From Streptomyces sp. NBC_00659 (lineage in GTDB: Bacteria; Actinomycetota; Actinomycetes; Streptomycetales; Streptomycetaceae), in NCBI RefSeq assembly GCF_036226925.1, contig NZ_CP109031.1, positions 4,960,001 through 5,024,000 on the forward strand: 64,000 nucleotides of DNA, in the 5' to 3' direction. Positions 1-64,000 of this stretch are shown piece by piece. A program made the translations under genes and the position numbers. The notes beneath the pieces were generated by a model. That model was given only the letters and a program-made list of their open reading frames with translations, was not told the origin of the DNA and searched no databases. Positions within the stretch are counted from its first letter, which is position 1; the number at the start of each line of letters is the position of its first letter.

Positions 1-847
1 TGCAGGAGTAGCGGAGCGCGATCCGCATGGTCGCGTCCTTGCAGGGGATGTTCCCCTCGTTCTTCAGCTCGGTCCGGGTGCCCTTGAGGATGTACGGCAG
101 CGGGGTGTCGGTGCGCTGGTCCGCTGTCGTGTACAGGCCGTTCTCCAGGGCCGCCGCCGCGGTGACCACCTTGAAGGTGGAACCGGGCGGGTAGGTCTCG
201 CGCAGCGCCCGGTTGAGCATCGGGTCGTCGGGGTTGTTCTTCTTCTGGAGCTTGTTCCAGGCCTTCGCGTCGGTGTTGGTGTTCCCGGCGAAGGCGGAGG
301 GGTCGTACGAGGGGGTGGAGGCCAGCGCCAGGATCGCGCCGGTCTGCGGGTTGATCGCGGCGACGGCGCCCTTGCCCCGGCTCAGCAGGCCCTTGTAGGC
401 GGCCTTCTGCGCGGCGCCGTTGAGGGTGGTGACGACGTTGCCGCCCTGCTTGCCCTTGCCCGTGATCATGTCGAGGGTGTTGCGGAAGAAGAGCCGGTCG
501 TCGTTGCCGGTGAGTATGCCGTCGTCCAGCTTCTCCAGCTGGGAGGCGTCGAAGGCCTGCGAGGCGTACCCGGTGACCGGCGCCCACATGGCGCCGTCCT
601 TGTAGGTGCGCTTGTAGACGAAGTCGTTGATGCCGTTCTTCTTCGTCTCGGTGGCCCCGGTGATCGGGTCGCCGTCGACGATGATGTTGCCGCGCGGGGT
701 GGCGTACCGCTCGATGGCGACGCGGCGGTTGTGCGAGTCGGTCCGCAGGCTGTCCGCCTGGACGTACTGGATGTAGTTGTCGCGGAGGAGCAGGGCGAGG
801 ACGAGGAGCCCGCAGAAGATCGCGATCCGGCGCAGGGGCTTGTTCAC
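1..847 (-). CDS. pbpA: Class B penicillin-binding protein (PBP2 type), 3' end cut by window
   Basis: Peptidoglycan transpeptidase acting at the outer face of the membrane, partner of the SEDS glycosyltransferase encoded just upstream. The gene enters at the left edge, so only about 282 N-terminal residues are visible. They show an N-terminal membrane anchor (about residues 5-22, IAIFCGLLVLALLL), a dimerisation domain containing RRVAIERYATPRG, and the start of the transpeptidase domain with the active-site tetrad STFK at about residues 223-226. The KTG motif lies outside the window. The start is the GTG at 847, which overlaps the upstream TGA as GTGA, implying translational coupling. The order pbpA-SEDS-pstP-fhaB-fhaA is the conserved actinobacterial cell-growth cluster; pknB would be expected just beyond position 1. 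Confidence 0.93.
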   Translation of the reverse strand, partial: MNKPLRRIAIFCGLLVLALLLRDNYIQYVQADSLRTDSHNRRVAIERYATPRGNIIVDGDPITGATETKKNGINDFVYKRTYKDGAMWAPVTGYASQAFDASQLEKLDDGILTGNDDRLFFRNTLDMITGKGKQGGNVVTTLNGAAQKAAYKGLLSRGKGAVAAINPQTGAILALASTPSYDPSAFAGNTNTDAKAWNKLQKKNNPDDPMLNRALRETYPPGSTFKVVTAAAALENGLYTTADQRTDTPLPYILKGTRTELKNEGNIPCKDATMRIALRYSC

Positions 848-2289
848 GGGCGGACCACCTGGGTCATCTCGGCGTCGGGGCTGGGGGCGGGTGCGGGCGC
901 CGGGCGGCGGGCGGTGTCGCTGATGCGGATCAGTACGCCGACGAGCGCCCAGTTGGCGATGACGGAGGAACCGCCGGAGGCCAGGAACGGCATGGTCATA
1001 CCGGTCAGCGGGATCAGGCCCATGACACCGCCGGCGACCACGAAGACCTGGAGGGCGAAGGCGCCGGAGAGGCCGACGGCGAGGAGCTTGCCGAACGGGT
1101 CGCGGGCCGCGAGCGCCGTGCGGATGCCGCGCTCGACGATCAGGCCGTAGAGCACCAGGATCGCCATGACTCCGGCGAGGCCCAATTCCTCGCCGAACGT
1201 GGCGAGGATGAAGTCGGAGTTGGCGGCGAAGCGGATGAGCTCGGAGTGGCCCTGGCCGAGGCCGGTGCCGAGGGTGCCGCCGGAGCCGAACGCCCACAGC
1301 GCCTGCATGGCCTGCTCGGAGTGGATGATGCCGTCCTTGACCCCGGACTGGCTGAGCATGTACTCGTGCATCGGGTCGAGCCAGGCCTGGACACGCGTCT
1401 GGATGTGCGGTTCGAAGGTCGCCACACCGACCGCGCCGCCCGCGGACATCAGCAGACCGAAGACGATCCAGCTGGTCCGCTCGGTGGCGACGTACAGCAT
1501 GATGACGAACATTCCGAAGAACAGCAGCGACGTACCGAGGTCGGTCTCGAAGACCAGGATCAGGATCGAGATGAACCAGACCACGAGGATCGGGCCGAGG
1601 TCGCGGCCGCGCGGCAGGTACAGGCCCATGAAGCGGCGGCTGGCCAGGGCGAGCGCGTCGCGCTTCACCATCAGGTAGCCGGCGAAGAAGATCGCGAGGA
1701 CGATCTTCGCGAACTCACCGGGCTGGATGGAGAATCCGGCGACCGAGATCCAGATCTTGGCGCCGTAGATGTTGGCACCGAGTCCCGGGACCAGCGGGAG
1801 CAGCAGCAGGACCAGGGCACCGACCATGGAGATGTAGGTGTAGCGCTGCAGGACGCGGTGGTCCTTCAGGAAGAACAGCACGGCGACGAACAGGGCGATG
1901 GCCAGCGCCGTGTACAGCAGCTGGCGTGGTGCCGCGTTGCCCGCCTGGTTGATCGACTGGAGCAGTTTGGACTGGTCGAGCCGCCAGATGATCACCAGGC
2001 CGAGCCCGTTGAGGAGCGTGGCCAGCGGAAGCAGCAGCGGGTCCGCGTACGGAGCGAACTTGCGCACCGCGAGGTGGGCGACGCCGGCCAGCAGGGCGAG
2101 GCCCAGGCCGTAGCTCAGCAGGCCGGTGGGCACTTTGTCGTCGATGGCCAGGCCCACGTTGGCGTAGGCGAAGACCGGGATGACGACCGCGAACACCAGC
2201 AAGGCCAGTTCGGTGTTGCGTCGGCTGGGTGCGCCGATCGATCCGATCGTGGACGTGTGGTGTGTCGGCGTGTTCGTACTACTGCTCAT
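844..2289 (-). CDS. rodA: FtsW/RodA/SpoVE-family (SEDS) peptidoglycan glycosyltransferase
   Basis: Integral membrane SEDS protein of 481 aa that polymerises lipid II and pairs with the class B PBP encoded immediately downstream. About ten to twelve hydrophobic segments are visible. The family signatures FETDLGTSLLFFGMF and SDFILATFGEELG are present, the latter in the conserved region before the last helices. The N-terminal 25 residues and the C-terminal tail (RRPAPAPAPSPDAEMTQ) are hydrophilic and probably cytoplasmic. It lies 26 bp downstream of pstP and overlaps pbpA by 4 bp, so it is one operon. In Mycobacterium the gene at this place is called rodA, but in Streptomyces the product may serve sporulation or polar growth; the RodA versus FtsW label is not settled by sequence alone. 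Confidence 0.92.
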   Translation of the reverse strand: MSSSTNTPTHHTSTIGSIGAPSRRNTELALLVFAVVIPVFAYANVGLAIDDKVPTGLLSYGLGLALLAGVAHLAVRKFAPYADPLLLPLATLLNGLGLVIIWRLDQSKLLQSINQAGNAAPRQLLYTALAIALFVAVLFFLKDHRVLQRYTYISMVGALVLLLLPLVPGLGANIYGAKIWISVAGFSIQPGEFAKIVLAIFFAGYLMVKRDALALASRRFMGLYLPRGRDLGPILVVWFISILILVFETDLGTSLLFFGMFVIMLYVATERTSWIVFGLLMSAGGAVGVATFEPHIQTRVQAWLDPMHEYMLSQSGVKDGIIHSEQAMQALWAFGSGGTLGTGLGQGHSELIRFAANSDFILATFGEELGLAGVMAILVLYGLIVERGIRTALAARDPFGKLLAVGLSGAFALQVFVVAGGVMGLIPLTGMTMPFLASGGSSVIANWALVGVLIRISDTARRPAPAPAPSPDAEMTQVVRP

Positions 2290-2315
2290 CGTGTGACAGG
2301 GCCCCTCACGGCTTC

Positions 2316-3890
2316 TTACTGCTTACCGCACAGCGAGACCAGCTTCTGCTCCTCGGTGGAGAGGCTGGGGCCGGGTGTGGGAGTGGGTGCGGTCGTGGAC
2401 TTGGAGGACGAAGGTGCCGAGCTCGACGCGGTCGGGCTCGGGCTGGACGTGGCCTTGGACGTCAGAGAGGTCTTTGTGGTTCCCGTGGTTCCGTCGGCCT
2501 TGCCCGAACTGGGCTTCGCGCTGTTCTGGCTCTCGGCGGCGCGGCGCTGCGCGTCCTTGCGGCAGGCGGAGGCCTGTACGGCGAGTTCGTCGATCTTCGC
2601 CTGCGCGTCCGCGAGGCCGCCTTCGGTGATGGTCGCCTTGACCTGCTGCTGCTGGTACGGCGGCAGGTACTTGAGTTCGATCTCGGGGTGGTCCTTCGCC
2701 ACCTTCGAGAGCGAGACCCAGGCCAGGTCCTGGCTGATGCCGCGGTAGAGGGCGACGTGTTCGTCCTGGGTGCCGACGTAGTACTGCGTCTGCGTCCAGC
2801 GGTAGCCGCCGTACAGGCCGCCTCCGATGACGGCGAGCGTCAGGATGACGTAGAAGGATCGCTTCAGCCACCTGCGTCCGCTGCGCGGCTTGACGAAGTC
2901 GTCGTCCGAGTAGTCGCCGAAACTGCTCGTGGAGACGTAGCCGGTGGTGTCGCCGCTGCCGGGCGGGCCGAACTCGCCGCCGCCCTGTCCGGGCACGGGC
3001 CGGCCGAGGCCGGAGGCACGGCCGGCGGGCGTCTGCATGGCGCCGTTGTCGTGCAGCTGGAGCTGGTTCTCGGCGACGGCGCCGACCACCACAGGGGTGT
3101 CGGAGAGCTGTGCCGCGAGGGTGTCGCCGGAGTCGATGTCGAGGACATCGGCCACGATGACGGTGATGTTGTCGGGGCCGCCGCCGCGCAGCGCGAGCTG
3201 GATGAGCTCCTGCACGGTCTCCTGCGGGCCCTGGTAGCTGGCGAGGGTGTCTTCCATCGTCTGGTGGGAGACGACACCGCTGAGGCCGTCGGAGCAGATC
3301 AGGTACCGGTCGCCGGCGCGGACCTCGCGGATCGAGAGGTCGGGCTCGACGTGGTCGCCACTGCCCAGCGCGCGCATCAGCAGGGAGCGCTGCGGGTGGG
3401 TGGTGGCCTCTTCCTCGGTGATACGGCCCTCGTCGACGAGGCGCTGCACCCAGGTGTGGTCCTGGGTGATCTGCGTGAGCACGCCGTCCCGCAGCAGGTA
3501 CGCGCGGGAGTCGCCGACGTGGACGAGACCGAGCCGCTGGCCGGTCCACAGCAGGGCGGTGAGCGTGGTGCCCATGCCCTCGAGCTGCGGGTCCTCCTCG
3601 ACCATCAGCCGGAGCTGGTCGTTGGCACGCTGCACGGCGGTGCCGAGCGAGGTGAGGATGTCGGATCCGGGTACGTCGTCGTCGAGCGCGACGATGGTGG
3701 AGATCACCTCGGAGCTGGCGACCTCACCGGCGGCCTGGCCGCCCATCCCGTCGGCGATCGCGAGCAGACGGGGACCGGCGTAGCCCGAGTCCTCGTTGCC
3801 CTCGCGGATCATGCCTTTGTGCGATCCGGCGGCGAAGCGCAGTGACAGACTCATGCGCACCTCGCCCGTCGGCTCCGGGTACATCCGCAC
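2316..3890 (-). CDS. pstP: PP2C-family Ser/Thr protein phosphatase
   Basis: Membrane-bound metal-dependent phosphatase of 524 aa that reverses phosphorylation by the PknA/PknB-type kinases. The catalytic PP2C domain covers about residues 13-250. The metal-binding motifs are all present: GNED (D34), ADGMGGQ (D47), HVGDSR (D127), SDGLSG (D201) and GGPDNIT (D240). A linker, one transmembrane helix (about 345-365, YVILTLAVIGGGLYGG) and an extracytoplasmic Ser/Thr/Pro-rich C-terminus follow. I chose the GTG at 3890, which has GGAGG 9 nt upstream. The ATG at 3854 (MSLSLRF), with GAGG before it, is an equally reasonable start that loses 12 residues. It sits between fhaB and the SEDS gene in the same operon. 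Confidence 0.93.
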   Translation of the reverse strand: MRMYPEPTGEVRMSLSLRFAAGSHKGMIREGNEDSGYAGPRLLAIADGMGGQAAGEVASSEVISTIVALDDDVPGSDILTSLGTAVQRANDQLRLMVEEDPQLEGMGTTLTALLWTGQRLGLVHVGDSRAYLLRDGVLTQITQDHTWVQRLVDEGRITEEEATTHPQRSLLMRALGSGDHVEPDLSIREVRAGDRYLICSDGLSGVVSHQTMEDTLASYQGPQETVQELIQLALRGGGPDNITVIVADVLDIDSGDTLAAQLSDTPVVVGAVAENQLQLHDNGAMQTPAGRASGLGRPVPGQGGGEFGPPGSGDTTGYVSTSSFGDYSDDDFVKPRSGRRWLKRSFYVILTLAVIGGGLYGGYRWTQTQYYVGTQDEHVALYRGISQDLAWVSLSKVAKDHPEIELKYLPPYQQQQVKATITEGGLADAQAKIDELAVQASACRKDAQRRAAESQNSAKPSSGKADGTTGTTKTSLTSKATSSPSPTASSSAPSSSKSTTAPTPTPGPSLSTEEQKLVSLCGKQ

Positions 3891-3974
3891 GGTGCCCACC
3901 CTCCGGTCGGGAGCGCGCCGGGGTTCCTTGTGTGGACCGCCGCTGCGTGCTCGCTCCGCTCGCTCATTGTCGTA

Positions 3975-4499
3975 CTACTTCCGCAGCTCGATGACGGTCT
4001 TGCCGATGCGGATCGGCGCGCCCAGCGGAACGGGCGTCGGGGTCGTCAGCCGGCTCCGGTCGAGATACGTGCCATTGGTGGAGCCGAGGTCCTCGACGAT
4101 CCACTGGCCGTCCCGGTCGGGGTAGATCCTGGCATGCCGGCTGGACGCGTAGTCGTCGTCCAGCACGATGGTGCTGTCGTGCGCTCGGCCCAGGGTGATG
4201 GTCTGCCCCTGAAGCGCGACGGTGGTGCCCGTGAGGGTGCCCTCCGAGACGACCAGCTTGGATGGTGCGCCGCGACGCTGCCGCCCGCCGCCGGCGGCGG
4301 GCGCCTGCTGCTGGCGCTGCTGCGGAGGCGCGGCTTGCCGCGCGGCCTGCTGAGGCCTCGCAGCCTCCCTGCGGGAGCCGCGCTGTGTGACGCGCGTTCC
4401 GAACAGGTCGCTGCGGATGACCTGCACGGCCACGATCACGAACAGCCACAGTACGGCCAGGAAACCCAGCCGCATGACCGTGAGGGTCAGCTCTGACAT
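3975..4499 (-). CDS. fhaB: FHA-domain membrane protein FhaB (FipA type)
   Basis: Phosphothreonine-reader protein of 174 aa linking Ser/Thr kinase signalling to cell division and wall synthesis. An N-terminal transmembrane helix (about residues 8-28, VMRLGFLAVLWLFVIVAVQV) is followed by a Gln/Pro/Ala/Arg-rich linker (40-75) and an FHA domain (about 85-172). Conserved FHA residues are visible: LGRAHDST, SSRHARI and STNGTYLD. The start is the ATG at 4497-4499 (MSELTLTV); the long in-frame extension upstream overlaps fhaA and is not needed. The gap to fhaA is only 10 bp, and pstP follows on the same strand. Confidence 0.92.
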   Translation of the reverse strand: MSELTLTVMRLGFLAVLWLFVIVAVQVIRSDLFGTRVTQRGSRREAARPQQAARQAAPPQQRQQQAPAAGGGRQRRGAPSKLVVSEGTLTGTTVALQGQTITLGRAHDSTIVLDDDYASSRHARIYPDRDGQWIVEDLGSTNGTYLDRSRLTTPTPVPLGAPIRIGKTVIELRK

Positions 4500-4509
4500 T
4501 GCCCCCGCT

Positions 4510-5349
4510 TCACCCTTCGGCTTGCCGGTAAATGATGGTGGTGCTGCCCACGACGATCCGCGAGCCGTCGCGGAGCGTAGCGCGGGTTGTGTGCTGCCCG
4601 TCCACCACGATGCCGTTGGTGGACCCGAGATCCTGGATCGTCGAGGGCGTTCCGGTCCGGATCTCACAGTGCCGGCGCGATACGCCGGGGTCGTCGATCC
4701 GCACGTCGGCTTCAGTGCTGCGGCCCAGCACCAGCGTCGGGCGGGAGATCTGATGGCGTGCGCCATTGATCTCGACCCAATGCCGCATACGGCCACCCGC
4801 CGCCGGGCCGGCCGGGGGCCGGGCACCCACGGGTGCCATGCCCGGACGGCCGCCGGGCGGCGGCGCGGACGGCATGGGGGGAGGGGCCGCGGGCGGGTAG
4901 CCGTAGCCACCCTGGGCTCCGCGGCCCGCCGGAGCGGGGCCCGCGGGGGCACGCTCGGGGGACTGCTGATTGGCGGAGGAGGCGAGCGTACGGCTGCGGA
5001 CCCGGTACAGGCCGGTGTCGAGGTCGTCGGCCTTCTCCAGATGGACCTTGATGGGGCCCATGAAGGTGTAGCGCTGCTGCTTGGCGTAGTCGCGGACCAT
5101 TCCGGCGAGCTCGTCGCCGAGCTGGCCGGAGTAGGGGCTGAGCCGCTCGAAGTCGGGCGTGCTCAGTTCGACGATGAAGTCGTTCGGGACGACGGTCCGG
5201 TCGCGGTTCCAGATCGTGGCGTTGTTGTCGCACTCGCGCTGGAGCGCTCCGGCGATCTCCACGGGCTGGACCTCGGACTTGAACACCTTGGCGAAGGTGC
5301 CGTTGACCAGACCTTCGAGACGCTGCTCGAACTTCTTCAGGACTCCCAT
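4510..5349 (-). CDS. fhaA: FhaA: DUF3662 plus FHA domain protein
   Basis: Cytoplasmic scaffold protein of 279 aa. In mycobacteria the homologue binds the phosphorylated pseudokinase region of MviN and restrains peptidoglycan synthesis at poles and septa. The N-terminal DUF3662 domain (about 1-115, beginning MGVLKKFEQRLEGLVNGTFAKVF) is followed by a Pro/Gly-rich linker (about 130-190) and a C-terminal FHA domain with LGRSTEADVRI, SRRHCEI and STNGIVVDG. A strong ribosome-binding site, GGAGGTGCCC, stands immediately before the ATG. It is the first gene of the minus-strand operon, so the operon promoter should lie in the 0.6 kb gene-free stretch to its right. Confidence 0.94.
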   Translation of the reverse strand: MGVLKKFEQRLEGLVNGTFAKVFKSEVQPVEIAGALQRECDNNATIWNRDRTVVPNDFIVELSTPDFERLSPYSGQLGDELAGMVRDYAKQQRYTFMGPIKVHLEKADDLDTGLYRVRSRTLASSANQQSPERAPAGPAPAGRGAQGGYGYPPAAPPPMPSAPPPGGRPGMAPVGARPPAGPAAGGRMRHWVEINGARHQISRPTLVLGRSTEADVRIDDPGVSRRHCEIRTGTPSTIQDLGSTNGIVVDGQHTTRATLRDGSRIVVGSTTIIYRQAEG

Positions 5350-5956
5350 GGGGCACCTCCTCCGTCGTTGCCGTCCTGGTACAGCTTGCTGTCGTCTTTC
5401 CGGCCCTGCTGGACCAGCCGGCCTACCCGGCCTTGCTGGTACTGCTTACTGATCGTATCCACGCGTCGGGAAATCGGCTGGTTCCCCCTGTCGGCACGGT
5501 CGACGGGTTGTCGACACCTTCCGAAGTCCCCTCCCGAAGTTCCCTGAGAGGCCCCTCTTCGAACTCTTCCCGGCACTGCTTCTGCCATGGATCGTAGAGG
5601 CGCCCCCCGACCAGTGTCCCGCACCTGACTGTGCGGTCCGTCCGACTCCTGGAGAGATGCACCGGACCGGTACGAGGTTGATACGTGAACCGGTTCTGTC
5701 TGAAACGTGTGACGCGTGCCGGGGCGCCGGTGAGGAGGCGGCTGGCGCGGGACGCGGAGCCGCTCGGGCCGGGAGGCCGGGCAGGGCAAGGGCACCGGGC
5801 CTGTGGGGTCATGCGAGGTCCGGGCGCGCGGGGGCGGCGGTGCGCGGGCGCGTGGGCCGGGGAAAGGGATGTGATTCCACCCCTGGCAGCGTGCTAATCT
5901 TCTGCATGTCGGAAGGCGCTCGCGGAGCAAAGCGAGAGACGGAAGACACACCCAAT
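5350..5956. other. 607-bp gene-free stretch between fhaA operon and tRNA-Leu
   Basis: No open frame here looks like a protein: the candidates have Arg/Pro-rich, low-complexity composition and run through the tRNA. The stretch must hold the fhaA-pstP-pbpA operon promoter (minus strand) and the tRNA-Leu promoter (plus strand). A TACTGCTTACTGATCGTATCC segment near 5437-5460 reads on the minus strand as a possible -10 (GATACGAT). A TAATCT hexamer about 65 bp before the tRNA could be its -10. Neither is certain. Confidence 0.5.
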
Positions 5957-6043
5957 GCGCGGGTGGCGGAATAGGCAGACGCGCTGGATTCAGGTTCCAG
6001 TGCCCGAAAGGGCGTGGGGGTTCAACTCCCCCCTCGCGCACCA
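5957..6043 (+). tRNA. tRNA-Leu (anticodon CAG)
   Basis: An 87-nt cloverleaf with a long variable arm, as in class II tRNAs. The acceptor stem pairs GCGCGGG (5957-5963) with CTCGCGC (6033-6039), with one G-U pair. The anticodon stem CTGGA/TCCAG encloses TTCAGGT with CAG at 5991-5993. The T arm has GGGGG TTCAACT CCCCC, and CCA is encoded at 6041-6043. The anticodon reads CUG, the major leucine codon in this GC-rich genome. A strong hairpin terminator follows within 3 nt. Confidence 0.97.
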
Positions 6044-6045
6044 GC

Positions 6046-6082
6046 TGAAAGCCCCTCAGGTCCTCGACCTGAGGGGCTTTCA
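6046..6082 (+). terminator. Hairpin terminator after tRNA-Leu
   Basis: Perfect 17-bp inverted repeat (TGAAAGCCCCTCAGGTC, loop CTC, then the reverse complement) starting 3 nt after the tRNA CCA end. There is no strong U-tract, as is common for Streptomyces terminators. Confidence 0.85.
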
Positions 6083-6261
6083 CGTTGTCCGGGGTGCCTC
6101 CGCCGCGCTTCCCCGCATCGCGCGCGATGCCGCGCGACGGGTGGTGCCGCTCGTCACGGGTCGCGCGGACGCCCGGGGGCGCTGTGAAGTGTGACGATGC
6201 TCTCACGCGGGCGGCGGGGAGTCGGCGGGGCGGTGACCGGTGAACGGGCGTTCGCGGACCC

Positions 6262-6343
6262 GGAGGCCCGGAGGCCCGGAGGCCCGGAGGCCCGGAGGCC
6301 CGGAGGACCCGGAGGACCGGAGGCCCCGGAGACCCGGAGGGGG
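6262..6343. repeat. GGAGGCCC octamer tandem repeat
   Basis: Five perfect copies of the 8-bp unit GGAGGCCC (6262-6301) are followed by about five degenerate copies (GGAGGACCC, GGAGGACC, GGAGGCCCC and so on). The array ends about 15 bp downstream of the azoreductase stop. It is probably slippage-prone and may act as the azoreductase 3' region. Confidence 0.85.
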
Positions 6344-6357
6344 TGTCGGGTGCCTGA

Positions 6358-7011
6358 TCAGGCGGCGATGCGCGCCGAGACCTTCTTGGCCCGGGCCGCG
6401 GCCTCGTCGAGTGCCTTGCTCCGGGAGGCCTCGAAGAGCGGGACCAGGTCGGACATCGCCGGGTTGTGCGGGGCCATGGTGAGCTCCGGGACGATGAATT
6501 CGACGTCGAGGGCGAGCATGTCGCCCAGTACCGCCTTCAGGTAGTTCTGCACGTACTCGAAGCCCTCGCGCGGAGTGCCCGGCGCGTACGAGCCGCCGCG
6601 GCTGGCGACGACGGTGACCGGGGTGCCCTTGGCCTTCGCGTCCTCCGTCATGGCGGTGCGCCCCACGAGGATGACGTTGTCCAGCCAGGCCTTGAGGGTC
6701 GAGGGGATGGAGAAGTTGTACATGGGGGCGCCGATCAGGATCGCGTCCGCGTTCTCCACCTCCTCGATCAGCTTCAGGCGTGCGGCGAAGGCCTCGGCCT
6801 GTCCGGGGGTGTGCGTCTCCGGGGCGGCGAAGCCGGCGGTGTGGGCATCGGCCGTGATGTGCGGCACAGGGTGCGCGGCGAGGTCGCGGTGGACGACCGT
6901 TCCGGCGGGGTGCTGTTCCTCCCAGGCCGCGCGGAAGGCGTCCGTGACGGCACGCGATACGGAGGTGCCGTTCGGGGAGGCGGACGAGTCGATGTGGAGG
7001 AGGGTAGCCAT
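6358..7011 (-). CDS. azoR: FMN-dependent NADH-azoreductase / quinone reductase
   Basis: Flavodoxin-fold enzyme of 217 aa that reduces azo bonds and quinones using NADH and FMN. The N-terminal strand and phosphate-binding loop LHIDSSASPNGTSVSR is the FMN site. GAPMYNFSIPSTLKAWLDN is the family isoalloxazine-binding segment and ASRGGSY the second FMN loop. Its length matches the family (about 200-215 aa). The ribosome-binding site GGAG lies 7 nt before the ATG. It is transcribed divergently from an HxlR-type regulator gene, an arrangement typical of redox- or electrophile-responsive azoreductases, so that regulator probably represses it. A physiological role in quinone detoxification is more likely than dye reduction. 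Confidence 0.9.
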   Translation of the reverse strand: MATLLHIDSSASPNGTSVSRAVTDAFRAAWEEQHPAGTVVHRDLAAHPVPHITADAHTAGFAAPETHTPGQAEAFAARLKLIEEVENADAILIGAPMYNFSIPSTLKAWLDNVILVGRTAMTEDAKAKGTPVTVVASRGGSYAPGTPREGFEYVQNYLKAVLGDMLALDVEFIVPELTMAPHNPAMSDLVPLFEASRSKALDEAAARAKKVSARIAA

Positions 7012-7149
7012 GGTGATCTCCAGATAAAAGGGATATGTGGGGCGGGTGGGCGGTCGAGGCAGGCCGGGTCCCGGGTGGGGGTCGCCAACCGGATCGGGGC
7101 AGGGCTGTCGCAGGGAAGTCGAGTCGCCGGTGGGCTTCTCTTTCGTTCC

Positions 7150-7170
7150 TAACTAGAGATAACACAGTTA
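7150..7170. promoter_or_regulatory. Candidate HxlR operator in the azoR/hxlR divergent promoter
   Basis: Inverted repeat TAACT-N11-AGTTA embedded in an unusually AT-rich island (7145-7190) between the divergent azoR and hxlR genes. Position and symmetry suit a dimeric winged-helix HxlR repressor controlling both genes. This is inference from layout, not from a known consensus. Confidence 0.5.
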
Positions 7171-7215
7171 CTTACTTTTTTTCATCACCTTGTGGGGACG
7201 CAGTACCCTGGGCTC

Positions 7216-7605
7216 ATGGCAGTACCGGGAAGCCACGACGCTGGGCCGTGTCAGAAGGTCGACGACGGCATGACCCGTGTCTTCACGCTGCTCGGAAAAC
7301 GATGGACGGGTCTCGTCGTCGCGGTCCTGATGCCGCACCCCGTCCACTTCGCCGATCTGCGCAGAGCGATCCCCGGCATCAGCGAGCGGATGCTCTCGGA
7401 CCGGCTCACCGAACTCGGCGCGGCCGGCCTGGTCGTGCGCAACGTCGACGAGGGCCCACCGCTGCGTGTTTGCTACGCCCTGACGGAGGCGGGGGCGGCG
7501 CTGGAACCGGCCCTGAAGGAGCTGGGGTCCTGGGCGGAGAGGTATCTGCCGGAGAGCGGGCCCTGCCAGGAGCGTCCGCGGCCGCGCCAGCGGACCGGGC
7601 TCTGA
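7216..7605 (+). CDS. HxlR-family winged-helix transcriptional regulator
   Basis: DNA-binding regulator of 129 aa. The single HxlR domain covers about residues 10-110, with GKRWTGLVVAVLM, the recognition-helix region RRAIPGISERMLSDRLTELG and the wing ending YALTEAG. A Cys near the N-terminus (GPCQK, residue 12) is in the place where redox-sensing HxlR proteins such as YodB/QorR carry their sensor cysteine. I start at the ATG 7216; a GTG at 7192 is in frame but neither has a strong ribosome-binding site, so the mRNA may be leaderless. It is divergent from azoR, which it probably represses. Confidence 0.88.
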   Translation: MAVPGSHDAGPCQKVDDGMTRVFTLLGKRWTGLVVAVLMPHPVHFADLRRAIPGISERMLSDRLTELGAAGLVVRNVDEGPPLRVCYALTEAGAALEPALKELGSWAERYLPESGPCQERPRPRQRTGL

Positions 7606-7750
7606 CGCGACGTGCCTGAGCCGGGCTTCGCGCCGCTGAAGTACTGAGTCGTTGCGCTCGAGACGGTCTTTGCGCCGCTGATGTGACCGAGTCGTCCACG
7701 GTGCCGAACCTGTCGTGGGGTGCCGCCAACCGCTGATGCGACCGAGCCGC

Positions 7751-7835
7751 TTGCTGTGCCGGGCCGCTTGCTGTGCCGGGCCGCTTGCTGTGCCGGGCCG
7801 CTTGCTGTGCCGGGCCGCTTGCTGTGGCGGGCCGC
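7751..7835. repeat. 17-bp tandem repeat, five copies
   Basis: TTGCTGTGCCGGGCCGC repeated head to tail at 7751, 7768, 7785, 7802 and 7819. The first four are identical and the fifth has one C-to-G change. There are no spacers, so it is not a CRISPR array. Confidence 0.93.
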
Positions 7836-7954
7836 ACCGTTGTGCCGGGCCCGCCGTGCCCTGCCGCTGACGCGCTTGGGACGTTCGTGGTGCCGCCGGT
7901 GCGACGCCGCCGGTCGAACGGTGCGCGCGGCCGCTTTCCCGGGTGCCGGTGGAG

Positions 7955-7963
7955 TTGTCCACA
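7955..7963 (+). promoter_or_regulatory. DnaA box TTGTCCACA
   Basis: Exact match to the preferred Streptomyces DnaA box TTGTCCACA, in intergenic DNA upstream of the DUF2252 gene. Two more exact copies and one TTATCCACA variant occur elsewhere in this window. Confidence 0.55.
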
Positions 7964-8037
7964 GGGTCTGACGCGTTTTCCCGGCCGGCTGTACGGTCAG
8001 CACGAGTTGATGTTCGTGCGCGGGGGAGGCGGTCGTG

Positions 8038-9609
8038 ATGGCCGAGGTCGGTACAGCGGGGGCGGAGCGGCAGACGGCGCCGACGCCGGCGGGAAGGGCC
8101 GGGCTGGTCGAGCAGGCCGGTCCGGTGCGTCAGGACAGCGGTGGCGGGCAGGGCGGGAGCGCGTCCGTGCCGGAGCCCGGGCGGCGGCCGTCGCCCGAGG
8201 GCGGGCAGACGGCCGAGGCGTTCGGGGTGCGGGGCTTCGCGGTTCCGGGGTTCGCCGCCTGGCCGGTGAGGGACTTGCCCAAGGAAGAGGGGAAGGCCCT
8301 GCGCGGGCGGGTCCCGCGCGCGGCCCACGCCGAGCTGCTGGTGGACGTCGACCGGCCGGACGCCGTGACAGCGGTCGAGGAGTCCAACCGGGGCCGGATC
8401 CCCGAGCTCACCCCGATCCGGGTCGGCAGGATGGCCGCCACCCCCTTCGCGTTCCTGCGCGGCAGCGCCGGCCTCATGGCGTACGACCTCGCCCGCACGC
8501 CGATGACCGGCATCAGCGCCCAGATCTGCGGCGACGCCCACGCGGCGAACTTCGGCCTGTACGGGGACGCGCGCGGTGGCCTGGTCATCGATCTGAACGA
8601 CTTCGACGAGACGGTGCACGGTCCCTGGGAGTGGGACCTCAAGCGGCTCACCACCTCGCTCGTGCTCGCGGGCCGGGAGGCCGGTGCCGACGAGGACACC
8701 TGCCGCGATGCCGCGCGCGACTGTGTGGGCGCGTACCGCCGCACCATGCGCCTGCTGGCCAGACTGCCGGTGCTGGACGCCTGGAACGCCATCGCGGACG
8801 AGGAACTCGTCTCGCACACCGACGCCCATGACCTGCTCGGCACCCTGGAGCGGGTCTCCGAGAAGGCGCGGGCCAACACCAGTGGACGGTTCGCCGCCAG
8901 ATCGACCGAGGCCGTGGACGGCGGTGGCCGTCGCTTCGTCGACGCGGCACCCGTGCTGCGCCGCGTTCCCGACGCGGAGGCGGCCGCGGTCGCGGCGTCC
9001 CTGGAGCACTATCTGACGACGGTCTCCGAGGACCGCCTCCCCCTGCTCGCCCGCTACGCGGTGCACGACGTCGCCTTCCGCGTCGTCGGCACCGGCAGCG
9101 TCGGCACCCGCTCGTATGTCGTGCTGCTCCTGGACCACCGCGGCGAAGCCCTGGTCCTCCAGGTCAAGGAGGCCCGTGCCTCGGCGCTGCTCCCGCATCT
9201 GGCGACCATCGGCCATCCGATGCCGGAGGTCGCCCACGAGGGTCGCCGTGTCGTCCTCGGCCAGAAGCGCATGCAGGTGGTCAGCGACATCCTTCTCGGC
9301 TGGACCTCGGTCGACGGTCTCCCCTACCAGGTCCGCCAGTTCCGCAACCGCAAGGGCAGTGTCGACCCCGCCGCGCTGGCCGCCGACCATGTCGACGACT
9401 ACGGCCGGATGACCGGTGCCCTGCTGGCGCGCGCCCACAGCCACAGCGCGGACCCGCGCCTGATAGCCGGGTACTGCGGCAAGAACGAGGAGCTGGACGA
9501 GGCCGTCGCCTCCTTCGCCGTCGCCTACGCGGACCGCACGGAGGCGGACCACGCGGCCCTGACGGCGGCGGTCCGAAGCGGACGGATCGCCTCTGAACCG
9601 GGTGTGTGA
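8038..9609 (+). CDS. DUF2252 family protein
   Basis: Protein of 523 aa whose conserved part (about residues 85-510) is DUF2252, a family of unknown biochemical role with a kinase/phosphotransferase-like look. Visible features are RMAATPFAFLRGSAG, ICGDAHAANFGLYG (compare the HGDxxxxN motif of aminoglycoside-phosphotransferase-like kinases) and VIDLNDFDETVHGPWEWDLKRL, whose acidic residues could bind metal. The first 80 residues are Gly/Ala/Pro-rich and probably disordered. GGAGG precedes the ATG at 8038 by 8 nt; a GTG one codon earlier (8035) is possible. No partner gene is evident. I would not assign a substrate. Confidence 0.85.
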   Translation: MAEVGTAGAERQTAPTPAGRAGLVEQAGPVRQDSGGGQGGSASVPEPGRRPSPEGGQTAEAFGVRGFAVPGFAAWPVRDLPKEEGKALRGRVPRAAHAELLVDVDRPDAVTAVEESNRGRIPELTPIRVGRMAATPFAFLRGSAGLMAYDLARTPMTGISAQICGDAHAANFGLYGDARGGLVIDLNDFDETVHGPWEWDLKRLTTSLVLAGREAGADEDTCRDAARDCVGAYRRTMRLLARLPVLDAWNAIADEELVSHTDAHDLLGTLERVSEKARANTSGRFAARSTEAVDGGGRRFVDAAPVLRRVPDAEAAAVAASLEHYLTTVSEDRLPLLARYAVHDVAFRVVGTGSVGTRSYVVLLLDHRGEALVLQVKEARASALLPHLATIGHPMPEVAHEGRRVVLGQKRMQVVSDILLGWTSVDGLPYQVRQFRNRKGSVDPAALAADHVDDYGRMTGALLARAHSHSADPRLIAGYCGKNEELDEAVASFAVAYADRTEADHAALTAAVRSGRIASEPGV

Positions 9610-9847
9610 CGGCGAGAGCCGCTGCTGGTGCCGGCCGCTGCCGCCCCCGCTGTCGGCTGCTGCTGCCCACCGCCGCTGTCCGCCGATGCCGCCATTGCCG
9701 AAGTCGGCTGGTGCCGCTGTCGCTGCCGGTTCCGGAGGCCGGGATGATCGGGGTGGTTGGGGTCATTGGGGTCGTTGTGGCCGTTCAGGTGGCTGTAGGG
9801 GAGGGGAAGGCAGTGAGCCCCGGGGAAGTGTGGCCTACGCTGGTCGG

Positions 9848-10915
9848 GTGACGACCCCGGAAGCCGATCAGAGCCAGTCCGAGCCCGCCTTCGAGGGGGG
9901 CCGGGAACACTCCGGTGCCCCGGAAGGCCAGACTCCCCACGCCTCCCCCGGCGACGACGGCCGCATCACGGACGCGGAGGGCGCGGACATCCCTTCGGGC
10001 ACGGGGTCCGGCTCCCCGTCCGCCTCCCGGACGGAGGGGCAGAACGAGGGGCAGGCACAGGAGCAGGAGCAGGGCGATGGGCGGCCCGAGGCTCGGGCCG
10101 ATGCGGGCCAGAGCCCGGCTCAGAGTGCGGACGACCGGCCCGAGGCGCGCCTGGAGCGGGCCGTGCGAGCGGCCGAGCAGGCGTTGATCGAGTTCGAGAT
10201 CGCCGTGGAGACCTTCCGTGTCGAGGTCGACAACTTCTCCCGGCTGCATCACCAGAAGCTCGGTCCCATGTACTCCCGGCTCGACGAACTGGACGCCCAG
10301 ATCGCCGAGGCGCGTGCCGCCCTCACGGGTGACCCGGAGGACGTATTCAAGGCGCACGAGGCACGGGCGCGGGTCATGCCCATGCCCGGTGTCGAGGAGC
10401 TGTTCCATGGCTGGATGGACTCGGACGGGCTGTTTCCCGAGGCTGTGGCCATGCTCACGGACCAGCCCGTGCGGCCTCCGCAGCGCGTGCGTCCGAGCGA
10501 GGAGGCCCGCAAGCTCTTCCGCGAGCTGGTCCGCAAGGCCCACCCGGATCTCGCGCAGGACGACAACGAGCGCAAGCGGCGTGACGAGTTCATCGCCCGC
10601 GTGAACACCGCGTACGCCAGGGGCGACGAGGCGTTGCTGCGGGAGCTGGCCGCGGAGTGGGCCGCCGGTCCCGCGCCCGAGGAGTGGAAGCCCAGCCGCA
10701 GCGAGGAGCTCTACGCCCGGCTCGAATGGCTCTCCCAGCGCAAGGAGATGCTCACCTTCGTCGCGCGCGAGCTGGAGGAGAGCGCCATCGGCGCCATGCT
10801 CAAGATGGCCCCGGAAGACCCGGACCGTCTCCTGGAGGAGATCGCCGAACAACTGCTGACGCAGGTCGGCGAGCGCGAGCACGAGCTGGCGACGCTGATC
10901 GCCCAGGCTCCCTGA
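9848..10915 (+). CDS. Acidic coiled-coil protein with J-domain-like segment
   Basis: Protein of 355 aa. Residues 1-100 are acidic, Gly/Ser/Gln/Glu-rich and probably disordered. Residues about 100-165 look helical and coiled-coil. Residues about 215-268 (EEARKLFRELVRKAHPDL...FIARVNTAYARGDEALLRELA) resemble a DnaJ J-domain: helix II ending in HPD (232-234), a basic loop, then a helix with the pattern RVNTAYA. The C-terminal 80 residues are again helical. The J-domain match implies an Hsp70 co-chaperone or a fold reused for another purpose; there is no Gly/Phe or zinc region. The start is the GTG at 9848; the open frame upstream is unusual in composition and not needed. The rhodanese gene follows 33 bp later. 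Confidence 0.78.
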   Translation: MTTPEADQSQSEPAFEGGREHSGAPEGQTPHASPGDDGRITDAEGADIPSGTGSGSPSASRTEGQNEGQAQEQEQGDGRPEARADAGQSPAQSADDRPEARLERAVRAAEQALIEFEIAVETFRVEVDNFSRLHHQKLGPMYSRLDELDAQIAEARAALTGDPEDVFKAHEARARVMPMPGVEELFHGWMDSDGLFPEAVAMLTDQPVRPPQRVRPSEEARKLFRELVRKAHPDLAQDDNERKRRDEFIARVNTAYARGDEALLRELAAEWAAGPAPEEWKPSRSEELYARLEWLSQRKEMLTFVARELEESAIGAMLKMAPEDPDRLLEEIAEQLLTQVGEREHELATLIAQAP

Positions 10916-10948
10916 GCTTCATCGGCGCGGTCGGGTAGCGTCAGAGGC

Positions 10949-11296
10949 ATGAGTTTCGGAGCTGGTGTGCCCACGGTCGGGGTCGACAATCTTGCGGTCG
11001 ACGACTTCCTGCTGGACGTCCGGGAGGACGACGAGTGGGAGGCGGGCCACGCCCAGGGGGCACTGCACATCCCCATGAGCGACTTCGTCGCCCGGTTCGG
11101 CGAGCTGACCGAAGCGGCCCCGCAGGACGGCCGGGTCAACGTGATCTGCCGCTCCGGCGGCCGTTCGGCCCAGGTCACCATGTATCTGGTCCAGCAGGGT
11201 ATCGACGCCGCGAACGTCGAGGGCGGCATGCAGATCTGGGAGACCGCCGGCCGCCCGGTCGTGAACGGCAAGGGCGAGCCCGGCTTCGTTCTGTAG
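10949..11296 (+). CDS. Rhodanese-like domain protein
   Basis: Small cytoplasmic single-domain rhodanese of 115 aa, a sulfurtransferase or sulfur carrier. LLDVREDDEWEAGH is the conserved CH2A-like region. The active-site loop is CRSGGRS with the catalytic cysteine at residue 67. The segment GGMQIWETAGRPVV near the C-terminus matches the family ending. The donor and acceptor are not deducible. It follows the J-domain-like gene by 33 bp on the same strand and may be co-transcribed. Downstream is an imperfect 43-bp repeat. Confidence 0.9.
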   Translation: MSFGAGVPTVGVDNLAVDDFLLDVREDDEWEAGHAQGALHIPMSDFVARFGELTEAAPQDGRVNVICRSGGRSAQVTMYLVQQGIDAANVEGGMQIWETAGRPVVNGKGEPGFVL

Positions 11297-11310
11297 ACCG
11301 GGCCCGCCCG

Positions 11311-11460
11311 CCCCGGGGAATGCCGGGGAATCCTGCGTCCGGGTCCGCGCACCCGGGGAATGCCGGGGAATGTCTGTGGTCCCGGTCCGCCCATCCCGGG
11401 GGAATGCAGGGGGAGTCACTGCGGTCCGGGCCTGCCGTCCCCGGGGGAATGCCCGGAGGC
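11311..11460. repeat. Imperfect tandem repeat of about 43 bp, four copies
   Basis: Four copies begin with CCCGGGG(G)AATGC at 11312, 11352, 11395 and 11440 and share a following TCCGGGTCCGC-like block. They lie between the convergent rhodanese and acyl-CoA dehydrogenase genes. CCCGGG makes each unit partly self-complementary, so the region could terminate transcription in both directions. Confidence 0.8.
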
Positions 11461-11469
11461 CGGGTCCTG

Positions 11470-12603
11470 TCAGCTGAGGGAATGCGCTGCCAGCAGGTCT
11501 CCCAGGGCTTCCTCGTGTGCCGCCGCCGGGCCGAGCGACAGTTCCAGATGCTTGGCCCAGGCGTGGTACCGGTGCAGCGCGTACTCGGTGTCTGCGCCGA
11601 ATCCTCCGTGCAGATGCTGTGCGGTCTGCACGACCCGGCGTACCCCTTCGGAAGCCCAGATCTTGGCGACGGCCACATCACCGCCGACCGGGAGCGCGCC
11701 GTCGGCGCCCGTGCTGATCCGCCACGCGGCCTGCCAGAGCGTCGCCTCCATCGCGCGCAGGTCGATGTAGCGGTCGGCGGCCTGGACGGCGACCGCCTGG
11801 AACGTGGCGACCGGGAACCCGAACTGCTCCCGCTTGCTCGTGTACGCGCTCGTCATCCGGAGCACTTCCTCTCCGAGCCCGAGGGCCAGCGCACAGGTGC
11901 CGGTGGCCAGCAGGTCGCGCAGCCACTCCCAGGCCCCCGGCGCGTCGATGACATCCCGGGCGGCGATCCGAGTGGACCGCAACCGCAGCTCGCCGAGCCG
12001 TTCACCGGTCGTGGAGATCTGCTCGGCGAGAACGGCCCCTTCGTGGTCGCGTGGAACCAGTGCGAGGACGGTCCGGTCGGCGTCCGTATGCGCGGGCACG
12101 ACGACGAAGTCGGCGTCGCAGGCCCAGGGGACCGCCGTCTGCACACCGTCCAGGACCCACCCCGCGCCGTCCCGCCGTGCGGTCACGGCGCGTTCGGCCG
12201 GGTCGTGACCGGTCCTGCCGTTGGCGGCGACGGTCAGCACGAGTTCGCCCCGGCCGGCCCGCGCCGGCAGTTCCGCCCTCAACTCCTCGCCGCCGTAGCG
12301 TCGTACGGCCGCCGCCGCCGCGCTGTTCTCCAGCAGCGGTACCCGTGCCAGCACCTTCGCCGACTCCCGCAGCACCAGGCAGAGCGCGATCGCGTCGAGG
12401 CCCGCCCCGCCGGCCTCCTCGTCGAGCAGCAGGCTCAGCAGGTCCGCGTCGGCGAGCCTCGCCCACAAGGGCCGGTCGAAGTCCTCGGCGACGGCGCCCG
12501 CGGTGAGCGCGGGACTGGGCACCCCGTCGGGGGAGACCCCGGCGAACACCCCCTGCGCCGCCTCGGCCGCCGCCTGCTGCTCCTCGGTGAAGGTGAAGTC
12601 CAC
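11470..12603 (-). CDS. Acyl-CoA dehydrogenase (short FadE type)
   Basis: FAD-dependent acyl-CoA dehydrogenase of 377 aa. The N-terminal helical domain (about 1-110) has EEAGGAGLDAIALCLVL. The beta domain (about 115-220) has the flavin region altered to QTAVPWACDADFVVVP. The C-terminal helical domain has YTSKREQFGFPVATFQAV and HLHGGFGADTEYALHRYHAWAKHLELSLG. The usual catalytic Glu in the C-terminal domain is not obvious, which fits the partner subunits of heterotetrameric steroid-type dehydrogenases. The start is the GTG at 12603 (VDFTFTEEQQ), with GGGAGG 8 nt before it. A KstR-like palindrome and a TGACG palindrome stand upstream, pointing to steroid or CoA-side-chain catabolism. The substrate is inferred, not shown. 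Confidence 0.82.
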   Translation of the reverse strand: MDFTFTEEQQAAAEAAQGVFAGVSPDGVPSPALTAGAVAEDFDRPLWARLADADLLSLLLDEEAGGAGLDAIALCLVLRESAKVLARVPLLENSAAAAAVRRYGGEELRAELPARAGRGELVLTVAANGRTGHDPAERAVTARRDGAGWVLDGVQTAVPWACDADFVVVPAHTDADRTVLALVPRDHEGAVLAEQISTTGERLGELRLRSTRIAARDVIDAPGAWEWLRDLLATGTCALALGLGEEVLRMTSAYTSKREQFGFPVATFQAVAVQAADRYIDLRAMEATLWQAAWRISTGADGALPVGGDVAVAKIWASEGVRRVVQTAQHLHGGFGADTEYALHRYHAWAKHLELSLGPAAAHEEALGDLLAAHSLS

Positions 12604-12657
12604 GATCCCGTCCTCCCGCGCACGCACCGGACCAATGACCAGACGGAAAGCCTGATC

Positions 12658-12670
12658 TGACGGTGCGTCA
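12658..12670. promoter_or_regulatory. TGACG-GTG-CGTCA palindrome before acyl-CoA dehydrogenase
   Basis: Perfect 5-bp inverted arms around GTG, 55 bp upstream of the acyl-CoA dehydrogenase GTG and 3 bp from the KstR-like site. On the minus strand it reads TTGACGCACCGTCA, so it could also supply a -35 hexamer (TTGACG). It is either an operator or part of the core promoter. Confidence 0.5.
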
Positions 12671-12673
12671 AGA

Positions 12674-12687
12674 TAGAACAGGTTCTA
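12674..12687. promoter_or_regulatory. KstR-like operator TAGAACAGGTTCTA
   Basis: Fits the published actinobacterial KstR consensus TNNAACNNGTTNNA exactly, including the TAGAAC half-sites. It lies 71 bp upstream of the acyl-CoA dehydrogenase start, in the gap between that gene and paaE. KstR is a TetR-family repressor of cholesterol and steroid catabolism in mycobacteria and rhodococci. Confidence 0.65.
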
Positions 12688-12720
12688 CGAGAAGGGAACG
12701 GCCGACGATCGGCCTCCTTC

Positions 12721-13785
12721 TCAGCGGTCGAAGTCCAACTCGACCTTCTCCGTGGCGGGATGGGACTGGCAGGCCAGTACGTACCCGGCCTCGGTCTCCT
12801 CCGGTTCCAGCGCGAAGTTGCGGTCCATCCGCACCTCGCCCGAGACGAGGAACGCCCGGCAGGTTCCGCACACGCCGCCCTTGCAGGCATAGGGCGCGTC
12901 CGGTCGGTTGCGCAGGACCGCGTCCAGCAGCGACTCGCCGTCCTGGACGGGCCAGGTGCCGCCGCGTCCGTCGAGCCGTGCGGTGACCGTGCTGTGCGCG
13001 GGTGCCGGTACGGCGGAAGGAGCCGTGGTGTCGGCGTCCACGTGGAAGATCTCTTCGTGGATGCGCGTCCGGGACACCCCGAGCCCGCGCAGCGCCCGCT
13101 CGGCGCCCTGGACGAGCCCCATCGGCCCGCACAGGAACCATCCCGCCACCCCGTCCACGGGCAGCAGCGCCGGAAGCAGCCCGGTCAGCCGCTCCTGGTC
13201 GAGCCGGCCGGACGGCAGCCCGGCCTGCTGCTCCTCCCGGGAGAGGACGGTCACCAGCTGGAACCGCTGCGGATAGCGGTCCTTGAGGTCGGCGACCTCC
13301 TCCAGGAACATCGTCGAGGCCGACGTACGGTCGCTGCGGATCAGGCAGAAGCTCGCGTCCGGCTCCCGCGCCAGCAGGGTCGAGGCGATCGACAGCACCG
13401 GGGTGATGCCGCTGCCGCCCACCACCGCCGCGTACAGGCCGGGCGTGGGTTCCAGGGTGAAGCGTCCCGCCGGGATCATCACCTCCACCTCGTCGCCGAC
13501 GGCGATCTCCTTGAGCGCGTACGTCGAGAACGCGCCTCCGTCGACCAGACGCACGCCGACCTTCAGGGTGCGCGGCGCCTCGCCGTCGGGGGAGGGGGCC
13601 GTCGAGCAGATGGAGTACGTGCGGCGGATCTCCGTGCCGTCGAGCGTGCGGCGCAGTGCCAGATGCTGGCCGGCGGCATGCCGGTAGTCCTCGCGCAGTT
13701 CCGCGGGCACCGCGAAGGTCAGGGCCACGGAGTCGTCGGTGATCCGGTCGACCGCGGCCACCGTGAGCGGGTGGAAGCGGGCCAT
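12721..13785 (-). CDS. paaE: Phenylacetyl-CoA epoxidase reductase subunit PaaE
   Basis: Flavin/iron-sulfur reductase of 354 aa that passes electrons from NADPH to the PaaA diiron site of the 1,2-phenylacetyl-CoA epoxidase. The N-terminal FAD-binding domain (about 1-105) has RRTYSICS. The NAD(P)-binding domain (about 110-235) has GGSGITPVLSI and GWFLCGPMGLV. The C-terminal plant-type 2Fe-2S ferredoxin domain (about 265-354) has CKGGVCGTCRAF plus a fourth Cys in VLACQSHP. The start is the ATG at 13785, which overlaps the paaD stop as ATGA. It is the last gene of paaABCDE. Confidence 0.95.
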   Translation of the reverse strand: MARFHPLTVAAVDRITDDSVALTFAVPAELREDYRHAAGQHLALRRTLDGTEIRRTYSICSTAPSPDGEAPRTLKVGVRLVDGGAFSTYALKEIAVGDEVEVMIPAGRFTLEPTPGLYAAVVGGSGITPVLSIASTLLAREPDASFCLIRSDRTSASTMFLEEVADLKDRYPQRFQLVTVLSREEQQAGLPSGRLDQERLTGLLPALLPVDGVAGWFLCGPMGLVQGAERALRGLGVSRTRIHEEIFHVDADTTAPSAVPAPAHSTVTARLDGRGGTWPVQDGESLLDAVLRNRPDAPYACKGGVCGTCRAFLVSGEVRMDRNFALEPEETEAGYVLACQSHPATEKVELDFDR

Positions 13786-14318
13786 CACAGCTCCTTGAAG
13801 TGGTCGAACGGTTCGCGGCAGGACAGACAGCGGCGCAGCGCCTTGCACGCGGTGGAGGAGAAACGGCTGAGCAGTTCGGTGTCGGCCGATCCGCAGGCCG
13901 GGCAGCGGACGGGGTCCAGCTCCGGTTCCGCGCCGGCCGTACGGGTCGGTCCCAGGTCGAGGGCCACCGGCCCGGCGGGACGGTCGCCGCGCGGCGGTGC
14001 TATCCCGAACTCCCGCAGTTTGCGGCGGCCTTCGTCCGAGATGTCGTCGGTCGACCAGGCGGGGCTGAGCACCGTACGCACCAAGACCTCGCGTATGCCA
14101 TGCTCGTGGAGCACCCGCTCGATGTCCATGGACATGGCTTCGACGGCCGGGCAGCCGGTGTAGGTCGGGGTCAGCTCGACCTCGACGCTGTCCGTGCCGC
14201 GGACGTGGACGGCGCGCAGGACACCGAGGTCGTCCAGGGTGAGGACGGGCAGTTCGGGGTCGAGCACGGAGCCTGCCAGCCTGCGCAGTTCCTCCTCCAG
14301 GGCGGTGGTCGTCACCAT
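13785..14318 (-). CDS. paaD: Phenylacetyl-CoA epoxidase-associated protein PaaD
   Basis: Protein of 177 aa of the PaaD/MIP18 (DUF59) family, needed for maturation or stability of the epoxidase, probably iron-sulfur cluster handling. The MIP18-like domain (about 1-100) has VLDPELPVLTLDDLGVLR and TPTYTGCPAVEAMSMDIE with its conserved Cys. The C-terminal zinc-ribbon-like part has CPACGS and CLSCREPFDHFK. The start is the ATG at 14318 (MVTTTALEE), overlapping the end of paaC by 7 bp. The stop overlaps the paaE start. Confidence 0.93.
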   Translation of the reverse strand: MVTTTALEEELRRLAGSVLDPELPVLTLDDLGVLRAVHVRGTDSVEVELTPTYTGCPAVEAMSMDIERVLHEHGIREVLVRTVLSPAWSTDDISDEGRRKLREFGIAPPRGDRPAGPVALDLGPTRTAGAEPELDPVRCPACGSADTELLSRFSSTACKALRRCLSCREPFDHFKEL

Positions 14319-15031
14319 GACGCCCCCGGGTGGCTGCGGTGCAGGTGCTGCATCTCGGCGAGCATCCGCCCGAAGGACTCGGTGTGCAGGCCCTGGCGTC
14401 CGGCGCCGGCCGTCCAGGCCCCGGTCTGCGGGCCTTCGGGGACGGTCAGCGTGGCCCGGCGCAGTGTGGCTTCCACGGACTCCGTCCAGGCGGCCCGGAG
14501 GCCGTCCCAGTCGATGCCGACGCCGTCGAGCGGCTGGAACATCTCGCCGGTGAAGCGCCACAGCGCCTGGCACGCCCGGCTCATCCGCTCGTGACTCTCG
14601 GCCGTGCCGTCGCCGAGGCGCAGGGTCCACTGCTCGGCGTGGTCCTGGTGGTAGGCGACCTCTTTGACGGCCTTGGCGGCCAGGGGAGCGAACTCGCTGT
14701 CCCCGGATGCCAGTTGTGCGTAGAGAAGCCGCTGGTAGGTCGAGAAGTAGAGCTGCCGGGCGATGGTGTGCGCGAAGTCGCCGTTCGACTGCTCGACGAG
14801 CTGGAGGTTGCGGAAGGCGCGCTCCTCGCGGAGATACGCCACCTCGTCCTCGTCACCGGCCATGGACAGCAGGACCCGGGCCTGGCCGAGCAGGTCCAGG
14901 GCGATGTTGGCCAGGGCGACCTCCTCTTCGAGGACGGGCGCGTGGCCGGCCCACTCCCCCAGCCGGTGCGAGAGCACCAGGGCGTCGTCGCCGAGGGCCA
15001 GGGCGGCCGCGGTGTTCACGGTGAGCGTCAC
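14312..15031 (-). CDS. paaC: Phenylacetyl-CoA epoxidase structural subunit PaaC
   Basis: Ferritin-fold subunit of 239 aa that forms a heterodimer with PaaA but usually lacks a working metal site. Typical segments are ALVLSHRLGEWAGHAPVLEEEVALANIALDLLGQAR, SNGDFAHTIARQLYFSTYQ, VKEVAYHQDHAEQWTLRLGDGTAESHERM and, at the C-terminus, LAEMQHLHRSHPGASW. The start is the GTG at 15031, overlapping the paaB TGA as GTGA. Its length matches the family (about 240-250 aa). Confidence 0.95.
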   Translation of the reverse strand: MTLTVNTAAALALGDDALVLSHRLGEWAGHAPVLEEEVALANIALDLLGQARVLLSMAGDEDEVAYLREERAFRNLQLVEQSNGDFAHTIARQLYFSTYQRLLYAQLASGDSEFAPLAAKAVKEVAYHQDHAEQWTLRLGDGTAESHERMSRACQALWRFTGEMFQPLDGVGIDWDGLRAAWTESVEATLRRATLTVPEGPQTGAWTAGAGRQGLHTESFGRMLAEMQHLHRSHPGASW

Positions 15032-15315
15032 AGGTGCTTCACCCCTTCCGGGATCTCGTAGAAGGTCGGGTGCCGGTAGGGCTTGTCGGCGGACGGCTCG
15101 AAGAAGGGGTCCTTCTCGTCGGGCGAGGAGGCCGTGACGGCGGCGGACGGGACGACCCAGATCGACACGCCCTCGCCGCGGCGCGTGTACAGATCGCGGG
15201 CGTTGCGCAGCGCCAGTTCGGCGTCCGGGGCGTGCAGGCTGCCGGCGTGGGTGTGCGAGAGCCCGCGGCGCGAGCGCACGAAGACCTCCCACAGCGGCCA
15301 GTCGGTGTTCGTCAT
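15028..15315 (-). CDS. paaB: Phenylacetyl-CoA epoxidase small subunit PaaB
   Basis: Subunit of 95 aa that bridges PaaAC heterodimers in the epoxidase complex. Recognisable family features are [50 protein letters not shown] and the C-terminal [16 protein letters not shown]. The ATG at 15315 overlaps the paaA TGA, and its own TGA overlaps the paaC GTG. All junctions in this operon are translationally coupled, as expected for a fixed-stoichiometry complex. Confidence 0.95.
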
Positions 15316-16352
15316 GCTCGGGTCGCTCCTGTCTCGCCGGTCGTGCTCGCGGAGCCGCCGGTCCCGCTCGTGTGCTTGCCGGCGTACGCCGCGGCCGCCT
15401 CCCGTACCCAGGCGCCCTCCTCGTGGGCTCGCCGGCGCTGGGTGATCCGCTGGTCGTTGCACGGGCCGTTGCCCTTGAGGACCTCCCAGAACTCCGTCCA
15501 GTCGATGGCGCCGAAGTCGTGGTGCCCCCGCTCCTCGTTCCACACGAGGTCAGGGTCGGGGAGGGTCAGGCCGAGGGACTCGGCCTGGGGGACGGCGATG
15601 TCGACGAAGCGCTGGCGCAGCTCGTCGTTCGAATGGCGCTTGATCTTCCACGCCATCGACTGGGCGGAGTGCGAGGACTCGTCGTCCGGCGGGCCGAACA
15701 TCATCAGGGAGGGCCACCACCAGCGGTCGACCGCGTCCTGCGCCATCGCGTGCTGCTCGGGGGTGCCCTGGCTCAGGGCCAGCAGCAGTTCGTACCCCTG
15801 GCGCTGGTGGAAGGACTCCTCCTTGCACACGCGGACCATGGCGCGCGCGTACGGGCCGTACGAGCAGCGGCACAGGGGGACCTGGTTGGTGATCGCCGCG
15901 CCGTCCACGAGCCAGCCGATGGCGCCGACGTCCGCCCAGGTCAGCGTCGGGTAGTTGAAGATCGACGAGTACTTCTGGCGGCCGGAGTGCAGCTTGTCCA
16001 GCAGTTCGTCGCGGCCGACGCCGAGTGTCTCGGCCGCGCTGTACAGGTACAGCCCGTGTCCTGCCTCGTCCTGGACCTTCGCCATCAGGATCGCCTTGCG
16101 GCGCAGCGAGGGCGCGCGCGTGATCCAGTTGGCCTCGGGCTGCATGCCGATGATCTCGGAGTGGGCGTGCTGCGCGATCTGGCGGACCAGGGTGGAGCGG
16201 TAGGCATCGGGCATCCAGTCGCGGGGCTCGATGCGTTCGTCGGCCGCCACCGCGGCGTCGAAGACGACCTCGTACGCCGCTGTGCGCGCCGCCTCGTCGG
16301 CGGCTTCGTCCGCTTGTGTGCGGGCCGTGTGGTGCGCTGATGCTGTCGCCAT
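15312..16352 (-). CDS. paaA: Phenylacetyl-CoA epoxidase catalytic subunit PaaA
   Basis: Diiron oxygenase subunit of 346 aa that epoxidises the aromatic ring of phenylacetyl-CoA. Iron ligands appear in the ferritin-like pattern: [38 protein letters not shown] (ExxH) and the [32 protein letters not shown] region. [24 protein letters not shown] is the family C-terminal signature. The start is the ATG at 16352 with GAGGGGG shortly before it; the longer upstream frame is antisense to the DUF5819 gene. First gene of paaABCDE. A PaaR-type palindrome lies 28 bp upstream of the start. Confidence 0.96.
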
Positions 16353-16380
16353 GCGGTCCCCCTCGACCTCTCGCTCCCGA

Positions 16381-16397
16381 CCGACCGATCGTTCGGT
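16381..16397. promoter_or_regulatory. PaaR-type TetR operator before paaABCDE
   Basis: Reads CCGACCGATCGTTCGGT, the exact reverse complement of the 17-mer ACCGAACGATCGGTCGG found between paaN and paaH. It is palindromic around CGATCG and lies 28 bp upstream of the paaA start codon, where binding would block transcription. Confidence 0.8.
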
Positions 16398-16442
16398 CCA
16401 TTCGCAACAATGGTCGGTCGAGCGCCGTACGGTGTCAACCGC

Positions 16443-16451
16443 TGTGGATAA
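16443..16451 (-). promoter_or_regulatory. DnaA box variant TTATCCACA
   Basis: TGTGGATAA on the plus strand, i.e. TTATCCACA on the minus strand, a classical DnaA box. It lies in the intergenic region between paaA and the DUF5819 gene. Confidence 0.45.
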
Positions 16452-16614
16452 CCTCATGCGCGCCGGCGTGGCGGTTGTGACCCGCGGGGCTGTGCCGAAG
16501 GTCCGGCTCTGAGTACGGTTCGCCTGCGAACGTCGTGCCGCGGTACGACGTGACGGTACGGTGCCCGCAGTCCGGCGGCCGGAAGTCGGATCCGGGATCG
16601 TGAATCGGGGCGGG

Positions 16615-17838
16615 ATGGACGCGAGGGACGAGGGCTCTGAGCGGGAGCCGGGGTCGGTCGCGCCCGAGGGGGGCGCGCCCGGCGGTGTCACCGGCGGTAC
16701 ACCGCTGCCCGGCCCGCGGCCGGCCGGCGAGTCTGTGACCGGCGAGCGCCCCGCAGGCGATCCGCCGACCCGGGCGGAGGCTTCCCCGGAGTCCGGGGAC
16801 GGGGCGCCCGAGACCACCGGGCCCGACGCGGGCGCACCCGAAGACGACGCATGCACGTCCGCGGAGTCCGGGAGCCCGGGATCCGGGGCTGCCGCTCCCG
16901 GGGAGTCCGAGCGGGGCGCGGGCGAGGTGGTGTTTCCCCAGGAGTCCGAGCTGGCCGAATCCGGGGCTGCCGCTCCCGGGAAGCCCGAGCTGGGCGAATC
17001 CGAGGCGGTGCTGTCCCGGGAGTCCGAACTGGGCGAATCCGAGGCCGTGCTGTCCCGGGAGTCCGAGCCGGGTGCTCCCTCCGTGGGCGCTCCTTCGGGC
17101 TTCGCCGGGGCCGGGGCCGGCGCGTCGGCCTTCCCCGAGAGTCCCGAAGCGGCCGGCTGTCCGGAAGACGGGGCTCCCATGGGCCTCGCGGCCCTGTCTC
17201 TGCGCCATCAGATCGCCGCCGCCCTCGCCCTGGCCGTCGTCGCCGTCGTCGCCTGTGCGCATCTCGGCATGGTCTTCCTGCACGTCGCGCCCTTGAACAC
17301 GGTGACGAAGCAGCACGGCCGCGCGATCGACGACTGGATCTACCCCGAGTTCGAGCAGAACTGGAAGCTCTTCGCCCCCAACCCGTTGCAGCAGAACATC
17401 ACGGTCCAGGTCCGCGCTCTGGCCCGCACGAAGGACGGCACCAGCCGCGAGACCGGCTGGTACGACCTGTCCGCGCTCGACGGCCTGGCCATCGACGGGA
17501 ATCCGCTGCCGAGCCACACCCAGCAGAACGAACTGCGCCGTGCCTGGGACTTCTACGTCGGTACGCACGACGGCGAGAACCGCTCCGTGGGCCTGCGCGG
17601 CGACCTCTCGGAGCGCTATCTGCGCCGTATCGGCGTGCTGCGTCTCGACCGTGAGCATGCGGGCGGCGAGGGCGCTGTCGTCGAACGCGTCCAGTTCCGC
17701 TCCCTCACCACCGACGTGCCGCCTCCCCGGTGGAGCGGCGAGAAGGTGTCCGACCGGCCCGTCGTCCGTGAGCTGCCCTGGTGGGCCGTTCCCGGGAGCG
17801 ACCGCGCGGACGGGCTGACGGAGGCGAGTGCCCGATGA
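16615..17838 (+). CDS. DUF5819 family membrane-anchored protein
   Basis: Protein of about 407 aa of unknown function. Residues about 1-195 are acidic, Gly/Pro/Glu/Ser-rich and probably disordered, with an internal 13-residue repeat ([13 protein letters not shown]). A single transmembrane helix (about 205-228, [23 protein letters not shown]) is followed by the conserved DUF5819 domain with [32 protein letters not shown] and RRAWDFYV. The start is uncertain: ATG 16615 is chosen, GTG 16600 is possible. The stop overlaps the HTTM gene as ATGA. In actinobacteria this family habitually precedes an HTTM protein, so the two probably work together at the membrane. Confidence 0.8.
16987..17064 (+). repeat. 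39-bp direct repeat inside the DUF5819 gene
   Basis: Two adjacent 39-bp copies (16987-17025 and 17026-17064) that differ at two positions and encode 13-residue Glu/Ser-rich repeats in the disordered N-terminal part. Both lie in frame, so copy-number change would not break the gene. Confidence 0.9.
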
Positions 17839-19067
17839 ACCGATTCGCTCCGACGATCGCGCGCGGCATCGCCCGGGTGACCGAGTCCGCCCTCGGCCCG
17901 TACCAGAGCGCCGTGATCCGCATCGGCTTCGCCGCCACCTGGCTGCTGTTCCTGCTGCGCGAGTACCCCCACCGTCAGGAGATGTACGGGCCCGACGCGC
18001 CCTGGAGCTGGGACCTCGCCCGGCAGCTCGTGGCGAGCAATCACGCCTTCACGGTCCTGCTGTGGTCCGACAGCCAGGTGTGGTTCGAGACGGTCTACGC
18101 CGTCGCCGTGCTCTCCGGCGCGCTGCTGCTGGTGGGATGGCGGACCCGCGCGGTGTCCGTGGTCTTCATGATCGGCGTGCTGTCCCTGCAGAACCGCAGC
18201 GTCTTCATCGGGGACGGCGGGGACAACGTCCTCCACCTGATGGCGATCTACCTGGTGTTCACCCGCTGCGCCCAGGTGTGGTCCCTCGACGCGCGGCGGC
18301 ACCGTCTCGCCCGCGAGGCGTACGCGCGGGGCGAGTGGCCCGAGCCCGGCCGAGCGGGCCCCGTTCTGTGGGCGGGGCTCGGGATCGCGCTGGCGCTGGC
18401 GACGGGCGCGGGACGGATCGACGGGGGTGCCCTGGGCGGCTGGCTCACGGTCTTCTGGGGGCTGTGGGCGGTGCAGGGCCTGTGGTGGGCCGTCGGCCGC
18501 TTCGCCCGCACCGCGGAGCCGCGCATCCTGTTGGACGTCGTCGCCAACCTCGTCCACAACGCCGCTCTGATGATCATCATGGCCGAGGCGTGTCTGATCT
18601 ACGCGACCGCGGGCTGGTACAAGATCCAGGGCTCGCGCTGGCAGGACGGCACCGCCGTCTACTACCCGCTCCACCTGGAGTCCTTCTCCCCGTGGCCGGC
18701 GCTGTCCGACCTGATGTCCACGCACGGGGTGATCGTCATGCTCGTGACGTACGGGACGGTCGCCGTGCAGGTCGCCTTCCCCTTCGCCCTGTTCAACCGG
18801 CGGGTCAAGAACGTGCTGCTGGCGGTCATGATGACCGAGCACGCCGTGATCGCCGTGGTCCTCGGGCTGCCGTTCTTCTCGCTCGCGATGATCGCCGCGG
18901 ACGCCGTGTTCCTGCCCACGTCGTTCCTGCGGCGCCTGGGCGGACGGGCGGCACGCGCGCGTGACCGGCTGTTTCCCGGCAGGGGCCCTGCGGTGCCGGG
19001 GCCCCGGGAGCCCGAACCGGGCGTTCCGGAGGAGCCCGGGCACACGCACGTAGGCTTCACCGCATGA
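17835..19067 (+). CDS. HTTM-domain membrane protein (vitamin K-dependent carboxylase-like)
   Basis: Polytopic membrane protein of 410 aa with the HTTM (horizontally transferred transmembrane) domain. The typical first part is SAVIRIGFAATWLLFLLREYPHR, then GWRTRAVSVVFMIGVLSLQNRSVFIGDGGDNVLHLMAIYLVF, and later ATAGWYKIQGSRWQDGTAVYYPLHLESF. About six to eight hydrophobic helices are visible. The family is distantly related to gamma-glutamyl carboxylase, but the activity of this bacterial subgroup is unknown. The ATG at 17835 overlaps the DUF5819 stop, and its own stop overlaps the TrmH gene start: a three-gene coupled operon. Confidence 0.88.
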   Translation: MNRFAPTIARGIARVTESALGPYQSAVIRIGFAATWLLFLLREYPHRQEMYGPDAPWSWDLARQLVASNHAFTVLLWSDSQVWFETVYAVAVLSGALLLVGWRTRAVSVVFMIGVLSLQNRSVFIGDGGDNVLHLMAIYLVFTRCAQVWSLDARRHRLAREAYARGEWPEPGRAGPVLWAGLGIALALATGAGRIDGGALGGWLTVFWGLWAVQGLWWAVGRFARTAEPRILLDVVANLVHNAALMIIMAEACLIYATAGWYKIQGSRWQDGTAVYYPLHLESFSPWPALSDLMSTHGVIVMLVTYGTVAVQVAFPFALFNRRVKNVLLAVMMTEHAVIAVVLGLPFFSLAMIAADAVFLPTSFLRRLGGRAARARDRLFPGRGPAVPGPREPEPGVPEEPGHTHVGFTA

Positions 19068-19813
19068 ACGACCCGGTACGTGTCTGGCGCCAGCTCCGCG
19101 ACGATTCCGTCCTGCTCGACGGCTTCCACGCCCTCAAGCACGCGGTGCGCTTCGGAGCGCGTGTCCCGGTCGCCGTCACGACCGACCGGCCGGCGGTCCT
19201 CGAACTGGCCGGCGAACTCGCCCCCGACGTACGTGCCGCTCTCGACGGGCTGCTGACCGAGATCCCGGAGACGGCGTTCACAGCCCTCGTGGCGCGACCG
19301 CATCCCACCTCGGTGGCGGCGCTCGCCGTACGGCCCTCCCGTGCCGCCAACCTGGAGAGGCTGGCCGGCACGCCGCGCACCGCGCCCGTGGTCGTCCTCG
19401 ACAATCCGCGCAACCTCGGCAACGCGGGAGCGGTGATCCGGCTCGCGGCTGGCTTCGGCGCGACCGGGGTGGTCACGACGGGCACGCTCGACCCCTGGCA
19501 TCCCACGGTCGTACGCGGCGGGGCCGGCCTGCACTTCGCGACCGCCGTGGAGCGGCTGGCGGTGGACGAACTGCCGGCAGGCCCGTTGTTCGCGCTCGAC
19601 CCCGAGGGCGAGGACATCCGGGGGACGAAGCTTCCCGACGACGCCCTGCTCGCCTTCGGCTCGGAGCGCAGCGGGCTGTCCGCCGAACTGCGCTCCCGGG
19701 CCGACCACCTGGTCTCGCTGCCGATGCGCCCCCAGGTCTCCAGCTACAACCTCGCGACCAGTGTGGCCATGACGTTGTTCCACTGGAGCGCCACCGGGGA
19801 CGCACCGGCGTAG
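19064..19813 (+). CDS. TrmH/SpoU-family RNA 2'-O-methyltransferase
   Basis: SPOUT-fold, SAM-dependent RNA methyltransferase of 249 aa. Motif 1 is VVVLDNPRNLGNAGAVIRLAAGFGATGVV, with the conserved N and R. Motif 2 is LLAFGSERSGLS, and motif 3 is LPMRPQVSSYNLATSVAMTLFHW, carrying the knot residues. The N-terminal 85 residues are a family-specific substrate domain. Whether it modifies tRNA or 23S rRNA is not clear. It overlaps the HTTM gene by 4 bp. It is convergent with paaN; a small GACGCC/GGCGTC hairpin lies just after the stop. Confidence 0.9.
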   Translation: MNDPVRVWRQLRDDSVLLDGFHALKHAVRFGARVPVAVTTDRPAVLELAGELAPDVRAALDGLLTEIPETAFTALVARPHPTSVAALAVRPSRAANLERLAGTPRTAPVVVLDNPRNLGNAGAVIRLAAGFGATGVVTTGTLDPWHPTVVRGGAGLHFATAVERLAVDELPAGPLFALDPEGEDIRGTKLPDDALLAFGSERSGLSAELRSRADHLVSLPMRPQVSSYNLATSVAMTLFHWSATGDAPA

Positions 19814-19828
19814 ACGCCCGAAGGCGTC
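19813..19828. terminator. Short hairpin between convergent TrmH gene and paaN
   Basis: GACGCC-CGAA-GGCGTC: a 6-bp stem with a four-base loop directly at the TrmH gene stop and 6 bp from the paaN stop. It is short, so terminator function is tentative. Confidence 0.4.
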
Positions 19829-19833
19829 GTGGC

Positions 19834-21546
19834 TCACGCCTCCCGGCGTACCTCGACCACCCGGAAGCGGTTCGCCACGAACGCCCCGTCGCACAGCGCC
19901 GCGTTGGCCGCGGCGTTGCCGCCCGAGCCGTGGAAGTCCGAGAACGCGGCCGTCTGGTTGACGTAGACCCCGCCTGTGAGGTTCAGGGAGAGCTGGGCGC
20001 ACTCCTCCAGGCAGGCCTCCTGCACCTCGCGCTCGAACGCCTCGTCGGTGGTGTACGCGCCGACGGTCATCGCGCCCTTGTCCCGGGTGGTGCGCCGCAG
20101 AAGCTCCACGGCCTCGGCGGCCGAGTCGACCGCGACGGCGAAGGAGACCGGCCCGAAGCACTCGCTCAGGTAGGCGGCCTCGTCGTCGCTCCCGGCGTTC
20201 TCCCAGTACTTGCGCGCGCCGTCCAGCTTCACGATCAGCGGTGAGCGCACGACGGCACCGGGGAACTCGGGGTTGTCGATCTGCCGTGAGGGCAGGGCCA
20301 CTTCCCCGAGTCCGGCGGCGGCCTCCAGCCGGGCCTTCACGTCCGGGTTCACGATGGCGCCGAGCAGCGCGTTCGCGCGGGCGTCGTCGCCGAGGAGTCC
20401 GCCGACCGACTTCGCGAGATCGGCCACCACCTCGTCGTAGGACTTGTGGCCCTCGTCCGTGGAGATGCCCTCGCGCGGGATCAGCAGGTTCTGCGGGGTG
20501 GTGCACATCTGACCGCTGTAGAGCGACAGGGAGAACGCCAGGTTGGACAGCATCCCCTTGTAGTCGGCGGCCGACTCCACGATCACCGTGTTGACGCCGG
20601 CCTTCTCCGTGTAGACCTGCGCCTGGCGGGCGTTGGCCTCCAGCCAGTCGCCGAAGGCGGTGGAGCCCGTGTAGTCGATGATGCGGATCTCGGGGCGGGT
20701 GGCCAGGGTCTTCGCGATGCCCTCGCCGGGACGCTCGGCGGCCAGCGCCACCAGGTTCGCGTCGAAGCCGGCCTCGGCCAGCACCTCGCGGGCGACCTGC
20801 ACGGTCAGCGCGAGGGGCAGCACCGCGCGCGGGTGGGGCTTCACCAGGACCGCGTTGCCCGTGGCCAGCGAGGCGAACAGGCCCGGATAGCCGTTCCACG
20901 TCGGGAAGGTGTTGCAGCCGATCATCAGCGCGATGCCGCGCGGGACGGGCGTGAACTGCTTGGTGAGCGCGAGGGGATCACGCTTGCCCTGGGGCTTGCT
21001 CCACTCCGCGGTGCCGGGGGTGCGGACCTGCTCCGCATAGGCGTAGGCCACCGCCTCCAGACCGCGGTCCTGCGCGTGCGGGCCGCCCGCCTGGAACGCC
21101 ATCATGAAGGCCTGGCCGCTGGTGTGCATGACCGCGTGCGCGAACTCGTGGGTGCGGTCGCTGATCCGCTTGAGGATCTCCAGACAGACCACCGCGCGCA
21201 TCTCGGCGCCCGCGTCGCGCCAGGCGCGCTGCCCCGCGCGCATGGCGGGAAGCAGCGTGTCGATGTCTGTGTGCGGGTACGTGACGCCCAGCTCGATGCC
21301 GTACGGCGACACCTCGCCCCCGACCCAGTCGTCCGTGCCGGGCTGGCCCAGGTCGAGGCGGTTGCCCAGGAGGGCGTCGAAGGCGGCTTTGCCCTCGGCC
21401 ATGCCCAGGCTGCCGTGCTCGCCGTACGCCTTGGGGTGCTCGGGATGCGGGGACCAGTACGCGCGCGTGCGGATTGTTTCCAGCGCCTGATCCAGGGTGG
21501 GCCGGTGCTGGGAGATCAACTGGTGCGCGGTGAGTTCGGCGGCCAT
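19834..21546 (-). CDS. paaN: Phenylacetate degradation aldehyde dehydrogenase PaaN
   Basis: Enzyme of 570 aa of the aldehyde dehydrogenase superfamily (PaaN family) that oxidises the ring-opened semialdehyde formed from oxepin-CoA. Visible ALDH features are PRGIALMIGCNTFPTWNGYPGLFASLATGNAVLVKPHPRAVLP, the TGSTAFGDWLE NAD-site region, EKAGVNTVIVE with the general-base Glu, and SGQMCTTPQNLLIP with the catalytic Cys. The hydratase domain fused in E. coli PaaZ is absent. The start is the ATG at 21546; the longer frame upstream runs into the divergent promoter. It is divergent from the 3-hydroxyacyl-CoA dehydrogenase gene, with a PaaR-type operator between them. Confidence 0.93.
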   Translation of the reverse strand: MAAELTAHQLISQHRPTLDQALETIRTRAYWSPHPEHPKAYGEHGSLGMAEGKAAFDALLGNRLDLGQPGTDDWVGGEVSPYGIELGVTYPHTDIDTLLPAMRAGQRAWRDAGAEMRAVVCLEILKRISDRTHEFAHAVMHTSGQAFMMAFQAGGPHAQDRGLEAVAYAYAEQVRTPGTAEWSKPQGKRDPLALTKQFTPVPRGIALMIGCNTFPTWNGYPGLFASLATGNAVLVKPHPRAVLPLALTVQVAREVLAEAGFDANLVALAAERPGEGIAKTLATRPEIRIIDYTGSTAFGDWLEANARQAQVYTEKAGVNTVIVESAADYKGMLSNLAFSLSLYSGQMCTTPQNLLIPREGISTDEGHKSYDEVVADLAKSVGGLLGDDARANALLGAIVNPDVKARLEAAAGLGEVALPSRQIDNPEFPGAVVRSPLIVKLDGARKYWENAGSDDEAAYLSECFGPVSFAVAVDSAAEAVELLRRTTRDKGAMTVGAYTTDEAFEREVQEACLEECAQLSLNLTGGVYVNQTAAFSDFHGSGGNAAANAALCDGAFVANRFRVVEVRREA

Positions 21547-21624
21547 CAAGGACCAACTCCTCGTCTCAAGAGCTCCTCGTCGAGCTCGCGAGCTGGGCAG
21601 GAAGGGACAGTCAGAGTTAGAGTA

Positions 21625-21641
21625 ACCGAACGATCGGTCGG
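21625..21641. promoter_or_regulatory. PaaR-type TetR operator between paaN and paaH
   Basis: ACCGAACGATCGGTCGG, identical over 17 bp to the site before paaA. It is placed 53 bp upstream of the 3-hydroxyacyl-CoA dehydrogenase start and 78 bp upstream of paaN, so one bound dimer could control both divergent promoters, including paaR itself. Confidence 0.8.
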
Positions 21642-21662
21642 GACAAGGGGGTCCGCCGCATC

Positions 21663-21671
21663 TGTGGACAA
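21663..21671 (-). promoter_or_regulatory. DnaA box TTGTCCACA (minus strand)
   Basis: TGTGGACAA on the plus strand equals the preferred Streptomyces DnaA box on the minus strand. It lies between the PaaR-type operator and the paaH start codon. Confidence 0.55.
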
Positions 21672-21694
21672 CGCCGTGCGGGAGGATCGCGCAC

Positions 21695-23209
21695 ATGACA
21701 GCACTCGACCTCAGCAGCCCCGTGGCAGTCGTCGGCACCGGCACCATGGGCCAGGGCATCGCCCAGGTCGCGCTGGTGGCGGGCCACCCCGTGCGGCTCT
21801 ACGACGCCGCTCCCGGACGTGCCGCGGCCGCCGCCGAAGCGATCGGCGCCCGGCTCGACCGGCTCGTCGCGAAGGACCGGCTCGCCGGCGCCGACAGGGA
21901 CGCCGCGCGCGCCCGGCTCCAGCCGGCCTCGGATCTCACCGACCTCGCGGACTGCGTGCTCGTCGTCGAGGCGGTGCTCGAAGAACTCGACGTCAAGCAG
22001 CGGCTGTTCGGCGAGCTCGAGGACATCGTCGGGGACGACTGCCTGCTGGCCACCAACACCTCCTCGCTGTCCGTCACGGCCATCGGCGGCGCGCTGCGAA
22101 ATCCGGGCCGGCTCGTCGGGCTGCACTTCTTCAACCCGGCGCCGCTGCTGCCGCTCGTGGAGGTCGTCTCCGGGTTCGCGACCGACGTCACGTCGGCCAC
22201 GCGCGCGTACGAGACGGCCCGCGCCTGGGGCAAGACGCCCGTCGCCTGCGCGGACACGCCCGGTTTCATCGTCAACCGCATCGCGCGGCCCTTCTACGCC
22301 GAGGCCTTCGCGGTCCACGAGTCCCAGGCGGCCGACCCCGCCACCATCGACGCGGTCCTGCGCGAGTCCGGCGGTTTCCGGATGGGCGCCTTCGAACTCA
22401 CCGACCTGATCGGCCAGGACGTCAACGAGTCCGTCACGCACTCCGTGTGGCGGTCCTTCTTCCAGGACGTGCGCTTCACGCCCTCGCTCGCCCAGCGACG
22501 ACTCGTCGAGGCGGGCCGCTTCGGCCGCAAGACGGGCCACGGCTGGTACGACTACGGGGACGGCGCCGAACCCTCCGAGCCGCACACGGCGGAGAAGGCG
22601 CAGCCGCCCGCGTACGTCGTCGCCGAGGGCGACCTGGGCCCGGCCGCCGACGTTCTCGCCCTGATCCGTGAGGCGGGCATCCAGGTCCGGGAGGACGAGG
22701 AGGACCACGGCACGCGCCTGGTGCTGCCGAGCGGCGGCCAGCTCGTCCTCGTCGACGGCCAGACCTCGGTCGAGTTCCGCGACGTCGTCTACTTCGACCT
22801 CGCGCTCGACTACCGCAAGGCCACCCGGATCGCCCTGTCGGCGTCCCAGGACACCGCTCCCCAGACGCTCTCCGAGGCCATCGGTCTCTTCCAGGCGCTG
22901 GGTAAGGACGTCAGTGTGATCGGGGACTGCCCCGGCATGATCGTCGCCCGCACGGTGGCCCGGATCGTCGACCTCGCGTACGACGCGGTGGCCAAGGGCG
23001 TGGCCACCGAGGAGGACATCGACACCGCGATGCGCCTCGGCGTCAACTACCCCCTCGGCCCCTTCGAGTGGAGCCGCAGGCTCGGTGTGAACTGGTCGTA
23101 CGACGTCCTGGACGAACTACACGTGCGCGATCCCTCCGGCCGCTACGCCCCGTCGCTCGCGCTCTACCGCCACGCGTACGCCAACGAGAAGCGGGAGGGC
23201 ACCCAGTGA
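21695..23209 (+). CDS. paaH: 3-hydroxyacyl-CoA dehydrogenase (PaaH type)
   Basis: NAD-dependent dehydrogenase of 504 aa that oxidises a 3-hydroxyacyl-CoA, here most likely 3-hydroxyadipyl-CoA of the phenylacetate pathway. The Rossmann motif VVGTGTMGQGIAQVALVAGHPVRLYD is at the N-terminus. TNTSSLSVTAIGG and GLHFFNPAPLLPLVEVV with the catalytic His follow. TPGFIVNRIARPFYAEAF opens the first C-terminal helical domain. A linker domain and a second C-terminal 3HCDH domain (about 395-500, CPGMIVARTVARIVDLAYDAV...LGVNYPLGPFEW) complete the double-domain form typical of PaaH. GGAGG lies 10 nt before the ATG. The stop overlaps the paaR GTG. Confidence 0.92.
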   Translation: MTALDLSSPVAVVGTGTMGQGIAQVALVAGHPVRLYDAAPGRAAAAAEAIGARLDRLVAKDRLAGADRDAARARLQPASDLTDLADCVLVVEAVLEELDVKQRLFGELEDIVGDDCLLATNTSSLSVTAIGGALRNPGRLVGLHFFNPAPLLPLVEVVSGFATDVTSATRAYETARAWGKTPVACADTPGFIVNRIARPFYAEAFAVHESQAADPATIDAVLRESGGFRMGAFELTDLIGQDVNESVTHSVWRSFFQDVRFTPSLAQRRLVEAGRFGRKTGHGWYDYGDGAEPSEPHTAEKAQPPAYVVAEGDLGPAADVLALIREAGIQVREDEEDHGTRLVLPSGGQLVLVDGQTSVEFRDVVYFDLALDYRKATRIALSASQDTAPQTLSEAIGLFQALGKDVSVIGDCPGMIVARTVARIVDLAYDAVAKGVATEEDIDTAMRLGVNYPLGPFEWSRRLGVNWSYDVLDELHVRDPSGRYAPSLALYRHAYANEKREGTQ

Positions 23210-23796
23210 CCACCGCCAAACGGGACACGTACACGCCCGAGACGCTGCTCTCCGTCGCCGTCCAGGTCTTCAACGAACGCGGCTACGACGGCACCTCCAT
23301 GGAGCACCTCTCCAAGGCGGCCGGCATCTCCAAGTCGTCGATATACCACCATGTCTCGGGCAAGGAGGAGCTGCTGCGGCGCGCGGTGAGCCGGGCGCTG
23401 GACGGCCTCTTCGAGATCCTCGACGAGGAGCACGCGCGCGTGGGACGTGCCGTGCAGCGACTGGAGTACGTGGTGCGGCGCATGGTCGAGGTGCTCACCT
23501 CGGAGCTGCCCTACGTGACGCTGCTCCTGCGGGTGCGCGGCAACACGGACACCGAGCGGTGGGCCCTGGAACGGCGCCGCGACTTCGACCACAGGGTCGC
23601 CGAGCTCCTGAAGGCAGCGGCCGCCGACGGGGACGTACGCGGCGACGTGGAGGTCCGGCTCGCGACCCGGCTGGTCTTCGGAATGATCAACTCGCTCGTG
23701 GAGTGGTACCGCCCCGACGCACGGGGCATGGCCGCGCAGGAAGTGGCCGACGCCGTGGTGGTGCTGGTCTTCGGAGGGCTCCGGCAGGAGCCCTGA
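23206..23796 (+). CDS. paaR: TetR-family regulator of the phenylacetate genes
   Basis: Repressor of 196 aa. The N-terminal TetR helix-turn-helix (about 10-60) has LLSVAVQVFNERGYDGTSMEHLSKAAGISKSSIYHHVSGKEELL. The C-terminal ligand domain (about 70-190) ends LVEWYRPDARGMAAQEVADAVVVLVFGGL. It is translationally coupled to paaH by a GTGA overlap, so it is probably autoregulated through the 17-bp palindrome upstream of paaH. The effector is likely a CoA thioester such as phenylacetyl-CoA, as for other PaaR proteins; that is family knowledge, not visible here. The same palindrome before paaA and a near copy before bkdA suggest three targets. Confidence 0.88.
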   Translation: MTTAKRDTYTPETLLSVAVQVFNERGYDGTSMEHLSKAAGISKSSIYHHVSGKEELLRRAVSRALDGLFEILDEEHARVGRAVQRLEYVVRRMVEVLTSELPYVTLLLRVRGNTDTERWALERRRDFDHRVAELLKAAAADGDVRGDVEVRLATRLVFGMINSLVEWYRPDARGMAAQEVADAVVVLVFGGLRQEP

Positions 23797-23818
23797 GGGC
23801 CCAGGAGGGCCGGTGGCG

Positions 23819-24328
23819 TCAGGCCTCCGGCTCCAGGTCCTCCTCCTCGAAGACCAGCAGTGTCCTGCTGCTGAGCACCTCCGGGATGGCCTGGAGCCGG
23901 GTGAGCACCAGTTCGCGCAGCGCCCGGTTGTCCGGCGTGTGCACCAGCAGAAGCACGTCGAAGTCGCCGCCCACCAGGGCGATGTGCGAGGCCCCGGGCA
24001 GCACCCTCAGCCGCTCCCGCACCGTGCGCCAGGAGTTCTGCACGATCTTGAGGGTGATGTACGCCGAGGTGCCCTGTCCCGCGCGTTCGTGGTCGACGCG
24101 CGCCCCGAAGCCGCGGATCACACCGTCCTCGATGAGCCGGTTGATCCGCGCGTAGGCGTTTGCCCGCGAGACATGGACCCGCTCGGCCACGGAACGTATG
24201 GAGGCACGGCCGTCCGCCTGCAGCATGTGCAGGATGTCCTGGTCGATCGCGTCGAGCGGACGGGCGGGCGGCACGGGCGGCACGGAGGGTCCGGCCTCCG
24301 GCGGCTCGGCCATTTGTTCAGGTGCCAT
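23819..24328 (-). CDS. bkdR: Lrp/AsnC-family transcriptional regulator BkdR
   Basis: Regulator of 169 aa, divergent from the bkdABC operon. The winged HTH (about 20-80) has LDAIDQDILHMLQADGRASIRSVAERVHVSRANAYARINRLIEDGVIRGF. The C-terminal RAM (ACT-like) effector domain (about 85-165) has IALVGGDFDVLLLVHTPDNRALRELVLTRLQAIPEV. The start is the ATG at 24328, with GGGAGG upstream; an ATG at 24349 is in frame but would place that site inside the gene. The S. coelicolor gene in this position, bkdR, is reported to regulate the adjacent branched-chain dehydrogenase operon and affect development (recall). It is convergent with paaR. Confidence 0.9.
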   Translation of the reverse strand: MAPEQMAEPPEAGPSVPPVPPARPLDAIDQDILHMLQADGRASIRSVAERVHVSRANAYARINRLIEDGVIRGFGARVDHERAGQGTSAYITLKIVQNSWRTVRERLRVLPGASHIALVGGDFDVLLLVHTPDNRALRELVLTRLQAIPEVLSSRTLLVFEEEDLEPEA

Positions 24329-24386
24329 GTCCCCCCGCCTCCCTACCATGGACGTACTGCATCCATCTCAGGCTGCGCAGAACCGT

Positions 24387-24395
24387 TTGTCCACA
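24387..24395 (+). promoter_or_regulatory. DnaA box TTGTCCACA
   Basis: Exact TTGTCCACA in the bkdR-bkdA divergent intergenic region, 35 bp left of the PaaR-like palindrome. Confidence 0.55.
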
Positions 24396-24429
24396 GCCTG
24401 GCGGCGCCTGTAGCCAAAATGTGCCGACG

Positions 24430-24446
24430 ACCGAACAATCGGTAGG
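24430..24446. promoter_or_regulatory. PaaR-like palindrome before bkdABC
   Basis: ACCGAACAATCGGTAGG matches the two paa operators at 15 of 17 positions, keeping ACCGA and TCGGT half-sites. It lies 56 bp upstream of the bkdA start, in the bkdR-bkdA divergent region, so bkdABC may respond to PaaR as well as BkdR. Confidence 0.65.
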
Positions 24447-24502
24447 TGAGGCGCATCACACCCGTGACGCGCCTGAAGCCGCTCCCACGAGGAGGTGCCG
24501 TC

Positions 24503-25672
24503 ATGACGGTCATGGAGCAGCGAGGGGCCTACCGGCCCACGCCGCCGCCCGCCTGGCAGCCCCGCACCGACCCCGCGCCGTTGCTGCCCGACGCGCTGCC
24601 CCACCGCGTCCTCGGCACCGACGCGGCCGCCAAGGTCGATCCGGCCCTGCTGCGCCGCCTGCACACGGAACTGGTGCGTGGCCGCCGGTACAACGTCCAG
24701 GCCACCGCGCTCACCAAGCAGGGCCGTCTCGCCGTGTACCCGTCCAGCACCGGACAGGAGGCCTGCGAGGTCGCCGCCGCGCTCGTGCTGGAGGAGCGCG
24801 ACTGGCTCTTCCCCAGCTACCGCGACACCCTCGCCGCCGTCGCCCGCGGCCTCGACCCCGTCCAGGCACTCACCCTCCTGCGCGGCGACTGGCACACTGG
24901 CTACGACCCGCACGAGCACCGGGTCGCGCCCCTGTCCACCCCCCTGGCGACCCAGCTCCCGCACGCCGTGGGCCTCGCGCACGCCGCCCGCCTCAAGGGC
25001 GACGACGTGGTCGCGCTCGCCCTGGTCGGTGACGGCGGCACCAGCGAGGGCGACTTCCACGAAGCGCTGAACTTCGCCGCGGTGTGGCAGGCGCCCGTCG
25101 TCTTCCTCGTGCAGAACAACGGCTTCGCCATCTCCGTCCCGCTCGCCAAGCAGACCGCCGCCCCGTCGCTGGCCCACAAGGCCGTCGGCTACGGGATGCC
25201 GGGCCGTCTGGTCGACGGCAACGACGCGGTGGCCGTGCACCAGGTCCTGAGCGAGGCCATCGCCCACGCGCGCGCGGGCGGCGGTCCCACCCTCGTCGAG
25301 GCCGTGACGTACCGCATCGACGCGCACACCAACGCCGACGACGCCACCCGCTACCGGGGGGACTCCGAGGTCGAGACCTGGCGCGGCCACGACCCCATCG
25401 TGCTTCTGGAGCGCGAGCTGACCGAGCGCGGTCTGCTCGACGAGGCAGCTCTCCAGGAGGTGCGCGACGGCGCCGAGGCGATGGCCGCGGACCTGCGTGA
25501 GCGCATGAACCAGGACCCGGTGCTCGACCCCATGGATCTGTTCGCCCATGTGTACGCACAACCCACTCCTCAACTGCTTGAGCAGGAGAGCCAGCTGAGA
25601 GCGGAGCTGGACGCCGAGGCGGACGGCACGCTCGGAGCGGGCCCGCACGGCCCGGAAGGAGCCGGGCGATGA
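24503..25672 (+). CDS. bkdA: 2-oxoacid dehydrogenase E1 alpha subunit (first cluster)
   Basis: Alpha subunit (389 aa) of the thiamine-diphosphate-dependent E1 of a branched-chain (or aromatic) 2-oxoacid dehydrogenase. The ThDP motif GDGGTSEGDFHEALNFAAVWQAPVVFLVQNN is complete. YPSSTGQEACEVAAALVL and LFPSYRDTLAAVARGLDP are family blocks. ATRYRGDSEVETWRGHDPIVLLE is near the regulatory-loop region of E1 alpha. AGGAGGTG precedes the ATG at 24503. The stop overlaps the bkdB start. A cluster 11 kb downstream encodes a second, longer E1 alpha. Substrate preference cannot be read from the sequence; a role with phenylpyruvate is possible because of the PaaR-like operator. Confidence 0.92.
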   Translation: MTVMEQRGAYRPTPPPAWQPRTDPAPLLPDALPHRVLGTDAAAKVDPALLRRLHTELVRGRRYNVQATALTKQGRLAVYPSSTGQEACEVAAALVLEERDWLFPSYRDTLAAVARGLDPVQALTLLRGDWHTGYDPHEHRVAPLSTPLATQLPHAVGLAHAARLKGDDVVALALVGDGGTSEGDFHEALNFAAVWQAPVVFLVQNNGFAISVPLAKQTAAPSLAHKAVGYGMPGRLVDGNDAVAVHQVLSEAIAHARAGGGPTLVEAVTYRIDAHTNADDATRYRGDSEVETWRGHDPIVLLERELTERGLLDEAALQEVRDGAEAMAADLRERMNQDPVLDPMDLFAHVYAQPTPQLLEQESQLRAELDAEADGTLGAGPHGPEGAGR

Positions 25673-26673
25673 CCACGGTTGCCCTCAAACCGGCCACCAT
25701 GGCGCAGGCGCTCGGGCGCGCCCTGCGCGACGCCATGGCCGCCGACCCGGCCGTCCATGTCCTGGGCGAGGACGTCGGCACCCTCGGCGGCGTCTTCCGG
25801 GTCACCGACGGGCTCGCCAAGGAGTTCGGCGACGACCGCTGCACGGACACCCCGCTCGCCGAGGCGGGCATCCTCGGCGCGGCGGTCGGCATGGCCATGT
25901 ACGGCCTGCGGCCGGTCGTGGAGATGCAGTTCGACGCGTTCGCCTACCCGGCGTTCGAGCAGCTGATCTCGCACGTGGCGAAGATGCGCAACCGCACACG
26001 GGGCGCCATGCCCCTGCCCATCACGATCCGCGTCCCCTACGGCGGCGGCATCGGCGGCGTCGAGCACCACAGCGACTCGTCCGAGGCGTACTACATGGCG
26101 ACCCCGGGCCTGCACGTCGTCATGCCCGCGACCGTGTCCGACGCCTACGGACTGCTGCGGGAGGCCATCGCCTCGGACGACCCGGTGGTCTTCCTGGAGC
26201 CCAAGAGGCTGTACTGGTCGAAGGATTCGTGGAACCCGGACGAGCCGCCGGCCGTTGAGCCGATAGGCCGCGCGGTGGTGCGGCGCTCGGGCCGGAGCGC
26301 CACGCTGATCACCTACGGGCCGTCCGTGCCCGTCTGCCTCGAAGCCGCCGAGGCGGCCCGGGCCGAGGGCTGGGACCTCGAAGTCGTCGACCTGCGCTCG
26401 CTGGTGCCGTTCGACGACGAGACGGTCGCGGCATCGGTGCGGCGGACCGGACGAGCGGTCGTCGTGCACGAGTCGGGCGGGTTCGGAGGACCGGGCGGGG
26501 AGATCGCGGCCCGCGTCACGGAGCGCTGCTTCCACCACCTGGAGGCGCCGGTGCTGCGCGTCGCCGGGTTCGACATCCCGTATCCGCCGCCGATGCTGGA
26601 GCGGCACCACCTGCCCGGCGTCGACCGGATCCTGGACGCCGTGGGACGTCTGCAATGGGAGGCGCAGAGCTGA
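25669..26673 (+). CDS. bkdB: 2-oxoacid dehydrogenase E1 beta subunit (first cluster)
   Basis: Beta subunit (334 aa) of the E1 heterotetramer. Typical sequence features are VHVLGEDVGTLGGVFRVTDGL with the Glu that activates ThDP, DTPLAEAGILGAAVGMAMYGLRPVVEMQFDAF, RVPYGGGIGGVEHHSDSSEAYY, and the C-terminal VVVHESGGFGGPGGEIAARVTERCF. Overlaps bkdA as ATGA and bkdC as TGATG. It is closely similar to the second-cluster E1 beta in this window, so the two arose by duplication. Confidence 0.94.
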   Translation: MTTVALKPATMAQALGRALRDAMAADPAVHVLGEDVGTLGGVFRVTDGLAKEFGDDRCTDTPLAEAGILGAAVGMAMYGLRPVVEMQFDAFAYPAFEQLISHVAKMRNRTRGAMPLPITIRVPYGGGIGGVEHHSDSSEAYYMATPGLHVVMPATVSDAYGLLREAIASDDPVVFLEPKRLYWSKDSWNPDEPPAVEPIGRAVVRRSGRSATLITYGPSVPVCLEAAEAARAEGWDLEVVDLRSLVPFDDETVAASVRRTGRAVVVHESGGFGGPGGEIAARVTERCFHHLEAPVLRVAGFDIPYPPPMLERHHLPGVDRILDAVGRLQWEAQS

Positions 26674-28199
26674 TGGCACAGGTGCTGGAGTTCAAGCTCC
26701 CCGACCTCGGGGAGGGCCTCACCGAGGCGGAGATCGTCCGCTGGCTGGTGGAGGTCGGTGACGTCGTCGCCGTCGACCAACTCGTCGTCGAGGTCGAGAC
26801 GGCCAAGGCGATGGTCGAGGTCCCCTGCCCCTACGGCGGTGTGGTCACCGCCCGCTTCGGCGAGGAGGGCACGGAACTGCCCGTGGGGGCACCGCTGCTG
26901 ACCGTCGCCGTGGGTGCCCCTGCCGAGGACGGCGGGACCGGCGAGAACGAGCGGAGCGACGAGGGCTCCGGGAACGTGCTGGTGGGATACGGCACGGGAG
27001 CGCCCCCGGCGCGGCGCCGGAGGGTGCGCCCCTCCGGCGCCGCCACCGGAGGACCGGCCGGGGTACCGTCCCCGGCGGGCACGGGTGCCTCGCCCGCCCG
27101 GCCCGCGCAGGGCCGCCCCGAACCCGTCGCCGCCGTACCGCCGGACCCGGCGGGCATGGCGCGGACCGCTCACAACGGCGTCACCCCCTCGCGGGGCGAC
27201 GGCCCGGTGCCGGTCATCTCGCCCCTCGTGCGACGGCTCGCCCGGGAGAACGGCGTGGACCTGAGGGAGCTGGAGGGCTCCGGTCCCGAGGGACTCATCC
27301 TGCGGGCGGACGTCGAGTACGCGCTGCGCGCGGCGGCCACCGGACGGCTGCGGTCGTCCGCCACGCCGGAGTCGCGCCCTGCGGCGGCCGGACCCGGTGC
27401 TCCCGTCACGGAGCCCGCGTACGAGGGCCTGCCCGGCCAGATGACCTCCTACGCGGACATCGTGTCGGTGGTGCCCGGTGGGTCCGGCGTTTCCCGGGGC
27501 ACGTCCCCGGAGGGTGTCCGGGTGCCCCTCCGGGGTGTCCGCGGTGCCGTCGCCGACAAGCTCTCGCGCAGCCGGCGCGAGATCCCGGACGCGACCTGCT
27601 GGGTGGACGCCGATGCGACGGAGCTCATGCAGGCGCGCAGGGCGATGAACGCGGCCGGCGGCCCGAAGATCTCCCTGCTGGCACTGCTGGCCCGGATCTG
27701 CACCGCGGCGCTGGCCCGTTTCCCCGAGCTCAACTCGACGGTCGACATGGACGCCCGCGAGATCGTCCGGCTCGGCCAGGTGCACCTGGGCTTCGCGGCC
27801 CAGACCGAGCGCGGGCTCGTCGTCCCCGTGGTGCGGGACGCGCACGCACGGGACGCGGAAGGGCTGAGCGCGGAGTTCGGCCGGCTGACCGAGGCGGCCC
27901 GGACCGGGACGCTGACGCCCGCGGACCTCACGGGCGGCACCTTCACGCTGAACAACTACGGCGTGTTCGGTGTCGACGGCTCCACGCCGATCATCAACCA
28001 CCCCGAGGCGGCCATGCTCGGCGTCGGCCGCATCATCCCCAAGCCCTGGGTCCACCAGGGCGAGCTGGCGGTGCGTCAGGTCGTCCAGCTCTCGCTCTCC
28101 TTCGACCACCGGGTCTGCGACGGCGGTACGGCGGGCGGCTTCCTGCGGTATGTGGCGGACTGCGTGGAGCAACCGGCGGTGCTGCTGCGGACTCTGTAG
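26673..28199 (+). CDS. bkdC: 2-oxoacid dehydrogenase E2 (dihydrolipoyl acyltransferase), first cluster
   Basis: Core acyltransferase of 508 aa. The lipoyl domain (about 1-78) has the modified Lys in EVETAKAMVEV. A Pro/Ala/Gly-rich linker follows, then the E3-binding domain (about 175-215, ISPLVRRLARENGVDLRELEGSGPEGLILRADVEYAL). A second linker leads to the catalytic domain (about 285-508), ending in SFDHRVCDGGTAGGFL with the catalytic His and Asp. There is a single lipoyl domain. No E3 gene is nearby, so dihydrolipoyl dehydrogenase comes from elsewhere. Confidence 0.93.
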   Translation: MAQVLEFKLPDLGEGLTEAEIVRWLVEVGDVVAVDQLVVEVETAKAMVEVPCPYGGVVTARFGEEGTELPVGAPLLTVAVGAPAEDGGTGENERSDEGSGNVLVGYGTGAPPARRRRVRPSGAATGGPAGVPSPAGTGASPARPAQGRPEPVAAVPPDPAGMARTAHNGVTPSRGDGPVPVISPLVRRLARENGVDLRELEGSGPEGLILRADVEYALRAAATGRLRSSATPESRPAAAGPGAPVTEPAYEGLPGQMTSYADIVSVVPGGSGVSRGTSPEGVRVPLRGVRGAVADKLSRSRREIPDATCWVDADATELMQARRAMNAAGGPKISLLALLARICTAALARFPELNSTVDMDAREIVRLGQVHLGFAAQTERGLVVPVVRDAHARDAEGLSAEFGRLTEAARTGTLTPADLTGGTFTLNNYGVFGVDGSTPIINHPEAAMLGVGRIIPKPWVHQGELAVRQVVQLSLSFDHRVCDGGTAGGFLRYVADCVEQPAVLLRTL

Positions 28200-28278
28200 G
28201 ACACGCGGCCCGGCCGGCCCGGTACCTGCGCCGTGCCCCGGGGGTGGCGCCGATTCCTCGGACGCCCATACTCGGGGC

Positions 28279-29472
28279 ATGACCGCGTACGAGCCCGAGG
28301 GCGCGACCGGGCGACCCGGCGGCGCCGACCAGGGAGGCACCCCCGGTGCCGATGCCGGGTACGACGCCGTCGTGCTCGCGGGCGGTGCCGCCCGGCGGCT
28401 CGGCGGCGAGGACAAGCCCGGCGTGCGCGTGGGGGGCCGGACCCTGCTGGACAGGGTCCTGGCCGCGTGTGCCGATGCCACGCGCACGGTGGTCGTGGCC
28501 CGGCCCAGGCCCACGGCGCGTCCCGTGGAGTGGGCCCGCGAGGACCCGCCGGGCGGGGGACCGCTCGCCGCGCTGGACGCCGGGCTGCGTCACACCAGGG
28601 CGCCGTACGTTCTCGTGCTCTCCGCCGACCTGCCGTTCCTGGAGGAGAAGACGGTCCGGCGCCTGCTGGACACCCTTCGCGCCGGCACCCCACACGAGAT
28701 CCCGGGGACTTCCGGCCCGGCCCGGGACGGGCATGCCGACCGCATCGAGGGGCCCGGCGCCCGTCACGACGGGCAGGGCACCCGCGCCGACGGGCTTGAC
28801 ACCTGTCACGACGGACCCGGCACCCGGGCCGATGGGTCCGGCACCCGTGCCGAGGTCCCCGCCGCCCGTCACGACGACCCCAGCCGTCGAGCCGACGGCC
28901 CCGGCACCCGTTTGGACGGTGTTCTTCTCACCGACCCCGACGGGCGGGATCAGCCCCTCGTGGCTGTCTACCGCGCCGACGCGCTGCGCCGCGAGCTGGG
29001 TGTGCTCGCCGCCGAGCACGGGAGCCTCTCCGGGCTGCCGCTCCGACGGCTCGTCGCCGCCCTCGACCTCACCCGCATCACCGACCCCGTCGCGTCCTTC
29101 GACTGCGACACCTGGGACGACATCGCCGCCGCTCGAGCGCGCATCAGGGAGCATGGGCACGTGCTGGATGAATGGATTTCCGCAGTCAAGGACGAACTGG
29201 GCATCGACCTGGACGTCGACATCGGCGTGCTGCTCGACCTGGCCCGCGACGCCGCGCACGGCGTCGCCAGGCCGGCCGCGCCGCTGACCACGTTCCTCGT
29301 CGGATACGCGGCCGCGCGGGCGGGCGGAGGACCGGAAGCGGTCGCCGAAGCCTCCCGCAAGGCCGCCGCGCTCGCGCTGCGCTGGGCCGACGAGGACACT
29401 CCCGACGCCCGGCCGGACAACGGGTCGTCCGCCGCCCCGCCCACGCCCGCCACCGAGCCGGACGCCGGATGA
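28279..29472 (+). CDS. MobA-like nucleotidyltransferase fused to DUF6457 domain
   Basis: Protein of 397 aa, probably molybdenum cofactor guanylyltransferase. The N-terminal NTP-transferase signature VVLAGGAARRLGGEDKPGVRVGGRTLLDRVL and VLSADLPFLEEKTVRRLL (metal-binding Asp) are present. Between about residues 137 and 215 the fold is interrupted by a degenerate, repetitive insert (TRADG, RHDG, GPGTR units). The domain then resumes with GVLLTDPDGRDQPLVAVYRADALR. The C-terminal about 100 residues (LDEWISAVKDELGIDLDVDIGVLLDLARDAAHGVARPAAPLTTFLVGYAA) are a DUF6457 helical domain. The stop overlaps moeA as ATGA, supporting a molybdopterin role. Confidence 0.85.
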   Translation: MTAYEPEGATGRPGGADQGGTPGADAGYDAVVLAGGAARRLGGEDKPGVRVGGRTLLDRVLAACADATRTVVVARPRPTARPVEWAREDPPGGGPLAALDAGLRHTRAPYVLVLSADLPFLEEKTVRRLLDTLRAGTPHEIPGTSGPARDGHADRIEGPGARHDGQGTRADGLDTCHDGPGTRADGSGTRAEVPAARHDDPSRRADGPGTRLDGVLLTDPDGRDQPLVAVYRADALRRELGVLAAEHGSLSGLPLRRLVAALDLTRITDPVASFDCDTWDDIAAARARIREHGHVLDEWISAVKDELGIDLDVDIGVLLDLARDAAHGVARPAAPLTTFLVGYAAARAGGGPEAVAEASRKAAALALRWADEDTPDARPDNGSSAAPPTPATEPDAG

Positions 29473-30935
29473 CCGCCGCCCGCTCCACCCGGGACAGCCA
29501 GGACGGCCAGGACACCGACGACACCGACGACTTCGATGTCGAGGAGGCGCTCGCCCTGGTCAAAGGCGCGGGTGCCCGCCCGTCCGGCGAGCCCGGACGA
29601 GCGGAGCGTGCCGTCCCCGGCCCCCAGGGAACCGACCCGGCAGCGGTCGCCTCGCCCGGCGCCCAGAACAGCGGCGAGGGCAAGCACACCCGTCACCGGT
29701 CCACCCCGTGGACGGAGGCACGGGCCCTCGCCGAGCGGGCCGCGCGTTCCCTGTCCCGCCGTACCCCCGTCTCGGTCCCCCTCGACGACTCCCTCGGCCT
29801 CGTCCTCGCCGCCCCCTTGACCGCGCTCACCGACCTTCCCTCCTTCGACACCTCCGCCATGGACGGCTGGGCGGTCGCCGGACCCGGGCCCTGGGAGGTG
29901 CGGGAGGACGGCGTACTCGCCGGGCACGCGGAACCGGAGCGGCTCAGCGACGGCGAGGCGGTCCGGATCGCCACCGGGGCGCGGGTCCCGCGGGACGCGA
30001 CCGCCGTCCTGCGCAGCGAGCACGGGCGCCTCGACGGCAAGGGCCGGCTGCACGCGGGCGTCGGGCAGGAGCAGGGTTCCGCCCGGTCCCGGGGAATCCT
30101 GGCGCTCGCTCACGGGCAGGACATCCGCCCGCGCGGCCAGGAGTGCCGCAGCGGTGACCAATTGCTGCCGCTCGGAGCCCTGGTAACCCCCGCCGTACTG
30201 GGCCTCGCGGCGGCCGCCGGGTACGACACACTCGCCGTCGTCCCCCGCCCGCGCGCCGAAGTTCTCATCCTCGGCGATGAGCTGCTCACCGAGGGACTTC
30301 CCAGGGAAGGGCTCATCCGGGACGCGCTCGGCCCCATGCTGCCGCCGTGGCTGCGGGCCCTGGGCGCCGAGGTCGTCGCGGTGCGCCGGATCGGCGACGA
30401 CGCCAAGGCGCTGCACAAAGCGATCACCGGCTCCCGGGCCGATCTGATCGTCACCACCGGCGGCACCGCCGCCGGCCCCGTCGACCATGTCCACCCCACC
30501 TTGCGCCGGATCGGCGCCGAGCTGCTGGTGGACGGCGTCAAGGTGCGGCCGGGGCATCCGATGCTGCTGGCCCGTCTCCAGGAGAACCAGCACCTCGTCG
30601 GGCTGCCCGGCAACCCCCTCGCGGCCGTCTCCGGACTGCTCACGCTCGCCGAGCCGATGCTGCGCACGCTGGCCGGACGCATGGCCCCGGAGCCGTACAC
30701 CTTGCCCCTCGGGGACGCCGTGCAGGGGCATCCGTACGACACCCGGCTCATCCCCGTCTCGCTGCGCGGCGAGCGGGCCGCGCCGCTGCACTACAACGGC
30801 CCGGCGATGCTGCGGGGCATCGCCGCCGCCGACGCGCTCGCGGTCGTACCGCCGGGTGGTGCGCGCGCCGGGCAGGAGCTGGAACTCATCGATCTGCCAT
30901 GGGCCGTCGCGGGGATCGACGCGTGCTTCGTCTGA
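29469..30935 (+). CDS. moeA: Molybdopterin molybdotransferase MoeA
   Basis: Protein of 488 aa that inserts molybdate into adenylated molybdopterin. Residues 1-80 are an acidic, Gly/Ser-rich extension not usual in MoeA. The conserved part begins TPWTEARALAERAARSLSRRTPVSVPLDDSLGLVLAAPLTALTDLPSFDTSAMDGWAVAG. The MoeA/MogA-type GEPHB domain has TTGGTAAGPVDHVHPTLRRIGAELLVDGVKVRPGHPMLLA and LVGLPGNPLAAVSG. The C-terminal domain ends in ALAVVPPGGARAGQELELIDLPW. The usual SGD/KxGD loop region carries an insertion (QEQGSARSRGILALAHGQD). It overlaps the MobA-like gene by 4 bp. Confidence 0.92.
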   Translation: MTAARSTRDSQDGQDTDDTDDFDVEEALALVKGAGARPSGEPGRAERAVPGPQGTDPAAVASPGAQNSGEGKHTRHRSTPWTEARALAERAARSLSRRTPVSVPLDDSLGLVLAAPLTALTDLPSFDTSAMDGWAVAGPGPWEVREDGVLAGHAEPERLSDGEAVRIATGARVPRDATAVLRSEHGRLDGKGRLHAGVGQEQGSARSRGILALAHGQDIRPRGQECRSGDQLLPLGALVTPAVLGLAAAAGYDTLAVVPRPRAEVLILGDELLTEGLPREGLIRDALGPMLPPWLRALGAEVVAVRRIGDDAKALHKAITGSRADLIVTTGGTAAGPVDHVHPTLRRIGAELLVDGVKVRPGHPMLLARLQENQHLVGLPGNPLAAVSGLLTLAEPMLRTLAGRMAPEPYTLPLGDAVQGHPYDTRLIPVSLRGERAAPLHYNGPAMLRGIAAADALAVVPPGGARAGQELELIDLPWAVAGIDACFV

Positions 30936-30977
30936 GCAGGTCCGAGGGCATGACCGGCATGGACCCGAGCGGGGAGT

Positions 30978-30991
30978 GTTTCACGTGAAAC
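30978..30991. promoter_or_regulatory. parS centromere site
   Basis: Perfect GTTTCACGTGAAAC, the ParB-binding sequence of Streptomyces. It overlaps the start region of the K+ channel gene. A second perfect copy is at 61762. Streptomyces parS sites concentrate around oriC, which fits the position inferred from gene order. Confidence 0.93.
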
Positions 30992-32076
30992 TTCCGGGCG
31001 ACGACACGATCGCCCGCCAGGCGGACGAACATCTGATGACTCACCAGGTGAAACTGCCGCAGAAGGTAGTGCAGCGTCCGATTCGGCAGGTGGCGAAGCG
31101 GCTGTCGATGGCGCTGCTGCTGCTTGTGTTCACCGCGCTCATCGTCTGGTTCGACCGCGGTGGCTACACCGACAACTCCGACGGCAGCGTCGACCTGCTC
31201 GACGCCTTCTACTACGCGACGGTCACCCTCTCCACCACCGGATACGGCGACATCACCCCGACCAGTGACGTCGCCCGGCTCATCAACATCCTGGTCATCA
31301 CGCCCCTGCGGGTGCTGTTCCTGATCATCCTGGTCGGCACCACGCTGGAGGTCCTCACGGAACGCACCCGGGAGGAGTGGCGATTGAACCGCTGGAGGGC
31401 GACCTTGAGGGATCACACCGTCGTTGTCGGCTTCGGGACCAAGGGACGGTCGGCCGTCGAGACTGTCTGCGCGACCGGGCTCAAGAAGGAGCAGGTCGTG
31501 GTCGTCGACCCGAGTTCCCGGGTGGTCGACGCGGCGACGGCCGAGGGGTACGCGGGAGTGATCGGGGACGCCACGCGCAGCGATGTGCTGATGCGCGCCG
31601 AGCTCCACAAGGCGCGGCAGATCATCGTCGCCACCCAGCGGGACGACACCGCGGTCCTGGTCACCCTGACCGCGCGGCAGCTCAATCGCGGGGCGAAGAT
31701 CGTCGCCGCCGTCCGCGAGGAGGAGAACGCCCCGCTGCTCAGGCAGTCGGGCGCCGACGCGGTCATCACCAGCGCCAGCGCGGCCGGCCGACTGCTCGGC
31801 CTCTCCGTGCTCAGCCCCGCCGCGGGCATGGTGATGGAGGACCTGATCCATCAGGGCAGCGGGCTCGACATCGTGGATCGGCCCGTCACAAAGGCCGAGG
31901 TCGGCATGAGTGCCCGGGACACCAGCGACCTCGTGGTCAGCGTCGTGCGGGGGCATCGCGTGCTCGGATACGACGAACCGGACGTCGGCACCCTGCAGTT
32001 GACGGACCGGCTGATCACGATCGTCCGGGTCACCCCGAGCACCCGGACGACGCCGGACATCCGGCACCTGCCGTAG
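30985..32076 (+). CDS. Two-helix K+ channel with cytoplasmic RCK/TrkA-N domain
   Basis: Potassium channel subunit of about 363 aa, probably a tetramer. TM1 is about 41-57 (MALLLLVFTALIVWF) and the pore loop has the selectivity filter TTGYGD at 84-89. TM2 is about 98-119 (LVITPLRVLFLIILVGTTLEVL). The Rossmann-type RCK domain starts near 140 (HTVVVGFGTKGRSAV) and runs to about 340, with a TrkA-C-like end. The start is uncertain because the parS site covers it: GTG 30985 has GGGGAG 8 nt upstream, GTG 30976 is in frame, and ATG 31036 is further in. The ligand of the RCK domain (nucleotide or cation) is not evident. Confidence 0.9.
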   Translation: MKLPGDDTIARQADEHLMTHQVKLPQKVVQRPIRQVAKRLSMALLLLVFTALIVWFDRGGYTDNSDGSVDLLDAFYYATVTLSTTGYGDITPTSDVARLINILVITPLRVLFLIILVGTTLEVLTERTREEWRLNRWRATLRDHTVVVGFGTKGRSAVETVCATGLKKEQVVVVDPSSRVVDAATAEGYAGVIGDATRSDVLMRAELHKARQIIVATQRDDTAVLVTLTARQLNRGAKIVAAVREEENAPLLRQSGADAVITSASAAGRLLGLSVLSPAAGMVMEDLIHQGSGLDIVDRPVTKAEVGMSARDTSDLVVSVVRGHRVLGYDEPDVGTLQLTDRLITIVRVTPSTRTTPDIRHLP

Positions 32077-32112
32077 GAACAGGCGACACCGTGCAGGAGT
32101 AGCGTCCACCTC

Positions 32113-33093
32113 ATGTACGCGATCACGATTCCCGAACCTGGTGGGCCCGAGGCGCTGGTGTGGGACGAGGTTCCCGATCCGGTGCCGGCCGAGGGCGAAG
32201 TGCTGGTCGAGGTGGTGGCCAGCGCCGTCAACCGCGCCGATCTGCTGCAGCGGCAGGGTCTGTACAACCCGCCGCCCGGAGCCTCCCCCTACCCCGGACT
32301 CGAATGCTCCGGGCGTATCGCCGCGGTCGGTCCGGGCGTCCTCGGCTGGTCGGTCGGCGACGAGGTGTGCGCGCTGCTCGCGGGCGGCGGATACGCCCAG
32401 AAGGTCGCCGTCCCCGCCGGACAGCTGCTCCCCGTTCCCGCGGGCCTGGACGTCCTGCAGGCGGCGGCGCTGCCCGAGGTGACGTGCACGGTCTGGTCGA
32501 ACGTCTTCATGGTCGCCCATCTGCGCCCTGGCGAGACCCTGCTCGTGCACGGCGGCTCCAGCGGCATCGGCACCATGGCGATCCAGCTCGCGAAGGCCGT
32601 CGGTGCGAAGGTCGCGGTCACGGCGGGCACCAAGGAGAAGCTCGATTTCTGCGCGGAGCTGGGTGCGGACATCCTGATCAACTACCGCGAGCAGGACTTC
32701 GTCGAGGAGATCGAGCGGGCCACCTCGGGGGCGGGTGCCGACGTCATTCTCGACAACATGGGGGCCAAGTACCTCGACCGGAACGTGCGCGCGCTCGCCG
32801 TCAACGGACGGCTCGCCATCATCGGCATGCAGGGCGGCATCAAGGCGGAGCTGAACATCGCCGCGCTCCTGAACAAGCGCGCTGCCGTCAGCGCCACCTC
32901 GCTGCGGGCCCGGCCGCTCAGCGAGAAGGCGGCGATCGTGGCGGCCGTGCGGGAACACGTGTGGCCGCTGATCGACTCCGGTCATGTCCGTCCTGTCGTC
33001 GACCGTGAGCTGTCCATGAGCGACGCGGCGGGTGCGCACCGGGTGCTGGAGGAGAGCAGCCACATCGGAAAGGTGCTGCTCGTCGCCTCCTAG
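32113..33093 (+). CDS. NAD(P)H:quinone oxidoreductase (zinc-independent MDR family)
   Basis: Medium-chain reductase of 326 aa of the quinone oxidoreductase/PIG3 group. The N-terminal GroES-like domain has VVASAVNRADLLQRQGLYNPPPGASPYPGLECSG. The Rossmann fold has LLVHGGSSGIGTMAIQLAKAVGAKVAVTAGTKEKLDF. ILDNMGAKYLDRNVRALAVNGRLAIIG and the C-terminal SHIGKVLLVAS complete the family pattern. The zinc-binding Cys/His residues of alcohol dehydrogenases are missing, as expected for NADPH-dependent quinone reductases. It stands alone 36 bp after the K+ channel gene. Confidence 0.9.
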   Translation: MYAITIPEPGGPEALVWDEVPDPVPAEGEVLVEVVASAVNRADLLQRQGLYNPPPGASPYPGLECSGRIAAVGPGVLGWSVGDEVCALLAGGGYAQKVAVPAGQLLPVPAGLDVLQAAALPEVTCTVWSNVFMVAHLRPGETLLVHGGSSGIGTMAIQLAKAVGAKVAVTAGTKEKLDFCAELGADILINYREQDFVEEIERATSGAGADVILDNMGAKYLDRNVRALAVNGRLAIIGMQGGIKAELNIAALLNKRAAVSATSLRARPLSEKAAIVAAVREHVWPLIDSGHVRPVVDRELSMSDAAGAHRVLEESSHIGKVLLVAS

Positions 33094-33130
33094 CGGCCGA
33101 CCCGGCTGCGGTGGCCGATCCGTCCCCCGG

Positions 33131-33240
33131 GGGTGGCTCAGCCACCGCACGTCGGCGCTTCCTGTGGGGGCCACCGCACATCGCAGCTTCCTGTGGGGTG
33201 GCTCGGCCGCGGCACGTCGGCGCTTCCTGGGGGTGGGTTC
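33131..33240. repeat. Imperfect triplicate repeat of about 35 bp
   Basis: Three diverged copies share CCRCGGCACGTCGGCGCTTCCTGTGGGG-like sequence, at about 33132-33169, 33170-33198 and 33199-33233, each preceded by GTGGCTCRGCC. They lie between the convergent quinone reductase and secreted-protein genes. Confidence 0.75.
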
Positions 33241-33973
33241 AGCCGCGGCGTACCCGCAGGCCCAGGAAGGCCAGGGCCAGGCCCAGACCGACGAGGATCA
33301 GGCCGCTGCCCAGCGGCAGGAGCGCCAGGTCGCCGCCGGGCGTGGAGCCGGGGCCCACGACGCTCTGCTGGACGGGGGCCGCGGTGTCGCGTGAGGGGTC
33401 GGGAGCTTCGGTCGGTTCCGTGATCCCGGTGTCCGCGGCGGGGGCCGTGTCCTGGAGGGCCGGGGTGTCCTGGCTGCCGGGGTCCTCGCTGTCCTGGCCG
33501 TCCGGCTCCGTGCGGCCGGGACGTTCACGTCCCTCCCCCGCGTAGCTGCCCGCACGGGACGGGTCCGCCGTAGGGGTGGGGCGGGCCGGGTCGGAGGCCG
33601 TGGGGCCGGCCGCGTCCGAGGCGCTGGGCCCGTGCGCGGACGTGCCGGGCGGGTTGGACCGTCCGGGGGACGGAAGCGGTGAGCCGGCTCCCGAGGTGGA
33701 CGGGGCGGGCGTGGTGGTCCCTCCCGAGGAGGGAGTGGAGGCGGTGGGCGAACCGGGCGGGCTGGGGCTCTGGGCGGGCGGAGCCGGTGAGGCGGTGGCT
33801 CGGGCGGACGGAACCCATGAGGCGGTGTACGAGAAGCCTCCGGAGCGGGCCGGGGCGGGGGGAGCGAGGGCGCCCGGGCCCGTCGGCGCGGCGTTCGCGA
33901 GCGGGACGGGGCCGTTCAGCAGGGCGGCCGCGAGGAGCCCGGCCGTGGGCAGGGTGCGCAGCCATGGAGTCAC
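33239..33973 (-). CDS. Secreted, membrane-anchored Pro/Ser/Thr-rich protein of unknown function
   Basis: Protein of 244 aa that I do not recognise as a named family. The N-terminus is a signal peptide (WLRTLPTAGLLAAALLNGPVPLANAA, cleavage near residue 28). Residues about 30-205 are low-complexity, rich in Pro, Ser, Thr, Gly and Ala. A C-terminal transmembrane helix (about 217-238, LALLPLGSGLILVGLGLALAFLGL) ends in a short basic tail (RVRRG), so the middle part would be tethered outside the cell. There is no LPXTG-type sorting motif. The GTG start at 33973 has GGGAGGGGG 8 nt upstream. It could be a stalk or surface linker protein. Confidence 0.7.
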   Translation of the reverse strand: MTPWLRTLPTAGLLAAALLNGPVPLANAAPTGPGALAPPAPARSGGFSYTASWVPSARATASPAPPAQSPSPPGSPTASTPSSGGTTTPAPSTSGAGSPLPSPGRSNPPGTSAHGPSASDAAGPTASDPARPTPTADPSRAGSYAGEGRERPGRTEPDGQDSEDPGSQDTPALQDTAPAADTGITEPTEAPDPSRDTAAPVQQSVVGPGSTPGGDLALLPLGSGLILVGLGLALAFLGLRVRRG

Positions 33974-34201
33974 GTCGGTGACCCCCTCCCGGAACGGTTC
34001 GCCAAGACGGGTGCCGTGATCGACGCAACCAGCCTCACATGACGTCGTGATCCCGGCATCTCGACCGAAAGTGGCGTCATTCGCGCACTTCAGAGGCTGT
34101 GGAACCCCTTCCTGTCGCGAACTGGGCCGACGGAGGTGGTGGATCACCGTGTACGGGGGGCACCACCGTGATGGAGTACGTGGGTGCGAGAGAATGGCGG
34201 C

Positions 34202-34744
34202 ATGGAGATGCCGAGGAACGAACGGTCGCCGGAGAACCCTCAGATCCTGGTCGTGGGCCAGGACGGAATGGCTCTCGGCGGCGCCGGGGACGAGGACTCC
34301 CGCGAGATCCCGGTGACGGAGATGGTGGAACAGCCGGCCAAGGTGATGCGCATCGGCAGCATGATCAAGCAGCTGCTGGAGGAAGTGCGCGCCGCACCCC
34401 TGGACGAGGCCAGCAGGGTCCGCCTCAAGGAGATCCACGCGAGTTCCGTCAAGGAACTGGAGGACGGTCTCGCTCCGGAGCTGGTGGAGGAGCTGGAGCG
34501 GCTCTCGTTGCCCTTCACGGACGAGGGGACTCCCAGCGACGCCGAACTGCGGATCGCGCAGGCCCAGTTGGTGGGCTGGCTGGAAGGGCTCTTCCACGGG
34601 ATCCAGACGACCCTGTTCGCCCAGCAGATGGCGGCCAGGGCGCAGCTGGAGCAGATGCGCCGGGCCCTTCCGCCGGGTGTCGGCGGTCTGGAGGGCGACG
34701 AGGACCTCCGTACGGGAGGCCGTTCGGGCGGACCGTACCTGTAA
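34202..34744 (+). CDS. bpa: Bacterial proteasome activator Bpa/PafE
   Basis: ATP-independent ring-shaped activator of the 20S proteasome (180 aa). The central four-helix region (about 45-160) matches the family closely: MVEQPAKVMRIGSMIKQLLEEVRAAPLDEASRVRLKEIHASSVKELEDGLAPELVEELERL and AELRIAQAQLVGWLEGLFHGIQT. The C-terminal residues GGPYL resemble the GQYL gate-opening motif of M. tuberculosis PafE, with the penultimate Tyr conserved. The N-terminal 40 residues are variable. The start is ATG 34202; GTG 34184 is in frame. No proteasome subunit gene lies in the window. It is convergent with a Ser/Thr kinase gene; a strong bidirectional hairpin separates them. Confidence 0.92.
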   Translation: MEMPRNERSPENPQILVVGQDGMALGGAGDEDSREIPVTEMVEQPAKVMRIGSMIKQLLEEVRAAPLDEASRVRLKEIHASSVKELEDGLAPELVEELERLSLPFTDEGTPSDAELRIAQAQLVGWLEGLFHGIQTTLFAQQMAARAQLEQMRRALPPGVGGLEGDEDLRTGGRSGGPYL

Positions 34745-34818
34745 CCACGCGAGGTCGGGCCACCGCTGACCACGCGGGGTCGGGCCGCCTCCGTCACCCC
34801 GGTGACGCGCGGTCACCC

Positions 34819-34864
34819 CGACGGGAAGGGGCCCGGCACTCAGGTGCCGGGCCCCTTCCCGTCG
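34819..34864. terminator. Bidirectional hairpin terminator between bpa and kinase gene
   Basis: Perfect inverted repeat with arms CGACGGGAAGGGGCCCGGCAC (34819-34839) and its complement (34844-34864) around the loop TCAG. It sits between two convergent genes, so it probably serves both. Confidence 0.9.
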
Positions 34865-34934
34865 TCCGCGGCCGGAGCGTCCGCGGTCACTCCTGTCGTG
34901 GAGCGTCCCCGGTGTCGTGGAGCGTCCGAGGATG

Positions 34935-36542
34935 CTAGGAGGGGTCGCCCGAGGACACCTTGATCTCGATCTTGGGCATGTTCTTGGGGTCGACGTCGTC
35001 ACCGGCGGAGGGGAACTGGTCCATGACCGTGTCCTCGCCGTACGTGTTCTCGTCCACGCGCGTGACCTTCATCTGCCAGCCGGCGGCCTGGAAGCAGGAC
35101 TTCACCGAGCTCAGGTTCTTGAAGCGGAAGTTGGGGACCTCGATCTTCTTCGGGTCGTTGTACGACTCCGTCGGGTCCGTGCACTTCTCGGTGTCGATCT
35201 TCTTCGACGTGTCCGGACCCTTGTGCCCCGCGACCGCGGTGGGCGACGAGCCGGCGGTGCTGTCGCCGCCGCCCTTGTTGTCGTCGCCGGTCCCGCCGTT
35301 CAGGACCAGCGCCGTGATCAGGCCGCCGACCGCCATGAGCGAGACCAGGACCGAGCCGATCACGACCGACTTGCTGCCCCGGCCGCCGCCGGCGGGCTGG
35401 GGCGAGAGGTTGTACGGGGGAGGCGTGGAGGTGCCGTGCTGCCCGGCGTACGCGGCGGTCTGCGGCGGAGTCGGGTAGCCGCCCTGCTGCGGGTAGCCGT
35501 ACGCCGGGGCGGGGGTCGGCGTGCCGTACGGGCCGGGCTGGTACGGCGTCTGTACCGGGCCGGGCGCCGGGGTGCCCTGGTCGACCGGCGGGAACACGGC
35601 GGAGCCGACGCCCGAACCGCTGGGTGTCTGGGCGCCCGGCACGATGTTCGGCGCGGCAGGCTGGAACGACTGCGCGACCCGGAGGCACTCGTCGCGCATG
35701 ATCTCGGCGCTCGGGAAGCGTTCGTTCGGGTTCTTCTTCAGCGCGCGGGCGATCAACGCGTCCACCGCCGGGGGCAGCGAGCGGTTGACCGAGGAGGGCG
35801 CGACCGGCTGCTCCTGGACGTGCGCGTAGGCGATGGCCAGCGGGGAGTCCGCTTCGAAGGGCAGCCGCCCGGTGACCAGTTGGAACAGCATGATGCCGAC
35901 CGAGTACAGGTCGGACCGGGCGTCGACGCCCCGGCCGAGGGCCTGCTCCGGGGAGAGGTACTGCGGGGTGCCGACGACCATGCCGGTCTGCGTCATGGAG
36001 GTGACGCCGGACTGCATGGCACGGGCGATGCCGAAGTCCATGACCTTGACGACGTTGCGCTTGGTCATCATCACGTTGCCCGGCTTGATGTCCCGGTGGA
36101 CCAGGCCCATCTCGTGGCTGATCTCCAGGGCCGCCAGCACGTCCGCGGTGATCTTCAGGGCCTTGTCGGCGGGCATCGCGCCGTACTGCTGGATGTCCGC
36201 GTCGAGGACCGAGCCGAGCGGCTTGCCCTCGATGTACTCCATGACGATGTACGGCGTCGTCATGCCGTCGAGGTCGTCCTCGCCGGTGTCGAACACCGAG
36301 ACGATGTTCGTGTGGGTGAGCTTGGCCACCGACTGGGCCTCGCGGCGGAAGCGCTCGCGGAAGGCCTGTTCCCGGCCGAGTTCGGTGTGCAGTGTCTTGA
36401 TCGCTACCTGGCGGTCGAGCACCGAGTCGTACGCGAGGTGGACCGAGGCCATGCCACCCTCGCCGAGCAGATCGCGCAGCTGGTAGCGGCCGCCGGCGAC
36501 CGCACGCCCCGCGTACCGGCCCTGTGCGCCGTCCTGGCTCAT
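34935..36542 (-). CDS. Membrane Ser/Thr protein kinase with C-terminal PASTA-like domain
   Basis: Hanks-type kinase of 535 aa. The kinase domain (about 20-290) has GEGGMASVHLA, the ATP-site Lys in VAIKTL (K49), catalytic HRDIKPGN (D151), DFG (169-171) and the activation segment TSMTQTGMVVGTPQYLSPEQ. A Pro/Gly/Tyr-rich juxtamembrane region (about 300-390) is followed by a transmembrane helix (about 391-416). The extracellular part ends in a single PASTA-like module (about 469-532, IEVPNFRFKNLSSVKSCFQAAGWQMKV). PASTA modules bind muropeptides or lipid II, so it may sense the wall. It is divergent from a second kinase gene 301 bp away. Confidence 0.93.
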   Translation of the reverse strand: MSQDGAQGRYAGRAVAGGRYQLRDLLGEGGMASVHLAYDSVLDRQVAIKTLHTELGREQAFRERFRREAQSVAKLTHTNIVSVFDTGEDDLDGMTTPYIVMEYIEGKPLGSVLDADIQQYGAMPADKALKITADVLAALEISHEMGLVHRDIKPGNVMMTKRNVVKVMDFGIARAMQSGVTSMTQTGMVVGTPQYLSPEQALGRGVDARSDLYSVGIMLFQLVTGRLPFEADSPLAIAYAHVQEQPVAPSSVNRSLPPAVDALIARALKKNPNERFPSAEIMRDECLRVAQSFQPAAPNIVPGAQTPSGSGVGSAVFPPVDQGTPAPGPVQTPYQPGPYGTPTPAPAYGYPQQGGYPTPPQTAAYAGQHGTSTPPPYNLSPQPAGGGRGSKSVVIGSVLVSLMAVGGLITALVLNGGTGDDNKGGGDSTAGSSPTAVAGHKGPDTSKKIDTEKCTDPTESYNDPKKIEVPNFRFKNLSSVKSCFQAAGWQMKVTRVDENTYGEDTVMDQFPSAGDDVDPKNMPKIEIKVSSGDPS

Positions 36543-36843
36543 CTTCTGCGTCCCCCGCGGCCGTGATCGATTGGCTTATTCCGGGCCAAGTCTGCCCGAG
36601 GGCACGGACACGTCAAGCTCGGTGCCCGTTCCGTGACCGTCTGAGAAAGAAGCGTCGCGGAAGCGTTACAGGTGACGTACGGCCGGTACACGGAAATTGC
36701 ACCGACGGCACTCCGACGGGTTGGATGGCCGGTCCACTCACGCTCATCCCGGACCGGCGTCCCGCGCGAAGCCTGTAGCGTGGCCCGACGGAGACCGTAA
36801 CAACCACCGCGCAGACCGCGGGCAGAAACGACGGCGAGGACTG
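36543..36843. other. Divergent promoter region between two Ser/Thr kinase genes
   Basis: A 301-bp gap that must contain both kinase promoters. No clear operator or gene is visible. CGTTACAGGTGACGTACGG near 36663-36681 is a partly symmetrical segment. Confidence 0.45.
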
Positions 36844-38400
<1,557 letters not shown>

Positions 38401-38401
38401 T

Positions 38402-38439
38402 CCTGCTCTCCAGGGTCCGCCCGGATCCTGGAGAGCAGG
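38402..38439. terminator. Hairpin terminator after the second kinase gene
   Basis: CCTGCTCTCCAGG (38402-38414) pairs perfectly with CCTGGAGAGCAGG (38427-38439). It starts 2 bp after the kinase stop and lies 47 bp from the convergent response-regulator stop. Confidence 0.85.
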
Positions 38440-38485
38440 GCGCTTTCGCCCGCTCTCGGCAGAGGGGCCGCAAGCCCCGCATCAA

Positions 38486-39175
38486 TCAGTGGCGCTGCTG
38501 TTCGGCCTGTTTGCGTGCCACATAGGCGGCCGCCTGCGACCGGCGCTGCATTCCCAGTTTGGACAGCAGGCTCGACACATAATTCTTGATCGTTTTCTCG
38601 GCGAGGTGCAATCGCTCGCCGATCTGGCGATTGGTGAGCCCTTCGCCGATCAGGTCGAGGATTCTGCGTTCCTGGTCGGTGAGGCGGGCGAGCCGGCTGT
38701 CGTCCTTGGTGCCGCCGCCGTCCCGCAGCCTTTCCAGGACACGCGCGGTGGCCACCGGGTCGAGCAAAGATTTTCCGGCCGCGACATCCCGGATCGCCGT
38801 GAGCAGTTCCTGGCCGCGGATGGCCTTGAGGACATAGCCCGAGGCGCCCGCCATGATCGCGTCGAAAAGGGCCTCGTCGTCGGCGTACGAGGTGAGCATC
38901 AGGCATTTGATGTCCTCGTTCGCGGAGCGGATCTCGCGGCACACCTCCACGCCGCTGCCGTCCGGGAGGCGCACGTCCAGGACGGCCACGTCCGGGCGGG
39001 TGGCCGGGATCCGTACCAGTGCGTCGGCTGCCGTACCCGCTTCCCCGACCACTTCGATGTCGTCCTCGATCGAGAGCAGCTCGTGGACACCGCGGCGGAC
39101 CACTTCGTGGTCATCGAGGAGGAATACAGTGATTTTCCCGATTTCACGCACGCTGTCAGTCTCACACACGGTCAT
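38486..39175 (-). CDS. NarL/DevR-type response regulator
   Basis: Two-component regulator of 229 aa. The receiver domain (about 14-130) has acidic D21/D22, the phosphoacceptor D67 in [11 protein letters not shown], Thr in MLTSYAD and K117 in YVLKAIRG. The C-terminal LuxR-type HTH (about 160-222) has [45 protein letters not shown], very like mycobacterial DevR/DosR. The ATG at 39175 has GGAG 8 nt upstream; an ATG at 39181 is too close to that site. No histidine kinase gene is adjacent, so it is an orphan here. DosR-like regulators respond to hypoxia or NO; that is family knowledge only. Confidence 0.92.
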
Positions 39176-39301
39176 CGGCATTGCTCCAGGTGAACTCTTC
39201 CCGAGCTCGGGGTGGCCGGGATAACGTGCCGGTGTTCCGGCCCCCTGCAAGGCTGTGACCAGTGCTGTGACCAGCGACTGTTCCGATCTGCTCGATCTAG
39301 T

Positions 39302-39335
39302 AGGAAATCCACGTATCCAAGTACTTGGATTTCCT
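39302..39335. promoter_or_regulatory. AT-rich nested palindrome upstream of bkdFGH
   Basis: Outer arms AGGAAATCCA (39302-39311) and TGGATTTCCT (39326-39335) enclose and overlap a perfect 16-bp palindrome ATCCAAGTACTTGGAT (39315-39330). Such AT-rich symmetry is exceptional in this genome. A TATAAA hexamer begins at its right edge, so a bound protein would cover the promoter. Confidence 0.65.
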
Positions 39336-39360
39336 ATAAAAATCGCAGGTCAGGAGGGGT

Positions 39361-39376
39361 TTCACAGAATTGTGAA
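39361..39376. promoter_or_regulatory. Second palindrome upstream of bkdFGH
   Basis: TTCACAGAATTGTGAA: 6-bp arms TTCACA/TGTGAA around GAAT, 25 bp right of the nested palindrome and 187 bp before bkdF. It is a possible second operator. Confidence 0.45.
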
Positions 39377-39563
39377 GCACTGGGTAACGTGGCAGTTGCA
39401 GGGCGCTCGCCGGGGCACCTGTCACGCCTGTTCCCGGCCGAGTGGCACCCACCCCGTGCACGGGTGCCGGAACAGGCGAGCCGCTCTCCCGAGCTCGAAC
39501 CGCGAGCGAGGGGGACCCCAGCCTTCCGGCAACCCCGGGGGCCGGACCGACGGAGGAGCACAC

Positions 39564-40793
39564 GTGACCGTGGAGAGCACTGCCGCGCGCAAGCCGCGAC
39601 GCAGCGCCGGTACGAAGAGCGCCGCGAGCGCCAGTACGACCGGTACCAAGAGCGCCGCGAGCAGGAGCGTCGGCGCGGCCGCCAAGAAGTCGCCCGGGGC
39701 GACGGGCGGCGAGCCGGAGCTCGTTCAGCTGCTGACCCCGGAAGGCAAGCGGGTCAAGGACGCCACGTACGACCCGTACGTCGCCGACATCACCCCCGAG
39801 GAGCTGCGCGGCCTGTACCGGGACATGGTCCTGAGCCGCCGCTTCGACGCGGAGGCCACCTCCCTGCAGCGCCAGGGCGAGCTGGGCCTGTGGGCCTCGA
39901 TGCTCGGCCAGGAAGCCGCCCAGATCGGTTCGGGCCGGGCCACCCGCGACGACGACTACGTCTTCCCGACCTACCGCGAACACGGCGTCGCCTGGTGCCG
40001 CGGGGTCGACCCGACCAACCTGCTCGGCATGTTTCGGGGTGTGAACAACGGCGGCTGGGACCCGAACAGCAACAACTTCCACCTGTACACGATCGTCATC
40101 GGCTCGCAGACGCTGCACGCCACCGGCTACGCCATGGGCATCGCCAAGGACGGCGCCGACTCGGCCGTGATCGCGTACTTCGGTGACGGTGCCTCCAGCC
40201 AGGGCGACGTCCTGGAAGCCTTCAACTTCGGGGCGGTCTACAACGCTCCGGTGGTGTTCTTCTGCCAGAACAACCAGTGGGCGATCTCCGAGCCGACCGA
40301 GCGCCAGATGCGCGTGCCGCTGTACCAGCGCGCCCAGGGCTTCGGCTTCCCGGGTGTCCGCGTGGACGGCAACGACGTGCTCGCCAGCCTCGCGGTGACC
40401 CGCTGGGCCCTGGAGCGGGCCCGCAACGGCGAGGGCCCCACCCTGGTCGAGGCGTACACCTACCGCATGGGCGCGCACACCACCTCCGACGACCCGACCA
40501 AGTACCGGGCCGACGAGGAGCGCGAGGCGTGGGAGGCGAAGGACCCGATCCTGCGCCTGCGCGCCTACCTGGAGGCCGCAAACCACGCGGACGAGGGATT
40601 CTTCGCGGAACTCGAGGCCGAGAGCGAGGCGTTGGGCAAGCGAGTGCGCGAAGCGGTACGAGCCATGCCGGACCCGGACAGCTTCGCCATCTTCGAGAAC
40701 GTGTACGCGGACGGGCACGCGCTCGTCGACGAGGAGCGCGCCCAGTTCGCCGCCTACCAGGCGTCGTTCACGGACGCCGGGGAGGGCAAGTAG
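39564..40793 (+). CDS. bkdF: 2-oxoacid dehydrogenase E1 alpha subunit (second cluster)
   Basis: ThDP-dependent E1 alpha of 409 aa. The first about 50 residues are an Ala/Ser/Lys/Thr-rich extension (KSAAS repeats) absent from bkdA. The ThDP motif is GDGASSQGDVLEAFNFGAVYNAPVVFFCQNNQWAIS. RQGELGLWASMLGQEAAQIGSG and the SDDPTKYRADEEREAWEAKDPILRL segment are family blocks. The start is the GTG at 39564 with GGAGGAG 7 nt before it. In S. avermitilis the equivalent cluster bkdFGH lies about 12 kb from bkdABC and supplies branched starter units and fatty-acid primers (recall); the spacing here is 11.4 kb. Confidence 0.92.
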   Translation: MTVESTAARKPRRSAGTKSAASASTTGTKSAASRSVGAAAKKSPGATGGEPELVQLLTPEGKRVKDATYDPYVADITPEELRGLYRDMVLSRRFDAEATSLQRQGELGLWASMLGQEAAQIGSGRATRDDDYVFPTYREHGVAWCRGVDPTNLLGMFRGVNNGGWDPNSNNFHLYTIVIGSQTLHATGYAMGIAKDGADSAVIAYFGDGASSQGDVLEAFNFGAVYNAPVVFFCQNNQWAISEPTERQMRVPLYQRAQGFGFPGVRVDGNDVLASLAVTRWALERARNGEGPTLVEAYTYRMGAHTTSDDPTKYRADEEREAWEAKDPILRLRAYLEAANHADEGFFAELEAESEALGKRVREAVRAMPDPDSFAIFENVYADGHALVDEERAQFAAYQASFTDAGEGK

Positions 40794-40795
40794 CC

Positions 40796-41776
40796 ATGAC
40801 GACGGAAAAGATGGCGCTGGCCAAGGCGATCAACGAATCGCTGCGCACGGCTCTCGAGGCCGACCCCAAGGTCCTGATCATGGGCGAGGACGTCGGCAAG
40901 CTCGGTGGTGTCTTCCGGGTCACCGACGGGCTGCAGAAGGACTTCGGCGAGGAGCGGGTCATCGACACCCCGCTCGCCGAGTCGGGCATCGTCGGCACCG
41001 CGATCGGTCTGGCCCTGCGCGGCTACCGCCCGGTCGTGGAGATCCAGTTCGACGGTTTCGTCTTCCCCGCCTACGACCAGATCGTCACCCAGCTCGCGAA
41101 GATGCACGCGCGGGCGCTGGGCAAGATCAAGCTGCCCGTCGTCATCCGTATCCCCTACGGCGGCGGCATCGGCGCGGTCGAGCACCACTCGGAGTCCCCC
41201 GAGGCGCTGTTCGCGCACGTGGCGGGCCTGAAGGTGGTCTCTCCCTCGAACGCGGGCGACGCCTACTGGATGATGCAGCAGGCCATCCAGAGCGACGACC
41301 CGGTGATCTTCTTCGAGCCCAAGCGGCGCTACTGGGACAAGGCCGAGGTCAACAAGGACGCCATCCCCGGTCCGCTGCACAAGGCCCGGGTGGCACGCGA
41401 GGGCAGCGACCTGACCCTGGTCGCCTACGGTCCGATGGTGAAGGTCTGCCTGGAGGCCGCCGCGGCCGCCCAGGAGGAGGGCAAGTCGATCGAGGTCCTG
41501 GACCTGCGCTCGATGTCGCCGATCGACTTCGACTCCATCCAGGCCTCGGTCGAGAGGACCCGCCGCCTGGTCGTGGTGCACGAGGCCCCGGTGTTCCTCG
41601 GGACGGGCGCGGAGATCGCGGCCCGCATCACCGAGCGGTGCTTCTACCACCTGGAGGCGCCCGTTCTGCGGGTCGGCGGCTATCACGCCCCGTACCCGCC
41701 GGCCCGCCTGGAGGAGGAGTACCTTCCGGGCCTGGACCGGGTGCTCGACGCCGTCGACCGCTCGCTGGCGTACTAG
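40796..41776 (+). CDS. bkdG: 2-oxoacid dehydrogenase E1 beta subunit (second cluster)
   Basis: E1 beta of 326 aa. Features are VLIMGEDVGKLGGVFRVTDGLQKDFGEERVIDTPLAESGIVGTAIGLALRGYRPVVEIQFDGF, RIPYGGGIGAVEHHSESPEALF, and a C-terminal RLVVVHEAPVFLGTGAEIAARITERCFYHLEAPVLRVGG. It begins 2 bp after the bkdF stop. About two-thirds of its residues appear shared with bkdB, showing that the two clusters are paralogous. Confidence 0.94.
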   Translation: MTTEKMALAKAINESLRTALEADPKVLIMGEDVGKLGGVFRVTDGLQKDFGEERVIDTPLAESGIVGTAIGLALRGYRPVVEIQFDGFVFPAYDQIVTQLAKMHARALGKIKLPVVIRIPYGGGIGAVEHHSESPEALFAHVAGLKVVSPSNAGDAYWMMQQAIQSDDPVIFFEPKRRYWDKAEVNKDAIPGPLHKARVAREGSDLTLVAYGPMVKVCLEAAAAAQEEGKSIEVLDLRSMSPIDFDSIQASVERTRRLVVVHEAPVFLGTGAEIAARITERCFYHLEAPVLRVGGYHAPYPPARLEEEYLPGLDRVLDAVDRSLAY

Positions 41777-41785
41777 GAGAGAGTC

Positions 41786-43243
41786 GTGACGACGATGACT
41801 GAGAACGCGTCGGGACTCCGCGAGTTCAAGATGCCCGATGTGGGCGAGGGACTCACCGAGGCGGAGATCCTCAAGTGGTACGTCCAGGTAGGTGACACGG
41901 TCACCGACGGCCAGGTCGTCTGCGAGGTCGAGACCGCCAAGGCTGCCGTCGAACTGCCGATCCCCTACGACGGTGTGGTGAGCGAGCTCCGCTTCCCCGA
42001 GGGCACGACGGTGGACGTCGGCCAGGTGATCATCACGGTCGACGTGTCGGGTGGCACGGCGCCCGCGCCGGCCGCCCCGGCCGCCGAACAGGCCCCGGCC
42101 GCTCCCGCCGCTCCGGCGGCGGCCCCCGACGAGGAGGCCAAGCCCACGGGCCGCAAGCCGGTCCTCGTCGGGTACGGCGTGGCGGAGTCCTCCACCAAGC
42201 GGCGCCCCCGCAAGGGCGCCGAGGCCCCCGTCCAGCAGGGCGGGACGCTCTTCGCGGCCACCGCGATCCAGGGCGAGCTCAACGGCCACGGTCCCGCGTC
42301 CGCCCAGCAGCGGCCTCTCGCCAAGCCCCCGGTCCGCAAGCTGGCCAAGGACCTCGGGGTCGACCTGGCGACGGTCACCCCGTCGGGCCCGGACGGCATC
42401 ATCACGCGGGAGGACGTGCACGCGGCGGCAGCTCCGGCGCAGGCGCCCGCTCCCCTCGCGGCCCCGGCTCCCGCCGCGGTCCCGCAGGCCCCGGTCCAGG
42501 TCCAGCCGCAGATTCCGGCCCCGGCCGCGTCGTACGACGGCGCGCGCGAGACCCGGATCCCCGTCAAGGGCGTCCGCAAGGCGATCGCCACCGCCATGGT
42601 CGGGTCCGCGTTCACCGCGCCGCACGTCACCGAGTTCGTGACCCTCGACGTGACCCGCACCATGCGGCTGGTCGAGGAGCTCAAGCAGGACAAGGACATG
42701 CAGGGGCTGCGGGTCAATCCGCTGCTGCTCGTCGCCAAGGCCCTGCTGGTCGCGATCAAGCGCAACCCGGGCATCAACGCGTCCTGGGACGAGGCCAACC
42801 AGGAGATCGTCCAGAAGCACTACGTGAATCTGGGCATCGCCGCGGCCACGCCCCGCGGTCTGATCGTGCCGAACATCAAGGACGCCCACACCAAGACCCT
42901 GCCGCAGCTGGCCGAGTCGCTGGGCGAACTGGTGGCCACGGCCCGCGAGGGCAAGACCTCACCGGCCGCGATGCAGGGCGGCACGGTGACGATCACCAAC
43001 GTCGGCGTCTTCGGCGTCGACACGGGCACGCCGATCCTCAACCCCGGCGAGTCCGCGATCCTCGCGGTGGGAGCGATCAAACTCCAGCCCTGGGTCCACA
43101 AGGGCAAGGTCAAGCCCCGCCAGGTCACCACGCTGGCGCTCTCCTTCGACCACCGCCTGGTCGACGGCGAGCTCGGTTCCCGGGTCCTCGCCGACACCGC
43201 GGCCGTCCTGGAGCAGCCCAAGCGGCTGATCACCTGGGCGTGA
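41786..43243 (+). CDS. bkdH: 2-oxoacid dehydrogenase E2 (dihydrolipoyl acyltransferase), second cluster
   Basis: Acyltransferase of 485 aa. The lipoyl domain (about 10-88) has EVETAKAAVEL with the lipoylated Lys. An Ala/Pro-rich linker, an E3-binding domain (about 175-215, AKPPVRKLAKDLGVDLATVTPSGPDGIITREDVHAA) and a second Ala/Pro linker follow. The catalytic domain (about 250-485) has VGSAFTAPHVTEFVTLDVTRTM and SFDHRLVDGELGSRVL with the catalytic His/Asp. GTG 41786 is used, with AGGAGAG 3-7 nt upstream; ATG 41795 is an alternative. The operon ends in a strong hairpin. No E3 gene is present. Confidence 0.94.
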   Translation: MTTMTENASGLREFKMPDVGEGLTEAEILKWYVQVGDTVTDGQVVCEVETAKAAVELPIPYDGVVSELRFPEGTTVDVGQVIITVDVSGGTAPAPAAPAAEQAPAAPAAPAAAPDEEAKPTGRKPVLVGYGVAESSTKRRPRKGAEAPVQQGGTLFAATAIQGELNGHGPASAQQRPLAKPPVRKLAKDLGVDLATVTPSGPDGIITREDVHAAAAPAQAPAPLAAPAPAAVPQAPVQVQPQIPAPAASYDGARETRIPVKGVRKAIATAMVGSAFTAPHVTEFVTLDVTRTMRLVEELKQDKDMQGLRVNPLLLVAKALLVAIKRNPGINASWDEANQEIVQKHYVNLGIAAATPRGLIVPNIKDAHTKTLPQLAESLGELVATAREGKTSPAAMQGGTVTITNVGVFGVDTGTPILNPGESAILAVGAIKLQPWVHKGKVKPRQVTTLALSFDHRLVDGELGSRVLADTAAVLEQPKRLITWA

Positions 43244-43294
43244 GCCGACGGGGCAGGGGAGCTAGCTGAGTCCCCCTGCCGACCCGTGACATGG

Positions 43295-43335
43295 GAAAGG
43301 GGCCTGCCGCGCATACCGCGCGGCAGGCCCCTTTC
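43295..43335. terminator. Strong hairpin terminator after bkdFGH
   Basis: Perfect 18-bp stem, GAAAGGGGCCTGCCGCGC (43295-43312) with its complement (43318-43335), loop ATACC, followed by T-rich sequence. It lies between convergent bkdH and the DD-peptidase gene, so it may serve both. Confidence 0.93.
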
Positions 43336-43349
43336 TCTGTCCGGGTGCC

Positions 43350-44249
43350 TTACCTGGCGAAGCTGTAGTTCAGCAGCTTCGTCGCGTCCGCTGTGCGGAC
43401 GGTGGCCGACGTGGAAGCGAGCACCGTGCCGATGATCGTCTTGCCGTTGCGGGTGGCGGCGAACACGAGGCAGTACTTCGCCTCGGGGCCCGAACCGGTC
43501 TTGATGCCGATCGTGCCGGAGTAGCCGGTCAGCAGCGGCTTGTTGGTGTTCTCCCACGAGTAGTAGCGGTAGCCGCCGCTCGAGGTGGTCACCTTCTGCT
43601 TGGTGTTGACGGTCTTGACGATCGTCTTGAACGTGGTGCTCTTCATGGCGCTGCTGGCGAGCTTCGTCAGGTCGCGCGGCGTCGAGTAGTTCGAGCCGTG
43701 GCCGACGCCGTCGAACGAGTCGAAGTGGCTGTTCGTCATGCCGAGGCTCCGCGCGGTGGTGTTCATCTTGCCGATGAAGGACTTCACGCGGGCGGCGCGG
43801 GTCGTGCCCGAGCCGAACTTGTCGGCGAGCGCGTAGGCGGCGTCACAGCCGGACGGCAGCATCAGACCGTAGAGGAGCTGGCGGACGGTGACCTTGTCGC
43901 CGACGATCAGGTGGGCCGAGGAGATGTAGCCGCTGTCGACGATGTAGTTGCTGTACGCGCTCGAGATCTTGACCTCGGCGTTCAGGTTCAGGTTCGACTG
44001 CGAGAGCACGACCTTGGCGGTCATGATCTTCGTGGTGGAACCGGTGGACAGCTTGGTGTCCGCGGCCTTCTTGTAGAGGGTCGTACCGGTGCCGTTGTTC
44101 ATGGTGTAGCCGCCCTTGGCGGCGATCGTGGGCGTGGCGACGGCGCCCGCGGGCGCGGCGCCGAAGGCTCCGGCTGCCAGCACGGCGCCGGTCGTGAGGG
44201 TCACAGCGGCGGCCCTGCGGAAACGCGTGCCCTTAATGCCGGTAATCAA
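43350..44249 (-). CDS. Secreted D-alanyl-D-alanine carboxypeptidase/transpeptidase, K15 type
   Basis: Low-molecular-weight penicillin-binding enzyme of 299 aa that trims or cross-links peptidoglycan. A signal peptide (about 1-36, RRAAAVTLTTGAVLAAGAFGAAPAGAVA) leads to the catalytic domain. The active-site motifs are STTK (S71, K74), SGC (133-135) and KTG (250-252). The second motif is usually SxN in this family; SGC is the hallmark of the Streptomyces K15 DD-transpeptidase, and the spacing between motifs agrees with K15. The best start is a TTG at 44249 with GGAG 8 nt before it; no ATG or GTG is well placed. It is divergent from a GntR regulator. Confidence 0.9.
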   Translation of the reverse strand: MITGIKGTRFRRAAAVTLTTGAVLAAGAFGAAPAGAVATPTIAAKGGYTMNNGTGTTLYKKAADTKLSTGSTTKIMTAKVVLSQSNLNLNAEVKISSAYSNYIVDSGYISSAHLIVGDKVTVRQLLYGLMLPSGCDAAYALADKFGSGTTRAARVKSFIGKMNTTARSLGMTNSHFDSFDGVGHGSNYSTPRDLTKLASSAMKSTTFKTIVKTVNTKQKVTTSSGGYRYYSWENTNKPLLTGYSGTIGIKTGSGPEAKYCLVFAATRNGKTIIGTVLASTSATVRTADATKLLNYSFAR

Positions 44250-44364
44250 AATGAACGCTCCGTATGCGCGAAATGCCCCTGGGAGAACGGCACGTAGGGA
44301 TGCCGTCCCACGTTCAGACTCGCGGAGCGCGCAAAGGGATGTGCGGTGAACGGAGGAAATGTAT

Positions 44365-44378
44365 GTGACCTGGGTTAC
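44365..44378. promoter_or_regulatory. GTGACCTGGGTTAC palindrome in the DD-peptidase/GntR divergent region
   Basis: Near-perfect 14-bp palindrome (GTRACCY-RGGTYAC), 116 bp upstream of the DD-peptidase TTG and 74 bp upstream of the GntR start. It is a candidate operator for either gene. The regulator is unknown. Confidence 0.4.
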
Positions 44379-44451
44379 AGGCGGGGGCTGTTGGGGTCCG
44401 CATGCTGAAATGCCACCGGGCATGCGTACGTGTTGTATCTATGATGTGCGC

Positions 44452-45126
44452 ATGCCTTCAGCCCCACCCGCGCCGATGCGGCCTCCCGTGAAACAGCCGC
44501 CCGCCGCGGACCGCGTCTACGCACACGTCAAACAGGGTGTCCTGGAACGCCGTTACGAGGGCGGGTCCCTGCTGACCGAGGGCGAACTCGCCGACGCGGT
44601 GGGCGTTTCGCGCACCCCGGTCCGCGAGGCGCTGCTCCGCCTGGAGGCCGAAGGGCTGATCAAGCTCTACCCGAAGAAGGGCGCGCTCGTCCTGCCGGTC
44701 TCCGCCCAGGAGATCGCCGACGTGGTCGAGACCCGCCAGCTCGTGGAGGAGCACGCCGCGCGCAAGGCCGTACCGGCGTCGCCCCGGCTCCTGGCCCGTC
44801 TGGAGGAACTGCTCGACCGGCAGAAGGAGCAGGCCGCCGCCGGGGACCTGGCCGGCGCAGCCGTCACCGACCGCTGCTTCCACGCAGAGATCGTCCGCAG
44901 CGGCGGCAACGAGATCCTTTCCCGGCTCTACGACCAGCTCCGCGACCGCCAGTTGAGGATGGGGGTCGCCGTGATGCACGCGCACCCCGACCGGATCACC
45001 AAGACGCTCGTCGAGCACGAGCAGATCCTCCAGGCGCTGCGGGCCGGTGACGCCGACGCGGTCGTCGCCCTCATCCACGGCCACGTGAGCTGGTTCTCCA
45101 ACCTGGCGCGGGGCGAGGTCCGATGA
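44452..45126 (+). CDS. GntR-family (FadR/FCD subfamily) regulator
   Basis: Regulator of 224 aa. The winged HTH (about 18-85) has DRVYAHVKQGVLERRYEGGSLLTEGELADAVGVSRTPVREALLRLEAEGLIKLYPKKGALVLP. The all-helical FCD ligand domain (about 95-215) has metal-binding His residues in DRCFHAEIV and in the HEQIL and IHGHVSW segments. The start is the ATG at 44452. A TATGAT hexamer lies only about 7 nt upstream and there is no ribosome-binding site, so the mRNA is probably leaderless. The stop overlaps the MFS gene as ATGA, making the transporter the likely target. Confidence 0.9.
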   Translation: MPSAPPAPMRPPVKQPPAADRVYAHVKQGVLERRYEGGSLLTEGELADAVGVSRTPVREALLRLEAEGLIKLYPKKGALVLPVSAQEIADVVETRQLVEEHAARKAVPASPRLLARLEELLDRQKEQAAAGDLAGAAVTDRCFHAEIVRSGGNEILSRLYDQLRDRQLRMGVAVMHAHPDRITKTLVEHEQILQALRAGDADAVVALIHGHVSWFSNLARGEVR

Positions 45127-46421
45127 GCTCCTCGGCCACCCTGCCCGGCGACCCGCCCGGCGGCCGGCGCGCGATCGCCGTCTGGGGCATCGGCGTCTCG
45201 GTGTACTTCGTCGCGGTCATCTTCCGTACGTCACTCGGGGTGGCCGGGCTCGACGCGGCGGACCGCTTCCACGTGGGCGCCTCCGCCCTGTCCACGTTCT
45301 CCATCCTCCAGCTCCTCGTGTACGCGGGCATGCAGATACCGGTCGGGCTTCTGGTCGACCGGCTCGGCACCAAGAAGGTGCTGACCATCGGCGTCCTGCT
45401 GTTCACGGCCGGGCAACTGGGCTTCGCGTTCTCCTCGTCGTACGGCATGGCGCTCGCCTCGCGCGCCCTGCTGGGCTGCGGTGACGCGATGACGTTCATC
45501 AGCGTGCTGCGGCTCGGCACCCGGTGGTTCCCCGCCCGGCGCGGTCCGCTCGTCGCGCAGTTCGCGGGTCTGGCGGGTATGGCCGGCAACCTCGTGTCGA
45601 CGCTCGTGATCGCCCGGCTGCTGCACGGCGTGGGCTGGACGGCCGCGTTCGCCGGCAGCGCCGCCGCCGGTGTCCTCGTCCTCGTCCTGCTGCTGCTGTT
45701 CCTGGAGGACCACCCCGAGGGCCACCGGCCGGAGCCGTTCCCGCACCGGGGTGCCGCGTACGTCCGCCGGCAGATCGCCGCGTCCTGGCGGGAACCGGGT
45801 ACCCGGCTGGGTCTGTGGGTGCACTTCACCACGCAGTTCCCGGCGATGGTGTTCCTGCTGCTGTGGGGGATGCCGTTCCTCGTCCAGGCGCAGGGTCTGT
45901 CGCGGGCCACGGCCGGTGAGCTGCTGACACTCGTCGTCCTGGCCAACATGGGTGCCGGGCTGGTGTACGGACAGATCGTCGCCCGGCATCACACCGCGCG
46001 GCTGCCGCTGGCGCTGGGCACGGTCGCGGCGACGGCGGTCGTGTGGGCGGGTGTGCTGGTGTACCCCGGCGAACACGCGCCGATGTGGCTGCTGGTCGTG
46101 CTGTGCACGGTGCTCGGGTTCTGCGGGCCGGCCTCGATGCTCGGCTTCGACTTCGCGCGCCCGGCGAATCCGCCGGAGCGTCAGGGCACCGCGTCCGGGA
46201 TCACCAACATGGGCGGTTTCACCGCCTCGATGACGACGCTGCTGGCCATCGGTCTCCTGCTCGACGCCACCGACGACAACTACCGGGTCGCCTTCGCCTC
46301 CGTGTTCGTCCTCCAGGCGGCCGGACTGAGCCAGATCTTCCGGCTGCGGAAGCAGGCGGCCCGCCGGGAGCGGGAGCGGCTCGTGGCCAGCCGGGTGGAG
46401 ACGGTGCACGTACCGGCGTGA
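45123..46421 (+). CDS. Major facilitator superfamily transporter
   Basis: Twelve-helix membrane transporter of 432 aa. It has an N-terminal half with GVSVYFVAVIFRTSLGVAGLDAADRF and the MFS loop motif LVDRLGTKKVL between helices 2 and 3, and a comparable second half with ANMGAGLVYGQIVARHH and FARPANPPERQGTASGITNMGGFTASM. The C-terminal tail is basic (RKQAARRERERL). It resembles nitrate/anion-like or organic-acid MFS permeases, but the substrate cannot be assigned. It is co-transcribed with the GntR regulator. Confidence 0.88.
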   Translation: MSSSATLPGDPPGGRRAIAVWGIGVSVYFVAVIFRTSLGVAGLDAADRFHVGASALSTFSILQLLVYAGMQIPVGLLVDRLGTKKVLTIGVLLFTAGQLGFAFSSSYGMALASRALLGCGDAMTFISVLRLGTRWFPARRGPLVAQFAGLAGMAGNLVSTLVIARLLHGVGWTAAFAGSAAAGVLVLVLLLLFLEDHPEGHRPEPFPHRGAAYVRRQIAASWREPGTRLGLWVHFTTQFPAMVFLLLWGMPFLVQAQGLSRATAGELLTLVVLANMGAGLVYGQIVARHHTARLPLALGTVAATAVVWAGVLVYPGEHAPMWLLVVLCTVLGFCGPASMLGFDFARPANPPERQGTASGITNMGGFTASMTTLLAIGLLLDATDDNYRVAFASVFVLQAAGLSQIFRLRKQAARRERERLVASRVETVHVPA

Positions 46422-46619
46422 CCGCCGCCGACGCCCCACCGTCCCGCTGCCGCTACTGCCGGCGTTCACCGTCCGGGACGGGCAGGACGGGCAGGACGTG
46501 CAGAACGCGCGGGACGTCCAGGACGTGATGTGACGTGAGGGACTGGGGGACGTGCGGAGCGGGGCGGAGGGCGGGGGAACGCCCCCGCCCCGTCGCCGCG
46601 TGCGCGGCCGCCCCGCCCG

Positions 46620-47444
46620 TTACGGCGTGACGGCGAGGCCGCGCAGGATCGCCGCGGTCAGTTCCGGGTCGCCCTCGGCCTTGATGCGGTCGGACACGGC
46701 GTCGGGGCTGACGCGGCCGCAGGCGAGCCGGACGAAGGTCTCCCAGTCGAGGGCGAGGCTGGCGGCGGGACCGAGGGAGGGCGAACCGTTTATCGAGCCG
46801 CGCCCGTCGGCGTCGACACGGACGGTGCGCAGGAACTCGACGGGACCGTGCACGTCGAAGACGACCGCGGAGTTCGCCGGTGCCCCCGCGTTCTTGGCGA
46901 CGATCTTCGGCAGCGCGGCCAGCAGCTGGTCCCGCACGATCTGTGAACCGGGGGAGTCGAGGTTCCCCGGCCGGCCCAGCGTGTACCGCAGGTCCTGCTC
47001 GTGCACCCACACGTCGAACGCGCGGTTGCGCATCGCGTGTTCCAGGGTGACCTCGGTGCCGAGCGGGCCCCGCACCTTCGCGTCGGGCTGCCGCGACTCG
47101 TTCCGCAACTGCCGGTTGCGGCGGATGACCGTGTACTCCAGCTCGGAGGTCATCTCCGGCGCCGTGTGGTGGCGGCGCACGTCGACCTGCATCTCCATGT
47201 ACCGCTGGTGTTCGTTCGTCACGTGGTAGAGATCGCGGGGAAGGGTGTGGATCGGCCGCGGGTCGCCGAGCATCTCGCAGTCCAGCCCGATGACATGCGA
47301 GACGATGTCACGGACCGACCAGCCGGGGCACGGGGTCCGCCGGTTCCACTCGCCCTCCACAAGCGGCTGGACCAGCTCGGATATCGCTTCGATCGAGTGG
47401 GCCCAGGCGTCGGCGTAGGACTGAAGGCTCGGATGCAGACTCAC
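46620..47444 (-). CDS. Maleylpyruvate isomerase/DinB-like (TIGR03083-type) protein
   Basis: Protein of 274 aa of the mycothiol-dependent DinB-like family. The N-terminal four-helix part (about 1-170) begins SLQSYADAWAHSIEAISELVQPLVEGEWNRRTPCPGWSVRDIVSHVIGLDCEML. The metal-binding histidines would be in VSHVIG and in the FDVWVHEQDLRYTLG segment. The C-terminal about 95 residues are SCP2-like (FDVHGPVEFLRTVRVDADG...LDWETFVRLACGR). The family includes mycothiol-dependent maleylpyruvate isomerase and many uncharacterised mycothiol S-transferases; the exact reaction is unknown. It is divergent from the nitrilase-like gene. Confidence 0.82.
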   Translation of the reverse strand: MSLHPSLQSYADAWAHSIEAISELVQPLVEGEWNRRTPCPGWSVRDIVSHVIGLDCEMLGDPRPIHTLPRDLYHVTNEHQRYMEMQVDVRRHHTAPEMTSELEYTVIRRNRQLRNESRQPDAKVRGPLGTEVTLEHAMRNRAFDVWVHEQDLRYTLGRPGNLDSPGSQIVRDQLLAALPKIVAKNAGAPANSAVVFDVHGPVEFLRTVRVDADGRGSINGSPSLGPAASLALDWETFVRLACGRVSPDAVSDRIKAEGDPELTAAILRGLAVTP

Positions 47445-47598
47445 GGAACGGGACCCCTCGGGCGGTTGGACGCGGGCATTTCACAGGCAGCGGGTGTCTT
47501 GGGACGCTAAGTTACGCTGCTGTGAGGCACCCCGGCAGTGCTTTCGTGTGACGATCGTAGGCCGGTATCGACGGCTCGAATGCCAGGACGGTGGTAGT

Positions 47599-48414
47599 GT
47601 GCGCGCCTCGCTCCTTCAGATCGACGTAAACGATGACGAATCGGTCGCATCCCGCAGGCGCCGTGTGGCGGACCTGGTACGTGATCAGGCCGGAGTCGAT
47701 CTCGTCGTGCTCCCCGAGCTGTGGACCACCGGCGCCTTCGCCTACGAGGGGTTCGGGGCGTGGGCCGAGCCGCTGGACGGGCCGACCCACGAGGCGATGA
47801 GCAAGGCGGCGAGCGACGCGGGCGTGTGGCTGCACGCCGGGTCGATCCCCGAGCGCGCCGCGTCCGGGACCGGTTCGGCGGCCGGGGCTCCCCTCTACAA
47901 CACCTCCCTGGTCTATTCCCCCGACGGCGAACGCGTCGCCGCCTACCGCAAGATCCACCGCTTCGGATTCGACAAGGGCGAGGCCGTGCTCATGGGCGCG
48001 GGCACGGAACTGGTGACGGTGCGGCTGCCGGAGACCGTCCTCGGCGTCGCCACCTGCTACGACCTCCGGTTCCCCGAACTCTTCCGCGGACTCGTGGACG
48101 CGGGGGCGCAGACCTTCGTCCTCCCGGCGGGCTGGCCCGAGCGGCGCCGCGCCCACTGGACCCTGCTCGCGCAGGCACGCGCCGTCGAGAACCAGGCGTA
48201 CGTCCTCGCCTGCGGAACGGCCGGTACGCACGCGGGAGTTCCCCAGGCGGGGCACTCGATCGTGGTCGACCCGTGGGGCGAGGTTCTCGCCGAGGCGGGC
48301 CCGGACGAGGAGATCCTCACGGTGGAGTTCGACCCGGCGAAGGTCGCGGCGACCCGGGAACAGTTCCCGGCCCTGAAGGACCGCCTGCTGGGCCTGGCCA
48401 CGCCTGCCCGCTGA
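47599..48414 (+). CDS. Carbon-nitrogen hydrolase (nitrilase/omega-amidase-like)
   Basis: Nitrilase-superfamily amidase of 271 aa. The catalytic triad is visible: E40 in VVLPELWTTG, K118 in YRKIHRFGFDKGE and C153 in GVATCYDLRFPELFR. The RFGFDKGE and TCYDLRFPE motifs are closest to the Nit2/omega-amidase or deaminated-glutathione amidase branch. The start is the GTG at 47599, which lies close to a promoter-like region and lacks a strong ribosome-binding site. It stands alone and is divergent from the DinB-like gene. Confidence 0.9.
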   Translation: MRASLLQIDVNDDESVASRRRRVADLVRDQAGVDLVVLPELWTTGAFAYEGFGAWAEPLDGPTHEAMSKAASDAGVWLHAGSIPERAASGTGSAAGAPLYNTSLVYSPDGERVAAYRKIHRFGFDKGEAVLMGAGTELVTVRLPETVLGVATCYDLRFPELFRGLVDAGAQTFVLPAGWPERRRAHWTLLAQARAVENQAYVLACGTAGTHAGVPQAGHSIVVDPWGEVLAEAGPDEEILTVEFDPAKVAATREQFPALKDRLLGLATPAR

Positions 48415-48626
48415 CCGGCTCCCGCCTGCCCGGCCCGGCTCCCCACTCGCTGACGACGCTCCCGCCCCGCTGACCTGCGGCGCCCCGCCGCGGACGGCAT
48501 CCCGCCGCGGGGCCTGTCGGCCGCCTCGCCTCCGGCACGCGGCCCCGCCGACCGATCCGTCCCCGGCACCGCTCCCGAGCTCCGCTCCCCGGCACCGCTT
48601 CCGGGTGCCGTCGGCGGACGGTGCCG

Positions 48627-49121
48627 TCAGTCGTCCCCCCGTTCCTTCTCCGCCAGATGGATCACGCACACCGCGACCGCGATCAGCAGCGCCGGATCGG
48701 CGTCCTCCCGTACGACGTCGACTCCGTAGGTGTCGCGGACGTGGAGCCAACGGCGGGAGATCTGGGCGAGGAGCTCGTTGTCGTAGTCCACGGCGAACTC
48801 GCGGTCGAGGATCTTGCCGCTGACGTCGAGCTCGGTGCCGTCGACCAGCGACACGCGGTAGTGATTGCGGAGCAGGGACAGACGCTTGCGCTTGATGGTC
48901 GCGAGCGGATCGCCGTCCCGCTCGATGATCATCGTGTCGCGCAGCGCGAGCATCTTCTGGTGGATGTCGATCAGGACGCGTCCGCGGGTGTCCTTCAGCT
49001 GGAAGGTGTCCCGCAGCCGCATGGCCTTGCCGTCGACGAGGAAGACCTTGTTTCCGTGGTCGTCCTCGATCCAGTAGTCCTCACCGAAGCCGAGCAGTCG
49101 GTCGCGTACGAGGTATCTCAT
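48627..49121 (-). CDS. LURP-one-related (tubby-like) family protein
   Basis: Protein of 164 aa with the LURP-one/tubby-like beta-barrel pattern: MRYLVRDRLLGFGEDYWIEDDHGNKVFLVDGKAMRLRDTFQLKDTRGRVLIDIHQKMLALRDTMIIERDG, then VSGKILDREFAVDY and a C-terminal hydrophobic helix (ALLIAVAVCVIHLAE). The length is normal. The function of bacterial members is unknown; related scramblase-like proteins bind membranes. The ATG overlaps the upstream regulator stop as ATGA, so the two are co-translated. Confidence 0.87.
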   Translation of the reverse strand: MRYLVRDRLLGFGEDYWIEDDHGNKVFLVDGKAMRLRDTFQLKDTRGRVLIDIHQKMLALRDTMIIERDGDPLATIKRKRLSLLRNHYRVSLVDGTELDVSGKILDREFAVDYDNELLAQISRRWLHVRDTYGVDVVREDADPALLIAVAVCVIHLAEKERGDD

Positions 49122-50173
49122 GCCGTCACCGGTTCCCCGGTGGGCGTTCCGAAACGCCGCCGGTAGGCCGACGGGCTGAGTCCGGTCGCCCGGCGCACCC
49201 GTTCGCGCAGGTTGGCGGCGGTCCCGAGACCGCTGCGGTCCGCCACCACGTCGAGCCGGGCCTCCCCGCGTTCGATGAGCCGGCAGGCGAGGGCGACGCG
49301 CTGCGCCGTCAGCCAGGCCAGCGGTGTCGTGCCGAGCTGGGCGCGGAAGCGGCGGTGCAGTGTCGCCGGGCTCACCGCGGCGTGCGTGGCGAGGTCCCCG
49401 ACCGTCAACGGCTCACCGAGCCGCTCCTGCGCCCAGACCAGCAGGGGTGCCAGCGACGCGTCGGGCACGTCGGGCAACGGCTGTCGTACGAACTGGCGCT
49501 GACCCCCGTCGCGGTGCGCGGCGAACACGAGCCGGCGCGACACCGCGTTGGCGATCTCCGCGCCGTGATCCCGGCGAACGAGGTGCAGCCCGAGATCGAG
49601 CGCGGCCGCGCTGCCCGCCGCCGTCAGCACGTCCCCCTCGTCCACGAACAGCACGTCCGGGTCCAGCAGGACGTCCGGGTGCAGTTCCCGGAAGACGTCA
49701 GTCCAGCGCCAGTGCGTGGTGGCGCGCCGCCCGTCGAGAAGCCCCGCCTCGGCGAGCGCGAAGGACCCGGTGCAGAAGCTCACCACCCGGGCCCCGCGCG
49801 CGTGACCGCGCCGGATGGCGTCCAGGACGGCGGCCCGGCGCGGGACGACGTTGTCGGGACGCCCGGGAACGACGAGCGTGTCGGCGTCGTCCGTCGCGTC
49901 GAGGCCGGGCACCCCGCTCAGGGTGAAGAACCCGTGGTTCATCCGGACACCGGGCGTGGGGGTGCACAGGGTCAGCTCGTAGAGCGGCTCGGGCCGCCCC
50001 AGTTCGGGTCGGGCAAGCCCGAACAACTCGGTCGCGACGCCGACTTCGAAGGGGTTCGTACCCTCGTCGACGATCACGGCGACGCGATGCGGCCGGCGGG
50101 GCGAAGGCTCCGCCGGCCCGCGTGCGCCGGGGTGCTCCGGGGATGCGGGACGTTGCGAGGATCCTTGCGGCAT
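49118..50173 (-). CDS. GlxA-family AraC-type regulator with DJ-1/PfpI-like domain
   Basis: Regulator of 351 aa. The N-terminal DJ-1/PfpI-like sensor domain (about 28-200) has VAVIVDEGTNPFEVGVATELFGLARP and the nucleophile-elbow-like SFCTGSFALAEAGLL. The C-terminal AraC HTH pair (about 240-345) has LTVGDLATHAAVSPATLHRRFRAQLGTTPLAWLTAQRVALACRLIERG and RVRRATGLSPSAYRRRFG. The first about 25 residues are Pro/Ser-rich. It overlaps the LURP-one gene and is divergent from a small cupin gene 51 bp away, which is a plausible target. Confidence 0.9.
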   Translation of the reverse strand: MPQGSSQRPASPEHPGARGPAEPSPRRPHRVAVIVDEGTNPFEVGVATELFGLARPELGRPEPLYELTLCTPTPGVRMNHGFFTLSGVPGLDATDDADTLVVPGRPDNVVPRRAAVLDAIRRGHARGARVVSFCTGSFALAEAGLLDGRRATTHWRWTDVFRELHPDVLLDPDVLFVDEGDVLTAAGSAAALDLGLHLVRRDHGAEIANAVSRRLVFAAHRDGGQRQFVRQPLPDVPDASLAPLLVWAQERLGEPLTVGDLATHAAVSPATLHRRFRAQLGTTPLAWLTAQRVALACRLIERGEARLDVVADRSGLGTAANLRERVRRATGLSPSAYRRRFGTPTGEPVTA

Positions 50174-50224
50174 ACGCGATTTCTAGCACTCGCCGGGGTG
50201 CCGGAAGGCGCGGACGATGAACGC

Positions 50225-50635
50225 ATGACCAGCGCACCCGCCCGACGCGGCGAACCCGTCTCCCTCTCCGCCGCCCTCGCCTCCTTCACCGACCTGTGGA
50301 GCCCGCGCATCGTGACCACCGTCAACGACTACGACGTGCGCGTCGCGAAGGTCGAGGGCGAGCACGTCTGGCACGTGCACGACCAGACGGACGAGTTCTT
50401 CCTGGTCCTGGAGGGCGAGCTGACCATCGCGCTCCGGGAGCCGGCCGGCGAGCGGACCGTCGTCCTCCCCAAGGGCTCCGTCTGCACGGTCCCGCGTGGC
50501 ACCGAACACAAGCCGTACGCCCCCGGCGGCGCGTCGATCCTCCTCTTCGAGCCGACCGGCACCCTCACGGTCGGCGACCGCCACGGCGAGATCCCCGCCC
50601 ACGTGGACGCGACGACGGGACACGCGCTGGACTGA
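50225..50635 (+). CDS. Small cupin-domain protein
   Basis: Single cupin barrel of 136 aa. The metal-binding motif HVHDQTDEFFLVLEGELTI gives two His and one Glu, and the second motif PRGTEHKPYAP gives the third His. It is similar in size to cupins annotated as mannose-6-phosphate isomerase-like or auxin-binding-like; no reaction can be assigned. It is divergent from the GlxA-type regulator. Confidence 0.88.
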   Translation: MTSAPARRGEPVSLSAALASFTDLWSPRIVTTVNDYDVRVAKVEGEHVWHVHDQTDEFFLVLEGELTIALREPAGERTVVLPKGSVCTVPRGTEHKPYAPGGASILLFEPTGTLTVGDRHGEIPAHVDATTGHALD

Positions 50636-50705
50636 CACCCGGCCGTACGGCGTACGGCGGTCCGGGATCTTCGGAGCGTCGCGTCCTGGTGGCACCCTTG
50701 ATCAC

Positions 50706-52529
50706 ATGAACGCCGCCTCTCCCGCCCCGCGCCGTGTCCGCGTCCGTTCTCCCGAGCTCGTCGGCAAGGGCGGCTGGCTCAACACCGGCGGGAAGGACCT
50801 GAAGCTCGCCGACTTCCGGGGTCGCGTACTGATCCTGGATTTCTGGACCTTTTGCTGCATCAACTGCCTCCACGTCCTGGACGAGTTGAGGGAACTGGAG
50901 GAGAAGCACCGGGACACCGTCGTCATCGTCGGGGTGCACTCGCCGAAGTTCGTGCACGAGGCGGAGCATCAGGCGGTCGTCGACGCGGTGGAACGCTACG
51001 GGGTGGAGCACCCGGTGCTCGACGACCCGGAGCTCGCGACCTGGAAGCAGTACGCCGTACGGGCCTGGCCGACGCTAGTGGTGATCGATCCCGAGGGATA
51101 TGTCGTCGCCCAGCACGCCGGTGAGGGGCACGCCCATGCCATCGAGCGGCTGGTGGAGGAGCTGGAGGCCGAGCACGCCGCGAAGGGCACCTTGCGGCGC
51201 GGCGACGGGCCGTACGTGGCGCCCGAACCCGAGCCGACCGTGCTGCGCTTCCCGGGCAAGGCGCTCGCTCTGCCGAGCGGCAATCTGCTGGTCAGCGACA
51301 CGACCCGGCATCAGCTGGTGGAGCTGGAGGAGGACGGCGAGACCGTCGTCCGGCGCATCGGATCAGGCGTCCGGGGCTTCGTGGACGGCGGGGCCGACGA
51401 GGCCGGGTTCAGCGAGCCGCAGGGGCTCGCCCTGCTCGGCGAGGGCGCGGTCGTCGTCGCGGACACGGTGAACCACGCGCTGCGCCGGGTCGACCTGGCG
51501 ACCGGCGAGGTCACCACGCTCGCGGGCACCGGGCGCCAGTGGTGGCAGGGCTCGCCGACGTCGGGACCGGCGCGCGAGATCGATCTGTCCTCGCCCTGGG
51601 ACGTGGCCCTGTTCGGCGGGAAGGTCTGGATCGCCATGGCCGGTGTGCACCAGCTGTGGGCGTACGACCCGGAGGCGGGGACCGTGGAGGTCACCGCGGG
51701 CACGAGGAACGAGGGGCTGGTCGACGGACCGGGACCCGAGGCCTGGTTCGCTCAGCCGTCGGGGCTCGCCGCCACCGCCGACCGGCTCTGGCTGGCCGAC
51801 TCCGAGACCTCGGCGCTGCGCTGGGTCGACCCGGACGGGAGCGTGCACACCGCCGTCGGCACCGGGCTCTTCGACTTCGGGCACCGCGACGGGGCCGCCG
51901 GACATGCCTTGCTCCAGCACCCGCTGGGGGTGACAGCGCTGCCCGACGGTTCGGTCGCGGTCAGCGACACGTACAACCACGCGCTGCGCCGGTACGACCC
52001 CTCGACGGGTGAGGTGACCACGCTGGCCACGGATCTGCGGGAGCCGAGCGACGCCGTGCTCGTCGGGGACGACATCGTGGTGGTGGAGTCCGCCCGGCAC
52101 CGGCTCACCCGGCTGCGGCTGCCCGAGGAGGCGGTACGGGTGGAGTCGGTCGCCCACCGCACCCGGCGCGCGGCCACCGAGGTCACCCCCGGAGCCGTCC
52201 GGCTGGACGTGATCTTCCAGGCACCCGCCGGACAGAAACTGGACTCGAGCCACGGCCCGTCCACCCGGCTCCTCGTGTCCGCCACACCGCCGGAGCTCCT
52301 GCTCGCGGGCGAGGGCGCCGGCACCGATCTCTCGCGGACCGTCGAGCTGAACCCCGCCGTCCCGGAGGGCGTGCTGCACGTCTCGGCGATGGCCGCGTCC
52401 TGCGACGACGACCCGGCCGACGAGTACCCGGCCTGCCATGTCCACCAGCAGGACTGGGGCCTGCCGGTCCGCCTCACCGAAGGCGGTGCGGACCGGCTGC
52501 CCCTGGTTCTCGCGGGCATGGACGCCTGA
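50706..52529 (+). CDS. Thioredoxin-like plus NHL-repeat protein (NHLRC2 type)
   Basis: Protein of 607 aa that joins a TlpA-like thioredoxin domain (about 15-150) to a six-bladed NHL beta-propeller (about 175-480) and a C-terminal beta domain (about 490-607). The thioredoxin active site is FWTFCCINCLHVL, with CINC in place of the usual CxxC. Repeated blades read LPSGNLLVSDTTRHQLVELEEDG, GEGAVVVADTVNHALRRVDLATGEVTTLAGTG and LPDGSVAVSDTYNHALRRYDPSTGEVTTLA. No signal peptide is seen, so it is cytoplasmic. The same architecture is found in animal NHLRC2; the substrate is unknown. Confidence 0.9.
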   Translation: MNAASPAPRRVRVRSPELVGKGGWLNTGGKDLKLADFRGRVLILDFWTFCCINCLHVLDELRELEEKHRDTVVIVGVHSPKFVHEAEHQAVVDAVERYGVEHPVLDDPELATWKQYAVRAWPTLVVIDPEGYVVAQHAGEGHAHAIERLVEELEAEHAAKGTLRRGDGPYVAPEPEPTVLRFPGKALALPSGNLLVSDTTRHQLVELEEDGETVVRRIGSGVRGFVDGGADEAGFSEPQGLALLGEGAVVVADTVNHALRRVDLATGEVTTLAGTGRQWWQGSPTSGPAREIDLSSPWDVALFGGKVWIAMAGVHQLWAYDPEAGTVEVTAGTRNEGLVDGPGPEAWFAQPSGLAATADRLWLADSETSALRWVDPDGSVHTAVGTGLFDFGHRDGAAGHALLQHPLGVTALPDGSVAVSDTYNHALRRYDPSTGEVTTLATDLREPSDAVLVGDDIVVVESARHRLTRLRLPEEAVRVESVAHRTRRAATEVTPGAVRLDVIFQAPAGQKLDSSHGPSTRLLVSATPPELLLAGEGAGTDLSRTVELNPAVPEGVLHVSAMAASCDDDPADEYPACHVHQQDWGLPVRLTEGGADRLPLVLAGMDA

Positions 52530-52535
52530 ACCGGC

Positions 52536-52781
52536 TCACACGCCGTAGCCGTCCGAGTAGCCGTCACGGCGGCGCCGGTCGTCGTCCACGACGGTCGCGG
52601 TCGGCGGTACGACGACGCGCCTGCGCCGCGCGATGCTGCTGAAGGTCGTCACGCCGATCAGTCCGACGATCATGAGGATCACGCCGACGAGGTGAAGGTT
52701 GACCCCCTGCATGTGCCAGTCGGTCGCGAACGTGAGGATCGCCCCCGAGGCGATCAGGATGATGCATCCGCCCAGGCCCAT
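52536..52781 (-). CDS. Small two-helix membrane protein (DUF6458 type)
   Basis: Membrane protein of 81 aa. Two hydrophobic helices (GLGGCIILIASGAILTFATD and VNLHLVGVILMIVGLIGVTTF) are separated by a WHMQG turn, followed by a basic, Arg/Asp-rich cytoplasmic tail (SIARRRRVVVPPTATVVDDDRRRRDG). AGGAG lies 8 nt before the ATG at 52781. This small family is common in actinobacteria and has no known function. It is convergent with the NHL gene, 6 bp apart. Confidence 0.82.
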   Translation of the reverse strand: MGLGGCIILIASGAILTFATDWHMQGVNLHLVGVILMIVGLIGVTTFSSIARRRRVVVPPTATVVDDDRRRRDGYSDGYGV

Positions 52782-52931
52782 GGGTGTCGTCTCCTTGGAA
52801 TAGCAACTCCGAGTCGTTCCGGACGCGTTCCGGGTACCCGGGACCTCGCGGGACATGCGGAGGCGGACGCTCACACGAAACGGCACGCCGTCGTCGCCGA
52901 CGGCGTGCCGTTGTCCCTCCCGCCCGAGGGG

Positions 52932-54227
52932 CTACCCCTCCAGGAACGCCACCAACGCGTTGGCCAGCAGGAACGGGTCGTCGGCGGCGCAGAGTTCGCG
53001 GGCGCTGTGCATGGACAGGATGGCCACGCCGATGTCGACCGTTTTGATGCCGTGCCGTGCCGCCGTGATGGGGCCGATGGTGGTGCCGCAGGGCATGGAG
53101 TTGTTGGAGACGAAGGACTGGAACGGCACGCCGGCCTTCTCGCAGGCGGCGGCGAACACGGAGCGGCCCGAACCGTCGGTGGCGTAGCGGTTGTTGACGT
53201 TCACCTTGAGGATGGGGCCGCCGCCCGCGCGCGGGTGGTGCGTCGGGTCGTGCCGCTCGGCATAGTTGGGGTGCACGGCGTGGCCGGTGTCGCAGGAGAG
53301 ACAGACGGTGCCGGCGAAGGCGCGTGCCCGGTCCTCGTAGGAACCGCCGCGGGCGAAGACAGAACGTTCCAGCACACTTCCGAGCAGCGGTCCGTCGGCG
53401 CCGGTGTCGCTCTGCGAGCCGTTCTCCTCGTGGTCGAAGGCGGCGAGGACCGGGATGTACGACAGTCCGGGGTCGGCCGCCGCGACCGCCGCCAGCGCGG
53501 CCGTGGCCGCGTGCACGGACAGCAGGTTGTCCATGCGCGGCCCGGCGAGCAGTTCGTTGTCGCGGCCCAGGTAGGCGGGGCGCTCGATGGAGTGGGTCAT
53601 CAGGTCCCAGCCGGTGACCTCGCCCGCGGGCAGCCCCGACTCCTCCTCCAGGAAGGCGATCAGATCGCCCTCGCGGGCGTCGCCGAGTCCCCAGACGGGC
53701 TGGAGGTGGCGCTGCTTGTCGAGCTTGAGCCCTTCGCTGCTGACGGAACGGTCCAGGTGGATGGCGAGCTGCGGCACACGCAGCAGGGCGCGGTCGACGT
53801 TGACCAGACGGGTCGAGCCGTCGCGCAGTGACAGGCGTCCGGCCAGGCCGAGGTCGCGGTCGAGCCAGGAGTTCAGCAGCGGGCCGCCGTAGATCTCCAC
53901 GGCGACCTGGCGCCAGCCGTGCGCGCCGGTGTCGGGCAGGGGCTTGACCCGCAGGTTCGGGGAGTCGGTGTGCGCGCCGATGATCCGGAACGGAGTGTGC
54001 GGCTCGGCGCCCTCGGGCACGTACCAGGCGATGATCGCCCCTCCGCGCAGCACGTACTTCCCGCCGCTGCTCCCGTCCCACGCGTCGGTCTCGGCGACCT
54101 GACGGAACCCGGCCTTCTCCAGCCGCTCGGCGGCGGTCGCCACGGCGTGGTACGGCGTCGGGCTCGCCGCGAGGAAGGACATGAGGTCGTCGGTGTGGCC
54201 GCGGTCGAAGCGGGTGGGTGCACTCAT
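52932..54227 (-). CDS. M18-family aspartyl aminopeptidase
   Basis: Dinuclear zinc aminopeptidase of 431 aa that removes N-terminal acidic residues. Typical parts are SFLAASPTPYHAVATAAERLEKAGF at the N-terminus and RIIGAHTDSPNLRVKP with the first metal His/Asp. RDNELLAGPRMDNLLSVHAA, AFDHEENGSQSDTGADGPLL with the catalytic Glu pair, and SCDTGHAVHPNYAERHDPTHHP follow. At the C-terminus VSNNSMPCGTTIGPITAARHGIKTVDIGVAILSMHSARE has the last metal His. The length matches the bacterial ApeB type. It is cytosolic with no signal peptide. Confidence 0.95.
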   Translation of the reverse strand: MSAPTRFDRGHTDDLMSFLAASPTPYHAVATAAERLEKAGFRQVAETDAWDGSSGGKYVLRGGAIIAWYVPEGAEPHTPFRIIGAHTDSPNLRVKPLPDTGAHGWRQVAVEIYGGPLLNSWLDRDLGLAGRLSLRDGSTRLVNVDRALLRVPQLAIHLDRSVSSEGLKLDKQRHLQPVWGLGDAREGDLIAFLEEESGLPAGEVTGWDLMTHSIERPAYLGRDNELLAGPRMDNLLSVHAATAALAAVAAADPGLSYIPVLAAFDHEENGSQSDTGADGPLLGSVLERSVFARGGSYEDRARAFAGTVCLSCDTGHAVHPNYAERHDPTHHPRAGGGPILKVNVNNRYATDGSGRSVFAAACEKAGVPFQSFVSNNSMPCGTTIGPITAARHGIKTVDIGVAILSMHSARELCAADDPFLLANALVAFLEG

Positions 54228-54246
54228 GGGTTCACCTTAACGACGC

Positions 54247-54284
54247 ACGAGGGCCCGCTCCCGGGGTTGGGAACGGGCCCTCGT
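54247..54284. terminator. Hairpin terminator after the FadE-type gene
   Basis: ACGAGGGCCCG (54247-54257) pairs with CGGGCCCTCGT (54274-54284), an 11-bp GC-rich stem. It lies 98 bp downstream of the acyl-CoA dehydrogenase stop and just upstream of the aminopeptidase start, separating the two minus-strand genes. Confidence 0.8.
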
Positions 54285-54381
54285 AAGGGGGATGTGAAGG
54301 GCGGACACCTCGGGACACCTGAACGCGGGGAACAGGTGCCCGGGCAGGTGCCCGCCCGTCGGAGGAGGGGCCGGCGGGCTC

Positions 54382-56208
54382 TTAGAAGGCGGCCTCGTCC
54401 AGCTCCATCAGGTCCAGGTCGACGCCCTCGGCGAGCTTGCGGGCACCGGTGACGCCCGGCAGCACGTTGGCGGCGAAGAACTTCGCGGCCGCGATCTTGC
54501 CGGTGTAGAAGGCCTTGTCCTTGGCGGAGGCGGTCTCCAGCTTCTCCGCGGCCACGGCGGCACCGCGCAGCAGCAGATAGCCGACGACCACGTCACCGGA
54601 GGCCATCAGGAGGCGGGTGGTGTTGAGGCCCACCTTGTAGATGTTCTTGACGTCCTGCTCGGTGGCGGCGAGGTCGGTCAGCATCAGGCCGACGATGGCC
54701 TCCAGCTCGACGGCGGCCTTGGCGAGCTGCTCGCGGGCGGCGGACAGCTCCTCGCCGCCCGTGCCGATGGCCAGGAACTTCTTGATGTCCTCGGCGAGGG
54801 TGTTCAGGGCCGCGCCCTGGTTGCGGACGATCTTCCGGAAGAAGAAGTCCTGGCCCTGGATCGCGGTGGTGCCCTCGTACAGGGTGTCGATCTTGGCGTC
54901 GCGGATGTACTGCTCGATCGGGTACTCCTGCAGGAAGCCGGAGCCGCCGAAGATCTGGAGCGACTGGGCGAGCAGCTCGTAGCCCTTCTCGGAGCCGTAG
55001 CCCTTCACGATCGGCAGGAGGAGGTCGTTCATGGCCTCGGCGGCGGCGGTGTCCTCGCCGGCGGCCTCCAGGACCTGGATCTCGTCCTGGACCGCGGCGG
55101 TGTGCAGGACCAGGGCGCGCATGCCCTCGGCGTACGCCTTCTGGGTCATGAGCGAGCGGCGCACGTCCGGGTGGTGCGTGATGGTGACCTTGGGCGCGGC
55201 CTTGTCCATGAAGTCGGCCAGGTCGGTGCCCTGGACGCGCTCCTTGGCGTACTCCAGCGCGTTCAGGTAGCCGGTCGACAGCGTGGAGATGGCCTTCGTG
55301 CCGACCATCATGCGGGCGAACTCGATGATGCGGAACATCTGGCGGATGCCGTCGTGCTTGTCGCCGATCAGCCAGCCCTTGGCGGGGTGGCGGTCGCCGA
55401 AGGTCATCTCGCAGGTGTTGGAGGCCTTGAGGCCCATCTTGTGCTCGACGTTCGTCGCATACGCGCCGTTGCGCTCGCCCAGCTCGCCGGTCTCGAAGTC
55501 GAACTCGTACTTCGGGACGAGGAAGAGGGACAGGCCCTTGGTGCCGGGGCCGTGGCCCTCGGGGCGGGCGAGGACGTAGTGGAGGATGTTCTCCTCCATG
55601 TCGTGCTCACCGGAGGTGATGAAGCGCTTCACGCCCTCGATGTGCCAGGAGCCGTCGTCCTGCTGGATCGCCTTGGTGCGGCCGGCGCCCACGTCGGAGC
55701 CGGCGTCCGGCTCGGTGAGCACCATGGTGGAGCCCCAGCGCTTCTCGACGGCCATCGTCGCGATGTGCTTCTGGACGTCGTTGCCCTCCTCGAAGAGGAT
55801 GCCCGCGAACGCGGGGCCGCTGGAGTACATCCAGACCGCCGGGTTCGCGCCGAGGATCAGCTCCGCGTAGGCCCAGATCAGGGAGCGGGGCGAGGTGGAG
55901 CCGCCGATCTCCTCGGGCACGCCGAGACGCCAGTACTCGGAGTCCATGAACGCCTTGTACGACTTCTTGAAGGAAGCCGGGACCGGCGCGGTGTTGGTCT
56001 CGGGGTCGAAAACAGGGGGGTTGCGGTCGGCGTCCGCGAAGGACTCGGCAAGCTCGTTCTCCGAGAGGCGGGTCAGCTCCTCCAGGATGCTCTTGGCGGT
56101 GTCCGTGTCCATTTCCGCGAACGGGCCGGTGCCGTACAGCTTGTCGCGCCCGAGCACCTCGAAGAGGTTGAACTCGATGTCGCGGAGATTCGACTTGTAG
56201 TGCCCCAT
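54382..56208 (-). CDS. Long acyl-CoA dehydrogenase (FadE type, about 600 aa)
   Basis: FAD enzyme of 608 aa for the first step of fatty acid beta-oxidation. An N-terminal extension ([20 protein letters not shown]) precedes the ACAD core: [43 protein letters not shown] (flavin contact), [11 protein letters not shown], and [36 protein letters not shown] with the catalytic Glu in YEGTT. The last about 130 residues are the extra C-terminal domain of this subfamily (acyl-CoA dehydrogenase plus C-terminal domain, as in DmdC and FadE5). The start is the ATG at 56208 with GGAG 8 nt upstream. Two TACC.GC.AGTA motifs stand in the promoter. Confidence 0.94.
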
Positions 56209-56263
56209 GGCGACGGCTCCGTAAGGGATCGGCGAGGCACTGACTCCTCGCATATTTGTCACG

Positions 56264-56300
56264 TACCAGCAAGTAGCTACGATGATGCTACCCGCCAGTA
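56264..56300. promoter_or_regulatory. Tandem 12-bp palindromic motifs before the FadE-type gene
   Basis: TACCAGCAAGTA (56264-56275) and TACCCGCCAGTA (56289-56300) share the pattern TACC-M-GC-M-AGTA, with pseudo-palindromic TAC..GC..GTA symmetry, and start 25 bp apart. They lie 56-92 bp upstream of the FadE-type start in an AT-rich segment, as expected for a fatty-acid-responsive TetR or FadR-like operator. They also lie 51 bp before the divergent SseB-like gene. Confidence 0.6.
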
Positions 56301-56350
56301 ATAAGAAGCAACCCCGGGTAGGCCATATGTGGCCCACTACTCTTTGACGC

Positions 56351-56842
56351 ATGTACGGCTACGAGCAGAACGCAGGCGCCCAGCAGGGGTACGTCCCGCC
56401 GCAGCAGCAGATGCCCGGCCAGATGCCGGACGGGCAGATGTCCGGCGGGTACGGCCAGCAGCCGCCCCTGTATCCCGAGCCGTCCCCGCCGTCCCTGCCG
56501 GACGCGGTCCGGGCGTTCACCACGGGCGCCATGGCGGCCGAGGACTTCCAGCAGGTCTTCGCCACCTCGAAGGTCTACTGCCCGCGCGGCGACAACCCCG
56601 GATTCCTCGCGCTGCACAACACCCAGCAGCCTGTCATCCCGATGTTCAGCTCGCTCAAGGAGCTGCGCCGGTACGCGGGCAAGGAGTCCAAGTACTTCGT
56701 GATCACCGGAGCCGAGGTGATCGACCTGCTGCCCACGGGCTACGGCTTCGTGATCGACATGGAGGGCAAGCACCGCATGGTCTTCGACGCGAAGGCCGTG
56801 GAGCAGATGGTGGACTTCGCGATGCGCCGTATGTACGGCTGA
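56351..56842 (+). CDS. SseB-like family protein
   Basis: Protein of 163 aa. The N-terminal 50 residues are Gln/Gly/Pro/Met-rich and probably disordered ([17 protein letters not shown]). The rest (about 50-163) is a compact SseB-type domain: [95 protein letters not shown]. The function in actinobacteria is unknown; related domains are linked to type III secretion only in enterobacteria. It is divergent from the FadE-type gene and is followed by a hairpin. Confidence 0.83.
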
Positions 56843-56931
56843 CGGTCCGCCGCGGGTGCCCCGGCGCCCTGGTGTCCCGGCGCCCCGGCGCCCCGGTGTC
56901 CGCTCGACCGGATGCCTCTCGAACCTGTGCC

Positions 56932-56955
56932 GCCCGGAGGGAATGCCCTCCGGGC
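56932..56955. terminator. Hairpin terminator after the SseB-like gene
   Basis: GCCCGGAGGG-AATG-CCCTCCGGGC: a perfect 10-bp stem with a four-base loop, 90 bp after the stop and 67 bp before the pirin start. Confidence 0.8.
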
Positions 56956-57021
56956 GCGCGTCGTTACGGGTAGCAGAAAGTTCAACCCTCAACTAAACTC
57001 GAAGCACAAGGAGGTACCGAC

Positions 57022-57993
57022 ATGCCCGCAGTGACTGTCGAGAACCCGCTGGCCCTGCCCCGTGTGGCCGCGCCGTCCGACGCGGTGGACCGTCCCGTGC
57101 TCACCGTGACGACCGCGCCCCAGGGCTTCGAGGGCGAGGGTTTCCCGGTCCGCCGCGCGTTCGCCGGGATCAACTACCGGCACCTGGACCCGTTCATCAT
57201 GATGGACCAGATGGGTGAGGTGGAGTACGCGCCGGGCGAGCCGAAGGGCACCCCCTGGCACCCCCACCGCGGCTTCGAGACCGTGACCTACATCATCGAC
57301 GGCATCTTCGACCACCAGGACTCCAACGGTGGCGGCGGCACGATCACCAACGGCGACACCCAGTGGATGACGGCCGGGTCCGGCCTGCTCCACATCGAGG
57401 CGCCGCCGGAGCACCTGGTGATGTCGGGCGGCCTCTTCCACGGGCTCCAGCTGTGGGTGAACCTGCCGGCCAAGGACAAGATGATGGCCCCGAGGTACCA
57501 GGACATCCGGGGCGGCACCGTGCAGCTGCTCAGCACCCCGGACGGCGGCGCGCTCCTGCGGGTCATCGCCGGTGAGCTCGACGGACACCAGGGACCGGGC
57601 ATCACGCACACCCCGATCACCATGGTCCACGCCACACTGCGGCCCGGCGCCGAGATCACCCTGCCGTGGCGCGAGGACTTCAACGGCCTCGCCTACGTGC
57701 TGGCCGGACGCGGCAGCGTGGGCGCGGACCGCCGCCCGGTCCACACCGGCCAGACCGCCGTCTTCGGCACGGGCTCCTCGCTGACCGTCCGGGCCGACGA
57801 GAAGCAGGACTCCAACACGCCCGAACTGGAGGTCGTGCTGCTCGGAGGGCAGCCGATCCGTGAGCCGATGGCCCACTACGGCCCGTTCGTGATGAACACC
57901 CGCGACGAGCTCCAGCAGGCTTTCGAGGACTTCCAGAAGGGCCGCCTGGGGACGATCCCGGCGGTGCACGGGATGTCGGAGGGCGGGCTGTAG
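57022..57993 (+). CDS. Pirin family protein
   Basis: Bicupin of 323 aa. The N-terminal cupin has FAGINYRHLDPFIMMDQMGEVEYAPGEPKGTPWHPHRGFETVTYIIDGIFDHQDSNGGGGTI, providing the metal-binding His residues (HPHRGFE) and, further on, SGLLHIEAPPE. The C-terminal cupin (about 190-290) has HATLRPGAEITLPW and GQTAVFGTGSSLTV. Some pirins act as quercetin 2,3-dioxygenases and others as redox-sensitive regulators; which applies here is unknown. AAGGAGGT lies 7 nt before the ATG. A strong terminator follows. Confidence 0.92.
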   Translation: MPAVTVENPLALPRVAAPSDAVDRPVLTVTTAPQGFEGEGFPVRRAFAGINYRHLDPFIMMDQMGEVEYAPGEPKGTPWHPHRGFETVTYIIDGIFDHQDSNGGGGTITNGDTQWMTAGSGLLHIEAPPEHLVMSGGLFHGLQLWVNLPAKDKMMAPRYQDIRGGTVQLLSTPDGGALLRVIAGELDGHQGPGITHTPITMVHATLRPGAEITLPWREDFNGLAYVLAGRGSVGADRRPVHTGQTAVFGTGSSLTVRADEKQDSNTPELEVVLLGGQPIREPMAHYGPFVMNTRDELQQAFEDFQKGRLGTIPAVHGMSEGGL

Positions 57994-58055
57994 GCCTTCC
58001 CGCCCCCGGGCCTGGCCTGGGTCCTCCGGGGCCCTCGTGAAGGACAGCGCTCGCG

Positions 58056-58087
58056 GAAGCCCCGTCCGGTCCGCCGGACGGGGCTTC
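58056..58087. terminator. Hairpin terminator after the pirin gene
   Basis: GAAGCCCCGTCCGG (58056-58069) pairs perfectly with CCGGACGGGGCTTC (58074-58087), loop TCCG. It starts 62 bp after the pirin stop. Confidence 0.9.
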
Positions 58088-58181
58088 GCCGTGCGCCGTG
58101 CGCCGGGGGTTCCTCGCGGGATTCTCCCCCGTTCGGACTCCCCGGAGCGCCGGTCCGGCTGACGCATGGTCAGCTGGCGGG

Positions 58182-59303
58182 GTGCAGCTACTCCCCGAGG
58201 GTGTCCGGCGGTTGGCGGCCTGGTGTGTCGTGATCCTGCTGGCCGCCGGGGTCGGATGGGTGGGGGTCCTGCTGTGCGGGGAGTTCCGTACGGCGGTGGT
58301 GCCGGTGCTGCTCGCGCTGCTCGGGACCGCGCTGCTCGGACCGCTGTACCGGCGGATGGTCAAGGCGCGGATCAACCGCTCGCTCGCCGCCGCCCTGACC
58401 TGTGTCGCGGTGGCCGTCGTGGTCGGCGGCGCCGTCTACGTCGTCGTCGCCGCGCTCTTCCACACCGGCTCCCAGATCGTGTCCTCGCTCCGGCAGGCCT
58501 CGCGTTCCGTCGCCGAGCACTTCGGCGCGGCGGGCACCTCGCTCGACGACATCGCCGCCAACTCCAAGGACCTGCTGGCCAAGTTCGGCGGCACGGCCGC
58601 GTCCAACGTCGTCAGCGGCGTCAGTGTCGTGGCCGAGACCCTCGCCATGTGTTTCCTCGCCCTGCTGCTCGTTTTCTTCTTCCTGCGCGACTCGCACAAG
58701 GTGGCCGGATCACTGCGGTCGCTCGCGCCCCGGGGGACCGCCGACGTCGTCGAGGCCATGGCCCGGCGCGCCTACGCGGCCGTCGAGGGCTTCATGCGCG
58801 GGACGACGATCATCGCGCTCATCGACGCCCTCTGCATCACCGTCGGACTCCTGGTCCTGCGCGTCCCGGGCGCCGTCGGACTCGGCGCGCTGGTCTTCGT
58901 GGGGGCGTACATCCCGTATCTCGGCGCGTTCCTCTCCGGCGCGGTGGCCGTCCTGGTGGCGCTCGCCGACCGGGGGTTCGTCATCGCCCTGTGGACGCTC
59001 GGGCTCGTGCTCGCGATCCAGATGCTGGAGGGATACGGCCTCCAGCCGATGATCCAGAGCCGGCAGGTGCAGATGCACCCGGCGGTGGTGCTGCTCGCGA
59101 TCACGGCGGGCGCCTCCGTGGCGGGCGTCCTCGGCATGCTGCTCGCCGTCCCCCTGACGGCGGCGGCCTTCGGCGTCCTGCACGAACTCCGTGTGCGCTA
59201 CGAGCCGGAAGGACCGGACGGGCCGCCGCCGGGGCCGGAAGGACCGGGCACACCCGGATTCCCCGGAGTGCCGGGAGCGCCGGGACCGTCCGCGGATTCG
59301 TAG
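58182..59303 (+). CDS. AI-2E family (TqsA/PerM-like) membrane protein
   Basis: Polytopic membrane protein of about 373 aa. Hydrophobic segments include AAWCVVILLAAGVGWVGVLL, VVPVLLALLGTALLGPLY, ALTCVAVAVVVGGAVYVVVAAL, LAMCFLALLLVFFFLRD, GAVGLGALVFVGAYIPYLGAFLSGAVAVLVAL and VVLLAITAGASVAGVLGMLLAVPLTAA. The PYLGAFLSG and QSRQVQMHPAVVLLA blocks are family marks. The last about 30 residues are a collagen-like Gly-Pro-rich tail (GPDGPPPGPEGPGTPGFPG). The start is uncertain: GTG 58182 is used and GTG 58098 is in frame. Its 3' end overlaps the convergent phosphatase gene by about 106 bp. Confidence 0.87.
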   Translation: MQLLPEGVRRLAAWCVVILLAAGVGWVGVLLCGEFRTAVVPVLLALLGTALLGPLYRRMVKARINRSLAAALTCVAVAVVVGGAVYVVVAALFHTGSQIVSSLRQASRSVAEHFGAAGTSLDDIAANSKDLLAKFGGTAASNVVSGVSVVAETLAMCFLALLLVFFFLRDSHKVAGSLRSLAPRGTADVVEAMARRAYAAVEGFMRGTTIIALIDALCITVGLLVLRVPGAVGLGALVFVGAYIPYLGAFLSGAVAVLVALADRGFVIALWTLGLVLAIQMLEGYGLQPMIQSRQVQMHPAVVLLAITAGASVAGVLGMLLAVPLTAAAFGVLHELRVRYEPEGPDGPPPGPEGPGTPGFPGVPGAPGPSADS

Positions 59304-61642
59304 CCGCCGGCGGATTCGTGGGCCCCGGAGGATTCGTGGGCCCCGGCGGACCGGTAGCCGCCCGAGGAGCCCCGGGCCTCTGTGGGGCGCGCGCCCGTCG
59401 GTCCGGTGGCGTCCGTCGCCTCGGCGAACGCGTCCCACGCGTCGAGCAGCGCGGAGTCGTCCGAGGCCCCGGACTCGCCGGAATCCGTGTCGGCCGCCTC
59501 GGAGAACTCGAACCAGATGCTCTTGCCCTGGCCCCGCGGGTCCACCCCCCACGCGTCCGCGAGCATCTCGACCAGCACCAGTCCCCGTCCGGACGACGCC
59601 AGCTCCCCGGGATGACGCCGGTGCGGCAGGGCATCGCTGCCGTCGGTGACCTCGGCCCGTATCCGCCGCTTGCCCGGCTCGCCCGTCACCTCGGCGACGA
59701 GCAGCGCGTCCACGTCGGTGTGCACGAGGACGTTGGTGACCATCTCGGAGACGAGCAGGACCGCGGAGTCGAGCTGGTCGGCGGAGGCCCAGTCGTGCAG
59801 GAGCTCCCGCAGCTGCTGACGGGCGTCCGCGATCCGCTCGGGCTCGGCCTGCGCCACGGTCAGCATCGTGCGGCGCAGCAGCGGCCGTACGGGTGGCGCG
59901 GTGTCGTCGCCGTCACCCTCCAGGGGCAGCCGGGACAGCAGCAGCACCGCTATGTCGTCCTCGCGCCGGTCGGCCAGCGGACCGGTGGTGTGGTGGGAGG
60001 AGGGCCCGTGCACGGCCTGCACGAGCGCGTCGGCGAGGGTCTCCATGTCGCCGTCGTGGGATTCGAGCGTCCGGCGGATCCGGCGCCAGCCGGTGTCGAG
60101 GTCGTGGCCGCCGGTCTCGATGAGCCCGTCGGTGCAGATCAGCATGGTCTCGCCCGGTTCCAGGAGGAGCCGGGTGGTCGGGTAGTCGGCGTCCGGGTCG
60201 ATGCCGAGCGGCAGCCCGCCCGCCGTGGGCCGCATCAGCACGGTCCCGTCCGCCATCCGTATCGCGGGATCGGGATGCCCGGCGCGCGCGATGTCCAGCG
60301 TCCCGGTCGCCGGGTCGACCTCGACGTACAGACAGGTTGCGAAGCGCACATCGGCGGGGTCCGCCGGTTCCTCGTCCGCGTCGGCGCCGCCGCTCGACCC
60401 GTAGGTCACCGAGTCGGTGACCCCGTAGAGGAAACGCGCCGCCCGTGACAGCACCGCGTCGGGGCGGTGGCCCTCGGCGGCGTAGGCGCGCAGGGCTATC
60501 CGGAGCTGGCCCATCAGACCCGCGGCGCGGACGTCGTGGCCCTGTACATCGCCGATGACCAGGGCGTAGCGGCCGGCCGGCAGCGGGATCACGTCGTACC
60601 AGTCGCCGCCGACCTGGAGGCCGCCGCCGGTCGGGACATAGCGTGCGGCGACGCTCATGCCCGGCATCCGCGGGCCGAGCGTCGGCATCATCGAGCGCTG
60701 GAGGCCGTCGGTCAGCTCCCGCGCGGTCTCGGCGGCTCCGGCGCGCGAGAGGGCCTGCGCGAGCATGCGGGCGACGGTCGTCAGGACCGAGCGCTCGTCG
60801 GGCGTGAAGGTGACGGGGTAGGTGAAGGCCGCCATCCACGCACCCATGGTGCTGCCGGCGACCGTGAGCGGCAGGAACGCCCAGGACTGCCGGCCGAAGT
60901 GCTGGGCGAGGGGCCAGGACGCCGGGTAGCGGTCCTTGTACTCGTCGGGGGAGGAGAGGTAGACCGCACGGCCCGTACGGACGACCTCGGCGGCCGGATA
61001 GTCCGTGGCCAGCGACATGTGGGAGAAGGGGCCCTCGTCGCCCGGCTGGTGCCCGTGGTGGCCGATGATCGTCAGCCGCTCGCCCTCCGCGCCGAAGACG
61101 GCGAGTCCGTCCGGGGAGAATCCGGGCATCGACAGCCCCGCCGCCACCCGCAGCACCTCCGCCGTGGACCGGGCCTCGGCCAGCGCCCGTCCGGCGTCCA
61201 GCAGGAACGCCTCCCGCGAGCGGCGCCAGTCCCCGGTGACAGGGGTGCGCGCGGCGGCGTCCGGAGGCTGCTCGCTGACCTCCTGGAGGGTGCCGATCAG
61301 CTCGTACTGCCCGGTCTCGGGGTCGACGAGCGGCTTGGAGCGGCTGCGGACCGTGCGGAGCACCCGGCCGTGCTCGTCCATGATCCGCATCTGGGCCTCG
61401 GCGAGCGTGCCCTCGGCCACCGCGAGGTGCACCACCCCGTCCATCTCGTTCCAGTCGACGGGGTGGACATGCGAGCGCGCACCCGCCTCGGTGAGGGTCG
61501 TCAGCTCCGCGGGCATGCCGATCAGCCGTGCGGCTTCCGCGTCGAAGGTGACGAGTCCCGAGGCGTTGTCCCAGCGCCACACGCCGGTGGCGAGTGTGGC
61601 CAGGACGTCCCCCACGGCGGGCAGGGGCTCACCAGTGCGCAT
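59198..61642 (-). CDS. PAS-GAF-SpoIIE phosphatase-HATPase regulatory protein
   Basis: Multidomain regulator of 814 aa. A PAS domain (about 10-125) has GVWRWDNASGLVTFDAEAARLIGMP. A GAF domain (about 150-310) has FLLDAGRALAEARSTAEVLRVAAGLSM and SWAFLPLTVAGSTMGAWMAAFTYP. A SpoIIE-type PP2C phosphatase (about 325-560) has VGGDWYDVIPLPAGRYALVIGDVQGHDVRAAGLMGQLR, LICTDGLIE and REDDIAVLLLSRL. An anti-sigma-like HATPase (about 585-710) has LDSAVLLVSEMVTNVLVHTD and SSGRGLVLVEMLADAWGVDPRGQGKSIWFEF. The tail is Ser/Gly/Glu-rich and then collagen-like. Such proteins usually control sigma factors through anti-anti-sigma dephosphorylation. ATG 61642 is the chosen start. Confidence 0.92.
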   Translation of the reverse strand: MRTGEPLPAVGDVLATLATGVWRWDNASGLVTFDAEAARLIGMPAELTTLTEAGARSHVHPVDWNEMDGVVHLAVAEGTLAEAQMRIMDEHGRVLRTVRSRSKPLVDPETGQYELIGTLQEVSEQPPDAAARTPVTGDWRRSREAFLLDAGRALAEARSTAEVLRVAAGLSMPGFSPDGLAVFGAEGERLTIIGHHGHQPGDEGPFSHMSLATDYPAAEVVRTGRAVYLSSPDEYKDRYPASWPLAQHFGRQSWAFLPLTVAGSTMGAWMAAFTYPVTFTPDERSVLTTVARMLAQALSRAGAAETARELTDGLQRSMMPTLGPRMPGMSVAARYVPTGGGLQVGGDWYDVIPLPAGRYALVIGDVQGHDVRAAGLMGQLRIALRAYAAEGHRPDAVLSRAARFLYGVTDSVTYGSSGGADADEEPADPADVRFATCLYVEVDPATGTLDIARAGHPDPAIRMADGTVLMRPTAGGLPLGIDPDADYPTTRLLLEPGETMLICTDGLIETGGHDLDTGWRRIRRTLESHDGDMETLADALVQAVHGPSSHHTTGPLADRREDDIAVLLLSRLPLEGDGDDTAPPVRPLLRRTMLTVAQAEPERIADARQQLRELLHDWASADQLDSAVLLVSEMVTNVLVHTDVDALLVAEVTGEPGKRRIRAEVTDGSDALPHRRHPGELASSGRGLVLVEMLADAWGVDPRGQGKSIWFEFSEAADTDSGESGASDDSALLDAWDAFAEATDATGPTGARPTEARGSSGGYRSAGAHESSGAHESAGGYESADGPGAPGTPGNPGVPGPSGPGGGPSGPSGS

Positions 61643-61761
61643 GCGCCCACTGTAGGAACAGGTGATCGGTGCCTGCCACCGATGGCCGTCACCGACGCCC
61701 GTCACGGCGTGGAGCGGCTAATGAGGGGGAGGCGACCTGGCCCGGCCGGTACGCTGGGGGT

Positions 61762-61775
61762 GTTTCACGTGAAAC
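61762..61775. promoter_or_regulatory. parS centromere site
   Basis: Perfect GTTTCACGTGAAAC in the intergenic region between the SpoIIE-type gene and aspS, 42 bp upstream of aspS. Second copy in the window, 30.8 kb from the first. Confidence 0.94.
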
Positions 61776-61817
61776 AGGCCCCCCAATCCCCAATCCGCGA
61801 AGACTGGATGAACGACG

Positions 61818-63581
61818 ATGCATCGGTACAGGTCCCACACCTGCGGCGAGCTCCGCGCCTCTGACGTCGGCACCGACGTCCGGCTGAGCGGCTGGCTGCA
61901 CAATCGCCGAGACCTGGGTGGCATCCTCTTCATCGATCTGCGCGACCACTACGGCATCACGCAGCTCGTCGCCCGCCCCGGCACCCCCGCCTACGAGGCC
62001 CTCGACAAGGTCTCGAAGGAGTCGACCGTCCGCGTCGACGGCAAGGTCGTCTCGCGCGGCACGGAGAACGTGAACCCGGAGCTGCCGACCGGCGAGGTCG
62101 AGGTCGAGGTGAGCGAGGTCGAGCTGCTCGGCGCCGCCGCCCCCCTGCCGTTCACGATCAACGCCGAGGACGGTGTGAACGAGGAGCGCCGTCTGGAGTA
62201 CCGCTTCCTCGACCTGCGCCGCGAGCGCATGCACCGCAACATCCTGCTGCGCACGGCCGTGATCTCCGCGATCCGTCACAAGATGACGGCGCTGGGCTTC
62301 AACGAGATGGCCACCCCGATCCTCAGCGCCACCTCCCCCGAGGGCGCGCGCGACTTCGTGGTCCCCTCCCGGCTGAACCCCGGCAAGTTCTACGCGCTTC
62401 CGCAGGCGCCGCAGCAGTTCAAGCAGCTGCTGATGATCTCCGGCTTCGACCGCTACTTCCAGATCGCGCCCTGCTTCCGCGACGAGGACGCCCGCGCGGA
62501 CCGTTCGCCGGGCGAGTTCTACCAGCTCGACGTCGAGATGTCCTTCGTCGAGCAGGAGGACATTTTCCAGCCCATCGAGAAGCTCATGACGGAGCTGTTC
62601 GAGGAGTTCGGCGGTGACCGTCACGTCACCTCGCCCTTCCCGCGCATCCCGTTCCGCGAGTCGATGCTGAAGTACGGCTCGGACAAGCCGGACCTGCGGG
62701 CCCAGCTGGAGCTCACCGACATCACCGACATCTTCGAGGGCTCGGAGTTCAAGGCCTTCGCGGGCAAGCACGTGCGCGCCCTGGCGGTGCCGGACGTGGC
62801 CGGCCAGAGCCGGAAGTTCTTCGACGGCCTCGGTGACTACGCGGTCGAGCAGGGCGCGAAGGGCCTGGCCTGGGTGCGCGTGGGCGAGGACGGCTCGCTG
62901 ACCGGCCCGATCGCCAAGTTCCTCACCGAGGACAACGTCGCCGAGCTGACCAAGCGCCTCTCCCTGGCCGCCGGTCACGCGGTGTTCTTCGGCGCGGGCG
63001 AGTTCGACGAGGTCTCGAAGATCATGGGCGCGGTGCGGGTCGAGGCCGCGAAGCGCTCGGGCAACTTCGAGGAGAACGTCTTCCGCTTCTGCTGGATCGT
63101 CGACTTCCCGATGTACGAGAAGGACGAGGACACCGGGAAGATCGACTTCTCGCACAACCCGTTCTCCATGCCGCAGGGCGGTCTGGAGGCCCTGGAGACC
63201 CAGGACCCGCTGGACATCCTCGGCTGGCAGTACGACATCGTCTGCAACGGTGTGGAGCTGTCCTCCGGCGCGATCCGTAACCACGAGCCCGAGATCATGC
63301 TCAAGGCCTTCGAGATCGCCGGCTACGACCGGGAGACCGTCGAGGAGCAGTTCGCCGGCATGCTGCGCGCCTTCCGCTTCGGCGCCCCGCCGCACGGAGG
63401 GATCGCCCCGGGCGTCGACCGCATCGTCATGCTGCTCGCGGACGAGCCGAACATCCGCGAGACGATCGCGTTCCCGCTCAACGGCAACGCGCAGGACCTG
63501 ATGATGGGCGCGCCCACGGAGCTGGACGAGACGCGGCTGCGCGAGCTGCACATCTCGGTGCGCAAGCCGCAGCCGAAGTAG
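61818..63581 (+). CDS. aspS: Aspartyl-tRNA synthetase (bacterial type)
   Basis: Class II synthetase of 587 aa. The N-terminal OB anticodon-binding domain (about 1-105) begins [45 protein letters not shown]. The catalytic core has motif 1 near [38 protein letters not shown], motif 2 [30 protein letters not shown] and motif 3 [19 protein letters not shown]. The inserted GAD domain (about 285-410) has [27 protein letters not shown]. Actinobacterial enzymes are often non-discriminating and also charge tRNA-Asn; that is not decided here. The product is cytosolic. Confidence 0.97.
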
Positions 63582-63582
63582 C

Positions 63583-63657
63583 CGCTACCGAGGTGGTCGC
63601 TACCGAGGTGGTCGCTACCGAGGTGGTCGCGGCCGAAGTGGCCGCGGCCGAGGTAAG
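63583..63657. repeat. 15-bp tandem repeat directly after aspS
   Basis: Three perfect copies of CGCTACCGAGGTGGT (63583-63627), then two diverged copies (CGCGGCCGAAGTGGC, CGCGGCCGAGGTAAG). The array begins 2 bp after the aspS stop. In the -1 frame it would read as VATEV repeats until a TGA near 63678. Confidence 0.9.
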
Positions 63658-63681
63658 GCAAGCCTTTCAACTGGCCTGATC

Positions 63682-63724
63682 GCAAAGGGGCTTGAAGTCG
63701 ACGTCGATTTCAGGTCCCTTTTGC
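63682..63724 (+). terminator. Probable terminator downstream of aspS
   Basis: Imperfect hairpin: GCAAAGGGGCTTGAA (63682-63696) pairs with TTCAGGTCCCTTTTGC (63709-63724) with one bulge, around a self-complementary TCGACGTCGA loop region. The T-rich right arm favours termination. Confidence 0.65.
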
Positions 63725-63790
63725 GTGCCCGCAGCAAAGACCGCTGTTTTCTCAGCCTGCTGACAGCCTTCTTGCCTAACTTCCGGGCGC

Positions 63791-64000
63791 ATGACAGCGA
63801 ATGGACAGCACCAGGAACCCCAGGTCCCCCAAGTACCCCAGGAAAGCGGTGAACTGACGCGCCGCAAGGTCGTGGTCGTCGGCGCGGGTGCGCTCGCGGT
63901 GGCCGGCCTCGGCGGCAGCGCCTTCGCGGCGAGCGCGGTCGCGCAGGACAGAGAACCGGCGGCCGGGGAGAGCGCCGAGGCCTGCTACCGACTGACGTCG
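63791..64000 (+). CDS. Tat-exported protein, probably an intradiol ring-cleavage dioxygenase (5' part only)
   Basis: The gene runs off the right edge; 70 residues are visible. After a 20-residue polar leader a twin-arginine signal follows (TRRKVVVVGAGALAVAGLGGSAFAASAVA), so the protein is exported folded, with cofactor. The mature start AAGESAEACYRLTS resembles the opening of secreted actinobacterial intradiol dioxygenases, which usually continue with a TEGPYY motif beyond the window. That assignment is recall-based and cannot be confirmed from this fragment. The ATG at 63791 has no clear ribosome-binding site. Confidence 0.6.
   Translation, partial: MTANGQHQEPQVPQVPQESGELTRRKVVVVGAGALAVAGLGGSAFAASAVAQDREPAAGESAEACYRLTS

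Follow-up and report, generated by a model that had tools for sequence, protein, structure and literature searches.

Streptomyces sp. NBC_00659 carries phenylacetate degradation genes next to bkdABC, a three-gene operon with the E1 and E2 subunits of a 2-oxoacid dehydrogenase (E2 being recognized solely below curated cut-offs). This arrangement raises the question of whether the regulator of the former also governs the latter, and what the dehydrogenase would then contribute to the pathway. We analyzed a 64,000-nucleotide stretch containing the locus (the window), together with the host genome and related loci. The relevant features of the window are as follows.

12721–16352, minus strand: paaABCDE, phenylacetyl-CoA epoxidase operon (NCBIfam and Pfam)
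15312–16352, minus strand: paaA, part of paaABCDE (ATG at 16352)
about 15037, about 14312 and about 13848, minus strand: paaB, paaC and paaD, parts of paaABCDE
12721–13785, minus strand: paaE, part of paaABCDE
16381–16397, minus strand: PaaR-like operator 1, an exact 17-mer lying 28 bp ahead of the paaA start codon (ATG)
19834–21546, minus strand: paaN of the PaaN_2 type, start at 21546 (TIGR02288, 973 bits)
21625–21641, plus strand: PaaR-like operator 2, an exact 17-mer, between paaN and paaH-paaR
21695–23209, plus strand: paaH, 3-hydroxyacyl-CoA dehydrogenase (PRK08268, 641 bits, above cut-off)
23206–23796, plus strand: paaR, TetR-family regulator (Pfam TetR_N and TetR_C_24; PDB 2iai, 329 bits)
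23819–24349, minus strand: bkdR, Lrp/AsnC regulator divergent from bkdA (Pfam AsnC_trans_reg, HTH_AsnC-type)
24430–24446, plus strand: PaaR-like operator 3 (core ACCGAACAATCGGT), located between bkdR and bkdA, 56 bp ahead of the bkdA start codon (ATG)
24503–25672, plus strand: bkdA, E1-alpha (TIGR03181, 420 bits, above cut-off, searched with a longer frame starting at 24446; E1-alpha relatives in PDB)
25669–26673, plus strand: bkdB, E1-beta (product 57% identical to its second-cluster counterpart)
26655–28199, plus strand: bkdC, E2 acyltransferase (matches to 2-oxoacid dehydrogenase E2 families, none reaching its curated cut-off)

The epoxidase operon was recognized by TIGR02156 (527 bits), TIGR02158 (250 bits) and TIGR02160 (419 bits, slightly below the cut-off of 420.8), and by Pfam matches to PaaB and Zn_ribbon_PaaD; the TIGR02279 score of paaH (581 bits) lies below the cut-off of 669. 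The start of bkdA was read as the ATG at 24503 on the plus strand, which is preceded by AGGAGG at 24490; a GTG at 24446 overlaps the operator site and is a less likely start. The paaR product contains a TetR_N DNA-binding domain (58.1 bits, cut-off 24), its gene shares 4 bases with the end of paaH and has paaN and paaA–E no more than 11 kb away, and inverted-repeat sites of the PaaR type are present at the paa promoters. The domain, the paa neighbors and the form of the operator suggest that this protein is PaaR. Its best named relative is SCO3833 (PDB 2iai, "putative transcriptional regulator"), and by this relationship the Lrp/AsnC gene next door, divergent from bkdA, would occupy the position of SCO3832.

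Scanning of the window, with shuffled controls, bore out the three sites reported in an earlier sequence-only reading, in position and in mismatch count: the 17-mer is exact at operators 1 and 2 and has two mismatches at operator 3, one within the 14-bp core and one outside. At up to three mismatches, the window contained seven matches, including overlapping or opposite-strand readings of the same sites, compared with 0.58 expected, and none of 100 shuffles reached seven. That reading had also described all three sites as palindromic, which holds for the paaA and paaN-paaH sites but less well for the bkdA site, a weaker palindrome with CA rather than CG at its center. It had placed the bkdA site between genes, without mention of the divergent Lrp/AsnC gene that separates the TetR gene from bkdA; operator 3 lies in the bkdR-bkdA spacer, and BkdR is a second regulator at the promoter.

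A scan of the whole 9.66-Mb genome with the 14-bp core, a check the same reading had suggested with the 17-mer, revealed two exact and four one-mismatch sites, the latter including the bkdA site and a fourth site, 37 bp upstream of paaK and 3.8 Mb away from the locus. Of these six best sites, four belong to promoters of paa or bkd genes. Strand-matches at up to two mismatches numbered 68, against 8 for the reversed control, a tally in which palindromic sites may count on both strands. The other two of the six, each with one mismatch, lie elsewhere: the first is flanked by an acyl-CoA synthetase-like frame and a different TetR gene, and the second is within a long open frame resembling a kinase.

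The bkdA version of the site, ACCGAACAATCGGT, was found ahead of bkdA in all 80 close loci and in 40 of 42 bkdR-bkdA spacers from 13 genera of the Streptomyces family, and those 40 spacers had no other 8-mer or longer sequence in common. It was likewise present in 19/19 Streptomyces of an even class sample (own genome included) and in 21 of 23 usable spacers of a hand-picked family set, and was retained in a genome (G203) whose TetR match lies 4.6 kb from bkdR. The paaN-paaH site had an exact core in 79/80 close loci. The paaA site matched the pattern at 14/14 in 46 of 49 close loci holding paaA; across the family, 22 of 26 loci reached at least 13/14 there, though its letters drift. Given the rarity of the motif in the genome, its presence in 80/80 close loci and the 8-mer result, we reject a chance match. 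The bkdA site is conserved more strictly than the paaA and paaK sites, and may therefore have a second function.

This strictness, and the location of the site in the bkdR-bkdA spacer, would also be expected if it belonged to BkdR or to a promoter element and resembled a PaaR operator by chance. We consider such ownership very improbable. No site at 13/14 was found in any bkdR-bkdA spacer examined outside the Streptomyces family, PaaR-bearing genomes included; the best of nine spacers from outside genus and family (L112 and L114 having been dropped for want of a bkdA match) reached 12/14, which makes BkdR an unlikely owner of the motif. Four of these nine genomes (G026, G087, G162 and G017) carry a PaaR match, and in G213 PaaR adjoins bkdR, yet the site is missing, which counts against PaaR control of bkdABC. 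Against ownership by another protein, the exact bkd version also occurs upstream of a transporter gene in paa clusters of G101 and G192, and ACCGA-N4-TCGGT is the form of tested PaaR operators (PMC9493321). In other families, 8 of 11 stretches carried the motif next to paa or tetR genes with a match of at least 13/14.

Several genomes hold BkdR and bkdA without a PaaR match, and G196 has paaA and a TetR match without a close bkdA; both observations count against the shared regulon. In its favor, PaaR, PaaA and close bkdA are all absent from G199, G208, G211 and G221. G208 keeps bkdR, but the 19 kb examined there contain no bkdA, so it is uninformative on decay of the site after PaaR loss. Genomes without a PaaR match gave a mixed picture of the paa operators: G223 and G229 had no paaA site at 13/14 (best 11 and 12), and G225, an assembly of 800 contigs, kept 13/14 sites both at paaA and in the gap from paaN to paaK.

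Collectively, the conservation of the sites gives good support to the single PaaR regulon proposed earlier, suggesting that PaaR in Streptomyces and its relatives probably controls bkdABC as well as the paa genes. We propose that the TetR repressor PaaR (23206–23796) recognizes ACCGANCGNTCGGT as its operator and would repress paaABCDE, paaN, paaH-paaR, the distant paaK and bkdABC until binding of phenylacetyl-CoA, by analogy with known PaaR proteins, frees the promoters. The bkdABC operon would then answer to two regulators, BkdR for branched-chain amino acids and PaaR. The PaaR site is probably located at the transcription start of bkdA or a short way downstream of it. Such control in turn suggests that the enzyme feeds phenylalanine into the phenylacetate pathway: BkdABC would oxidatively decarboxylate phenylpyruvate, formed from phenylalanine, to phenylacetyl-CoA in addition to branched 2-oxoacids, giving two entries, phenylalanine via Bkd and free phenylacetate via PaaK. 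This is the simplest role we can assign to a PaaR-linked bkdABC, and we regard the explanation as a whole, from the operator at bkdA through dual control to the phenylpyruvate role, as reasonably likely.

The phenylpyruvate role is also suggested by linkage of bkd and paa genes on other branches of the E1-alpha tree, in which the second-cluster outgroup sits on a very long branch, L163 is absent and 22 rows are ungrouped. In family f31, a close bkdA is present in just 15 of 120 genomes, and bkdABC adjoins paa genes in 11 of these 15 loci; against the role, no aminotransferase was among the annotated recurrent neighbors of f31 bkd. In G223, bkd and paa genes form an operon-like run, and in family f15 a PaaZ-like gene adjoins bkdABC in 4/8 loci. 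A broader and more tentative proposal, which we hold to be somewhat doubtful, is that some actinobacterial Bkd complexes form a group of physiological phenylpyruvate (aryl 2-oxoacid) dehydrogenases, making phenylacetyl-CoA directly from the phenylalanine keto acid. Their link to the phenylacetate pathway would have arisen on three or more E1-alpha branches; within the Streptomyces family it would run through a PaaR operator that became fixed in the promoter of bkdA, and for certain f31 lineages these enzymes may be the chief source of phenylacetyl-CoA.

Alternatively, the bkdA site could be a genuine PaaR operator while the enzyme acts solely on branched 2-oxoacids, with PaaR tuning acyl-CoA supply or sensing other acyl-CoAs and the paa linkage reflecting general amino-acid catabolism. 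The reported link of BkdR to branched-chain amino acid metabolism is in keeping with this, as are two further E1-alpha paralogues in the host genome, expected if roles overlap. However, the second bkd cluster has no PaaR-like site, the third E1 has none at 13/14 within the surrounding 20 kb, and the sparse f31 bkdA genes lie mostly beside paa genes, so that we judge a branched-only enzyme rather unlikely. The only E1-alpha label of bkdA above cut-off is that of a pyruvate dehydrogenase family. Thermus Phe66, which we take to be an E1 pocket residue, corresponds to Val in the bkdA product and to Leu in its second-cluster counterpart, in an alignment that 7/9 rows entered; we attach no weight to this comparison.

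The sequence-only reading further held that no phenylacetate-CoA ligase would be needed. This did not survive the genome search: the host encodes PaaK (718.7 bits, cut-off 646.3) with its own PaaR-like site, ruling out a ligase-free route as a necessity. That BkdABC substitutes for PaaK as the source of phenylacetyl-CoA is improbable more generally, as a search of 36 family genomes found paaK in 30, and the gene also lies inside the bkd-paa run of G223 itself. In its favor, paaK is absent from the stretches read in 7/11 f31 bkd-linked paa clusters, namely those of G456, G513, G445, G460, G474, G503 and G429; but 2/6 f31 clusters without adjacent bkd also lack it, and its presence in 4/11 linked versus 4/6 unlinked clusters is no real contrast. 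Two of the six unlinked clusters (G174, whose stretch is cut by the end of its contig, and G192) come from genomes with a bkdA elsewhere. G166 was excluded because its TetR match is located where a contig ends and the paa genes are elsewhere, near bkd.

If bkdABC is a PaaR target with a phenylpyruvate role, the SCO3833 structure gains a probable function and a target set, and the Streptomyces Bkd locus, described as branched-chain, gains a second, aromatic input. Branched acyl-CoAs serve as primers for polyketide and fatty acid synthesis; with Bkd under both regulators, aromatic catabolism would thus be coupled to precursor supply. The proposed route from phenylalanine would also yield phenylacetyl-CoA, a precursor of phenylglycine antibiotics (PMC7089894).

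PaaR control of paa genes in Streptomyces is already known; the proposed addition, resting on sequence comparison, is bkdABC as a target. Streptomyces pristinaespiralis PaaR (Zhao 2015) is, by its description, likewise a TetR repressor of paa genes with a similar putative site, AACGA-N4-TCGGT, and the available text of these sources does not mention bkdABC as its target (PMC10933834, PMC7089894). No report of bkd as a PaaR target was found in the literature searched, which did not reach the primary PaaR paper. The tested operator of Burkholderia cenocepacia PaaR, ACCGACCGGTCGGTT, fits the host site pattern and is released by phenylacetyl-CoA, and the portion of the review available names solely paa promoters as targets; Thermus thermophilus PaaR, also likened by description, shares this effector, but its consensus CNAACGNNCGTTNG differs from the host pattern (PMC9493321). 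In S. coelicolor, BkdR-bkdABC (SCO3832, bkdR, and SCO3831-3829, alias bkdA2B2C2) has the same neighbors and names; a published bkdR study links the regulator to branched-chain metabolism, and the accessible descriptions present a branched-chain system with PaaR input unmentioned. For the enzyme, PglB/PglC of pristinamycin biosynthesis in S. pristinaespiralis, a pyruvate dehydrogenase-like complex, is proposed to convert phenylpyruvate to phenylacetyl-CoA, the same reaction when compared by description, although it belongs to a biosynthetic operon under PapR2, unlike bkdABC (PMC7089894). By analogy, this proposed precedent suggests that a phenylpyruvate role for BkdABC is plausible.

The three PaaR-like sites proposed in the sequence-only reading, before paaA (16381-16397), between paaN and paaH (21625-21641) and before bkdA (24430-24446), were confirmed at these positions by sequence search of the window. 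A scan of the whole genome (9.66 Mb) found the 14-bp core ACCGAACGATCGGT twice without mismatch, at paaA and paaN-paaH, and four times with one mismatch, at bkdA and at the following three positions:

1,161,438: one-mismatch core, 37 bp 5' of the start codon (ATG) of paaK, a phenylacetate-CoA ligase gene
1,730,573 (1501-1514 of the stretch L004): one-mismatch core, flanked by an acyl-CoA synthetase-like frame and a further TetR gene
3,103,252: one-mismatch core, inside a long open frame, kinase-like in appearance

The ligase gene scored 718.7 bits against TIGR02155, and the L004 site is possibly a related operator of the neighbouring TetR regulator. With sites at paaA, paaN-paaH, bkdA and paaK, four of the six best genomic sites are at paa or bkd promoters. 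Allowing up to two mismatches gave 68 strand-matches versus 8 for a reversed control, counts in which palindromic sites may appear twice.

NCBIfam and Pfam analyses identified PaaA, B, C, D and E (PaaE slightly below cut-off), PaaN_2, a PaaH-type dehydrogenase (PRK08268 above cut-off, TIGR02279 below), the TetR and Lrp/AsnC proteins, and the 2-oxoacid dehydrogenase E1-alpha and E2. The nearest solved structure to the TetR protein was 2iai, SCO3833 of S. coelicolor; since the literature consulted gives SCO3832 as bkdR and SCO3831-3829 as bkdA2B2C2, the third site is placed in the bkdR-bkdA spacer, 56 bp 5' of the bkdA ATG at 24503. A second E1-alpha/E1-beta/E2 cluster (39255-43243; 40%, 57% and 35% identity to bkdA, B and C) had no PaaR-like site in the window search. 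A third E1/E2 set, closer to bkd (E1-alpha 66-67%) and located elsewhere in the genome, occupies 9376-12850 of L250 (G000:C1:1302500-1322400), a stretch with no site matching at least 13 of 14 positions.

The bkd site is conserved. All 80 loci retrieved with the TetR protein as query carried ACCGAACAATCGGT in the bkdR-bkdA spacer, and an evenly drawn class-wide sample had the bkd site in all 19 of its genomes from the genus, our own among them, with TetR identities reaching down to 68%. A further set of 30 family genomes was hand-picked, deliberately including PaaR-less ones; bkdR was present in 24, 23 of these had a usable spacer, and 21 of the 23 contained the exact 14-mer, the two without it being G213 and G229, both of genus g85. 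Combined, 40 of 42 spacers, from 13 genera, carried the exact 14-mer. Leaving aside the two spacers that lack it, the remaining 40 shared no 8-mer or longer outside it, and 17 of the 142 other aligned columns were invariant, the invariance of the 14 site columns being itself a consequence of the choice of rows. Upstream of the site, the spacer retains two blocks, TTGTCCAC and one resembling TAGCCAAA; read as -35 and -10 elements, these would place the operator at or just 3' of the transcription start.

At the paa promoters, the paaN-paaH core was exact in 79 of the 80 loci, and the paaA promoter fitted the pattern at 14/14 in 46 of the 49 with paaA. Sites of at least 13/14 were found at paaA in 22 of 26 family loci (only 4 with the window's own letters) and 5' of paaK in 18 of 30 genomes. 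The bkd operator (24430-24443 and its relatives) thus varies less than those at paaA or paaK, a difference not obviously accounted for by PaaR binding alone.

Several observations bear on whether the operator belongs to PaaR or BkdR. A review gives AACGA-N4-TCGGT as the putative PaaR site of S. pristinaespiralis. In B. cenocepacia, the PaaR operator, ACCGACCGGTCGGTT, was tested by reporter fusions, and EMSA showed binding, with release by phenylacetyl-CoA (PMC9493321). Among 11 stretches read around PaaR-like TetR genes of other actinomycete families, 8 (L215, L217, L219 and L222-L226; not L220, L221 or L227) had a site matching at least 13 of 14 positions next to a paa or tetR gene. Exact ACCGAACAATCGGT preceded a transporter gene in the paa clusters of genomes G101 and G192; at L326 9141-9154 and L330 11708-11721, in family f31 paa clusters, it lies 5' of a metabolite/H+ symporter-like gene. 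No motif of at least 13/14 was present in nine bkdR-bkdA spacers outside the family, four of them from genomes with a PaaR match, which argues that the bkd site tracks the family's PaaR-linked locus, not BkdR itself. In G213, PaaR adjoins bkdR, yet the spacer has no site, so this linkage alone is insufficient to bring it.

PaaR was found in 240 of 247 family genomes (E up to 1e-40). Four PaaR-less genomes (G199, G208, G211 and G221) also lacked PaaA and a close bkdA, with paralogues at 38 to 43% only; three (G223, G225 and G229) retained PaaA. G223 and G229 had no paaA site of 13/14, and G225 had two. G196, with PaaA and a TetR match but no close bkdA, is a counter-example, and bkdR-bkdA also occurs in genera of other families that gave no PaaR match. 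The G208 stretch (L212) contains an orphan bkdR; no bkdABC or paa genes were found within the 19 kb read.

Linkage of bkd to paa was also seen on other branches. In G223 (g85), bkdA-bkdB-bkdC is followed on one strand by paaN, thiolase, enoyl-CoA hydratase, paaH and paaABC, with paaD, paaE and paaK in the next stretch. Pfam matches 5' of this run (L253 2640-8701), to a PucR-type regulator, a cytochrome P450 and a ferredoxin-reductase-like protein, suggest a wider aromatic catabolic cluster. In f31, 15 of 120 genomes have a close bkdA, and bkdABC adjoins paa genes in 11 of them, together with PaaZ (11/11), paaA (10/11), paaH (10/11) and a PaaR-type TetR gene (11/11; for L299, in the next stretch). 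No paa genes were seen at the other four loci (L303, a short stretch, L306, L308 and L311) except a single hydratase match in L311. Of 8 loci from family f15, 4 have bkdABC next to a PaaZ-like gene (58-59% to the G148 one). All 4 are among the 5 loci of genus g30, the remaining one of which stops 2.7 kb beyond bkdC; the 3 loci outside g30 show no such neighbour. An E1-alpha tree built from 55 proteins put the Streptomyces family, g85, and f31 with f15 on separate branches, suggesting that the bkd-paa link either evolved repeatedly or was relocated. Within the roughly 40 kb read (37 kb in G460), no paaK was found for 7 of these 11 clusters in f31, but it was also missing from 2 of 6 comparison clusters without an adjacent bkd, so replacement of PaaK by bkd in f31 is not established.

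The phenylacetate pathway is not known to contain a 2-oxoacid dehydrogenase step, so the natural place of Bkd would be upstream of it, converting phenylpyruvate to phenylacetyl-CoA. On this model, PaaR would govern both ways into the pathway, that of phenylacetate through PaaK and that of phenylpyruvate through Bkd. In S. avermitilis, another cluster, bkdFGH, is reportedly needed for branched avermectin starters, and a different main role for bkdABC would fit this account. In the S. albus work consulted, bkdR deletion left valine-degradation genes without major expression change, suggesting that this route may have controls besides BkdR. That PaaR represses paa in Streptomyces is already published, and a survey describes PaaR as conserved in Streptomyces gene context (PMC13186573); the open-licence literature searched, as far as it was accessible, made no mention of bkd as a PaaR target, which to that extent appears unpublished. 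Conversion of phenylpyruvate to phenylacetyl-CoA, as proposed here for Bkd, has likewise been proposed for PglB/C.
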